From positions 1 to 40,742 of IMG/VR virus record IMGVR_UViG_3300032116_015691: a stretch of DNA of 40,742 bases; one strand, written 5' to 3'. This DNA comes from a virus. The notes beneath the pieces were generated by a model that worked only from the letters and a program-made list of their open reading frames with translations, searched no databases and had not been told where the DNA came from. Position 1 is the first letter of the stretch, and each line of letters opens with the position of its first letter. Both the position numbers and the translations under genes were made by a program. Below, one piece after another: positions 1 through 40,742 of this stretch.

Positions 1-130
1 AACCACCCATACGGTAGTGCTCAATTGTTCTGTCCAGTCGTTCCCATAACCCCCCAACTTCACCAAGGCCTTCTGGCATCTCCATGAGCCAACTTTCCAC
101 AAAGTCACGGTTGTTGTTTGAGCTTTCCAT
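1..130 (-). CDS. Hypothetical protein, N-terminal part only (runs off the left edge)
   Basis: Reading leftward from an ATG at 130-128 gives an open frame to the window edge, starting MESSNNNRDFVESW and continuing through an acidic stretch with a WERLDRTIEHYR segment. I do not recognise the family. It is divergent from the ParB-like gene at 184, and a CTTAAATA late-promoter-like motif (minus strand, 143-136) lies just upstream. There are no stops in the 43 visible codons, and the divergent layout supports a real gene. The product cannot be named from this fragment. Confidence 0.55.
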   Translation of the reverse strand, partial: MESSNNNRDFVESWLMEMPEGLGEVGGLWERLDRTIEHYRMGG

Positions 131-135
131 AGTCA

Positions 136-143
136 TATTTAAG
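136..143 (-). promoter_or_regulatory. Candidate late promoter (CTTAAATA)
   Basis: The minus strand reads CTTAAATA, a close match to the T4-type late consensus TATAAATA recognised by gp55. It lies 5 nt before the ATG of the leftward partial gene, which is close for a normal leader. The same octamer recurs in the palindrome at 28127-28149. Confidence 0.4.
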
Positions 144-153
144 AACAACACCC

Positions 154-163
154 TCTAAATATC
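154..163 (+). promoter_or_regulatory. Candidate late promoter (TCTAAATATC)
   Basis: TCTAAATATC lies 21 nt before the ATG at 184. It shares the TAAATATC core with sites at 3457, 30500, 32289 and 39979, each of which also precedes a gene start. It is back-to-back with the leftward motif at 136-143. Confidence 0.45.
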
Positions 164-183
164 AGCACATAGAGGAAAACATC

Positions 184-585
184 ATGAGAGCTCGAGACTT
201 TACCGCACGCGCCACCATAATACGCGAAAGCATCACCGGGGAAGAGATGCTGACGTTGTTCCGCCACCATCATCATGAGGATCCCAGGAACCCCACGATG
301 CTTAAGTGGATGGCCACCCAAAACTGGGGCATTCACATGGTGGATCCAAACCAACTGCACAGCCAAATGGACAACACGATCCCTGATGATCCTTTTGAGC
401 GAACCATAGACATAGATGAGGATCGCGTGCGCTGGTACAGTGCCCGGTTGGAACGTGGCGAGCAAGTGGAGCCCATCATCCTTGGGCCCAATGGCAGCAT
501 AATAGACGGCAACCACAGAGCACAAGCTGCAAGAGAAGCAGAAGTGAAAATTTTGGCTTATGTGCCTATGGCTGATGCAGCTTGA
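184..585 (+). CDS. ParB-like N-terminal domain protein
   Basis: The 133-aa product contains the ParB/sulfiredoxin-fold signature in its C-terminal half: PIILGPNGSIIDGNHRAQAA, with the DGNHR motif at about residues 109-113, followed by a short basic/acidic helix. Family members bind DNA or nucleotides; small stand-alone versions are common in phages and their role is usually unknown. There is no HTH or C-terminal dimerisation domain, so it is not a full partition protein. The start is supported by AGAGGA at 171-176, seven bases before the ATG. A His-rich run (residues 28-31) is unusual. Confidence 0.7.
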   Translation: MRARDFTARATIIRESITGEEMLTLFRHHHHEDPRNPTMLKWMATQNWGIHMVDPNQLHSQMDNTIPDDPFERTIDIDEDRVRWYSARLERGEQVEPIILGPNGSIIDGNHRAQAAREAEVKILAYVPMADAA

Positions 586-630
586 CCTTTGGGATTTGAC
601 AACACAAGGATGCAACCACACAATTGCATA

Positions 631-747
631 ATGAAAACACGATATAGATATAATGACTTGGGCCCAGCTCAAGGCATCATGAATGGGATTGCATTTGGGG
701 CAGTGCTTTGGTGCCTCATTATCGCAGCTTTTTGGGTGGTGGTGTGA
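631..747 (+). CDS. Small single-span membrane peptide, coupled to purM
   Basis: A 38-codon frame starts at ATG 631 (MKTRYRYNDLGPAQG...) and ends with about 19 hydrophobic residues rich in A, I, V, L and W, consistent with one transmembrane helix and a basic, presumably cytoplasmic, N-terminus. Its TGA (745-747) interleaves with the GTG that best fits the purM start (744-746), giving a GTGA overlap typical of translational coupling. That junction is the main evidence for a real gene. There is no strong Shine-Dalgarno. The function is unknown; a small membrane-active or regulatory peptide is possible. Confidence 0.5.
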   Translation: MKTRYRYNDLGPAQGIMNGIAFGAVLWCLIIAAFWVVV

Positions 748-1760
748 GCAGCTACCAAGAGGCTGGAGTAAGCATCAGCAATGGGAATGAGTTTGTAGAA
801 CGCATCAAGCCACTAGCACAACGCACCACACGTCCAGGAGTAATAGGGAGTTTGGGCGGATTTGGGGCTGTTTTTGATCCCAAGCAAACAGGCATGCGTG
901 ACCCGCTATTTGTAAGTACCACAGATGGGGTAGGTACAAAGCTAGAATTGGCTAAACAAGTGCCAGGATCCTTATACACACTGGGACAGGACCTTGTGGC
1001 CATGTGTGTGAACGATTTGGTGTGCATGGGCGCTACGCCACTTTGGTTCCTGGACTATCTCAGTGTTGGACAGTTGGACGTGGAGCTTTACACCACACTG
1101 CTACAGGGCGTAGCAGAGGCTTGCAGTGCTGTGGACTGCGCCCTAGTGGGCGGCGAAACTGCTGAAATGCCAGGGGTGTATCAACCAAAGGATTTTGACG
1201 TAGCTGGGTTCTCTGTTGGGGCTGTTGAACGTGACACACTCTTGCCTCAGAACGTGGCTGCTGGCGACAGCATCGTGGGCATAGCCAGTTCAGGCATCCA
1301 CAGCAATGGCTTCAGTTTGGTTCGGAAGCTTATCCAGGACCACCAGCTGGACCTTATGCAGTCCTCACCTTGGGACTCAGACAAAACCCTGGGAGAGAGT
1401 TTGATGACACCCACCAGGTTGTATGTCAAACCAATTTTGGCACTTCACCAGTTGCGTTTGTGCCGAGCAGCAGCTCACATCACAGGTGGTGGCTTACTAG
1501 GAAACTTGCCTAGGGTGTTGCCTGCAGGTTTCACAGCACGCATCACCAACCTCATGCCACCACCACCAGTTTTCACCTACCTGCAAAAGTTAGGAACCAT
1601 CGCCCCAGACGAGATGCGCCAGGTGTTCAACATGGGTGTGGGCATGTGCATCGTCACCAATGATCCACACAACACCATCTCAATCCTCAGCCAAATGGGA
1701 GAGGATGCACAAGTGATTGGCGAGATCACTACAGGCACGGAGCCCATCATTTTTGAGTAA
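744..1760 (+). CDS. purM: Phosphoribosylformylglycinamidine cyclo-ligase (AIR synthetase)
   Basis: PurM makes aminoimidazole ribotide from FGAM with ATP, the fifth step of de novo purine synthesis. The product aligns end to end with bacterial PurM: SYQEAGVSI near the N-terminus, GVIGSLGGFG, the TDGVGTKL and DLVAMCVNDL motifs, LVGGETAEMPGVY, SSGIHSNGFSLVRK, and near the C-terminus HITGGGLLGNLPRVLP and FNMGVGM. Length from GTG 744 is 338 aa, against about 345 in E. coli. I prefer GTG 744 because homology begins at SYQEAGV and it overlaps the upstream stop as GTGA. TTG 708 (with GGGG at 697-700) is the longer alternative. purM is a known auxiliary metabolic gene of T4-like aquatic phages. Confidence 0.95.
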   Translation: MSSYQEAGVSISNGNEFVERIKPLAQRTTRPGVIGSLGGFGAVFDPKQTGMRDPLFVSTTDGVGTKLELAKQVPGSLYTLGQDLVAMCVNDLVCMGATPLWFLDYLSVGQLDVELYTTLLQGVAEACSAVDCALVGGETAEMPGVYQPKDFDVAGFSVGAVERDTLLPQNVAAGDSIVGIASSGIHSNGFSLVRKLIQDHQLDLMQSSPWDSDKTLGESLMTPTRLYVKPILALHQLRLCRAAAHITGGGLLGNLPRVLPAGFTARITNLMPPPPVFTYLQKLGTIAPDEMRQVFNMGVGMCIVTNDPHNTISILSQMGEDAQVIGEITTGTEPIIFE

Positions 1761-1977
1761 CCAATGGGAGTTGGAAATTTGGGAAAGCAGCCGTGGAGTT
1801 GGCCGCACCCTGATCCGCCGCCAACTGTTCTCCACAGAAGCTGAGGCACGCCTGTACAAACGTCAAAGCACAAGCGAAAACACATTGCCCCGGGCGCCCA
1901 GCTGGTTCAGCTTTTGTGTGGGCCCAATTGAAAGAAAGAACCCAGATGACTCCCGTTCCACATCTGCTGAGCATTAG
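1753..1977 (+). CDS. Small basic protein between purM and pyrB
   Basis: A 74-aa frame opens at TTG 1753, overlapping the purM stop by 8 nt, with GGAG at about 1739-1742 as ribosome binding site. It reads MSNQWELEIWESSRGVGRT..., includes an EAEARLYKR segment and ends in a charged tail. It overlaps the pyrB ATG by 32 nt. No family is recognised. The W-E-L-E-I-W-E beta-strand-like start and the tight packing favour a real gene, but TTG initiation and overlaps at both ends keep confidence moderate. Confidence 0.45.
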   Translation: MSNQWELEIWESSRGVGRTLIRRQLFSTEAEARLYKRQSTSENTLPRAPSWFSFCVGPIERKNPDDSRSTSAEH

Positions 1978-2848
1978 CCAATTTGATGTGCCCAGCATCC
2001 AATCCCTCTTCAAAACTGTAAGAAACATCGAGATCGGCTTGTGCCAACCGGCTGCACAAGGTAAGGTCAGCACAAATCTCTTCTACGAGCCCAGCACACG
2101 CACCAGCAGCAGCTTTTACTCGGCTATGGTGAGATTGGGCGGCTCAGTTATCCCCATCAACGATGTCAGCTTCAGCTCAGTAAGCAAGGGCGAGAACCTT
2201 GAGGACACAATTCGAACTTTGGCCAGCTACTCTGACTGCATCGTGCTTCGCCATCCAGAAAAGGGTGCTGCTCAATGGGCTGCTGCTGTGAGCCCAGTGC
2301 CCATCATCAATGCAGGTGATGGTGTAGGCGAACACCCCACCCAAGCTCTTTTAGACCTCTACACCATCCAGCGTCATGTGGGGCTATCCAGAAAGATTGA
2401 TGTATGCCTCATGGGAGACTTGCGTCATGGACGCACGGTGCACAGCCTCAGCCGGCTGCTTCGCCTCTACGATGTGCGACTGCATATGGTAAGCCCTCCG
2501 GGATTGGAAATGCCTGCCGAGCTCACCCACAAAACTGACAAGGTCTACACCAGCCTTGATGAGTGCGTGAGCCAAGTGGATGTGATCTATGTCACAAGGG
2601 TGCAGAAGGAACGGATTGCACCCAACCTACAAAACACTCTAGGCAAGTATCAGCTCACACCCGAGCATATGATTAAAGCTCGGGGCACCTCCATCATCAT
2701 GCACCCATTACCGCGTGTTGATGAGCTGCCAAGCAGTTTGGACAGTGATCCCAGGGCTGTGTATTTCAAGCAGATGCGGTATGGGCTGTATGTGCGCCAA
2801 GCCATCTTCCTTCATCTTTTCAGCAACAGTGTGCCCTGGAAGTTTTAG
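1946..2848 (+). CDS. pyrB: Aspartate carbamoyltransferase, catalytic chain
   Basis: ATCase joins carbamoyl phosphate and L-aspartate to make carbamoyl aspartate, the committed step of pyrimidine synthesis. The 300-aa product (ATG 1946; E. coli 311 aa) has all the expected active-site motifs: FYEPSTRTSSSF (STRT at residues 50-53), the 80s-loop SVSKGE with its Lys, LRHPEKGAA, GDGVGEHPTQALLDL, GDLRHGRTVHSL, YVTRVQKER and HPLPRVDE. It therefore looks catalytically complete. No pyrI regulatory chain is seen nearby, so it would be unregulated or would pair with host subunits. GTG 1916 would add 10 residues, but homology starts just after ATG 1946. With purM it forms a nucleotide-synthesis unit; pyrB is unusual in a phage. 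Confidence 0.93.
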   Translation: MTPVPHLLSISQFDVPSIQSLFKTVRNIEIGLCQPAAQGKVSTNLFYEPSTRTSSSFYSAMVRLGGSVIPINDVSFSSVSKGENLEDTIRTLASYSDCIVLRHPEKGAAQWAAAVSPVPIINAGDGVGEHPTQALLDLYTIQRHVGLSRKIDVCLMGDLRHGRTVHSLSRLLRLYDVRLHMVSPPGLEMPAELTHKTDKVYTSLDECVSQVDVIYVTRVQKERIAPNLQNTLGKYQLTPEHMIKARGTSIIMHPLPRVDELPSSLDSDPRAVYFKQMRYGLYVRQAIFLHLFSNSVPWKF

Positions 2849-2849
2849 G

Positions 2850-2877
2850 TTGACCTTAGGTAAGAATCCCATATAGT
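2850..2877 (+). promoter_or_regulatory. Sigma70-type promoter
   Basis: TTGACC (2850-2855), a 16-nt spacer, then TATAGT (2872-2877), beginning just after the pyrB stop. It would drive the unit starting at 2903, which also has a good AGGAGGTG ribosome binding site downstream. Confidence 0.6.
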
Positions 2878-2902
2878 AGGAGGTGAACCTGGAGAAGCAT
2901 CT

Positions 2903-3241
2903 ATGTTTAGTGGCATCAAAAGTTGGTTTAAGGAAAGCAAGCCCACAGCACGCGATCTCAGCTATGAAGAGATTGTAGAGAAGCTGAGGGAAAAAAGTGA
3001 CCTTGAAATCTTTGCCCGGCTCCGTTTTCGGGACCGGTGGGTGCAACGCTGGCACGAGCAGCATAGGGGAGCCACTGTGCCATCCAGTTTCCTCATGCGG
3101 TTTGGCGCATTGGACAAGGTGGCCTCAGAGCGGATCCTGAAGCTGATGAATGAGGTGCGACAGCTACGCGAGCTGCCTGAACACAGCAAGGAAAAGTTGG
3201 AGGAGTGGTTGTGGGAAAGCTATCCGGAGAACCTTAAATGA
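2903..3241 (+). CDS. Hypothetical small charged protein
   Basis: 112 aa, predicted mostly alpha-helical, rich in Arg, Glu and Lys (for example FARLRFRDRWVQRWHEQHRG) with a Leu-patterned C-terminal half. I see no catalytic motif and do not recognise the family. The ATG at 2903 follows GGAGAAG and a sigma70-type promoter at 2850, so it is likely early-expressed. Its stop overlaps the start of the next gene as ATGA (3238-3241), indicating coupled translation with a small membrane protein. Confidence 0.7.
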   Translation: MFSGIKSWFKESKPTARDLSYEEIVEKLREKSDLEIFARLRFRDRWVQRWHEQHRGATVPSSFLMRFGALDKVASERILKLMNEVRQLRELPEHSKEKLEEWLWESYPENLK

Positions 3242-3414
3242 ACCAGTTGATCGAGTTGAGTTTTTTCCTGCCCGAATTGGTTCTTTTGGGTGCTGGCCTC
3301 TACACTTGTTACACTTTGTTCACCACCATTGGAAAGTGGAGCTGGAAGCGTGTGGGGCTCTATATCTACGGTGCGGCCTGCGTCTACAGCCTTTGGATAA
3401 TGGGCTACCAATAA
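3238..3414 (+). CDS. Small two-helix membrane protein
   Basis: 58 aa starting MNQLIELSFFLPELVLLGAG. Two hydrophobic stretches (about residues 8-28 and 39-56) flank a short basic loop, TTIGKWSWKRVG, predicting a hairpin membrane protein with the Lys/Arg loop probably inside. The ATGA overlap with the preceding gene supports translation. Family and function are unknown. Early two-span proteins in phages are often inner-membrane effectors, but nothing here shows that directly. Confidence 0.6.
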   Translation: MNQLIELSFFLPELVLLGAGLYTCYTLFTTIGKWSWKRVGLYIYGAACVYSLWIMGYQ

Positions 3415-3418
3415 CTGG

Positions 3419-3447
3419 GTGACACTCCCGCAAAAATCCGCTATATC
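3419..3447 (+). promoter_or_regulatory. Sigma70-type promoter, CTCCTGC family
   Basis: GTGACA (3419-3424), 17-nt spacer, TATATC (3442-3447). The spacer CTCCCGCAAAAATCCGC is very similar to that of the promoter at 3651. It precedes the 53-aa gene at 3468. Confidence 0.55.
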
Positions 3448-3456
3448 TCGGGTAAG

Positions 3457-3466
3457 GTAAATATCA
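3457..3466 (+). promoter_or_regulatory. Late-promoter-like motif (GTAAATATCA)
   Basis: GTAAATATCA is identical to the motifs at 32289 and 39979 that precede structural genes. Here it sits immediately before an early-type small gene and overlaps the sigma70 promoter leader, so it may be a second, late start or a coincidence. Confidence 0.3.
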
Positions 3467-3467
3467 C

Positions 3468-3629
3468 ATGATGGATCGTGAACAACTCCGCAAGCTGATT
3501 ACAGAAACTGCCAGGCCTGCAGATGCCTCTCTTGTGTCTGCGCAATCACTGCCATTGAACCTGGGCAAAATGACCTCAGCCGAGCTGCAACGTTGGATTT
3601 CCCACGTGAAAAACTGCCAACACTCGTGA
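3468..3629 (+). CDS. Hypothetical 53-aa protein
   Basis: Starts MMDREQLRKLITETARPAD and ends ELQRWISHVKNCQHS. ATG 3468 is ten bases after GGTAAGG (3451-3457); ATG 3471 is the alternative. It is flanked on both sides by sigma70-type promoters (3419 and 3651), giving it its own transcription unit. It is probably helical, with no recognised domain. Confidence 0.5.
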   Translation: MMDREQLRKLITETARPADASLVSAQSLPLNLGKMTSAELQRWISHVKNCQHS

Positions 3630-3650
3630 AAACAAACCACAAAATATAGG

Positions 3651-3678
3651 TTGACACTCCTGCTAAATCCGCTATATT
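3651..3678 (+). promoter_or_regulatory. Sigma70-type promoter, CTCCTGC family
   Basis: TTGACA (3651-3656), a 16-nt spacer CTCCTGCTAAATCCGC, then TATATT (3673-3678). It is the best consensus match in the window and would drive the operon from 3704 to about 5508. Confidence 0.7.
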
Positions 3679-3703
3679 GGCGGGGTAGAGACGGAGAGCC
3701 CAA

Positions 3704-4426
3704 ATGAGCAACTGGAAGGTCGATCCCGCAGCGCCCCACACGGTGGAAGGCATGATCTGCTCGCTGGCAGGTGTGTGCGACGGTGCTAGGCAGCATGATC
3801 AGCAGGGCTTCAGCGGTGCTGATACGGAGTTTGGTCACAGCTTGGCCAATCGTGCTCAGCAGGGTAGGCCCTTCACGCTGAAGCAGGCACAGGCTGCACT
3901 CAAGCTTGTGAACAAATACCGGCGCCAAATTGGCGGGACGGACTTTGTGAAGACGTTCCTGGAACAGCCAGTGTTCAAGCTGGCACCGCTGGATCCCAAC
4001 GCTCCTGTCCAGGTTGCGGGCGGGTGCAGCAAGCCCTCCCGTAGGCTCACAAGCCAAGACAAAACTGCGGTGTTTGAGTTTCCCTACAGCCCGGAAGTGG
4101 TTGCTGATCTGAAGCAGATCCGGGGCGAGCACAAGGGTGATCGTTATCGGGCACAGTGGGAACCCACTCGTAAGGTTTGGCTGGTGCCTGTGAACGAGGC
4201 AAGCATCTTTCAGATCATGGATGTGGCTGAGAGGTTTGGGTTTGAGGTTGAGGCACGTTTCACCACGTATTTGGAGCGTGTGCGAGCCAAGACGGAAGAG
4301 AGCCGGATGCATCTGTTGCTCAATGACGGGCAGCATGTGACACTTGCAGGCGACACGCTGATCGTGTCTGTAGACAATGCTGCCATTCTCAAGGAGATCG
4401 AAGATGAGCTCAACTCTAACCACTGA
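3704..4426 (+). CDS. HARP-like helicase accessory protein
   Basis: 240 aa. Residues about 35-76 (DTEFGHSLANRAQ...LTLKQAQAALKLVNKYRRQI-type pattern) resemble a small module I recall at the N-terminus of SNF2-type helicases. Residues about 120-180 (AVFEFPYSPEVVADLKQI, then RYRAQWEPTRKVWLVP) resemble a HARP domain, the DNA-annealing module of SMARCAL1-type proteins, in which a Trp-containing strand precedes a helix. The SNF2 motor itself is encoded separately at 5570. I infer that this protein binds DNA or loads and regulates that helicase. It follows the strongest sigma70-type promoter and overlaps the next gene by 23 nt. Family assignment is from memory, not a search. Confidence 0.5.
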   Translation: MSNWKVDPAAPHTVEGMICSLAGVCDGARQHDQQGFSGADTEFGHSLANRAQQGRPFTLKQAQAALKLVNKYRRQIGGTDFVKTFLEQPVFKLAPLDPNAPVQVAGGCSKPSRRLTSQDKTAVFEFPYSPEVVADLKQIRGEHKGDRYRAQWEPTRKVWLVPVNEASIFQIMDVAERFGFEVEARFTTYLERVRAKTEESRMHLLLNDGQHVTLAGDTLIVSVDNAAILKEIEDELNSNH

Positions 4427-4685
4427 TTGGTTGGATCGAGACCTGTTGGCTGAGGCATTTGCCGATATGCCTACTCCACACGGTGTATGGTTTGATGATA
4501 ACCGTCGCTGGTGTGGCCGGTGTGAGACGCCGGTGCTGACTTGCGAAGCTGTGGAAGGGAATCCTTGGGCTGACAAGATCTGCCAGCGTTGCACCAGCAT
4601 TTGGCCAGAGTTCAGCGACCTCTACCAGCTACACCTGTTGATGCAGGATGAGGACGATGATCTGTTTCCAGAGACGGTGCATTGA
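4404..4685 (+). CDS. Small zinc-ribbon-like protein
   Basis: 93 aa with two CxxC pairs, CGRC (about residues 37-40) and CQRC (about 60-63), separated by about 20 residues, the spacing of a zinc ribbon. The C-terminus is acidic (QDEDDDLFPE). ATG 4404 has AAGGAG at 4391-4396, seven bases upstream and inside the preceding gene; an upstream ATG in the same frame lacks such a site. It could bind DNA, RNA or a protein partner; nothing narrows this further. Confidence 0.6.
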   Translation: MSSTLTTDWLDRDLLAEAFADMPTPHGVWFDDNRRWCGRCETPVLTCEAVEGNPWADKICQRCTSIWPEFSDLYQLHLLMQDEDDDLFPETVH

Positions 4686-4939
4686 CCAATATTCAGTGTT
4701 GGAATGAGGATCCTGATAGGTGGCCACATATGGTGGAGCTGTTTGACTTGCCCTTAGCCACCTGGCGGAAGAATGCTGCATTAGGACTGAGGCTTTTTGG
4801 AACTCCCGGTGCAGATGATTGGTGGCGCACTCGCTGGACTTACACTTCGGTGTGTACCAACTCAGAACGTGTGGACGTGAGAATTTGGTTTCAGTCTATT
4901 GATGATATGACTCACTTCTTACTGGTAATGGAAAGGTAG
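4682..4939 (+). CDS. Hypothetical small protein
   Basis: 85 aa from TTG 4682, which interleaves with the previous stop as TTGA. An ATG at 4730 preceded by AGGTGG would give a 69-aa version (MVELFDLPLATWRKNA...). The protein is Trp-rich and ends with a WFQSIDDMTHFLL pattern that resembles the C-terminus of the small protein at 7164 (FEREEDAALFSLVWG), suggesting a shared fold. Function unknown. Confidence 0.55.
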   Translation: MTNIQCWNEDPDRWPHMVELFDLPLATWRKNAALGLRLFGTPGADDWWRTRWTYTSVCTNSERVDVRIWFQSIDDMTHFLLVMER

Positions 4940-4942
4940 AGC

Positions 4943-5314
4943 ATGAGTGTTGAAGATCTTAAGGGCATCACCCTGCTGCATATCGAGATGGAGCGCGAAC
5001 CAGACCAACTGATTTTCCACAGCGAGTGCGGTCGGCGGTGGCGTATGTATCACTGGCAGGACTGCTGTGAGCATGTGCGCATCGAGGAGATTATCGGTGA
5101 CCTTGATGATCTTGTTAGCTCTCCAATCCTTGTGGCTGAAGAACGCCAACTGGAAGGCAACAGCGATTGGGGGCACGAGACGGTGACCTTTTATGAGTTG
5201 GCCACCATCAAGGGCTCTGTCACTCTCCGGTGGCTGGGTGAGAGCAATGGCTACTACAGCGAAAAGGTGGACTTCGAAGAGCTGCGATCAGTTGAGGAGA
5301 CGCTGAAGTCATGA
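4943..5314 (+). CDS. DUF7448-type phage protein
   Basis: 123 aa. The pattern MYHWQDCCEHVRIEEIIGDL, then DDLVSSPILVAEE, then FYELATIKGSVTLRWLGESN with SEKVDFEEL, matches a conserved phage family I recall as DUF7448. The paired Cys, Asp/Glu runs and a Gly-rich YGESNGYY-like turn are typical. Function is unknown. ATG 4943 follows GGTAGAG. Its stop overlaps the next start (ATGA at 5311-5314), so the two are likely co-translated. Confidence 0.65.
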   Translation: MSVEDLKGITLLHIEMEREPDQLIFHSECGRRWRMYHWQDCCEHVRIEEIIGDLDDLVSSPILVAEERQLEGNSDWGHETVTFYELATIKGSVTLRWLGESNGYYSEKVDFEELRSVEETLKS

Positions 5315-5508
5315 GCCTGTATATGGTTATCCGTCAGGATGACAACGGAGTATGCACTGTGCTGGCTGATAAGCTTTCTGAGCACGAGAGCAGGCGACTG
5401 GTGGAGATGATGACGCAACGTGGGCACAAGGCCACTTACTTTGCCCAACTCTACCTCAACCCACATCAGCGAGAGCAGATTTTGTTCACACATCATGTGC
5501 ATCTGTAG
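5311..5508 (+). CDS. Hypothetical small protein
   Basis: 65 aa, MSLYMVIRQDDNGVCTVLAD..., with an alpha-beta pattern (strand, SEHESRRLVEMMTQRG helix, then strand). It is translationally coupled to the preceding gene through ATGA. I do not recognise it. It ends just before the promoter of the helicase gene. Confidence 0.6.
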   Translation: MSLYMVIRQDDNGVCTVLADKLSEHESRRLVEMMTQRGHKATYFAQLYLNPHQREQILFTHHVHL

Positions 5509-5517
5509 ATTTAGGGC

Positions 5518-5545
5518 TTGACCATCCTATCAAACCTGCTAAATT
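5518..5545 (+). promoter_or_regulatory. Sigma70-type promoter
   Basis: TTGACC (5518-5523), a 16-nt spacer ending CCTGC, then TAAATT (5540-5545). It precedes the helicase and shares a spacer pattern with the sites at 3419 and 3651. Confidence 0.55.
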
Positions 5546-5569
5546 GCGTTGGTAGGTAGGAGAGCTGAT

Positions 5570-7177
5570 GTGCTGACTGTGCCCGCTACTGTTGAGATGG
5601 CTCGCAAGCTGACCCGCTTGAGCGTGAAGCACAACCTCAAGATTGATCCTAGGGTAAGCCAGCTGTTTGACGCCATTCCTCGGGAGACTTGGCTGCCTGG
5701 GTTCAACTTCACGCTTAAGCCGTATCAGGCGGAGGGTGTTGCGTGGTTGGAGAGCCAGCTGGGAACGGGCCTGCTGGCTGACGAGCAAGGGACAGGAAAG
5801 ACGGTTCAGATTACGGCCTATGCCCACAAGAACCAGCTGTTCCCGATGTGTGTCACACTGCCAAACACCCTTAAGCTGAACTGGCGGAACGAGATCATCG
5901 CAATGACTGGTTCCCAGTATCGTGTGAACGTGGTGGGCCACAGCTACGGCAAGAGGCAGACGGCGCTTAGGGCGCAGCGTCATCCCAACGTCATCTACAG
6001 CAAGACGCCCACTCCGGGCTGCGACATCTACCTTGTGAACTACGACATTCTCTCTGCCAACGTTGAGGCAATGGAGGAGCTGGGGCTCAAGCTCCTGGTG
6101 CTGGACGAGAGCCACAAGATCAAGAATCCCGATGCACGCCGCACTCAGGCGTTCCTGAGGTTGGCCACTGGTGAGGTGGAGGAGAAGCTGCCGGGCGGCA
6201 AGCGAGTCACTAGGAAGGTTGGCAAGCCCGTGCCTCGTGTGGTGCTGATGAGCGGCACGCCGATGGTGAACCGTCCCGCAGAGCTGTGGACTACGGTGCG
6301 GAGCTTGGCCAGCTATGTGCCCCAGTTCAGCACTTGGACCAAGTTTGCGTGGCGCTTCTGCAATCCGGTGAACAACGGACATGGTTGGAACTTCTCTGGT
6401 AGCTCGAACATGAGCGAGCTGCACCAGCTCCTGACCCAGCACCTCATGCTGCGCCGCCTCAAGCAGGACGTGCTGAAGGAGCTGCCGCCCAAGGTGTATC
6501 GGGTGATCCCACTAGAGTTTGAGCGTGCGGAGTACGACCGTGTGGAGCGGGCGTTCCAGGGGCTGGACTGGAAGGGCGGGCTTGAGGCTATGATCCAGAT
6601 GGGCGCCAACGCTCCCAAGAGCGATGAGCGCATTGTTGCCATCCAGAAGCTGCGTGAGGTGGCTGCACTGAGCAAGCTCGCCAGCACGGTGGAGTGGATT
6701 CGAGACTACACGGAGAACGGTGAGAAGCTGGTGGTGTTCGCACACAACCGGGCGGTTATTGACCACATCCGGGGTGCGCTGGAAGCGGACCAGGAGTGGG
6801 GCGGAAAGGTTGGTGTGATCTTTGGTGGCGTCAGCAACGAGGAGCGTGTTGAGGCTGTGGAGAGGTTTCAGAAGGACCCCAACACTCGGGTGATCCTGGT
6901 GGGCATCACAGCTGGTGGTTTTGGGCTTACCCTTACGGCGGCACGTGCTGTGGCGTTTGTGCAGACCCCGTGGAGCCCAGGAGAGCTGCATCAGGCGGCC
7001 GACCGAGTGCACCGGATCGGCCAGGATGCAGATCAGGTCACGATTTACAACCTGGTGGCGGAAAACACCATCGAGGAGCTGATGGCAGACATGCTGTTCA
7101 GCAAGGGGCAAGTGCTGGATGCAGGGCTGGATGGTGGGGCTGTAGTGAACACGGTAGACCTGCGTGCAGCGGGTTAA
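5570..7177 (+). CDS. SNF2-family DNA helicase/translocase
   Basis: 535 aa with a complete superfamily 2 motor: Q-like LKPYQAEGVAWL; Walker A GTGKT (about residues 74-78); Walker B DESH (about 180-183, in LLVLDESHKIKN); motif III MSGTPMVNRP; HLMLRRLKQDV; motif IV LVVFAHN; motif V GITAGGFGLTLTAA; and motif VI QAADRVHRIGQ near residue 480. This is the SNF2/SMARCAL1-like group; phage members (compare T4 UvsW by role) remodel forks and recombination intermediates. GTG 5570 is chosen because AGGAG at 5558-5562 is seven bases upstream; TTG 5549 would place that site inside the gene. The HARP-like module usually fused to such motors is separate here, at 3704. Confidence 0.92.
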   Translation: MLTVPATVEMARKLTRLSVKHNLKIDPRVSQLFDAIPRETWLPGFNFTLKPYQAEGVAWLESQLGTGLLADEQGTGKTVQITAYAHKNQLFPMCVTLPNTLKLNWRNEIIAMTGSQYRVNVVGHSYGKRQTALRAQRHPNVIYSKTPTPGCDIYLVNYDILSANVEAMEELGLKLLVLDESHKIKNPDARRTQAFLRLATGEVEEKLPGGKRVTRKVGKPVPRVVLMSGTPMVNRPAELWTTVRSLASYVPQFSTWTKFAWRFCNPVNNGHGWNFSGSSNMSELHQLLTQHLMLRRLKQDVLKELPPKVYRVIPLEFERAEYDRVERAFQGLDWKGGLEAMIQMGANAPKSDERIVAIQKLREVAALSKLASTVEWIRDYTENGEKLVVFAHNRAVIDHIRGALEADQEWGGKVGVIFGGVSNEERVEAVERFQKDPNTRVILVGITAGGFGLTLTAARAVAFVQTPWSPGELHQAADRVHRIGQDADQVTIYNLVAENTIEELMADMLFSKGQVLDAGLDGGAVVNTVDLRAAG

Positions 7178-7415
7178 CCCCTCCTGGGGAGTGGACTACA
7201 CTACATGGCACGTGATCAGAATCTTGGCCCACAACCCTGTTGCTCGCCCCAGCTTGCTAGACATACTGGGAGAACGTCGTTGGTGTTGGTTGAAATCCAC
7301 TCCTGGCGGGCTATACTGGGTCCGGTGGAGCAGCCGCCAAGAGCCCTCTAGATTCCAGCTGATTTTTGAGCGTGAGGAGGACGCAGCTTTGTTTTCCTTA
7401 GTGTGGGGTGATTGA
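7164..7415 (+). CDS. Hypothetical small protein
   Basis: Up to 83 aa from GTG 7164, overlapping the helicase end by 14 nt; GTG 7191 is an alternative start. The body reads ILAHNPVARPSLLDILGERR, then WCWLKSTPGGLYWVRW, and ends DAALFSLVWGD, recalling the protein at 4682. It is probably a compact alpha/beta protein expressed with the helicase. Function unknown. Confidence 0.5.
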   Translation: MQRVNPSWGVDYTTWHVIRILAHNPVARPSLLDILGERRWCWLKSTPGGLYWVRWSSRQEPSRFQLIFEREEDAALFSLVWGD

Positions 7416-7423
7416 CGGGCATA

Positions 7424-7452
7424 TTGACAGCCTCCTGGTTTTGTAATAATTT
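7424..7452 (+). promoter_or_regulatory. Possible sigma70-type promoter
   Basis: TTGACA (7424-7429), 17-nt spacer containing CTCCTG, TAATTT (7447-7452). The predicted start would fall almost on the ATG at 7458, implying a leaderless message. Confidence 0.35.
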
Positions 7453-7457
7453 TGGGT

Positions 7458-8123
7458 ATGAATTCCAGTTATAGCATTTGGTTGATTTCTCATCGAGAAA
7501 GCGACATGGAGCTTGCCCTCAGCAAGCTGAAGCACAATACAGTGCACTGGTTCAACGGAGCCAATTATCCCAGCTTTTCCCGGCTTGTGAATGACTGTGT
7601 GCACCAAAGCCCCACAGAGACCACTATAGTGCTTTGTAACAAAGTTGCGCCTACAGATCAAAATATTGAATTAATGCTTCAAAAGCTGGATAAGGGGTAT
7701 GCTTTTGTTGCCCTGTATGATTTCCGGTTCTTTGGCTTCAAAAAGGAACTGTTTCGTAGGATTGGCTGCTTGGATGAAAAGTTTCCAGGTGGCTTTGAGG
7801 ACGATGACTTTGTCTTGCGCTTAGTGGGGTCAAATCTGGCATGCTACATCACCCAGGAGGCGGAGCACCATTGGGCGCCCAGCAGTTGGGCACCCACTGG
7901 GCAATATCCAGGGGTCAGCTACTTTCATGAAAAATGGGTTGGTTGGCCCAACAGTGAAAATCCCACTGAGATGTATCAGAGATTGCCTAACACTTGTGTT
8001 CCTAGGGATTGGGGGCCCAGTCAACCTTGTGAGTTTTTGACCTGCAAGGAACACAGTTATGTTCAAACTTGGCTATGCAAGTATTTTTATCTGAACCAGG
8101 TGAAAAAAATTTGTGACTTCTAG
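7458..8123 (+). CDS. Glycosyltransferase-like protein (GT-A, family 2 type)
   Basis: 221 aa. The stretch GFKKELFRRIGCLDEKFPGG followed by FEDDDFVLRL (acidic cluster GFEDDD at about residues 112-117) is the classic acceptor-side signature of GT2-type glycosyltransferases, preceded by a short segment (NDCVHQ...IVLCNKV) like the GT-A nucleotide-binding edge. The domain is shorter than normal, and a clear DxD donor motif is not obvious, so it may be a minimal or degenerate enzyme. The C-terminal third is Trp/Tyr-rich. It is convergent with another glycosyltransferase-like gene, with a single base between them. Possible targets are phage DNA, virion proteins or host surface sugars. Confidence 0.6.
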   Translation: MNSSYSIWLISHRESDMELALSKLKHNTVHWFNGANYPSFSRLVNDCVHQSPTETTIVLCNKVAPTDQNIELMLQKLDKGYAFVALYDFRFFGFKKELFRRIGCLDEKFPGGFEDDDFVLRLVGSNLACYITQEAEHHWAPSSWAPTGQYPGVSYFHEKWVGWPNSENPTEMYQRLPNTCVPRDWGPSQPCEFLTCKEHSYVQTWLCKYFYLNQVKKICDF

Positions 8124-8124
8124 C

Positions 8125-8808
8125 TTAGGCCTCAACATATAGCCCCGTGGCATACCAGCCATACACATGTAATGAATCCACAATAGCCCTTTTTTCCATT
8201 GGCAACAGGGCATTTGTGGCCACTTCAATATTTTCCTTGTTGCGGAGCATATATTCCAAAATTGCAGGCAACAATGATTTGTATTCAGGAACAAGAGTGT
8301 TGCACATGCTCCATAATTTGGTTTCAAGAAATTGTTTCACTGTTTTTTCATTTTGGCTTTCATACTCCCAATAAGTGTTTTTATAAACATATTTTTCGTG
8401 CCAAAGAGGAGTCTCATACACACTTACATCAAATTTATAAGATAAGATATACCGGCCGCACATTTTGAACAGTCGTTTACCCATGAGATTGTTTGTTTGT
8501 GCAAGATCAAGACCCACTTCAGTCATCAAAATTTCGCCTGCTCCTTTGTTGAAATCAGTTGTATTACACACAATTGAAAATACATTATGTTTGCATTGAT
8601 GAAAGAGGGTTACAAAAGGTTGTAACTGATTGCGTTGGGTAGTGTCCAAGGGATCAATACTGTTATCTACAAAAATTATTTTGGAGGTAGGGTCCTTGTC
8701 CTTGATGCTTTTAAGGGTGTTGACTGTTTGATCCAGTCGTTGTTTTGGTGACCAAACAGAGAATTTGGTATTGATTGTGCTGGTTACTAGCCATGTGTTG
8801 AAATTCAT
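8125..8808 (-). CDS. Possible glycosyltransferase-like protein
   Basis: 227 aa. The N-terminal half has RLDQTVNTLKSIKDKDPTSK then IIFVDNS, a strand-helix-strand pattern as in GT-A folds, and later KRLFKMCGRYIL, which resembles a segment seen in phage-encoded sugar transferases. No clear DxD is found, so the assignment is tentative. A Shine-Dalgarno-like GGAGGG lies about 20 bases upstream, which is distant. It is convergent with the GT2-type gene and low in GC compared with the 3.7-7.2 kb block. Confidence 0.4.
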   Translation of the reverse strand: MNFNTWLVTSTINTKFSVWSPKQRLDQTVNTLKSIKDKDPTSKIIFVDNSIDPLDTTQRNQLQPFVTLFHQCKHNVFSIVCNTTDFNKGAGEILMTEVGLDLAQTNNLMGKRLFKMCGRYILSYKFDVSVYETPLWHEKYVYKNTYWEYESQNEKTVKQFLETKLWSMCNTLVPEYKSLLPAILEYMLRNKENIEVATNALLPMEKRAIVDSLHVYGWYATGLYVEA

Positions 8809-8843
8809 ACCGTTTTTTAATTTTATCTCCCTCCTCTTGTCAA

Positions 8844-8852
8844 TTTAAATAG
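8844..8852 (+). promoter_or_regulatory. Candidate late promoter (TTTAAATAG)
   Basis: TTTAAATAG lies 4 nt before the ATG at 8857 in a 48-nt gap between divergent genes. No Shine-Dalgarno is visible for this gene, so the transcript may have a very short leader. Confidence 0.4.
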
Positions 8853-8856
8853 TTTT

Positions 8857-10080
8857 ATGACCCCTCCAATAGACCCGTGTGAAGGCGTGACGCCTGTTGT
8901 TAAATTCCCCCGATTTGAATGCACAGACAGTGTGTTGCCCAACTTCAGCAACTTGGACGAATTTGGTAGGGGATTGGGCAGCTTGCCTGGTCAACTGGCA
9001 CAAATAGCACAATGCAAGGTCACTGCCACTGCCAAACAAATTTCTGACGCCATTGACAATTTACTGAAACTGTTTGACAAAACATTTGGTACATCCTTGG
9101 GCAGTGTTGACAATCCTGTGTATGGACCCAAACTCAAAGTACCAGAGCAGGAAATGGGTGTGCGACTCCGTGCATTGTTCAATGACTTCAAACTGTATCT
9201 GGAACTGAAAATATTGGACATTTTGGGAAAAATTATTCCCAATCTCAACTTTTTGAACATCCCTTTGCCATTTTTGCCCAATCTCACTGTAAGGGATTTG
9301 TTGAGTGCTGAAGGCAGAGCCAAGATCAGAGCTGCTATTGGTGCACGGAAAGATCAAATTGCCCGAGCCTTGGGCAGCCCGTGGAAAGACACTTTTGATG
9401 GCACACTGGGTTTGAAAAGCGAAGAGATGCAGAAACAAAGCATCATCAGCAGAGTTTGGAGTGAGTTTCACAAAGGATTATTGAGCGTAATTCAAAGAGG
9501 TTTCCGGTTGTTGCGCGCCTTGACTGAACCCATAAGGAAAATTTGGCAAGCACTTCGTTTGCCTGATATTCCCAATTTGGTGTCCTTGAACTTCGAAGAA
9601 ATTTTCAATAGCGTTTGGCAACCCATAAAAGACCTAGCCATCAGTGCCAATGAAAAAATGCAAAAAATGATTGACTTTTTCCTGGAGTTTGATATCAAAA
9701 ACTTCCTGGACAAAACATTTGGTCCTTTGTTGAAATTCATAGCTTGGCCTTTTCCCACAAAAGTCAAACAACTTTTGAAAATCTCTGATAATCCTCAAGA
9801 AAAGAATCTTGTGAGCAAGGAAACCAGATTCAACAGCATAATGCAAGCTGTTAAAGAATTGTTTGAACAAATTCCCACGCTGATATTGGAACTGTGGATG
9901 AAGCTGGTAAGGGGGTTTTTTCAAGCTATTTTGAAATTTGTTCCTCTGTTGAAAGAGTTGTTGAAATATATTCCCTTCACATTTTGCACATTTATTGGGT
10001 TGGCATTCAGCCCTATTTTGGGCTTGGGAAGTGCTGTGAGTAACTTGATTCCGCCTGGTATCTCAGTGCAACAAACTTAG
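8857..10080 (+). CDS. Putative virion structural protein, amphipathic-helix rich
   Basis: 407 aa with no recognised enzyme motif. After an N-terminal proline-rich stretch it is almost entirely amphipathic helices with repeated Leu/Ile/Phe heptad-like spacing, several L-P-x-L-P turns (for example NIPLPFLPNL) and a hydrophobic C-terminus (FTFCTFIGLAFSPILGLG) that could insert in a membrane. It lies convergent to the baseplate spike gene and next to gp27/gp53-like genes, so a baseplate, hub or tail-core role is likely. The stop interleaves with that of the spike gene (TTAG at 10077-10080). It may be a tail or hub protein ejected with DNA, but this is inference. Confidence 0.45.
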   Translation: MTPPIDPCEGVTPVVKFPRFECTDSVLPNFSNLDEFGRGLGSLPGQLAQIAQCKVTATAKQISDAIDNLLKLFDKTFGTSLGSVDNPVYGPKLKVPEQEMGVRLRALFNDFKLYLELKILDILGKIIPNLNFLNIPLPFLPNLTVRDLLSAEGRAKIRAAIGARKDQIARALGSPWKDTFDGTLGLKSEEMQKQSIISRVWSEFHKGLLSVIQRGFRLLRALTEPIRKIWQALRLPDIPNLVSLNFEEIFNSVWQPIKDLAISANEKMQKMIDFFLEFDIKNFLDKTFGPLLKFIAWPFPTKVKQLLKISDNPQEKNLVSKETRFNSIMQAVKELFEQIPTLILELWMKLVRGFFQAILKFVPLLKELLKYIPFTFCTFIGLAFSPILGLGSAVSNLIPPGISVQQT

Positions 10081-12842
10081 CCGCACTGGGTTCCATTCAA
10101 CTGATCATAAATGGTTTTGGCAGTGTTGAATCGGCTTTGTGCTTCTGGTGTGATAGTGCCTTGACGCCCCAGCAGTCCTGATGAACTGATTTCATAATAT
10201 TCATTCACTGCTCTAGCGGCTGATTCTGGACTATTTGTTGCAAGCATTTTTGAATAGGCTGAACGATGAGTGTTCTTGAATTCCCAATCCACAAAATCCA
10301 AGCTTTTTTCCAAAGCTGTTTCATTTGACAGCGTTTTCAGTTGCGGCCAACTCAAACCAATTGCTTGCGGCATGTTTTTAAACCTGTCTGAATTCCATTG
10401 AGCCAAACCTTTGAAAGTGGGATTACTATCTACTCGAGGATTCAATGCACTTTCAATAGTGAAATTGCCCAACAACCCAGCCACATGCTCGGGCTGATAT
10501 CCCTTTCTGATCAAATAGCACCAAGCTTTCTTGGCTTGATTGGGATCAAAACTTTTGCCTGCGCCACTGGCTGTGGCACTGAAATCAGCGTCTGGACGAG
10601 CTTGGCCACTGAACAAAAATGCATTGTTGAGTCGGCGAGTCTTGAGTTCAAACTTTTCTTCGTTGTTGCACGCCAAAATCCAACGTATCATCTCGTTTGG
10701 CACTTTGTTGTAATTTCCGCCACCTATAAGGCCTGCTATACCGCTTTTGTCAAAATTGTCCAAGCCAACGTTGTAAATGAAGTCAGCAAGGCTATTGAAC
10801 TGATCTTGTGTTAGTAAGTTGCTTCCAATGCTGCTGTGAATTTTGCCTTCAACTTTTTTGATGTCAGTTTTCAGCAATGTTTTCATATTGCTTTCACTGA
10901 TGCCTTCACTAACGTTCAATGTGGTGCTGATTTGTGTTCCTGAATCATCTGTGGCGTTCAAAGTCACAGTATTGTTTTGTAGTTCTTGACTTGTAAGCAA
11001 GTGGCCATAGCCTATGAGTTTCTGACCACTTTTACAAGCGTCGTCAAAGGGTTTGCCAATCAAGTTACCGCCCAATCCTTCGTGATCAATTATTTGTTGA
11101 ATACCTCGGTTGTTAACTGTCCATTCTGTGGAAGGCAGCAACACTCTTGGCCCCAACTGTTTGAAAGTGTATTGTGGTTGTCCACTTTCATCCCAGCTTT
11201 CTCCAATGTGCAATCCAGTTTGGCCATTCAATACACCATACACTTGCAAAGGTTTGTCTTGTGCAGGACTCACTTGCCCAACTCTGTAAGTGCTTTCAGG
11301 AGGAGCGTCTTTTCTCTGTACCAACCCAGTATTGGAGTATCCAGGCCCTGCAACACTGCGCTGTCTCCAAGGATCTGCACCAGGCAGTCTACTCACAATG
11401 GTTTGAACAATCTGCACACTGCGTCCAGGACTCACAACGTTTTGAAGTTGCATCCGTTCTTCGGTTCTGATGTCAGGTGCCAACGCAACTACACCTGGAA
11501 CAGCAGTCAAAGGCCTATCTGGACTTGTGGGACTGGCTGCATCAGGTAAATTGGCCACATTGAGTTCAGTTTTTGGTCCTGTGTTAACGTTGCCTGCTCC
11601 TGAGCGCAGGTTTACCGATCCGTTGCCTTGAACTTTGACATCAGCTCCTCCAACTAAATTCAAAGTGCTGTTGCTCTTGACTTTAACATCGGCCTCACCA
11701 AACAAACTCAAGGCTCCGTTTATGCTTCGCAGCCTTATGTCACTAGCACTACTGGCATCAACATTGCCTCCAGCAAACAAGCGAATATTGCCAGTTAAGT
11801 TTTTGATGTCAATGTTGTTTTCTTGACTAGTGAGAAAAATACCATAGTTGCTTCTGTATTGCAAGCTGCCCACAGCCGTGTTGTAGATGTTGCTGTTGCT
11901 CACAATGTGTGCATTGCCTTGGCTGAAAACCAAAACATCACCACCGCTGCTGATGTTGAAAGGCTTCTTGCTATACATCCTTGTTTCGTCAATGCTGCGC
12001 ATTTTGATGCTGCCACCAGCTTCAATATTCACATCTCTGTCTGCATGCAAGTTGATGTCTTGGCCGGCACTTACACTGACACTTTTTTGTCCAAAAATAT
12101 CAATGTTGCCTTCTTTGTCCATCTCAATGCGGGCTCTATTGGGCCCGGTGTTGATAATGATCCTGTCCTGGGTGTCATGGATAACAATTTGTGCCAAACC
12201 ACGAGTTTGGAGGCGAACAAATGCATCAGTGGGCGTGTCGTCCATTACCAAGCTATGGCCATAAGGCGTGCGAATACCCATTGTGCGAATGCCTTGCTGC
12301 ATCCCTCTGGGTGCTGGGCCACCTTGACTTACAGGAAGTTCTGGAACACCAGCTTCTTGAGCAGCTTCAAAACTGGCTTGAAATATAGGTTGCCCTCCAG
12401 TCAGAGGATTCCTGTCTTGTTTTGATGGACTTTGAGCAGGCGTGCTGGGTGTCATAAAGTTGCGGTCAACTTGGAACAAACATCCAAACCAAACGCCGCG
12501 ACTGGGATCACCATTTATAAAACACACTAGCACTTGATTATTGAGATCAGGTGGTATAAATGTCATACCATAGTCTGTTTGTGAACTTGTGGGATTCAGG
12601 TTAATATCAGCAATGTTTGATGCGCCGGCAAATGGGCTAGCATAATCACAAATTATCCAAGTTGCTTCGTTGTCAATAGCCCCACCTAGTTCTGGAATCC
12701 AAACGCGAATGCGTCCCATATTGCGAGCATCATTTACATCGCGTACCAAGCCAAGATAAATTTTATCCCAGGTAGCACGTAAACCCCCAGGCTCTAATTC
12801 ATATGCACCAGGTAAATTTACTGTCTGTCTTAATGTTGCCAT
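10077..12842 (-). CDS. gp5-like baseplate spike with two cell-wall-lytic domains
   Basis: 921 aa, much longer than T4 gp5 (575 aa). Order: an OB-fold domain (about 30-128, with GRIRVWIPELGG); a long VgrG/gp5C-type beta-helix (about 190-425) of short V/I-x-V/I-x-x-G/S repeats; a Pro-rich linker; a GH24-type lysozyme (about 578-750; Glu588 in IIDHEGL, then IGYGHLL and QFNSLADFIYNVG); and a Phage_tail_lysozyme-type domain (about 768-915; KGYQPEHVAGLLGN, catalytic-like Glu797 in TIESALNP, GLAQWN). In T4 gp5 the lysozyme lies between the OB fold and the helix, so this order differs. The Thr of the T4 lysozyme triad appears to be Leu here. The spike punctures the envelope and cuts peptidoglycan. 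Confidence 0.88.
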   Translation of the reverse strand: MATLRQTVNLPGAYELEPGGLRATWDKIYLGLVRDVNDARNMGRIRVWIPELGGAIDNEATWIICDYASPFAGASNIADINLNPTSSQTDYGMTFIPPDLNNQVLVCFINGDPSRGVWFGCLFQVDRNFMTPSTPAQSPSKQDRNPLTGGQPIFQASFEAAQEAGVPELPVSQGGPAPRGMQQGIRTMGIRTPYGHSLVMDDTPTDAFVRLQTRGLAQIVIHDTQDRIIINTGPNRARIEMDKEGNIDIFGQKSVSVSAGQDINLHADRDVNIEAGGSIKMRSIDETRMYSKKPFNISSGGDVLVFSQGNAHIVSNSNIYNTAVGSLQYRSNYGIFLTSQENNIDIKNLTGNIRLFAGGNVDASSASDIRLRSINGALSLFGEADVKVKSNSTLNLVGGADVKVQGNGSVNLRSGAGNVNTGPKTELNVANLPDAASPTSPDRPLTAVPGVVALAPDIRTEERMQLQNVVSPGRSVQIVQTIVSRLPGADPWRQRSVAGPGYSNTGLVQRKDAPPESTYRVGQVSPAQDKPLQVYGVLNGQTGLHIGESWDESGQPQYTFKQLGPRVLLPSTEWTVNNRGIQQIIDHEGLGGNLIGKPFDDACKSGQKLIGYGHLLTSQELQNNTVTLNATDDSGTQISTTLNVSEGISESNMKTLLKTDIKKVEGKIHSSIGSNLLTQDQFNSLADFIYNVGLDNFDKSGIAGLIGGGNYNKVPNEMIRWILACNNEEKFELKTRRLNNAFLFSGQARPDADFSATASGAGKSFDPNQAKKAWCYLIRKGYQPEHVAGLLGNFTIESALNPRVDSNPTFKGLAQWNSDRFKNMPQAIGLSWPQLKTLSNETALEKSLDFVDWEFKNTHRSAYSKMLATNSPESAARAVNEYYEISSSGLLGRQGTITPEAQSRFNTAKTIYDQLNGTQCG

Positions 12843-12857
12843 TTATAGATGCTCAAA

Positions 12858-15185
12858 TTATTGATTTATACCTGTTCTCAAAACTGGTGGCACAGTACCA
12901 ATTTCTGTTCTTGAGTCTCCCAAATTACTCAATGGATCTCGCGTTGCTTCACATCTTTGGGTAAATTTGCCTTCTTTGAATATATGTGTTACTTGTACCA
13001 TCATATAGAGTGCATTGAAAAAATCAACGTCATCACGCAGATTCATAAATCCTGTAGTTTCGTCAGGAATAGTACCAGCACGGAAAGCTAGCAGAAAAAA
13101 TGCATCGTACGGTTGGTAAACTGCAAACTCATCATTAACAGGTGTAGCAGGTGTACCAGGTGTGCCTGCTGCTCCCCTATATCCTGGTATTCCGGATAAA
13201 AGCTGCCTATCTCGCTCTAAGTTTGACGCTCCTAACCAATATGGGTCCCCTCGTATTTCCATAGTGATGTTAACCATATCTTGCATTCTAGCATAAATTT
13301 GTTGAGTTACACTTGAATACATTTGTCGCACATCAGAGTCTGAAGTGTTTTGTGGACGCACTGTGTTAACTAGGTCTCGGGGATCAGAAATATATGTGAG
13401 CTGAGCTGGCATGGACCTGTTATTCACGCTGAATTCATCTTCAGTGAATTCAATAGGAGCTCTGCGTCTTTGAGCTGCGGTTCGTTCTCTTTCAAGCTGA
13501 GCTCTTAAATCAGTAACAGGCGCAACAAGTTGCCCAAAAGGCTGATATAAATTTTCTAATGATTCCGCCATCACAGGGTCAAACACTACTAATGATCCTT
13601 GTGCAAGAACTCGTTGTGCCGCAGCATCCTGTTGTTCTATCTGAGCAAGTTGTTGCTGTAGTGCAATAATTTGTTGATCTAAGGCGGGAATGTCAGCTAA
13701 AGATGCCCCTGCCCGTTGTCCTCGTAATGCCAATAATTGTTGCTGTACAGCATCCCATTGCTGCTGAGCTTGTTGCCGTATATTCAACGCCTGCTGCAAT
13801 TCACTCAAAGAGGCTCGTGCTGAACTGAATGAGCTTGGTAAAACTGTGTTTTGTGTCAGTGCCGTTGGGATCCAATGAAGTGTATTAAATTGAACATCTA
13901 AATTTATAATTTCTGTATTATTGCCAGTGTAAAAATACAAATAAGCTTTCTTTAGAAGCTTACTTGTATCTGTATTGATACTTGCTAGTCTAGCATCGTG
14001 AAATGCATTTATAAGTTGGAAAATCCTTCCAAAATCTTGACTAGGCACAGCGCGACGAGTTTCTTTAACATTTATGAAAAATTGTAAATTCCTAATATAA
14101 TCATTTCGCAAATAATCCCATCCAATATTTTTCACCACGCATTCAATCCACGGCACTCTCACAATACCAGACTGATCATCAGGTATAAAAAAGCGTACAT
14201 CTTCAATAGATGCGCATACATCATCTACCAAGGCACCAATGCTTATACCTCGACCAGCAATGATCTCAATTTTGTCACCCACTTGCCGGAAACTTGCCCT
14301 ACGATTGTTTATTCTTGGATTGAATTTGATTTTTTGATTTTTCAATTCATCAGCAATAAAAAACTGATAAACCACAACTTGCGTTTGTTGATCTTGTGGT
14401 TGTTGGCTTCTCCGTAAGCCAATATAAAAGTCGTTAAGTTCATTCTCCAATTTTTGAAAAAATTCACCAACAGTTTTATCAAAATTAATTATGCCTTGCC
14501 CAGGTAATTGAACTCCACCAATGTTTTGGACAGTTCTTACTTGACTACCACCACCCAGGGTTATTGTGTAAGTTTGTGGTAAGACATAAAAGGTGTTTTT
14601 AAAACCCATGTTATTGTTAACAGCCGCTTTCAAACGATAAATTGTTCCTGCGGCTGTAAGCGTGTTTGTTAAGTCAACTATATTAAGTTTGTAAACCTTA
14701 TAAAATGTATTTTGTGATGAAGGTACTAGATTGCCATCAGCATCATAGAAGTCAAACCACAAAATCAGAAATATAGGAGCTAACCTCCAATTCAAAACTC
14801 CAATTTGACGGCTACTTTCAAACATTTTATCAGGAAGGCTCATGTTATAAGGCTCAGCTATTACCATATCAACCTCTACTGAGGCAGCATTTTTGGTTTT
14901 AAAATTGTGACTTACAGCATCCTTGATTTCACATTCCACGATGTTGAAACCAGCAGTAACCCCACTTTCTGCAATTACAATATACCGAACGTCGTTATTC
15001 AACAACTTTGTATCAATATCATCTTCCTCGGCTTCTCTATCGTTAACCAAGACTAATTGTAAATGATACGTGTATCTGTCGTGATAATTCAAGACATTGT
15101 CTTCAGGGCTAAAATTTAACCCTTTCAGGGCTAAGTCACGCAAGATCTGTCGAAGGTAATGATTAGTAACAAGAGGTGTAGGCAT
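12858..15185 (-). CDS. gp27-like baseplate hub subunit
   Basis: 775 aa, larger than T4 gp27 (391 aa). The C-terminal part has IRGDPYWLG and MMVQVTHIFKEGKFTQ followed by EATRDPLSNL, a pattern typical of gp27/VgrG-type hub domains. A central segment (about residues 455-530) is extremely Gln/Ala-rich and heptad-patterned, predicting a coiled coil. It lies directly upstream of the gp5-like spike, the natural partner of gp27, with a 15-nt gap, and its start interleaves with the gp53-like stop (TAATG), so all three are probably co-translated. Assignment rests on position and weak motifs. Confidence 0.5.
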   Translation of the reverse strand: MPTPLVTNHYLRQILRDLALKGLNFSPEDNVLNYHDRYTYHLQLVLVNDREAEEDDIDTKLLNNDVRYIVIAESGVTAGFNIVECEIKDAVSHNFKTKNAASVEVDMVIAEPYNMSLPDKMFESSRQIGVLNWRLAPIFLILWFDFYDADGNLVPSSQNTFYKVYKLNIVDLTNTLTAAGTIYRLKAAVNNNMGFKNTFYVLPQTYTITLGGGSQVRTVQNIGGVQLPGQGIINFDKTVGEFFQKLENELNDFYIGLRRSQQPQDQQTQVVVYQFFIADELKNQKIKFNPRINNRRASFRQVGDKIEIIAGRGISIGALVDDVCASIEDVRFFIPDDQSGIVRVPWIECVVKNIGWDYLRNDYIRNLQFFINVKETRRAVPSQDFGRIFQLINAFHDARLASINTDTSKLLKKAYLYFYTGNNTEIINLDVQFNTLHWIPTALTQNTVLPSSFSSARASLSELQQALNIRQQAQQQWDAVQQQLLALRGQRAGASLADIPALDQQIIALQQQLAQIEQQDAAAQRVLAQGSLVVFDPVMAESLENLYQPFGQLVAPVTDLRAQLERERTAAQRRRAPIEFTEDEFSVNNRSMPAQLTYISDPRDLVNTVRPQNTSDSDVRQMYSSVTQQIYARMQDMVNITMEIRGDPYWLGASNLERDRQLLSGIPGYRGAAGTPGTPATPVNDEFAVYQPYDAFFLLAFRAGTIPDETTGFMNLRDDVDFFNALYMMVQVTHIFKEGKFTQRCEATRDPLSNLGDSRTEIGTVPPVLRTGINQ

Positions 15186-15484
15186 TATATTCGGCTTTCA
15201 AGACTTAGTTGGCTAGGAGCATATATGGTTATGCCGGGCACAAAATCATATATTGGGTCAACAATTTGATCTGGATTTAACATCGCAAACACCCACCAGG
15301 CTCGTGGATTTTGATATAATTCAAAACTCAATAAGTCAGGGCGATGTAAATGGCGTTGTGCCAATGTAACAACAAGATCATCACTTGTTCGTGCAAGTAA
15401 TGGAGGTACCCAAAATCCCAAATATGTGGTATTTTGTGGAGTCCGATAATACGGACTGCTACGAAGATAAGTTACTGTTGTCAT
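15185..15484 (-). CDS. gp53-like baseplate wedge protein
   Basis: 99 aa. The pattern RPDLLSFELYQNPRAWWVFA then LNPDQI matches the corresponding stretch of T4 gp53 (RPEELANAIYGNPQLYWVLL, then MCND). T4 gp53 is about 196 aa; this is a short version keeping the LysM-like wedge core. gp53 ties neighbouring wedges together around the hub. Both ends are coupled to neighbours by TAATG overlaps (15184-15187 and 15482-15486). Confidence 0.75.
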   Translation of the reverse strand: MTTVTYLRSSPYYRTPQNTTYLGFWVPPLLARTSDDLVVTLAQRHLHRPDLLSFELYQNPRAWWVFAMLNPDQIVDPIYDFVPGITIYAPSQLSLESRI

Positions 15485-16449
15485 TAGATGAAATCACTTT
15501 GACTGCTGTCGCCATTTATATATTTGGGCAACTCGAATCTCTTACGCAATGTAGTAGGAGTATGTTGCACAATCAATGTAACAGAAATTTTAAACAAACT
15601 AGGGAGCCAAACACCTTTTGTGGCTGACGGCGTAGGTTGTTGAACACTTGCACCTGGTGGGTTGTTCAATGGATCGTCCCAATTCCGGTTGGCAGGCTGG
15701 GTAACACCAGGTAAGCCTTGCAAGGCTAGTCCAGGTTCGCCTGCTTCTTCAAGCTGTTGGGGAGTTCGAATTATTGGTGTTGGACGCACTGGAATAGTGG
15801 GTTGATTATTGGCAGGTAATCCACTTGCTACTTGAACATAATCAACATCATCAGGAAATCCTATGATGTAGCTCTTGACTATCACTGGCAAATTGTTGAA
15901 CACAAAAGGTCCATATGCATTGAACAAGAGAATAGGAGGTGGCGTGCCGGCATCTTTGTCGTTTTCGCCAAAATGCATCTTGCTCATGGTTCTCAAAAAG
16001 TGAATGCAAGCCAGCGCATACCGGCCCTCTTTTTGATTCTGCACTGTGAATTGCCCATCAACACTGAAAGAGGTTGCAGGTGTTCGTGCAAATACATGAA
16101 AGTCTTGGTTTGTGTGCACTGTGGAAATGGTTTGGTAATCAATGTCTTGTTGATAATTGATTGTGGGCGTATAAGGCCAAACCATGCCATTGTTGGTTTC
16201 ACGCAATGGATCCAGCAAGCCCTTGCCCAATACTCTGTTGGCAGCAGCTGGCCGGGGACGCAAGCTCACACGCCGGTTGGTGGGATCTTGATTGTTGAGT
16301 GTGCCCAACAAGTTAACACCATCACCTACACCAAATCCACCAAACAAGCCACGAGGAAAAATAGCTGATGCTGCACTTCCCACTACATTGTTGACAAGGC
16401 CACCCACGAGCGAGCCTGTATTGATACCAAATCCACCAAACCTAGGCAT
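15484..16449 (-). CDS. gp48/gp54-like baseplate-tail tube junction protein
   Basis: 321 aa from ATG 16449, which has AGAGGA upstream; a longer frame exists but its extra residues are a shadow of the divergent gene. The core (PATSFSVDGQFTVQNQKEGR, then ALACIHFLRTMSKMHFGEND, GTPPPILLFNAYG and a VIVKSYIIGFPDDVDYV strand) matches the tail-tube-like fold of T4 gp48/gp54, which cap the hub and start tube assembly. The N-terminal 60 residues are Gly-rich. A Pro-rich insert lies before the last strands. It sits in a baseplate operon with the gp53-, gp27- and gp5-like genes, driven by the late motif at 16481-16487. Confidence 0.6.
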   Translation of the reverse strand: MPRFGGFGINTGSLVGGLVNNVVGSAASAIFPRGLFGGFGVGDGVNLLGTLNNQDPTNRRVSLRPRPAAANRVLGKGLLDPLRETNNGMVWPYTPTINYQQDIDYQTISTVHTNQDFHVFARTPATSFSVDGQFTVQNQKEGRYALACIHFLRTMSKMHFGENDKDAGTPPPILLFNAYGPFVFNNLPVIVKSYIIGFPDDVDYVQVASGLPANNQPTIPVRPTPIIRTPQQLEEAGEPGLALQGLPGVTQPANRNWDDPLNNPPGASVQQPTPSATKGVWLPSLFKISVTLIVQHTPTTLRKRFELPKYINGDSSQSDFI

Positions 16450-16480
16450 GGAACGTTGTCCTCTTGTAATCTTTGTTGAA

Positions 16481-16487
16481 TATTTAT
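16481..16487 (-). promoter_or_regulatory. Candidate late promoter (ATAAATA)
   Basis: The minus strand reads CCCATAAATATTC upstream of the baseplate operon beginning at 16449. It is back-to-back with the plus-strand motif at 16508, in a 73-nt divergent gap. Confidence 0.6.
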
Positions 16488-16507
16488 GGGTAAAAAACCA
16501 GCGGAAA

Positions 16508-16516
16508 CTTAAATAA
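16508..16516 (+). promoter_or_regulatory. Candidate late promoter (CTTAAATAA)
   Basis: CTTAAATAA lies six bases before the ATG at 16523, in the divergent gap, opposite the baseplate operon promoter. Confidence 0.45.
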
Positions 16517-16522
16517 TGGATC

Positions 16523-17356
16523 ATGAAATTATTTGAACTTTCCCAACAAAATTTGTTTGAAGGCGGCAATGTGTTCAAAACCGCAGATGGCAAACCCAAG
16601 ACCTCCCGTATCCTTCTTGCACAAATCAGCCCCACGTTGGACTGGCTGGAAAAAGTCACTGGCTTGCCCATGCATGGCATGACCTTGGGCAGTGTGGGCA
16701 AGAAGGCCAGCAGTGGTGATATAGACATTGTTGTGGACAGCAACAAAATTTCCAAGAAAGCATTTGGCCAAAGTTTGGAAAACTGGGCAATTGGTCAAGG
16801 TTTAAATCCCAAAGACCATGTTAAAATTGCAGGTGAAGTTCACTTACTTACACCCATAGCTGGAGATGCCCAGAACGGGTTCGTGCAAACTGATTTCTTT
16901 TTTCATGAAGATCCATCTTGGATGAAATTCAGCATGCAAAGTCCAGGGGATGCCAGCAACTACAGTGGTGCCGAAAGAAACCAACTCATGAGCAGCATTG
17001 CCAAAGCCTTGGGATTGAAATACAGTTGGCAACGTGGCTTGTTGAATCGTGAAGATGAAAGTGTTATCTCCAAAGATCCAGATACCATAGCCCAAACACT
17101 GCTGGGACCCCGCTTTACAGCCAGCAGTTTTGACAGTGTGGAATCAATTCAGCGAGCTATAAAAGGCAACAAACGCATAGAGCAGGGATTGCAGGGGTTG
17201 ATTCACACGCTGCAAAGCACAGACAAATTGGGTCCCACTGGGAAACCCACAATGGATGTGAAAACTGGAAAGCACAAACAAAAAAGCCCCAGTGATCAAC
17301 GCAAAGATCAGGAAGAAGCTCAGCGTATAATCAAACTCACAGGGGTTTCCCTTTAA
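16523..17356 (+). CDS. Pol-beta/MNT-superfamily nucleotidyltransferase
   Basis: 277 aa. LGSVGKKASSGDIDIVVDS (GS at 56-57, D66 and D68) plus a third acidic residue in VQTDFFFHED (D124) form the GS-x-DxD-x-D catalytic layout of DNA polymerase beta-fold nucleotidyltransferases, a family that includes CCA-adding enzymes, minimal MNT transferases and antitoxin/adenylylation enzymes. The C-terminal half is helical and Lys-rich (KTGKHKQKSPSDQRKDQEE), consistent with nucleic acid binding. Substrate unknown. It ends interleaved (TTAA at 17353-17356) with a large three-domain enzyme on the other strand, suggesting the two may act together. Shine-Dalgarno is weak. Confidence 0.75.
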   Translation: MKLFELSQQNLFEGGNVFKTADGKPKTSRILLAQISPTLDWLEKVTGLPMHGMTLGSVGKKASSGDIDIVVDSNKISKKAFGQSLENWAIGQGLNPKDHVKIAGEVHLLTPIAGDAQNGFVQTDFFFHEDPSWMKFSMQSPGDASNYSGAERNQLMSSIAKALGLKYSWQRGLLNREDESVISKDPDTIAQTLLGPRFTASSFDSVESIQRAIKGNKRIEQGLQGLIHTLQSTDKLGPTGKPTMDVKTGKHKQKSPSDQRKDQEEAQRIIKLTGVSL

Positions 17357-19572
17357 GTTTTGAGACCCCAATTAGGGTCCAGTGGCTTGACCTGAATGCG
17401 ATCAAACAACAAAGGGAAATCAGGCAAAACTTGCGGCAAATCAGTTCGGTCCATCCAACTGTAGTTCACGCTGCTGTGTGGTATGAAATCAGGAAAATCA
17501 TGAGTCCCACCCTTGCTTTTCAAGTGGTGATGAAACTTGTGTGCAATTTCGCAATCAAGATCCAAGCATAGGGCTTTGTCCCCCAGCTTGGTCCATCCCT
17601 GAATTTTAGCTGGCACAACAACTGTATTACCGTGCATGCTCATGAGATGAGAGGCTGGCTTTTGACTATAGAGAACAGTCATGTGAAGTTCATCAGTGTT
17701 CATGCAAGGAACACCATTTTTGTCACACCATTCTTTCAATTGAGCAGCATGTGGTGGACTCATGGTCAAGGTCACAATTGTGCCTGCAGGATGCAAACTG
17801 GATTCCATTACTTTGTTCCGTGGATGCTTGAGGTAACGTCGTACAGCTTGAAACAGTTGGTTGCTGAGTTCAAGGTCCAAACCCACAGCTTGTTGAAAAG
17901 CTTCTTTGTCTTTGTTCAATACAGCTTCACGAGCCTTGGTGCCGCTTACGCCCTTGACACCGTTGTGATCGGGATTTCTTTCCCCAGCTGAAACCACTTT
18001 GATGTGAATGGGTTCACGCTGATGTTTCTCACGTATTTCAGGACTGTTCCAACTGTCCAAGAGCTCTCTCATGCCCTTGACCCGATCTTCACCAGCCACA
18101 AACACAAAATCTCGATAGCCTTTGTTGTAGAGCCATTCAGCAGCTTGTAGTGGTGTTTTCACATCTGGGTCTTGCACCAAATGTTCTGCATGATCAGGCA
18201 TAATGCGCTGGAAAAACTCCACCTTTTCTTCCCAAGGCAAAGGGTTCTTTTTGCCGTCTTGACTATGACTCAAAAAGATCCAATAGTCATCGTCACCAGC
18301 ATGTTTGGCCATCAAGTTCACCAGATGCTGATGACCCAAAGTGGGAGGGTTCATTCGGCCAAAGGTCCAGACAACGCTTTTTGTGCTTTGTTCCATAAGT
18401 GACTCAGGTTGCGCTTTTCTCATAAATTGTGCACGATTCACAAACTTAACAATACCAGTTGGGGTTACTGCCACAAAGCCTTCATGGCCAGGCTGGCCTC
18501 CCAAACTGGCACCCACCGTTGAGCCAGCTTGATTGTCCATCTGGCTTTTGAGGTCCAGCTTCAAGCTGTTCAACAAACTCACAATGCGCCACACACTGTT
18601 GTAACCATGCATGTGGCTCTGTATCCATTTCAAACACTTTTCCTGCATGCCTGGGCTTGCAGGACTGTTGATCCCTGTAAACCAATCCAAAAACTCTCTT
18701 GCAACATGTGAAAAATTTGAGCTGCCTTTTTCTGCCTTTTTGGCCAAAAAGCTTTTCATGTAGCCTGGAAGACTAGCAATTTTCTGCGTCTCTAGCTGAC
18801 CTCTATCCAAGAATGATTTCACACTCACTGCGTGCACTCTAAACAAGTGTGACAGTTTGTCAACCAAGGATTTATCCAACTTCAAACTGGTGAGCATGGT
18901 GGCTTCATGAGGCAAGATAGCCAGGCCAAGATCACTCCTGAAACCATAATCTGCAACATTTCTCAATGCTTCGGGTTCTTGATCAGAGGGGCTTTGATAA
19001 ACACTGTGGATAACTACTCCTGCACTGCTGTTGCCGATCATTTCACCATACTGACTGTTGAGGGGAACGCGGTAGGTTATTTTGTTGGGAGTGAATTCAT
19101 AAGCGCCATCAACTATGGGCGGAACACCAGTCCACAACAAATCCGATTGAACGTAACCGATAAATCCTTTTGGGGTAACTTTTTTCAACAATGGGTAGAG
19201 ACTGGCTATTTTGTTGGCATATGCCAGTCGAGCACTTTTTGCACTGGGGCTAGTGTCTTTCATTTTCCTGCTCATGAGCATGTTCACAATAGCCTCAGGG
19301 CTTGTGGTCAGCCCATCATACTTCTTGCTGCTGAACCCAGCTTTGTCAGTGAGCACGAATTTGTGATCTTTCCAGCCAAAGATCAAGGCCGGAGTTCCAT
19401 CAAACTTGATGGAAACATATTCTGGCTTGTGGGCAGTTGCACTCAGTATATGAAAAGCTCTTTTGGCACCGTCCAACCCATCATCAAATATCATGTCCTC
19501 TGGATGCTCAATACGGGCTTTGGCCTCAGTTAAAGAGAGATTCACTTGTGGTAGTAGGTTAAACAGCTTCAT
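17353..19572 (-). CDS. Three-domain enzyme: ligase-like / HxGH nucleotidyltransferase / 2H phosphoesterase
   Basis: 739 aa. Domain 1 (about 1-395) carries nucleotidyltransferase-ligase motifs: KFDG at 56-59 (motif I, candidate adenylated Lys56), FIGYVQSDLLW (motif III-like), GHEGFVAV at about 362-369 (motif IV) and VKFVNR at about 375-380 (motif V). Domain 2 (about 398-585) is an HxGH-type nucleotidyltransferase like NMN adenylyltransferase: GRMNPPTLGHQH at 405-416, VAGEDRVKG, and GVSGTKAR at 541-548. Domain 3 (about 590-739) has the two short motifs of 2H phosphoesterases, HMT (630-632) and HSS (699-701). The layout resembles tRNA ligase Trl1 (ligase, kinase, cyclic phosphodiesterase) with the kinase replaced. 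Roles in RNA end repair, NAD metabolism or signal degradation are inferred, not shown. Confidence 0.75.
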   Translation of the reverse strand: MKLFNLLPQVNLSLTEAKARIEHPEDMIFDDGLDGAKRAFHILSATAHKPEYVSIKFDGTPALIFGWKDHKFVLTDKAGFSSKKYDGLTTSPEAIVNMLMSRKMKDTSPSAKSARLAYANKIASLYPLLKKVTPKGFIGYVQSDLLWTGVPPIVDGAYEFTPNKITYRVPLNSQYGEMIGNSSAGVVIHSVYQSPSDQEPEALRNVADYGFRSDLGLAILPHEATMLTSLKLDKSLVDKLSHLFRVHAVSVKSFLDRGQLETQKIASLPGYMKSFLAKKAEKGSSNFSHVAREFLDWFTGINSPASPGMQEKCLKWIQSHMHGYNSVWRIVSLLNSLKLDLKSQMDNQAGSTVGASLGGQPGHEGFVAVTPTGIVKFVNRAQFMRKAQPESLMEQSTKSVVWTFGRMNPPTLGHQHLVNLMAKHAGDDDYWIFLSHSQDGKKNPLPWEEKVEFFQRIMPDHAEHLVQDPDVKTPLQAAEWLYNKGYRDFVFVAGEDRVKGMRELLDSWNSPEIREKHQREPIHIKVVSAGERNPDHNGVKGVSGTKAREAVLNKDKEAFQQAVGLDLELSNQLFQAVRRYLKHPRNKVMESSLHPAGTIVTLTMSPPHAAQLKEWCDKNGVPCMNTDELHMTVLYSQKPASHLMSMHGNTVVVPAKIQGWTKLGDKALCLDLDCEIAHKFHHHLKSKGGTHDFPDFIPHSSVNYSWMDRTDLPQVLPDFPLLFDRIQVKPLDPNWGLKT

Positions 19573-19608
19573 TGCAAGGCCCCAACATAATCTTTTAGCA
19601 ATCTATTG

Positions 19609-19617
19609 AATTATTTA
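19609..19617 (-). promoter_or_regulatory. Candidate late promoter (TTAAATAAT)
   Basis: The minus strand reads TGTTAAATAATTC about 37 nt upstream of the ATG of the three-domain enzyme (19572). GGGGCC lies between as a weak ribosome binding site. Confidence 0.45.
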
Positions 19618-19636
19618 ACAGACTTTGTTGTCCATT

Positions 19637-19666
19637 TTGACATCTCCTGCAACCAATTGCAAAATT
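19637..19666 (+). promoter_or_regulatory. Possible sigma70-type promoter for gp55
   Basis: TTGACA (19637-19642) followed by TCTCCTGC and, 18 nt after the -35, AAAATT. The -10 is poor, but the CTCCTGC spacer element is shared with the early promoters at 3651 and 7424, fitting the need to express a late sigma factor before late transcription. Confidence 0.35.
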
Positions 19667-19692
19667 TAGGGTTTCAAACACAAAGGACTCGA

Positions 19693-20538
19693 ATGGCATT
19701 GGTTCCCAAGATCAAATATCTAACAAACAAAGATTTATTGTCTGCAATACATGAAAGCAAGATTACGTTTTGTGAATTTGTTGACAAAAAATACTCTGAT
19801 TTTGATGTCATTGTATATGATCTTGTGGCAGCAACTCCAGAAGTGTTGGACGCTGCCCGGCACAAAAAGCTGGCTAACAAAATAGCTGAAGAAAAGAAAG
19901 CCAGTGGCAGCAAGACTTTTGAATCTTCTCTTACGCTAGATGATGTGCCTTTGGAGGAAATTGTTGTGCGACTCATGACATTTGAGCACATTCCGTTGAA
20001 CCCTGCCAAAGCTGACAAAGCCAAAAATCAAGCTGAGAAACACATTAGGTGTAATTTTCCTCCCTTTCAACACTGGATTTTTGAAAACAACACGTGGAAA
20101 TGTGTGGGCAAGAGTCATTACAAGAATGGTGAGTTCACCTTAACTGGCGGCAAAATAACGGACCGATTGGCAGCAATGTGGATCAAACTAGTGGACCGTT
20201 ATGGTCATCGAGGAAATTGGCGAGGTTATACTTATCTGGATGAAATGAAGGCCCAAGCATTGGTGCAGCTGGCACAGGTGGGACTCCAATTTGATGAAGC
20301 CAAAAGCGCAAACCCATTCGCTTATTATACTACCGTAAGTAGTACAAGTTTTCTCAAGATATTGCAACTGGAAAAGAGAAGTCAACACATAAGAGATGAT
20401 CTTTTGATCATGCATGGTGCAACACCTAGTCACACCCGCCAGACAGAGGATCAGTTAGCACAACAACTGGGATTTGACAATGCAGAAGCAGCGGCCCCAC
20501 TTGTTGTGCCTCAAATGAGCCCAACTGGACCCATCTAG
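19693..20538 (+). CDS. gp55-like late sigma factor
   Basis: 281 aa from ATG 19693, with AAAGGA about six bases upstream. It is larger than T4 gp55 (185 aa) through an inserted middle region. The N-terminus (KIKYLTNKDLLSAI) matches T4 KYNYVNNKELLQAI. The sigma core (WRGYTYLDEMKAQALVQLAQ, then FDEAKSANPFAYYTT and FLKILQLEKRSQHI) matches the T4 region FSGYTQSWKQEMIADGI, FDETKYKNPHAYIT, FVQRIKKERK. gp55 directs host RNA polymerase to TATAAATA-type late promoters, and such motifs are frequent in this window. It ends with a CTAG interleaved stop shared with the homing endonuclease gene. Confidence 0.85.
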   Translation: MALVPKIKYLTNKDLLSAIHESKITFCEFVDKKYSDFDVIVYDLVAATPEVLDAARHKKLANKIAEEKKASGSKTFESSLTLDDVPLEEIVVRLMTFEHIPLNPAKADKAKNQAEKHIRCNFPPFQHWIFENNTWKCVGKSHYKNGEFTLTGGKITDRLAAMWIKLVDRYGHRGNWRGYTYLDEMKAQALVQLAQVGLQFDEAKSANPFAYYTTVSSTSFLKILQLEKRSQHIRDDLLIMHGATPSHTRQTEDQLAQQLGFDNAEAAAPLVVPQMSPTGPI

Positions 20539-22256
20539 TATTTTTTGATCCACACTGCGTTGCCTGCATCATAAAAACGATTGTAGCCCAAATTTTTGGC
20601 AATTTCCTGCTCTGTATTGCCCGCAGCTAAGCCTTGTATTTTGTGTTTTTGAAATTTAAGTCGACTCTGAACGTCATTTATATTTTTCCAATACCAATAA
20701 TTGGGTGGACTGATATGACTTAACTCAAAGCCTGTTTTCTCGTAACCATTTCCCAGTCCCCAGTTCAAGTTACTGTAGGACACCAAGCTTTTGAATCCCA
20801 ACTCCTGATGTGCATGATTCAAAAGTTTGCTAAGCCCCCCTGGGACATGATACCCAGGCAAAATACAATATCGGGCCAGCTCATAATCACTCCCTTTGCT
20901 ATACCTAGTTTTGACAAAGCTAGCAAGTGCAACAAGCAACCCGTTGTGTTCCAACCCCCAAATATGTTTGGTTGGTATGTTGCCCTGCAAATGTGAGTTC
21001 TGAATAAATGTTTTAGCTGTCCCAAAATCCACAACTGTAATGTTACATTTACGTGCACCAACAATTGTTTTTTTCAATCCCACTACGTGTGACAATCTAT
21101 CAAATATGATATTGGGTTTTTGCACCATCTCATGTTCCCAAATTTGAACAAGCCTGACACCTTTTTCAAGAGCTTGTTTCCATTTATTTTGATGATATTT
21201 TTTGTCTCCTATTTGGCAATCTGAATGATAAAAAATGCCATTGAACTCAATACCCACATTTAAATCTGGGAGATAAAAGTCAATCTCCAATGGCTTGATA
21301 ACTTCCCTATTCCATTGATCAAAAGATATGTTATTATCCCACAACCATTGTTTGATCTTTGTTTCTCCCCAACTTTCTTTTCTTGGATAACAATCAAAAC
21401 AACGCAAATCAGATTCTCTTTTCAAGGCAACACTGAATTGGTTATGGCATTTTTGGCAAACAAACAAATGTTCAGAATAACGATGTGAGTCCAAAAATTC
21501 TTTTTGAGTGAATAACGGAATGTAATCAGTCCTATTTGCAATATAGGAATCCCAAGATTTTTGCCGAAAAGTTTTCCTATTGGTCTCCCTATGCTCTGTT
21601 GTCAAAAACGGGGCCACAACACCATATTTTGAGAGGTTGGTTTTTTTGGTTTTAACTAACACCTCCAGGTTTTGAGCAGGAACCGGTGTTCCATAAGTGT
21701 TTTGAAACACCTCTATAGTTTTGGTTCTTATATCAGGATGTTGCTGAGGGAAGCTTACTCCCCAATTTTCCTGAATCGTTTTTTGTGCTTTGTCTAAAAC
21801 AACAGGATTTAAGGTTGGAGCTTTTGCACCATACTTTTCAAAACATGTGGTCTCAGCTTTGGCTTTGACCTTGTCATGTTGACTTGCATACTCAAAACCA
21901 TACTTTTGAAGGTTGGTATTTTTACGTTTTTCGTGAATATGATTTATTTCATCTCTAGTGCGGCTGTGTCGAACGCTTTCCTGATATTCACGATTACAGG
22001 AGCATTGAGATTGATTACCACAGAATTTTCTGAACCCTCGAACCATATTATTGAATGTCCTGAACTTACCACTCTGTTCACACCAACTGTTTTCTGCATT
22101 ACCGTTATGAACGTATGCATAAAATTTAGCTGCAATTGGACCTTCATAAGGAAATAATTTGTCTAGCTCTTCTTTGTGTATAGGCAACAACTTTGTCAAC
22201 CTATTAGGTGTAATCTCCTTGTTCAACCAACGTTCTTTCAATTCTGCCAAAATCAC
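20535..22256 (-). CDS. Homing endonuclease, VSR-like, with repeats and a GNAT-like C-terminus
   Basis: 573 aa. Residues about 110-235 contain several copies of a roughly 35-residue unit (KYG...SQH or PQQ, then a basic helix ending in K-x-T), a DNA-reading repeat typical of phage mobile endonucleases. A Cys-rich segment (CQKCHNQF, CFDCYP) follows. The nuclease core is ESWGETKIKQWLWDNNISFD, then EIDFYLPDLNVGIEFNGIFY with HQNKWKQALEKGVRLVQIWEHE, as in VSR/EDxHD endonucleases (Asp, Glu and His present). The C-terminus (YELARYCILPGYHVPGGLSK, then YEKTGFELSHISPPNYWYW) resembles a GNAT-like domain found in this family. The start is GTG 22256 with GGAG upstream, behind an exact TATAAATA. It sits between two core genes, as expected of a homing element. 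Confidence 0.8.
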   Translation of the reverse strand: MILAELKERWLNKEITPNRLTKLLPIHKEELDKLFPYEGPIAAKFYAYVHNGNAENSWCEQSGKFRTFNNMVRGFRKFCGNQSQCSCNREYQESVRHSRTRDEINHIHEKRKNTNLQKYGFEYASQHDKVKAKAETTCFEKYGAKAPTLNPVVLDKAQKTIQENWGVSFPQQHPDIRTKTIEVFQNTYGTPVPAQNLEVLVKTKKTNLSKYGVVAPFLTTEHRETNRKTFRQKSWDSYIANRTDYIPLFTQKEFLDSHRYSEHLFVCQKCHNQFSVALKRESDLRCFDCYPRKESWGETKIKQWLWDNNISFDQWNREVIKPLEIDFYLPDLNVGIEFNGIFYHSDCQIGDKKYHQNKWKQALEKGVRLVQIWEHEMVQKPNIIFDRLSHVVGLKKTIVGARKCNITVVDFGTAKTFIQNSHLQGNIPTKHIWGLEHNGLLVALASFVKTRYSKGSDYELARYCILPGYHVPGGLSKLLNHAHQELGFKSLVSYSNLNWGLGNGYEKTGFELSHISPPNYWYWKNINDVQSRLKFQKHKIQGLAAGNTEQEIAKNLGYNRFYDAGNAVWIKKY

Positions 22257-22282
22257 AATTTTTCTCCAACCCTATTGCATAT

Positions 22283-22290
22283 TATTTATA
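22283..22290 (-). promoter_or_regulatory. Candidate late promoter (exact TATAAATA)
   Basis: The minus strand carries TATAAATA, an exact T4 late consensus, 26 nt upstream of the GTG of the homing endonuclease. This predicts late expression of the endonuclease, as reported for T4 homing endonucleases. Confidence 0.6.
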
Positions 22291-22330
22291 TATCATAATG
22301 AATAGCACAAATCTAGGTCCTGCCCACCTG

Positions 22331-22359
22331 TTGAACTAAACAGTTTTGTAGGCTATACT
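22331..22359 (+). promoter_or_regulatory. Sigma70-type promoter for gp47/gp46
   Basis: TTGAAC (22331-22336), 17-nt spacer, TATACT (22354-22359), with AAGGAG downstream at about 22367 before the ATG at 22384. This implies early or middle expression of the recombination genes. Confidence 0.6.
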
Positions 22360-22383
22360 CAAGGTCAAGGAGACTTTTGAGTC

Positions 22384-23415
22384 ATGACTATCAATTTAGA
22401 CACTGTTGATTTTTCCAAAACAATTGTCATCACAGATTTGCATTATGGCATGCGCAACAACTCCAAACAGCACAACACTTGGTGCACTGAGTTTTTGGAG
22501 TTTGTGGTGGCTAGAGCAAAAGAGTTGAATATCCGAACACTTTTGTTTTTGGGTGACTGGAGTCACAACAGAAACAATGTGAACATCAGCACTCTCAACT
22601 ATAGTCACAATGGAATGAAGCTGCTCAACAACAGTTTTGATAATGTGATTATGCTATTGGGAAATCATGATCTCTATTTTCGTGACACGCTGGAACTGCA
22701 TAGTATTCCTTATGCACAAGACTTTCCCAATATTCATCTCATTGACAAAATTACCACTGTAAAAGACTTTTGTTTTGTTCCTTGGTTGGTTGGTGACGAC
22801 TACAAAAAAATTCAAACCATCAAACAGCCTTATTTGTTTTGTCATGCTGAAATTGCTAAGTTCCGCATGAATGCTCATGTGGAAATGCCTGATCATGGTG
22901 GTTTGAATGCTGAGCACTTTCAGCATCAAAAACTGGTATTCAGTGGTCACTTTCACAAAAGGCAACGCAAAGGCAACATTTGTTATATTGGAAACGCCTT
23001 TCCACACAATTATGCTGATGTTTTTGATGATGATCGAGGGTTGATGATTTGGAGTCCAGGAGAGGAACCCATTTTTGAAAAATGGCCTGGGGCGCCCAAG
23101 TATAGGGTCTATAACCTTACTGAGGCTCTTCAAGATCCCACCTCTTTGATTGATAACAAAACGTTTGTTCGCATCACAGTGGATTGTGATTTAACCTATG
23201 AAGACAGTGCATTTATCAGAGAACTGTTTGAAACACAACTCAATGCGTTGGATGTGAGTTTCATCCATGGCAGAAGTGACGGAGACGACACTGTTCTTGA
23301 TGACAGTGAGATCAACTTTGAAAGCGTTGACTCAATTGTGATTTCACACTTGAATAGTATTGAAAGCACAACAATGAACAACCAACGCTTGATTGAAATT
23401 TATCAGAGTATTTGA
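22384..23415 (+). CDS. gp47-like recombination nuclease subunit (Mre11/SbcD type)
   Basis: 343 aa. The metallophosphoesterase motifs appear in order: DLHYG (about 18-22), GDWSHN (about 57-62), GNHD (about 93-96), CHAE (about 154-157) and GHFHKRQ (about 188-194), supplying the metal-binding Asp, His and Asn residues. With gp46 it forms the T4 Mre11-Rad50 complex that resects DNA ends and degrades host DNA. It has its own sigma70-type promoter, and its TGA interleaves with the gp46 TTG start (TTGA at 23412-23415). Length matches T4 gp47 (339 aa). Confidence 0.95.
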   Translation: MTINLDTVDFSKTIVITDLHYGMRNNSKQHNTWCTEFLEFVVARAKELNIRTLLFLGDWSHNRNNVNISTLNYSHNGMKLLNNSFDNVIMLLGNHDLYFRDTLELHSIPYAQDFPNIHLIDKITTVKDFCFVPWLVGDDYKKIQTIKQPYLFCHAEIAKFRMNAHVEMPDHGGLNAEHFQHQKLVFSGHFHKRQRKGNICYIGNAFPHNYADVFDDDRGLMIWSPGEEPIFEKWPGAPKYRVYNLTEALQDPTSLIDNKTFVRITVDCDLTYEDSAFIRELFETQLNALDVSFIHGRSDGDDTVLDDSEINFESVDSIVISHLNSIESTTMNNQRLIEIYQSI

Positions 23416-25199
23416 CCTTGATTACACTCAAAAACGTAACAATCAAAAACTTCATGAGTGTGGGTGCAGTCTCACAATCCATAAATCTCACACAGCCTGG
23501 TTTGACACTTGTGTTGGGTGAAAATTTGGACTTGGGTGGAAACGGCAACCGTAACGGTGTTGGCAAAAGCACATTGATCTCTGCCATCTGTTATGGGCTG
23601 TATGGCCAAGCTCTTACCAACATCAAGAAAAACAACCTCATCAACAGCATCAACAAAAAGAACATGGCTGTGAGCATTGAGTTTGAGGCCAACGGCAACA
23701 GCTACAAAATTGAACGCGGGCGTGCCCCCAGCTTTTTCCGTTATATTATCAACGATGAGTCAGTAAATGAAAACAAAAGTGCTGATGAGGCTCAAGGAGA
23801 GAACAAAGACACTCAAAAAGACATTGAAAAGGTATTGGGCATCAGCCACACAATGTTCAAACACATTGTGGCATTGAACACCTATACTGAACCATTCTTG
23901 AGTATGGGCGCAGGTAAACAACGGGAAATTATTGAAGAACTTTTGGGCATCACATTGCTTTCTCAAAAGGCAGAAAACCTCAAAAAGCTCATACAAACAA
24001 CAAAGGCAAGCATTGAGCAAGAAGAGTTCAAAATCCACACTGTGAAAAACAGCAATGCACGTATTTTAAGCACTATTGAAAGTTTGAATCAAAAAACTCT
24101 TCAATGGAACATTCAACATCAAAACAAAATACAAGAACTGGAAAATGCATTGGTGGCACTCAGCCATCTTGATGTTGAAAAAGAAATTCAATCCCACAAA
24201 GACAATCTTGTGTATCGCGAGCTTCAAACAGCATTGAAAAACACTCAAAGCCAAAACCAAACCAAAGCACAGCATTTATCACAGCTGAAGGCACAACAAA
24301 CTGGCTGGCTTACACAGTATTCACAAATTCAAGAACACAATTGCGCCATGTGTGGACAAAAAATTCATGACGAAAAACAAACCAGTTTGCTGGATGACCT
24401 TGAACACAAGATAACCCGGCTGGACAAAAGTATCCAAACATTGGAACAAGAGTGCCAGGTGCTGACTCAAGAACTAAGTGAGCTTCAGGAGCTGAGTGGT
24501 GCAGTGAGCTTGAATCCCACGTTTTACAAAAGCATTGATGAAGCCTATGAACACAGAAACAGTCTCACATTGCTAAGTGCTGAACTAGACAAACTCCAGC
24601 TGGAAACCAATCCTTATCAAGCACAAGTGGGTTCCTTGAACTCCACTCTACAAGAAGTTTCTTATGACTCCTTAAATGAACTAAGCCAACTCAAGGATCA
24701 TCAAGAGTTTCTTTTGAAACTGCTGACAAACAAAGACAGTTTTATCAGAAAAAGGATTATTGATCAAAATCTCAGTTACTTGAACTATCGACTGGGTGAG
24801 TATCTCACTGGTTTGATGCTGCCACATCAAGTGAAATTCAGCAATGATTTGGGAGTGGAGATCATGCATCTGGGCGTGGACTTTGACTTTGACAGCTTGA
24901 GTAGAGGAGAGCGAACTCGAGTATGTTTGGCGTTGAGCTGGGCGTTCCGTGACATTTTTGAGCACATGAACACCAGCATCAACTTCATGGCAGTGGATGA
25001 AATTCTTGATGTGGGCTTGGACAGCACAGGCTTGGAAAGGTCTTTGGAAACTTTGAAAGCCATGAGTAGAGATCGTAACAAAAATATTTTGCTGATCTCA
25101 CATCGAGAAGAGTTGCAGAGCAGGTGTTCTCAAGTGCTGTCGGTTATCAAGGAAGACAATTTTTCCAGATTTGAATGGGACTACACTCCTGCTGTATAG
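23412..25199 (+). CDS. gp46-like recombination ATPase subunit (Rad50/SbcC type)
   Basis: 595 aa (T4 gp46 560 aa). An ABC-type Walker A GNRNGVGKST lies near residue 45, two long coiled-coil arms follow (rich in Gln, Glu, Leu), with a zinc-hook-type CAMCGQK at about 310-316 between them, then the ABC signature LSRGERTR and Walker B FMAVDEILDVGLDS near the C-terminus. It forms a complex with gp47. The TTG at 23412 overlaps the gp47 stop; TTG 23418 is also possible, as no ATG lies near the conserved start. The 3' end overlaps the convergent nuclease gene by 19 nt. Confidence 0.95.
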   Translation: MTLITLKNVTIKNFMSVGAVSQSINLTQPGLTLVLGENLDLGGNGNRNGVGKSTLISAICYGLYGQALTNIKKNNLINSINKKNMAVSIEFEANGNSYKIERGRAPSFFRYIINDESVNENKSADEAQGENKDTQKDIEKVLGISHTMFKHIVALNTYTEPFLSMGAGKQREIIEELLGITLLSQKAENLKKLIQTTKASIEQEEFKIHTVKNSNARILSTIESLNQKTLQWNIQHQNKIQELENALVALSHLDVEKEIQSHKDNLVYRELQTALKNTQSQNQTKAQHLSQLKAQQTGWLTQYSQIQEHNCAMCGQKIHDEKQTSLLDDLEHKITRLDKSIQTLEQECQVLTQELSELQELSGAVSLNPTFYKSIDEAYEHRNSLTLLSAELDKLQLETNPYQAQVGSLNSTLQEVSYDSLNELSQLKDHQEFLLKLLTNKDSFIRKRIIDQNLSYLNYRLGEYLTGLMLPHQVKFSNDLGVEIMHLGVDFDFDSLSRGERTRVCLALSWAFRDIFEHMNTSINFMAVDEILDVGLDSTGLERSLETLKAMSRDRNKNILLISHREELQSRCSQVLSVIKEDNFSRFEWDYTPAV

Positions 25200-25696
25200 C
25201 ACAGTTCTTGAATCTTCAGCTTGTTTTGTTCAAAAAATGGCTCAAACTCAGTTAACACAAATGTTTTGTAACGAACATGATTTTCCACAACAAAGACAGG
25301 CAAATGTTTTTGGTCAAAACAAGCGTAACTGCCTTTGTGGTTGATTCTGATTACTACAAACCACAAGTCCTCGGGATCACACACATCCAATGTTTGTTCA
25401 ATCCAACTGTCCAACTGCTTGACATCGCCCTTGCACATAAGCTTGTGCCAAGGAAAGTCTTGATAAAATTTGCTTTCAATCACCAGTTTTTTCATATGTG
25501 AGGGTGGAATAAGATCGCTTTTGAAATAGCTGATTTGGGTAGCATCCATGGTTTCTTTTCTTTTTGTGTTAGCTCCCCCAATAAATGCACCACTATTGGG
25601 CACACGAATAAATTTAGCCTCATAGAGGTCCGTAAGAAATTTAGCGATACGCAGCTCACCTGCGTTGCCTTTTGCTTTGCCTTTTGACGCTGCCAT
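25181..25696 (-). CDS. PD-(D/E)XK nuclease, Holliday-junction-resolvase-like
   Basis: 171 aa from ATG 25696, which has AAGGAAC about nine bases upstream; a longer frame to 25756 lacks a good site. KGNAGELRIAKFL (Glu14), VPNSGAFIGG, then YFKSDLIPP (Asp61) and LVIESKFYQDFPW (Glu74, Lys76) reproduce the E-D-ExK layout of PD-(D/E)XK resolvase-type nucleases. A basic patch near the N-terminus (SKGKAKG) suits DNA binding. Its place next to gp46/gp47 suggests a role in recombination or branch removal before packaging, the job of gp49 in T4, which is of a different fold. Confidence 0.7.
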   Translation of the reverse strand: MAASKGKAKGNAGELRIAKFLTDLYEAKFIRVPNSGAFIGGANTKRKETMDATQISYFKSDLIPPSHMKKLVIESKFYQDFPWHKLMCKGDVKQLDSWIEQTLDVCDPEDLWFVVIRINHKGSYACFDQKHLPVFVVENHVRYKTFVLTEFEPFFEQNKLKIQELCYTAGV

Positions 25697-25737
25697 ATAT
25701 TCTGTTCCTTGTTGTCCAGAAAAAGTTCTGTAACCTT

Positions 25738-25766
25738 TTGATTTTATGATTCTCACTACTTATAAT
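25738..25766 (+). promoter_or_regulatory. Sigma70-type promoter
   Basis: TTGATT (25738-25743), a 17-nt spacer and a perfect TATAAT (25761-25766), 24 nt before the ATG at 25791. Confidence 0.6.
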
Positions 25767-25790
25767 CAAATCAACAAAAGAGTATTGAGA

Positions 25791-26600
25791 ATGAAATACA
25801 ATAAGCCACAACAACGCAGCATTTTTATTGTAGTTGATCCCATTGATCAAAATCGCTTGAACAGCTTTTTCCGTCAAGAACTGGGATTTTACAATACACT
25901 GGTTGGAGCGTTTGGTAGCCGAGTAAGAGCTTTTCCTCAAAGCATCCTCAATATTTCCAATGAACAAGCCTCACTCTTTTGTGAACTAGCCAAACACAAT
26001 CTCAACATTCGTGACCTTGTGAAAAAGCCAGCTGAATGGCCAGACTCATTGAAGAGTTATTTTCATGTTGTGTTTGACCGTCTCACGAACAAAACTGTTT
26101 TGAGTGAAGCTCAAATCATGATGTTTGAATCAGCTGGTGCCAATCGCTGGATCATGATTCCAGAAGCCAAGAAACAAATGGCTAGGGCAGTGATTGATTT
26201 TTACAAAGAACAAGCAGACATTTTGGCTCATCCACAAACAAGTGATATAATTGAAGTCGCATACAAGACTCCACCCAGCAGTTTGAGCGAACTGGAGTTC
26301 AGTAACAAGCGTCATGCACAAATACCTCGTAATGAAATCAAATACAAATACAACAATACTGAAGAACACACAGAAATTTGGACCCCGTTAACCACAAAAC
26401 CCATAATTATTCCTCAATTCAATCTCAACGAATACAATAGATGGACAACAGCAATTATCAAGCAAGAGAGTGGTCGGTATGTTGAATACAACACTCCTTG
26501 GGTAATTGATTTCAAGAACACAAACAACAATTATCTTTTGAAATACCTAGACAGCACAGCACGTACACCAGGCAATTTTAGAATCAGCAACTACGCATAA
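25791..26600 (+). CDS. Hypothetical protein
   Basis: 269 aa from ATG 25791 (AAGAG about eight bases upstream). The N-terminal half has alternating strands and helices (SIFIVVDPIDQNRLNSFFRQ, then VVFDRLTNKTVLSEAQ); the C-terminal half is Asn/Tyr/Thr-rich with little obvious structure (YKYNNTEEHTEIW, TNNNYLLKYL). I do not recognise the family and see no catalytic motif. It has its own sigma70-type promoter with perfect TATAAT and is followed by the structured RNA region. A DNA metabolism role is suggested only by its gp46/nuclease neighbours. Confidence 0.6.
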   Translation: MKYNKPQQRSIFIVVDPIDQNRLNSFFRQELGFYNTLVGAFGSRVRAFPQSILNISNEQASLFCELAKHNLNIRDLVKKPAEWPDSLKSYFHVVFDRLTNKTVLSEAQIMMFESAGANRWIMIPEAKKQMARAVIDFYKEQADILAHPQTSDIIEVAYKTPPSSLSELEFSNKRHAQIPRNEIKYKYNNTEEHTEIWTPLTTKPIIIPQFNLNEYNRWTTAIIKQESGRYVEYNTPWVIDFKNTNNNYLLKYLDSTARTPGNFRISNYA

Positions 26601-26604
26601 TATA

Positions 26605-27005
26605 CGGTTTTTCAAAATAGTGGCTTAGTATGATGGTGTAGTGTCCATCCGTATCTACCAGGCGCGAAGGCAGGGGAAAATTACGCATGAGGGTTTACTG
26701 TTCTATGCCCTCGCCACGAAAGTGAACAAAAAGGATCCAGCCTCTCACTGTCCCGTGAAGCTGGAAGGGGTTCAGTCAACAGCCTGTCTGACTGGGTTCC
26801 CTGCGTGTGTGATGAGCACATAACCGAGAAGGCAGCTCCATGAGCATAAGTCCGAGAAGAGAGTCAGGAATGCTGGAAATAGGTTCTCCGCCAGCTGGAT
26901 ACAATCCCAAGACGAGACAGGCAGGCCGAAGCCCTATACGAAAGCCTTTTTCAAACTTCTCCTCCCGGTGGGGAGAAGTGTGACTTCCTCCCTAACGAAA
27001 TACCC
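26605..27005 (+). ncRNA. Candidate large structured RNA (unidentified)
   Basis: About 400 nt with no convincing ORF and higher GC than the flanks, between a plus-strand gene and a convergent minus-strand gene. On the plus strand I see many hairpins: GAGGG/CCCTC (26689-26712), CAC-GAAA-GTG (26715-26724), nested CCAGC..TCAC/GTGA..GCTGG (26737-26764), CAGTCA-ACA/TGT-TGACTG (26773-26794), GGC-CGAA-GCC (26924-26933) and a 10-bp stem closing at 26955-26979. GAAA and CGAA-type tetraloops and many G-A-A purine loops appear on this strand only, favouring plus-strand transcription. I could not match it to tmRNA, RNase P, a group I or group II core, GOLLD or a tRNA. Confidence 0.55.
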
Positions 27006-27022
27006 AAGTATCAAATATTCAA

Positions 27023-27265
27023 TTATACCTTCTTGGTTTGTGCTCTACGATAGGCTTCTGCTTGCATTTCATAGTGTTTTGAAATAGTTCCAGACAAGGC
27101 TTGCATCTGTGTTGTCGAAAGATGCCAAGCTTCACTGTAGGTCAAACCACCGTTCATGTAATACACTAGGTTTGCAATATCGCTTTCAATCATTTCCACT
27201 TCTTTTTCACAGCTTCTCAGTGTTTTGGTGATCTCCTGGGGATCACCTCTGAGAAGCTTTATTCG
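27023..27265 (-). CDS. Frameshift extension of the gp26-like gene (tail assembly chaperone type)
   Basis: This 80-codon open frame lies in the -1 frame relative to the gp26-like gene and is entered at the slippery heptamer 27271-27265. It begins RIKLLRGDPQEITKTL and ends MNGGLTYSEAWHLSTTQMQA with a helical basic tail. The stretch resembles the C-terminal extension of tail assembly chaperones (GT-type) and occupies the position of a gp51-like ORF. It has no strong ribosome binding site of its own; an internal ATG has only a weak, close purine run. The expected fusion is 276 gp26-frame residues plus these 80, or 356 aa. Confidence 0.75.
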   Translation of the reverse strand, partial: RIKLLRGDPQEITKTLRSCEKEVEMIESDIANLVYYMNGGLTYSEAWHLSTTQMQALSGTISKHYEMQAEAYRRAQTKKV

Positions 27266-27271
27266 AAAAAA
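27211..27271 (-). promoter_or_regulatory. Programmed -1 ribosomal frameshift signal
   Basis: On the minus strand a slippery T TTT TTC (27271-27265), in frame with the gp26-like ORF, is followed by a 6-nt spacer that contains the zero-frame TAA, then a stem of 10 bp (27258-27249 with 27220-27211) enclosing a second 7-bp stem (27247-27241 with 27233-27227). Heptamer phase, spacer length and stem strength all fit -1 frameshifting, and the -1 frame opens directly into the downstream ORF. Confidence 0.85.
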
Positions 27272-28092
27272 CTTGTGGGATCGAAGTCGATTCTTTGACT
27301 CCAAGAGTGGCTGCAAGCGTCGCATTGAAAACTGGTTTCTGTATCAACACCAATGGAATTCAACTCTTTGAGTTTGTCGATAATGGCATTGGCACTGGTT
27401 GTGGGAATACCTTTCACAAACTCTTGAATGTATCCCGGGTTTGTTACTGTTTCACCGGTGCTGATTATTTTGATTGCAGTAATGCTCATGCTCATGATGT
27501 CTAGAGTTCGCTGAGCCATTTGATTGATTTGCTTGGTTACACTGCTGATTTTTTCAGCATCAGTGGTTTCTGTTTCTTCCAACACTTTTATGGATCTGGC
27601 TTGTTCAACTTCATTCAATAGTTGCAGGTTTCTCTGTTGAAAATTATAAGGGCGTAGGAAAACTTGCAGTGCGCCGTCAATTTCCACATACGTGGGACCT
27701 TCCACAGTGCTTTGGGTTTCAATAAATCCACTGAGATCAATTCCAAAATTGTGCTCTTTTCCACAATTGGGGCATGTGGTTTCCACTTCCATTGTGGAAC
27801 CAGCACTGGCTATCCTTATGGCTACCAACAATGTGTTGATGTCAGGTTCCACCAGCTGCTTGGGATCTTTCACCCCTGGAACACAATTTTTGAACACGCT
27901 CAACAAAGCATCACCGTTCAGCAAAGCATCTGGAGTTTTCAGCATTATTTGGTCAATTGCTGTCAATGGATACACAGCCACTTCACCATTGGCGGATGTT
28001 TCAACAAAGTCAGGAGGGTAAAATCTTCCTTGTGTTGGCAATTGTACATAAGCTTTGGGAGTGTGAAAGTATTGACTTAACGGATTACTCAT
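27259..28092 (-). CDS. gp26-like baseplate hub assembly protein / tail chaperone
   Basis: 277 aa. The N-terminus reads YVQLPTQGRFYPPDF, typical of gp26-like proteins (LPSxGxFYP), followed by AVYPLTAIDQIMLKTPDALL. Two CxxC pairs, TCPNCGKE (about residue 107) and QCDACSHSW near the C-terminus, suggest a zinc site. The start ATG (28092) has AGGGC about six bases upstream. Its last codons contain a slippery heptamer feeding the downstream ORF, and it lies divergent to the tape measure gene, which together fit a chaperone that coats the tape measure. T4 gp26 is about 208 aa; functional equivalence is inferred. Confidence 0.75.
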   Translation of the reverse strand: MSNPLSQYFHTPKAYVQLPTQGRFYPPDFVETSANGEVAVYPLTAIDQIMLKTPDALLNGDALLSVFKNCVPGVKDPKQLVEPDINTLLVAIRIASAGSTMEVETTCPNCGKEHNFGIDLSGFIETQSTVEGPTYVEIDGALQVFLRPYNFQQRNLQLLNEVEQARSIKVLEETETTDAEKISSVTKQINQMAQRTLDIMSMSITAIKIISTGETVTNPGYIQEFVKGIPTTSANAIIDKLKELNSIGVDTETSFQCDACSHSWSQRIDFDPTSFFE

Positions 28093-28126
28093 TTGTGTGC
28101 CCTATTATCATAGTATGTTATTCACT

Positions 28127-28149
28127 AGTATTTAAGGGGCTTAAATACT
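28127..28149. promoter_or_regulatory. Divergent late promoter pair in a perfect palindrome
   Basis: AGTATTTAAG-GGG-CTTAAATACT is a perfect 10-bp inverted repeat with a 3-nt centre, in the 85-nt gap between divergent genes (gp26-like leftward, tape measure rightward). Each arm supplies a CTTAAATA late-type motif to one strand, so the palindrome serves both. Confidence 0.65.
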
Positions 28150-28177
28150 GGTAATCTCCTGTTGCGAGAAATTTTGT

Positions 28178-30469
28178 ATGAGTTTTACAGCTAGCGAACT
28201 AAAGCAGATCAGTAAAGATTGGGCCCAAGAGCGCACTCTCTCAGAGTTGCGTGACAAAATGGCATCAAACAACAGCATTTTGGCTGCCATTGCCAAAGCC
28301 AAAGACATTGATGTCAAAAGCATAAAAGAATTTAACGATGCGCTTGATGAGGCCAAAGATGGCTTGAGTCAAATGCAAATAGAGGCTGAAAAAGCCAAAC
28401 GTGCTCAAGTCAATAACTTGCGTTATGAGCAACGGATGAAAGACTACGACAAGGAGATTCAAGGCAGTTACAAACGCAGTGTGGACGATTTGCGATCCAG
28501 TTTGGATCGGATGAGCAAGTTTGACAGCACAAGATTGTATGACGGCGTAACAAGCGGGTTGAGCTTTCTGGAGATGAAGGCTCGAGACGCAGGAGGCAAA
28601 GCTTCCAGCCTCGCTACTGCTTTCTCAGTTTTGAACAAAAGTGTAGCAGCGGTTGCTGCTACTGTGGGAATTTTCGCAGCTGGCATGCCAGCTTTTCAAT
28701 CCATGCTTAGTACTGGTGTTACATTTGGCGGCAGTCTGGAAAAAATGCAAGAAATGGTTGGCAGGACTGGTTTGAAACTGGACGAGTTTCAAGGCATAGT
28801 TGGCCAATTTGGTAGTACAATAGGTGGTGTTGGTGAACAAAATTTCGCCACTTTGTTGAGAGGTGTTCAAACCACTACTCGTGGATTTGGTATGTATGGC
28901 CAGACAATGGCCCAACAGGGAGAAACAGTGGCTTCATTTCTTGATATGCTTGCCCAAGGCGGTCTTGCATATGGTATGAGCACTGAAATGCAGAGAGAAG
29001 GTGCAGTCAAATATGTGCGGGAACTTGCTGCACTTACTGAGTTAACCGGGAAAGACAGAAAGGAACTGCAAGCCAGGAGCAAGGCTGCTGCTGAAGATGC
29101 GGCTATAATGTTGCGTATACGGCAGTTGGCCAGAACTGATCCAGCAGCAGCTGAGCGTCTGAGAGCAAATCAAGACGTAATTGCACGTCAGGTAGGCCCG
29201 CAAATGGCTCGAGCTATTGTGGGCATGCAAATGGGGATCATGCCTAGTGATCCCCAAATGCGAGCTATGATGAGCATCGGTGATTTGATGCCTTCTATGA
29301 CGGCCTTGTCAAGAGGGTTGGCCACTGGAACACCGGAAGAGACTATGCGGTCAGTTCTGGAATTCCAGCGGGCCTTAACTGAAAGTCGCGGCCTAGACAC
29401 ACTACAACTACAAGCACAAGTGGGTGGTGCATACGCTGGTAGCGCAGAAATGTTTGCTAAGATGCTACCAGAAGCTGAGCGTGGGCAAGCTGCTGCTGCC
29501 AGACCTGGCGGGTTAGACCGTATTTTAAATATCTTCACAGGCAGGGGTGGCAATCTTGATAGAGCCACAACTGCAATGCAGAAAGTGACTATGGACACTG
29601 CTCGCATAACAGGTGATTTCAAGGCAGCGCTCTATGCAGCTACACAACAGTTGGGCTTGTTTACAGCAGTTCTTGAACCATTGGCAGCAGCAACTGGCGT
29701 AGGCGCAGGAGCAGCCAACTCATTTTATGGAATGGCTGCTAGTGGTATTTCAGGAGCAGCCTCGGCCTTGGCCACAGGAGCTGCTGTTGCATTGATGCCT
29801 AAATTACTGGCAAGTACAGCCTTAAGAGCTGCAATACCACGGTTTCTGGGCGGAGGAGGTTTGGGTTTGACTTCAATGCTGGGCTCTACAGGTGTAGGTG
29901 CTGGTATGATGCGAGGAGCATCGAGTATGGGCGGACTAGGGAAGGGCAGGTTGCTAGGCGCTGGCGCGCTAGGGATAATGGGTGGCATAGGGGGGAGCTA
30001 TGCGGCTAACCAAGTTGGTGCGCCTGGTTGGTTGGGCGGTGCATTGGGCGGTGCAGCAACAGGGGCTCTTGCAGGCATAGGGGCAGGCCCTGGTGGTATC
30101 TTGGCAGGAGCAATACTTGGCGGATTAGTCGGGGGTGTCACAAGCTATGGGACAAGTTCAGCCAGTGCAGCAGAAGCAAGGACAGGTGATCAAACTGGCG
30201 ATGCCAACAGCGTATTACAAGATTCAACTGCACTTGTTGAAATGCAAGCAAGCAGCACGTCATTTGTTTCCGCTATGGCTGCACTTGTAAGTAGAGTAGC
30301 AGCCCAAGCAACTATGACTAGTCTTGCGCCGCCAGTAATACCGCAAAATGATGCCTTAATAGGAGCTGTCCACACCTTGACAGAAACTGTTGCACAACAG
30401 ACCCCAGTACAACAAGAGATAGCAAGACAATCGCGTATCACAGCCGGAATAATTGGTGACTTTAGCTAA
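28178..30469 (+). CDS. Tail tape measure protein
   Basis: 763 aa. The N-terminal 130 residues are charged and helical (coiled-coil-like), followed by a hydrophobic helix (about 148-170, SVAAVAATVGIFAAGMPAF), a long helical middle with repeated Ala/Leu patterns, and a C-terminal half extremely rich in Gly/Ala (GGGGLGLTSMLGS, GAGPGGILAGAILGGLVGG) containing several membrane-compatible segments. This is the usual make-up of tape measure proteins, which set tail length and enter the cell with the DNA. It replaces T4 gp29 by position and lies next to the frameshifted chaperone. The ATG at 28178 is preceded only by a weak purine run. Confidence 0.8.
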   Translation: MSFTASELKQISKDWAQERTLSELRDKMASNNSILAAIAKAKDIDVKSIKEFNDALDEAKDGLSQMQIEAEKAKRAQVNNLRYEQRMKDYDKEIQGSYKRSVDDLRSSLDRMSKFDSTRLYDGVTSGLSFLEMKARDAGGKASSLATAFSVLNKSVAAVAATVGIFAAGMPAFQSMLSTGVTFGGSLEKMQEMVGRTGLKLDEFQGIVGQFGSTIGGVGEQNFATLLRGVQTTTRGFGMYGQTMAQQGETVASFLDMLAQGGLAYGMSTEMQREGAVKYVRELAALTELTGKDRKELQARSKAAAEDAAIMLRIRQLARTDPAAAERLRANQDVIARQVGPQMARAIVGMQMGIMPSDPQMRAMMSIGDLMPSMTALSRGLATGTPEETMRSVLEFQRALTESRGLDTLQLQAQVGGAYAGSAEMFAKMLPEAERGQAAAARPGGLDRILNIFTGRGGNLDRATTAMQKVTMDTARITGDFKAALYAATQQLGLFTAVLEPLAAATGVGAGAANSFYGMAASGISGAASALATGAAVALMPKLLASTALRAAIPRFLGGGGLGLTSMLGSTGVGAGMMRGASSMGGLGKGRLLGAGALGIMGGIGGSYAANQVGAPGWLGGALGGAATGALAGIGAGPGGILAGAILGGLVGGVTSYGTSSASAAEARTGDQTGDANSVLQDSTALVEMQASSTSFVSAMAALVSRVAAQATMTSLAPPVIPQNDALIGAVHTLTETVAQQTPVQQEIARQSRITAGIIGDFS

Positions 30470-30499
30470 GTGTAATCTTTTTTCTGGGTATTTTTCGCA

Positions 30500-30510
30500 C
30501 ATAAATATCA
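30500..30510 (+). promoter_or_regulatory. Candidate late promoter (CATAAATATCA)
   Basis: CATAAATATCA is 25 nt upstream of the portal ATG, a normal late-promoter-to-start distance; AGAGAAACAG supplies a weak ribosome binding site. Confidence 0.65.
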
Positions 30511-30534
30511 AAAACCTAGAGAAACAGAACCCTG

Positions 30535-32292
30535 ATGGCTTGGAAAAAATATTTCACAACAGTACCGAGTCAAGCTAGACTCACTGCACGACTAGCAGAA
30601 ATCAACAAAGACAACAGTCAAGGTGCAACCACTACCAAATTCAGCAGTTATTTGCCAGAAGTTTATGCTGGCGCGCCCAACCGTGTGGAACGCTATGTGG
30701 CTTACGAGCAAGCTGATTTAGACAGTGAAATCAATCGTAGTTTGGACACAATAGCTGAATTCTGCACACAAAACCAAAGTGATGACGATCCCATTCCCTT
30801 CCGATTTATTTGGAAAGGAGATGTTACTGAAACCGAAACAGAACTGTTGAACAATGCGCTTCAACAATGGTGCAGCATAAATCGGTTGAACCAACGTATC
30901 TTCAAAATATTCAGAAACACTGTGAAATATGGAGATCAATTTTTCATCCGTGATCCTGAAACCTATGAACTTTTGTGGGTTGATGCTGCCAAAGTGGAAA
31001 AAATCATTGTAAATGAGGCACAAGGTAAGAAAATTGAGCAATATGTGATTCGTGATCTAGACTTCAACTTACAAAGCTTGGTGGCAACCAACCCACTGGT
31101 ACACGATCAATACAGTTTTCCAGGTGGCTATCCCAGAAGTTCCAACCCAGCAGCCGGTGCAGGAAACATAAATTATGGCCAGCCCACCACCCCAGGTGGC
31201 CGCACAAGCCGTTTTTACAACCCAGCCAACAGCCTTGCTATTGATGCAAATCACGTTGTGCACTTGAGTTTGAGTGAAGGCATGGATCAATACTGGCCTT
31301 TTGGCATCAGCATTATTGAAGCTGTGTATAAAACCTACAAACAAAAAGATCTCTTGGAAGATTGTATTCTCATCTATCGTATTGTGAGAGCACCTGAGCG
31401 CAGAGTGTTCAAAATTGACGTGGGTCAGCTTCAAGGCCAACGTGCTATGCAATATGTGGAAAGAGTCAAAAACGAAATCTATCAAAGAAGGTTGCCCAAC
31501 CGCACAGGTGGGGGCACAAGTATTATTGACAGTGCATACAATCCCATCAGCATAACAGAAGATTTCTTTCTTGCTACCAACAGCGAGCAGCGCGGAACAA
31601 CAATTGATACTTTGAACGCTGGCGAAAATCTTGGTACTATTGACGACCTCAAATACTTCAACAACAAGCTGATGCGTGGATTGGGCATTCCCAGCAGCTA
31701 CTTGCCCACAGGGCCAGATGATGGAACAGCAGTGTTCAACGACGGCAAAGTTGGTACAGCATTTATCCAAGAGTATCGATTCAACAAATATTGTCAAAGA
31801 CTGCAAAACAGTATTGCGCCAACACTGGATATGGAATTTAAATTGTTTTTGAAATTCCGAGGTATTGAGGTTCACAGCAGCTTGTTTGAATTGGCATTCA
31901 ATGTTCCTCAAAGTTTCAGTCAGTATCGAAACATGAGCTTGGATACAGAGCGTGTGAACCTGTTCAGTTCAGCTATGAACAGCGATGCTAGAGCTTACAT
32001 GAGCAAGCGTTATGCTTTGAAACGCTATATGGGATGGACTGAAGAAGACATCCTGGAAAATGAACGTATGTGGAAAGAAGAAAACAGTGCCAAAGTCAAG
32101 GACAAAACTGGAACCAGCCCAGTTGAAGACCAAAGCGTGGGTCTCGGATCAATAGGCATACGACCCAGTCCAGAACCTGAATTTGGCTTGGGAGGTCCAG
32201 AAGCAGGACCTGAAGCGCCTCTAGAAGCGCCGCCAGCTGAAGCACCTGCGCCTGCCCCAGGTGGTGAAACACCCCCAACTGAAACACCGTAA
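30535..32292 (+). CDS. Portal protein (gp20-like)
   Basis: 585 aa (T4 gp20 524 aa). The body matches T4-type portals: AYEQADLDSEINRSLDTIAE, KIFRNTVKYGDQFFIRDPET, YRIVRAPERRVFKIDVGQL, NEIYQRRLPNRTGGG and NAGENLGTIDDLKYFNNKLM then GLGIPSSYL. The C-terminal 50 residues are a Pro/Ala/Glu-rich tail. The portal is the dodecameric DNA channel at the head vertex and nucleates capsid assembly. It follows a good late promoter and is followed by fibre genes rather than directly by the head core genes as in T4. Confidence 0.93.
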   Translation: MAWKKYFTTVPSQARLTARLAEINKDNSQGATTTKFSSYLPEVYAGAPNRVERYVAYEQADLDSEINRSLDTIAEFCTQNQSDDDPIPFRFIWKGDVTETETELLNNALQQWCSINRLNQRIFKIFRNTVKYGDQFFIRDPETYELLWVDAAKVEKIIVNEAQGKKIEQYVIRDLDFNLQSLVATNPLVHDQYSFPGGYPRSSNPAAGAGNINYGQPTTPGGRTSRFYNPANSLAIDANHVVHLSLSEGMDQYWPFGISIIEAVYKTYKQKDLLEDCILIYRIVRAPERRVFKIDVGQLQGQRAMQYVERVKNEIYQRRLPNRTGGGTSIIDSAYNPISITEDFFLATNSEQRGTTIDTLNAGENLGTIDDLKYFNNKLMRGLGIPSSYLPTGPDDGTAVFNDGKVGTAFIQEYRFNKYCQRLQNSIAPTLDMEFKLFLKFRGIEVHSSLFELAFNVPQSFSQYRNMSLDTERVNLFSSAMNSDARAYMSKRYALKRYMGWTEEDILENERMWKEENSAKVKDKTGTSPVEDQSVGLGSIGIRPSPEPEFGLGGPEAGPEAPLEAPPAEAPAPAPGGETPPTETP

Positions 32293-32298
32293 ATATCA
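32289..32298 (+). promoter_or_regulatory. Candidate late promoter (GTAAATATCA)
   Basis: GTAAATATCA overlaps the portal stop and lies 2 nt before the ATG at 32301. It is identical to the motifs at 3457 and 39979. The short distance implies a very short leader. Confidence 0.45.
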
Positions 32299-32300
32299 AA

Positions 32301-34277
32301 ATGAATACAAATATCACAAAAACCAACGGCACTACGCTGGCAAGTATTCCTCCCGGGCAGTATAACAGCACAGTCAGCAGTTTGATCTTGTTTGGCAAGA
32401 ACTTTGCCAACTATGGCACTTATCTGAATGAGAATCTTGTTCATCTCATGGAAAATTTTGCCGATCAAAGTCCGCCACAAAGCCCCACTCAAGGACAGCT
32501 TTGGTACAAAACCACTGACAAACAAATGTATGTTTGGGATGGTGTTGCGTGGAAACTATTGAATGCAGAAAGCCTGCAACAAATTGCTGATGCAATTGTC
32601 AAAAACCGGATTTATGTGAGTGAGAGCGGCAACGACAGCAACAGCGGGCAAAGTTGGTATAGTGCCAAAAGAACAGTGAAAGCAGCTTGTGCTACAGCAG
32701 CTCAACAACTGGCTACAGGGGCATTCCGGCCTGATCATGTGGCCATTTTGGTAGCAGCTGGCGACTATACTGAAGACTGTCCGTTGGAAATTCCACCAGG
32801 TGTGAGCATTATTGGTGACAATCTGCGGTCTGTAACCATACGCCCAAGAGTGCCCACTAGTGATGTGTTTTACTTGAACAGCAAGTGTTATGTGTATGGC
32901 ATTACTGTAAGAGACCACCGACTAAGCCCATCAGCATTGGATATCACCCCTGTGGGCTATGCCAACGCAAGTGGCGTCAACACTTCAGCCTTGATTTCCA
33001 CTACACGACAAACTGGATTCGCATTTGGCTTTGCGCCTGGTGCAGACATTTTGGTCAGTCCCTATATTCAAAACTGTTCCAGTATAAGTGGTGATCCTGA
33101 TACTGGGTCAGGCATTTACCCAGGTGGTGGCGGAGTATTGATTGATCCCAGTGTGCTGGGGCCCAATAACAGAATTCACAGCATTGTGGTAGATGCATTT
33201 ACCCAAATCAATCTTGGCGGCATTGGTGTAAAAGTCCTAGGCAAAGGCTACATGCAGCTGGTGAGCTTCTTCGTTAACTTTTGCCAGTTTGGATTGCTGT
33301 GCATAGATGGTGGTCATGTTACTGCATTGAACAGCAATTGTAGTTTTGGCAATTATGCGCTTTGGAGTCAAGGACACAGATATCTTGAATCCACTGACAG
33401 TCCTGTAGCAGTAAATCAAATTTGGGCCACCAACGGCGTCTCCACAGATTTTGTTACAACCGGGGGAACATATGTGCTGCCAAATCAATTCAGTGATTTG
33501 GAAGTGCAATTTTTAGACTCAGCAACACCATTGTTGCCCACAGTGGATTATACAATATCCAAAGGCGTTACCACTGGCGGGCTGCCGTGTTCAGTAATAA
33601 CCTTGAAGTCATTGCCAGTAGCTGGACGTCAGTTACGAGCACGTATAAAATTTGGTAGTTTGATTGAAGCCAGTGGATATACCATGAGTTACGCTGGCGC
33701 AGGCTTGGACTATGCCAAACTAAGCCCCAGTCAAGATGGTTCCGGGTTTGCAGACCCTAACAAATATACCATTGCACTCAATGGGGGACGTGTGTTTCAC
33801 ACAACCACTGATGAAAGCGGAGACTTTTATGTGGGTGCTGTGGCCCCCAATCCGGCTTTTCAAGTTGGTGGATTGACTATTGCCAATGGCGGAGGCAGCT
33901 ATAGTGTGGGGGATACCTTGACATTCAGTACACCTGCCAACATCAACAGCACATATGCAGTGCCCACAACTCTCAAGGTGTTGAGCACAAGCGGCGGTGC
34001 AATTACAAGTGTAGCTATACAGATTCCTGGATATTATCTGCTATCAGCTCCAAATAGCACAACCCCTGGAAGCTTGCCCACCAATCCCATTACAGCCACC
34101 AGCACAAGCGGCGGTGGTTCAGCTGCAACTTTCAATTTTGTTTGGGAAAAGCCCCCGGCTCGACCCAGTTTTCGTATAAATCAGCGACGTGGTGCTATTG
34201 ACGGACGCAGCTTTTATCAAAGCATTTTTGGATTTATGACTCCCTTTATACTTGCATTATCACGCAAAGGACCTTAA
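32301..34277 (+). CDS. Tail fibre / virion structural protein with beta-helix
   Basis: 658 aa. The N-terminus has a common phage fibre module ending QSPTQGQLWYKTTDKQMYVW then DGVAWKLL. From about residue 105 (RIYVSESGNDSNSGQSW) the pattern is that of right-handed beta-helix fibre proteins: repeated short strands with Gly/Asn turns (CPLEIPPGVSIIGDNLRSV, then GGHVTALNSNCSFGNYALWS). The last 250 residues are Gly/Ser/Thr-rich beta structure. It is likely a receptor-binding or decoration protein on the tail. The family is broad and the host target is unknown. Confidence 0.7.
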   Translation: MNTNITKTNGTTLASIPPGQYNSTVSSLILFGKNFANYGTYLNENLVHLMENFADQSPPQSPTQGQLWYKTTDKQMYVWDGVAWKLLNAESLQQIADAIVKNRIYVSESGNDSNSGQSWYSAKRTVKAACATAAQQLATGAFRPDHVAILVAAGDYTEDCPLEIPPGVSIIGDNLRSVTIRPRVPTSDVFYLNSKCYVYGITVRDHRLSPSALDITPVGYANASGVNTSALISTTRQTGFAFGFAPGADILVSPYIQNCSSISGDPDTGSGIYPGGGGVLIDPSVLGPNNRIHSIVVDAFTQINLGGIGVKVLGKGYMQLVSFFVNFCQFGLLCIDGGHVTALNSNCSFGNYALWSQGHRYLESTDSPVAVNQIWATNGVSTDFVTTGGTYVLPNQFSDLEVQFLDSATPLLPTVDYTISKGVTTGGLPCSVITLKSLPVAGRQLRARIKFGSLIEASGYTMSYAGAGLDYAKLSPSQDGSGFADPNKYTIALNGGRVFHTTTDESGDFYVGAVAPNPAFQVGGLTIANGGGSYSVGDTLTFSTPANINSTYAVPTTLKVLSTSGGAITSVAIQIPGYYLLSAPNSTTPGSLPTNPITATSTSGGGSAATFNFVWEKPPARPSFRINQRRGAIDGRSFYQSIFGFMTPFILALSRKGP

Positions 34278-34280
34278 CAT

Positions 34281-34751
34281 ATGCCCGCACCTATTTTTAA
34301 CTTTCGTAATGTCAAAGTTCGAGTGGCAAATGATCAAGCCACAACCATCTACAAAGTATCTAGTTTTGACTCCAATATACCCAATAATACCTTGCCTCCT
34401 GGTGTTGATCCCACAGAAGTAAGCATCGTGTTGTTGACTGTACAATGCAGCAATATTACAGGCAGCCCCAGCAGTCCTACTCAAAGAAAAACAATCAATC
34501 TCAGTGTTTGGGTGGATAATCCGCCAGATCCCTTATACTCTCCAGTTGCAAGACGATATCTTGTGAACAACTACACACTTATTCCCAATAACGCCTTTGA
34601 CCCCCTGAATGGTAATTTGATCATGAGTAGTGGGGACAGTTTGGTTGTTCAGGTAAGTAATCCACCTGCTGAAACAACAAATACATCTACTGATAATTGT
34701 GTTGATGTTATTGTCAGCTTGCTGGAAATTGCAAATGCCACAGCTACGTAA
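34281..34751 (+). CDS. Hypothetical virion structural protein
   Basis: 156 aa, predicted all-beta (KVRVANDQATTIYKV, SIVLLTVQCSNI, TINLSVWVDNPP, YTLIPNNAFDPLNGNLIMSS), ending with GDSLVVQVSNPPAE and an Asn/Thr-rich strand pair. The pattern of a long beta-sandwich with a GNLIMSSGD-type turn is common in minor tail or capsid decoration proteins. No specific family is recognised. It lies between the beta-helix fibre and the collagen-like genes and is probably co-expressed with them. Confidence 0.6.
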   Translation: MPAPIFNFRNVKVRVANDQATTIYKVSSFDSNIPNNTLPPGVDPTEVSIVLLTVQCSNITGSPSSPTQRKTINLSVWVDNPPDPLYSPVARRYLVNNYTLIPNNAFDPLNGNLIMSSGDSLVVQVSNPPAETTNTSTDNCVDVIVSLLEIANATAT

Positions 34752-34760
34752 TATGTGATC

Positions 34761-35348
34761 ATGCCAAAACTGCTAGATAACCGTGTTGTTGGGTCTGCTG
34801 ATCTAGTTGATACACAACTAGCTGGTGTTCCAGCTGGACTTGTGCTCAAGGTCACACCAAACGGAGAACAACTGTTTTTTGGTCAAGAAATTGGTCCACC
34901 TGGACCCCCAGGACCAGTGGGCAATGCAGGAAGTCCTGGTCCGCAAGGACCTCCTGGGGATGACATTTTCATTGTTGGTCCGCCTGGACCACCAGGTCCG
35001 CCTGGACCTGGTGGTGGACCTGTTGGACCTCCTGGATCTGTGGGACCACCGGGTCCCAACGGTGGCCCGCCTGGACCAGCAGGCCCAGCCGGACCAGCAG
35101 GGGAAACTGGACAACCAGGATCAGGCCAACAATGGCATGGTGAAGTTTTTAGCACAGCTGGCTCCATTACATGGACGGTACCACCAAATGTGCGCAGGGT
35201 CAAACTCACACTTGTTGGCGGTGGCGCTGGTGGCGGACAGGGCATTTATGTGCCACCTGGAGCACCGCCACCAGGTGGAGGAGAAGGCGGAGGTACTCCG
35301 GGCGGGGGCATTGGAGGCGGTGGCGGCGGACCAGGAGTTGAGACATGA
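34761..35348 (+). CDS. Collagen-like fibre protein, paralog 1 (N-terminal part)
   Basis: 195 aa from ATG 34761. It has the shared N-terminal anchor ([18 protein letters not shown], then [11 protein letters not shown]), a collagen stretch of about 75 residues of GPP, GPA and GPQ triplets (about residues 45-123), then a beta segment ([20 protein letters not shown]) and a Gly-rich run. Paralogs at 35719 and 36663 have the same order in one ORF and continue into a C-terminal glycine-rich domain, here encoded by the next ORF. The reading frame ends at TGA 35346-35348, interleaved with the next ATG. Confidence 0.7.
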
Positions 35349-35719
35349 GCGGTAGTATAGGTGGTTATTTTCCGGGATTGGCGGGCAGCTCTGGTGCTGT
35401 TTTACAATTATGGGTAGAGGTTGTGCCTGGTGCTACATACTCATTGGTGGTTGGTGCAGGTGGGGCAGGACAAACCACAACCTCCTCTGCAACAAGTGGG
35501 CAAGCCACAACATTTAGTGGGGCGGGAGGAGCCAATTATTCAGCAGGAGGGGGGCAATTGTCGCTCGGCTTTCCAACAACTACACCGCCAGCTGTTTGGG
35601 GAATACCGCAAGGATTTTATCTTTATGGTTTGGGAGGTAGCGGGGGAGATCCTGTGGCTTCCAATCCATCAGGAGGTCCGGGTGGTTCAGGTTTGATAGT
35701 AATTGAATGGGTTGATTGA
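35345..35719 (+). CDS. Glycine-rich fibre tip, detached C-terminal part of paralog 1
   Basis: 124 aa. It matches the C-terminal half of the other two paralogs, with a [20 protein letters not shown]-like beta/Gly pattern and the closing [12 protein letters not shown] motif (paralogs end ALIEWI and VIIEWI). It starts at an ATG interleaved with the upstream stop, and AGGAG at 35333-35337 lies seven bases before it, so it can be translated on its own. Poly-glycine-rich tips like this occur in phage adhesins. The split could be a natural two-chain arrangement or a single-base frameshift in a formerly single gene. Confidence 0.65.
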
Positions 35720-36657
35720 TGGTCAAACTTTTAGATAACCGAATTGTAGGACCAAACCGTGACGTTTTGAACACAGTGTTGTATGGTGCACCAGCTGGGT
35801 TCGTATTGCGTGTGGCACCAACAGGCGACACTTTGGTGGTTACTATTCCTGGCGGTCCTCCAGGACCTCCTGGTCCACCAGGCCCAGGTGGAGAACCAGG
35901 GTTGATTGGGCCCCCAGGTGCCAGTAGCGCCTTAATAGGTGACACTGGCCCTCCAGGACCTCCTGGACCATCCAGTGGATCTCCAGGCATCCCAGGACCC
36001 ACAGGACCTACTGGACAAGGCGGAGCTCCTGCAGGGCCAGCTGGAGGCTTAGGGGTAACTGGGCCTCCAGGTCCGCCAGGCGGAAATCAAGATATTCGTG
36101 CTGTGATTTTGACCAGTCCAGGTAACTGGGTAGCCCCTGCTGATGCCTCATCCGTAAGATTGACTTTAATAGGTGCTGGTGGGGGTGGCGGTGTAACAGT
36201 GAACTCACCGCCATTTGTTCAAGATACAGAACAGATTACCAATGTTACTCCAGGTTGGACTGTTGCAGGAGCTCCTGGGGGAAGTGGTGGTATAGCGCAG
36301 CAATGGATACCTATATCGGGCGGAGCTAGCTACTCTGTGACAATAGGAGTAGGAGGCCGAGCACAAACCATAAGCACGGGTACAAACTATCCAGATATAA
36401 ATGGCAACCCAGTATTTTATCCAGCAACTACAGGAGTTCCTGGATTACCAGGCACACCGTCAGTTTGGAGTGGGCCTGGATCGCCCACAGTGACCGCATC
36501 TGGTGGTACGGCAGCAAATGGCGCAAATATGGGAACGCCAGGGTCCTCAATTCCTGCAACACAAGGACTCTTGCAACAAAAAGCATTTAGCTATGGTTCT
36601 TCTGGTGGTTCGGATGGCGCAGGATTACCTGGCGCTGCACTTATAGAATGGATATGA
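35719..36657 (+). CDS. Collagen-like fibre protein, paralog 2
   Basis: 312 aa from ATG 35719, interleaved with the previous stop as TGATG. It has the N-terminal anchor ([20 protein letters not shown], then [10 protein letters not shown]), about 75 residues of collagen GXY triplets (about 44-120, mostly GPP, GPS and GPA), a beta segment ([20 protein letters not shown]) and a Gly-rich C-terminal domain ending GAALIEWI. It is an intact version of the split paralog 1. Collagen-like stretches trimerise into rigid shafts, so a fibre with a glycine-rich tip is expected. Confidence 0.75.
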
Positions 36658-36662
36658 AATAG

Positions 36663-37637
36663 ATGCCAAGATTGCTAGACAAGAGACTTTTAGGAGATTC
36701 AGCTGATATCTCCAATACCACAGTGTATAAGGCACCTGCTGGTATGCCATTGATTGTTAACAGTGACTCAACAGCTTTGATATTGGGACCAGCCAGCAGA
36801 TTTCCAGGATTTCAAGGACCCAGAGGTGCAACAGGCCCTGGCGGGGCTCCTGGATTGGCGGGTATTCCGGCTCCTCCTGGAGAAAAAGGAGCCACAGGCG
36901 CACCTGGGGCTCCAGGTGGGTTGTTGGGACCGCCAGGCCCCACTGGGATTACAGGCCCAGCGGGTGGTCCAGGCCCTGCAGGTGGTCCTGGACCACCTGG
37001 ACCACCTGGGCAAATAGGACCTGCAGGCAAAGGACAAACTTTTGCTGTAGCTAGTTTTGTTTCAGCGGGTGTTTTTCCATGGCCAGTTCCTGTTGAAACC
37101 ACAGAGATCAAGGCAACAATTGTTGGTGGCGGAGGTGCAAGTGCACCTGGTGTCCTTTACTCCTATAGCAATCAAACATATGGAGGGGGCGGTGGCGACG
37201 GTGGTGGCGGCGCTGGTACAGAGATATCCTACAACAATGTAATTTTGCCTGGTGGGCCTGGAGGCCCTGGCGGAGCAATGGAAACCTGGCTGCCAGTAAC
37301 AAGCGGCTCAACAATCATTGTTATTGTGGGCGGCGGCGGGGCATCCAACATATCTGCTCCAGGCAACTCTGGCAATCCCAGTGAGATTCTTGATCCAGTT
37401 GGGTTGCCAATGGCTACAAGTCCTGGAGGTGGTGGTGGACAGCTTCCTGGTCCGCCCTCTCCTGCCGGTCAACCTGGACAGCCAGGTGCAAGAGGAGAAC
37501 CCACTAGCAACGGACCATTTGTAAAAATAAATGCTGACTCGCTGAGAGTGGGGTTAGGTGGTACAGGTACTGAAGGCTATGGGGCAGGAGGCACACCTGG
37601 AGGTGTTATTATTGAGTGGATAGCCAATCAACCTTAG
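36663..37637 (+). CDS. Collagen-like fibre protein, paralog 3
   Basis: 324 aa. It has the N-terminal anchor MPRLLDKRLLGDSADISNTT then KAPAGMPLIV, a collagen region (about 52-120: [15 protein letters not shown]-type triplets), a beta segment (FPWPVPVETTEIKATIVGGG) and a longer Gly-rich tip with GYGAGGTPGGVIIEWI at the end. It is the third tandem copy, diverged mainly in the tip. Its stop interleaves (TTAG at 37634-37637) with that of the convergent prolyl-hydroxylase-like gene, a candidate modifying enzyme for its Y-position prolines. Confidence 0.75.
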   Translation: MPRLLDKRLLGDSADISNTTVYKAPAGMPLIVNSDSTALILGPASRFPGFQGPRGATGPGGAPGLAGIPAPPGEKGATGAPGAPGGLLGPPGPTGITGPAGGPGPAGGPGPPGPPGQIGPAGKGQTFAVASFVSAGVFPWPVPVETTEIKATIVGGGGASAPGVLYSYSNQTYGGGGGDGGGGAGTEISYNNVILPGGPGGPGGAMETWLPVTSGSTIIVIVGGGGASNISAPGNSGNPSEILDPVGLPMATSPGGGGGQLPGPPSPAGQPGQPGARGEPTSNGPFVKINADSLRVGLGGTGTEGYGAGGTPGGVIIEWIANQP

Positions 37638-38242
37638 CGAAAGGCAGGTCCTGTGAGCCAAGCCACTAAGGTACGACGGGTCCCTTGTGTAACAGGGGTA
37701 ACTCTGTGTAAAACAAAGCTGGGGAATACAGCTATCAATCCCAGATCTTTGGAAATGGTTTGGGGTTCGGAACCCAAGTTTACTTGAAGATTGCCACCAT
37801 CGTACTCACTGGGATCACTCAATTGTAGCACTACACTGAGTTTGCGTGGACCATAATTGGTGGATGAAACTCCGCTGTCAATGTGCCAAGTGTAATGACC
37901 TTCGTCCTCACCGTGGTATTCAGTGTATTGCAGATGCTCCCCAAAGCCCCATAAATCAAAACGAAAATGCTGACCGTTCAAATTGCGGGCAATATTTCCC
38001 AGCCTTTGGTAAATCCAGTCGGTGTCTGGACCAGCTTCAATCCAACTGGTTTTGCTCTTGCGTATTTGTTCATAATTTTGTGCAGGATCGTAGCCACCTA
38101 TTATTGCTTTGCCAGGTTGCCTGGCTTGGCCCAATTGAATTATTTTTTTGATGTCCTCTCCTGAAAATCCATCCTTCCAAGTGGCAACATTGGCTTCACC
38201 AGCACCAAAACTGGGACTTGGTAAAAATTGATACACTGACAT
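37634..38242 (-). CDS. 2OG-Fe(II) oxygenase, prolyl-4-hydroxylase-like
   Basis: 202 aa from ATG 38242 (AAGGAG about eight bases upstream). The double-stranded beta-helix core has the full facial triad and 2OG-binding Arg: YTWHIDSGV (His and Asp), then FPSFVLHRVTPVTQGTRRTLVAW (distal His, Arg), with the usual YDGGNLQVNLG between them. This family uses iron, oxygen and 2-oxoglutarate to hydroxylate proline or other residues. It directly faces three collagen-like genes, so hydroxylation of their GXY prolines is a plausible job. 2OG oxygenases are common in T4-like aquatic phages and may instead modify nucleotides or other proteins; specificity is not shown. Confidence 0.85.
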   Translation of the reverse strand: MSVYQFLPSPSFGAGEANVATWKDGFSGEDIKKIIQLGQARQPGKAIIGGYDPAQNYEQIRKSKTSWIEAGPDTDWIYQRLGNIARNLNGQHFRFDLWGFGEHLQYTEYHGEDEGHYTWHIDSGVSSTNYGPRKLSVVLQLSDPSEYDGGNLQVNLGSEPQTISKDLGLIAVFPSFVLHRVTPVTQGTRRTLVAWLTGPAFR

Positions 38243-38290
38243 TTGAGCACTCCTTTGAATTGAACTATACAACGCACAGTGATTGTCTGC

Positions 38291-38299
38291 AATAAATAG
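38291..38299 (+). promoter_or_regulatory. Candidate late promoter (AATAAATAG)
   Basis: AATAAATAG lies 4 nt before the ATG at 38304, and the overlapping TAGGAA could serve as ribosome binding site. Confidence 0.5.
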
Positions 38300-38303
38300 G
38301 AAC

Positions 38304-38531
38304 ATGAGAGCAATGGATTTAGACAGCGCAGGCTATTACAGCCCTGACCAAGACCACTACACAATGCAAAATCAGTATGATCCACGGCGTCCCAAGATCA
38401 CAATTGCGCATTTGAACCAAATGAAAAGAATGCGCAGTGCCAAGAAACTGGAAAACCTTGTGCGCCGAGATTTGTTGGGCTTGTTGTATGGAGCTCCAGA
38501 GGCTGGTGCTGGCGGAATGCCAGGAATGTAA
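38304..38531 (+). CDS. Small head-region protein
   Basis: 75 aa from ATG 38304 (TAGGAA just upstream). It begins MRAMDLDSAGYYSPDQDHYT, has a basic helical middle (HLNQMKRMRSAKKLENLVRR) and ends in a Gly/Ala/Met tail (PEAGAGGMPGM). It lies at the start of the head assembly group, before the gp67-like gene. A small core or neck component is plausible by position only; sequence gives no family. Confidence 0.55.
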   Translation: MRAMDLDSAGYYSPDQDHYTMQNQYDPRRPKITIAHLNQMKRMRSAKKLENLVRRDLLGLLYGAPEAGAGGMPGM

Positions 38532-38580
38532 CAAAAATCACCCTATTTCTGCAATAAATCAGGGTTATTCTGCAACTCCT

Positions 38581-38589
38581 TCTAAATAA
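38581..38589 (+). promoter_or_regulatory. Candidate late promoter (TCTAAATAA)
   Basis: TCTAAATAA lies 37 nt before the ATG of the gp67-like gene at 38627, with a good AAAGGAG ribosome binding site in between. Confidence 0.55.
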
Positions 38590-38626
38590 ACACAGAGTCT
38601 ATCAACTTTACCAAAGGAGACAAACT

Positions 38627-39877
38627 ATGGCTAATAGCAAGCTGTTGAAGGTAATGGATTACCTTATCAACGAGCAAGAAGACAAAGCTCGTGACCTATT
38701 GCATCAAATCTTCATTGAGAAGGCCCGCGCAATACACGAGGAAATGCTGTCAGACGACGAGCACGAAATGGGCGGAGACGAAGGTGAAGACCTCGGCCGC
38801 GACGTGGAAGTGCATAAGGAAGAGATCGAAAGCGAGGAACACTATGGTGACGGCACCATGGAAGATGTGGACCTCGACGATGCTGTTGAAGACCTCACTG
38901 ACACAGCTGACGACGAAGACGTTGAAGTAGACGTGGACGTTGAAGACGAAGAAGAAGACATGGACATGGACGACGACGACATGGACATGGACGCTGAAAT
39001 GGACGCCGATGCCGACATGGACATGGATGCAGACATGGAAGGCGAAGAGCATGAGGAAGAAGGTGCAGATGAGCGCTTCCGTGACATTGAGCAAGCAATT
39101 GATGAGTTGACTGCTGAGTTTGAAGCTATGAAGGCTGAGCTGCATGGCGAACATGGGGACACGGAGGAGGACAAAGAGCCTTTGAAAGAAATGGCTGATT
39201 CGGGCACTACACCAGCGGGCACACACTACAAATTTAGCAGTGATGGCACAACTCTCGTTGTTAATGGAAGACGTCATAAAGTGCAAAGTGCATCTGGGTA
39301 TGGGTCTGTTGAAATATTAGTAGGCGACCTAAATATTGGTGGAACTCCCGCTGATTGTGAAGTTTGGGAAGAAGACGACGAAGAGAACATCCTATTCAGT
39401 GGTGATCAGGAAAAGTGCTGGCACTTTGTCATTGATCATTTAGCTGGCCTCAGAGAAAACTGGATGGACGACACCGACGATCTCGACGAAGAGTATGATG
39501 ATCTAGACGAGGCTGTTGAGCTTGACACTGTTCATGTTGACCTCAAGAAAGCTGCTGAAGTTGGTGCCGGCAAGTTTGCCCGTCCTGATGTGAGCAAAAC
39601 TAGCCCAACTCCAAAGGCCTCTCCAAGCCCAGTGCCTGGCGCAAAAGCTGTTGAGACTGGAAAAGGACCAAAGGCTGATGGTTACCATCTGCAACCAGCA
39701 CCCTCTAGTGCCAGCATGAACATCACCAACCGTCGCAAGAAGGCCACTGATGACATGGGACATGTGAGCAAGGAAGGCAGCACAAAGGCCATGTTGAACA
39801 AGGATCGCACCGAAGGATTCGGCGCAGCCAACGTTCGCAGCCCACTTGGCAGCACCGGAACTACACCAAAGAAGTAA
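38627..39877 (+). CDS. gp67-like prohead core protein, highly acidic
   Basis: 416 aa, much longer than T4 gp67 (80 aa). The N-terminus (LLKVMDYLINEQEDKARDLL, then HQIFIEKARAIHEEM) matches the gp67/gp68-type start: a helix followed by a strongly acidic tail. Residues about 40-150 are almost all Asp/Glu/Met, including a repeated D-M-D-M unit built from GACATG-type DNA repeats (about 38955-39045). An inserted folded domain (about 195-285; AGTHYKFSSDGTTLVVNGRR, then GEKCWHF-like) and a basic Pro/Ser/Lys C-terminus follow. Prohead core proteins of this kind are cut by the gp21 protease during maturation. Good AAAGGAG ribosome binding site. Confidence 0.65.
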   Translation: MANSKLLKVMDYLINEQEDKARDLLHQIFIEKARAIHEEMLSDDEHEMGGDEGEDLGRDVEVHKEEIESEEHYGDGTMEDVDLDDAVEDLTDTADDEDVEVDVDVEDEEEDMDMDDDDMDMDAEMDADADMDMDADMEGEEHEEEGADERFRDIEQAIDELTAEFEAMKAELHGEHGDTEEDKEPLKEMADSGTTPAGTHYKFSSDGTTLVVNGRRHKVQSASGYGSVEILVGDLNIGGTPADCEVWEEDDEENILFSGDQEKCWHFVIDHLAGLRENWMDDTDDLDEEYDDLDEAVELDTVHVDLKKAAEVGAGKFARPDVSKTSPTPKASPSPVPGAKAVETGKGPKADGYHLQPAPSSASMNITNRRKKATDDMGHVSKEGSTKAMLNKDRTEGFGAANVRSPLGSTGTTPKK

Positions 39878-39892
39878 TGATTTGAGTGAAGA

Positions 39893-39922
39893 AATACCGC
39901 AACTGAGTACAGTTGCGGTATT
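39893..39922 (+). terminator. Strong hairpin, possible terminator
   Basis: A perfect 12-bp stem, AATACCGCAACT/AGTTGCGGTATT, with a 6-nt loop, 15 nt after the gp67-like stop. The following tract is only TTGTCTTTG, so termination may be weak; it may instead protect the 3' end of the message. Confidence 0.55.
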
Positions 39923-39937
39923 GTCTTTGAAAAAACA

Positions 39938-39980
39938 CTGGTTTTTTCACCAAAAAACCAGCACTACAAACTTTTGTAGT
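39938..39980 (+). repeat. Two further short hairpins before the protease gene
   Basis: CTGGTTTTTT/AAAAAACCAG (39938-39947 with 39952-39961, loop CACC) and ACTACAA/TTGTAGT (39963-39969 with 39974-39980) follow the 12-bp hairpin, making three consecutive stems. The second ends at the late promoter at 39979. Confidence 0.6.
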
Positions 39981-39988
39981 AAATATCA
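39979..39988 (+). promoter_or_regulatory. Candidate late promoter (GTAAATATCA)
   Basis: GTAAATATCA lies 28 nt before the ATG of the protease gene at 40016, with CAGGAAAAC as ribosome binding site. Identical to 3457 and 32289. Confidence 0.65.
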
Positions 39989-40015
39989 TTACTGAAACCA
40001 AACAGGAAAACAAAA

Positions 40016-40648
40016 ATGGTTAAGATTCTACAAGAACACTTGCATTTTGATGACGCCCAAATGAAGGTGGTTACTGAGGCCATTGAAGGTGGTACAAAGA
40101 ACCTATTCATGGAAGGCATCTTCATTCAAGGAGGAATCAAAAATCACAACGGAAGAGTCTATCCTGTAGATGAGATTCGCAAAGCCGTAGAGCTAGTAAA
40201 TTCAAGCATCGCCAAAGACAACGGCGTGCCTGGTGAACTGGATCATCCACAAGAGCTGCAGATCCATTTGGATCGTGTGAGCCACAGCATCATCAAGATG
40301 TGGATGGATGGACCCAATGGCATCGGAAAGTTGAAGGTACTGCCAACACCTTGCGGTCAAATTGCAAAAACCTTGCTTGAGAGTGGTGTAAAACTTGGCG
40401 TTTCATCACGTGGCTCAGGCAATGTCGATCCCTATGGGAACGTTTCAGAATTTGAAATGTTAACAGTCGACATAGTGGCCAAACCTTCGGCACCAAGTGC
40501 ATATCCAGTACCTGTATATGAGGCTATGTATCACAGAAGGCTCGGCAGCAACATCAGAGACTTGGCAGAAAGCGTGCGTCATGATGAGAAGGCCCAAAAG
40601 CATCTCACCAAGACCCTGCTACGCTGGGTTAACGAGTTGAAGATTTAA
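40016..40648 (+). CDS. Prohead core protease (gp21-like)
   Basis: 210 aa (T4 gp21 212 aa). Diagnostic stretches are IQGGIKNHNGRVYPVDEI, GELDHPQELQIHLDRVSHSI, VLPTPCGQIAKTLLESGVKL then GVSSRGSG, and VDIVAKPSAPSA, which carry the His (GELDHP) and Ser (GVSSRG) of the herpesvirus-protease-like fold. The enzyme cleaves scaffold and core proteins inside the prohead before DNA packaging. It lies between the gp67-like and gp22-like genes, as in T4. Confidence 0.93.
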   Translation: MVKILQEHLHFDDAQMKVVTEAIEGGTKNLFMEGIFIQGGIKNHNGRVYPVDEIRKAVELVNSSIAKDNGVPGELDHPQELQIHLDRVSHSIIKMWMDGPNGIGKLKVLPTPCGQIAKTLLESGVKLGVSSRGSGNVDPYGNVSEFEMLTVDIVAKPSAPSAYPVPVYEAMYHRRLGSNIRDLAESVRHDEKAQKHLTKTLLRWVNELKI

Positions 40649-40666
40649 CAAGGAGACGCCAGTCCT

Positions 40667-40742
40667 ATGGAAAAACAACTACAAGAGCTCCTGGAGAACG
40701 AAGTGCTTGGCCCCGAAGCCAAAACTGCCCTTCAGGAAGCAT
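40667..40742 (+). CDS. gp22-like prohead scaffold protein, N-terminal part only
   Basis: Starts at ATG 40667 with AGGAG about 12 bases upstream and runs off the right edge after 25 codons. The visible sequence (MEKQLQELLENEVLGPEAKT, then ALQEA) has the helix and PEAKxALxEA pattern seen at the start of T4-like scaffold proteins, and it follows the gp21-like gene in the T4 order. The next gene would be expected to encode the major capsid protein. Confidence 0.65.
   Translation, partial: MEKQLQELLENEVLGPEAKTALQEA

Follow-up and report, generated by a model that had tools for sequence, protein, structure and literature searches.

The 40,742-base IMG/VR virus record IMGVR_UViG_3300032116_015691, a 40.7-kb fragment that is referred to here as the window, very probably encodes the tail assembly chaperone of a large phage, distantly related to T4, in a cassette with programmed -1 ribosomal frameshifting, judging by its sequence and by those of its relatives. 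The cassette lies on the minus strand and consists of a gp26-like gene that ends on a slippery heptamer, a stop codon and a hairpin, and of an extension that is open in the -1 frame. The slipping itself, its rate, the chaperone action of the products and their binding partners are inferred.

Sequence and structure of the cassette

The elements of the cassette, with the evidence for each, are as follows.

27259..28092, minus strand: gp26-like gene, 277 aa, short form (TAC-N / G-like); PF12322 and phrog_150 matches
27265..27271, minus strand: slippery heptamer T TTT TTC, of the form X XXY YYZ in the zero frame; sequence
27259..27261, minus strand: zero-frame stop TAA, within the 6-nt spacer GAATAA that leads from the heptamer to the stem; sequence
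27249..27258, minus strand: 5' arm of stem 1 (10 bp), AGCUUCUCAG; RNA folding, partner 27211-27220
27211..27220, minus strand: 3' arm of stem 1 (10 bp), CUGAGAAGCU; RNA folding, partner 27249-27258
27241..27247, minus strand: 5' arm of stem 2 (7 bp, inside stem 1), GGUGAUC; RNA folding, partner 27227-27233
27227..27233, minus strand: 3' arm of stem 2 (7 bp), GAUCACC; RNA folding, partner 27241-27247
27023..27264, minus strand: -1-frame extension (T-like / gp51-tail-like), 80 aa and stop; open frame, dN/dS and AF2 model

The 277-aa protein matches the Pfam family PF12322, 'T4 bacteriophage base plate protein', at E 6e-17 (62.5 bits, against a curated cut-off of 24.5) and the 'baseplate hub' family phrog_150 at E 1.8e-20, and its AF2 model has a pLDDT of 94.7. 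A first, sequence-only reading of the window had placed an in-frame T TTT TTC at 27271-27265 shortly before the zero-frame stop, followed after a 6-base spacer by a 10-bp stem around a 7-bp stem, and both parts of this description were confirmed: the minus-strand context of the site is ...ACA AGT TTT TTC GAA TAA AGC TTC..., and the RNA from 27264 to 27200 folds at -24.7 kcal/mol, compared with -10.1 +/- 2.7 for dinucleotide shuffles (z -5.45), none of the 200 shuffles reaching the native folding energy.

The same reading had the -1 frame run into an 80-aa ORF with a poor start of its own, and this too held. The frame is open from the heptamer to the TAA at 27025-27023, which amounts to 82 codons from the slip site and 80 past the shared FF, such that the predicted fusion comprises residues 1-276 of the gp26-like protein and the 80-aa extension, or 356 aa in total. 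There is no ATG, GTG or TTG in the -1 frame near the zero-frame stop of this record; a 100-aa ORF that opens at the ATG at 27325 starts inside the gp26-like gene, in the other frame. When the locus was compared with its nearest relatives, the dN/dS of the extension was 0.16-0.17 in the -1 frame versus 1.0-1.4 in the other two frames; the extension evolves as a protein, and purifying selection acts on it in the -1 frame alone. Its AF2 model is a small all-helical domain (pLDDT 87.9), for which a search of BFVD yielded no significant match to a known chaperone.

Proposed mechanism and function of the products

In the mechanism proposed here, the majority of ribosomes would stop at the TAA at 27261 and yield the 277-aa gp26-like short form. 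A minority would move back by a single base on the U UUU UUC site, where the tRNAs in the P and A sites would pair anew with UUU UUU; a pause at the hairpin, which begins 6 nt downstream, would aid this tandem slippage. The slipped ribosomes would produce the 356-aa long form with its additional 80-aa helical tail. By analogy with lambda gpG and gpGT, the tape measure protein would receive a coat of many short and few long forms, the extension tail would recruit tube or hub subunits, and both forms would leave before the virion is completed. In T4 and its nearer relatives the same two forms would be supplied by duplicated genes, with gp26 as the short and gp51 as the long form.

One may accept the frameshift and still regard its products as structural components of the hub and not as chaperones of tail assembly, a view that we consider unlikely. 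The annotation 'baseplate hub subunit' is widespread and T4 genetic work put gp26 in the hub (PMC3004832), but the same source lists both gp26 and gp51 of T4 as hub assembly chaperones. Similarly, the model of the gp26-like protein shows no fold match to a solved chaperone: a fold search of the PDB gave no match at E <= 0.001, and hence no solved tail assembly chaperone, a profile search of PDB sequences gave no match, and the models matched in BFVD were those of the T4-like gp26 family. Yet in the record of Pseudomonas phage PA5oct the portal and a neighbouring structural protein carry an MS/MS note, which the gp26-like protein does not, and Vladimirov et al. 2022, as cited in PMC12846349 and PMC10885494, already identified the tail assembly chaperones of T4-like phages. 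The pair meant in that study would be gp26/gp51, a reading of the citing papers that is in line with the sequence evidence. Given the lack of a match to solved chaperones, the chaperone assignment rests on homology to gp26 and gp51, on the frameshift architecture and on the literature.

Since these chaperones are already in print, the frameshift does not newly recast the gp26/gp51-type proteins, as the sequence-only reading had supposed it would. The literature collection that was searched contained no report for the jumbo-phage lineage studied here, although some such phages may be included in Vladimirov et al. 2022.

Conservation of the cassette and its surroundings

Relatives were gathered with the zero-frame protein or its alignments, never with the heptamer or the extension, and named phage records were added; the one exception is Salicola phage SCTP-2, which was first encountered via its extension. 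All 286 related loci contain, close to the 3' end of the gene, an in-frame heptamer of the form X XXY YYZ together with a -1-frame extension; the few short extensions are cut by contig ends. On this cross-phage comparison the suggestion that the gene pair would follow the logic of G/GT-type chaperones is strongly supported. Among 89 representatives the stop follows the heptamer at a distance of 0-33 nt. T TTT TTC is the prevailing heptamer, with A AAT TTT and T TTT TTT making up the rest apart from a single T TTT TTG; by way of control, any of the three main heptamers occurred in a single one of 845 13-codon windows from the same genes, and none of their 25 internal Phe-Phe pairs was written TTTTTC.

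The phages with both site and extension include Agrobacterium phage Atu_ph07, Sinorhizobium phage Phosso, PA5oct, SCTP-2, Escherichia phage 121Q, Klebsiella phage RaK2, Vibrio phage KVP40, Delftia phage phiW-14, cyanophage S-PM2, Pelagibacter phage HTVC008M, S-RIM8, S-H34, Acidovorax phage ACP17, Aeromonas phage 65, Vibrio phage vB_VmeM-32, Pseudomonas phage Milchi, Stenotrophomonas phage Yut2 and Salmonella phage PHA46. In the public phage records examined, the second part is either a small CDS of its own, labelled 'hypothetical' or 'baseplate hub assembly catalyst', or left unannotated, and none of these records has a joined CDS for the cassette.

The hairpin is less uniform; a stimulatory RNA structure is common, though not universal, at frameshift sites of the G/GT type. 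Among 50 representatives of less than 60% identity, the 65 nt 3' of the site fold with a mean z of -2.02 relative to shuffles, versus -0.03 for control windows, and z falls below -2 in 32 of the 50 as against 7 of 150 controls; in some relatives the folding is no stronger than that of shuffles. The two stems show weak covariation, limited to two double changes in four near-clade sequences. Of the conservation that had been proposed as a check on the frameshift, the heptamer was retained throughout and the downstream folding in only part of the relatives.

It is very improbable that the downstream ORF is instead a small gene in its own right, reached by reinitiation beyond the gp26-like stop or from a start of its own. 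The records of 121Q, Phosso, S-RIM8, S-H34, Milchi, Yut2 and PHA46, for example, do present it as a separate CDS, and in 36 of the 89 representatives an ATG, GTG or TTG lies within 7 codons of the stop, in some cases as an ATGA overlap (Atu_ph07); the remaining 53, and the record studied here, have no such start, and on this ground the separate-gene reading was rejected. Moreover, the first available start lies at a median of codon 14 and would drop the conserved FFRxxLL region, and separate initiation leaves the retention of the heptamer in 286 of 286 loci unexplained.

Programmed ribosomal frameshifting is also to be preferred to transcriptional slippage on the T6-T7 run as the event that joins the two frames, the latter having a still smaller chance of being correct. 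Most loci do contain a T6C homopolymer run, and some a T7, but six T fall short of the run lengths at which efficient transcriptional slippage is usually reported. A whole group of relatives uses A AAT TTT, in which there are only five T, which argues for ribosomal over transcriptional slippage and was the basis for rejecting the latter. In addition, the phase fits tandem slippage in every case, and RNA structure is enriched 3' of the site. Homopolymer runs are error-prone, but the idea that faulty assembly or sequencing of the T run has split one continuous gene is refuted by conservation in the 286 loci: the same split is seen in hundreds of independent contigs and isolate genomes, with the stop kept 0-33 nt after the heptamer.

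As a separate observation, the extensions of two of the related loci, L003 and L007, are near-identical (dS 0.02) and their gp26-like genes differ at a dS of about 1.0, a contrast that points to a recombination event whose breakpoint lay close to the frameshift site.

Two genes on the opposite strand form the neighbourhood of the cassette.

28178..30469, plus strand: divergent 763-aa ORF between the cassette and the portal gene, a virion structural protein and unproven candidate tape measure; ORF and position
30535..32292, plus strand: T4-type portal gene (gp20); PF07230, E 3.9e-101

A large divergent ORF occupies the equivalent position in Phosso, PA5oct and 121Q and stands beside the cassette in 49 of the 50 jumbo-type loci with enough flanking sequence, and this conserved neighbour encodes a virion structural protein of 730-830 aa. 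Chaperone genes of the G/GT type usually lie just upstream of the tape measure gene. The 763-aa ORF is a candidate, and an unproven one, for the tape measure: it has no match to a PHROG tape measure family and no similarity to T4 gp29, and its hydrophobic segments are uninformative. Another candidate for tail-length or hub functions, on the strength of profile matches to a baseplate hub subunit/tail lysozyme family, to endolysins and to a tape measure family, is the 921-aa ORF at 10077-12842 on the minus strand.

Elsewhere on the minus strand of the window, a 739-aa ORF (17353-19572) combines cytidyltransferase-like and RNA ligase-like profile matches, and a 573-aa ORF (20535-22256) has a strong match to a homing/HNH endonuclease family. 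The latter adjoins two plus-strand ORFs (22384-25199) that we take to resemble the gp47/gp46 recombination nuclease pair of T4. Just 3' of the cassette there is a non-coding stretch of about 400 nt (26608-27006, minus strand) that is 95.5-96% identical to those of loci L003-L011, whereas the adjoining gp26-like gene differs at a dS of about 1.2. This stretch belongs to no Rfam family and shows no unusual overall folding; its core, GCTGGCGGAGAACCTATTTCCAGC (26872-26895), can form a small hairpin and recurs at lower identity 3' of the cassette in the distant loci L041, L042, L061, L069, L039, L019 and L024.

Relation to T4 gp26 and gp51 and to other known systems

T4 gp26 (208 aa) and gp51 (249 aa) both belong to PF12322, with gp51 possessing an additional C-terminal tail. 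T4 has two genes of this family, each of 15 other large records has one, and so does the 40.7-kb fragment studied here; the gp26-like gene of SCTP-2 is too diverged for the PF12322 profile. A T-run heptamer with a -1 extension before the stop is absent from T4 gp26 and from the gp26-like gene of RB43. When a profile of the cyanophage-type extension was run against 907 ORFs, the two best matches were T4 gp51 (E 6e-7) and RB43 gp51 (E 2e-6), in both cases at the C-terminus, and phrog_150, which spans gp51 including its tail, gives two overlapping matches in S-PM2 and HTVC008M, one to the gene and one to the -1 tail. The jumbo-type and cyanophage-type extensions align with an hhalign probability of 64% over a conserved helical motif. 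The extension of the studied clade on its own has no significant match to T4 gp51, the link passing through the cyanophage-type profile. Homology between the C-terminal tail of gp51 and the -1 extension of the relatives is therefore supported by profile comparison, indirectly so for the jumbo-type extensions.

The link to gp26 and gp51 that the sequence-only reading had drawn is thus upheld in that both are PF12322 proteins and the tail of gp51 corresponds to the -1 frame of relatives; its account of the two ORFs as a gp26/gp51-type pair applies in modified form, as the second ORF would represent only a gp51-like tail, and the counterpart of gp51 would be the complete fusion.

In a midpoint-rooted tree of 23 zero-frame proteins, gp26 and gp51 of T4, RB43, Aeromonas 31 and KARL-1 group together (95/97), all gp51 proteins form one group (100/99), and the frameshifting genes fall on one side of a single branch. 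With this topology one duplication suffices, with a single change between the frameshift and the two-gene state. The frameshift is taken as the older state because of its wide spread. It is thus likely that the -1 frameshift is ancestral in the T4-related superfamily, from cyanophages to jumbo phages, and that one duplication in the Straboviridae gave rise to genes 26 and 51.

If these views are correct, the gene usually labelled 'baseplate hub' and the small hypothetical or 'hub assembly catalyst' gene that accompanies it would, in hundreds of large T4-related phages, be a single chaperone gene read with a frameshift. The cassette would then explain the apparent lack of a full gp51 in most of these phages. 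Natural variants of the slip site (U UUU UUC, U UUU UUU and A AAU UUU, at several distances from the stop) may tune the ratio of short to long form. An ancestral frameshift would also turn the duplication into a natural before-and-after experiment on the need for a fixed ratio.

Among known systems, P1 PmgB has a weak profile relation to the gp26-like protein of the studied record (phrog_1854, E 1.8e-4), and phrog_150 in turn matches pmgB (P1 NC_005856, 44492-45373) at E 5e-4. The gene sits directly upstream of the tape measure gene and is essential for tail morphogenesis, and its product was undetected in the virion (PMC9024508). The end of pmgB has no heptamer and no -1 extension, and on the former ground it was rejected as a frameshifting relative; the weak relation suggests that PmgB could belong to the same chaperone family without making use of a frameshift.

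A chaperone frameshift with a GTTTTT motif has been described in the Vandenendeviridae and Andersonviridae (PMC12846349), phage families other than the one studied here. The likeness is one of architecture, and consists in a poly-T slip site, a -1 extension that is open across the family and a second part that is usually annotated separately.

A conserved frameshift in the tail chaperone genes of long-tailed phages was reportedly described by Xu, Hendrix and Duda in 2004. The G-T frameshift of lambda gpG/gpGT is held to be widely conserved in long-tailed phages 'except T4' (PMC5009743). Like the studied cassette, the lambda system has a -1 shift near the end of the first ORF, a second ORF without a good start, and a short and a long product; there is no detected relation in sequence or fold between the two sets of proteins, and, unlike in lambda, the neighbour of the studied cassette is divergent. 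The slip site of lambda is G GGA AAG, whereas that of the studied cassette and its relatives is U UUU UUC or A AAU UUU.

The closest comparison is with T4 itself, whose gp26 and gp51 belong to the same family as the studied cassette and likewise provide a short form and a long form with a C-terminal tail. T4 and RB43 do so from a pair of paralogous genes, and their gp26 gene has no slippery site at its end, whereas the studied phage and its relatives have one gene with a heptamer. The two arrangements can thus be compared directly, as the ratio that slippage would fix in the one must be set by two genes in the other.
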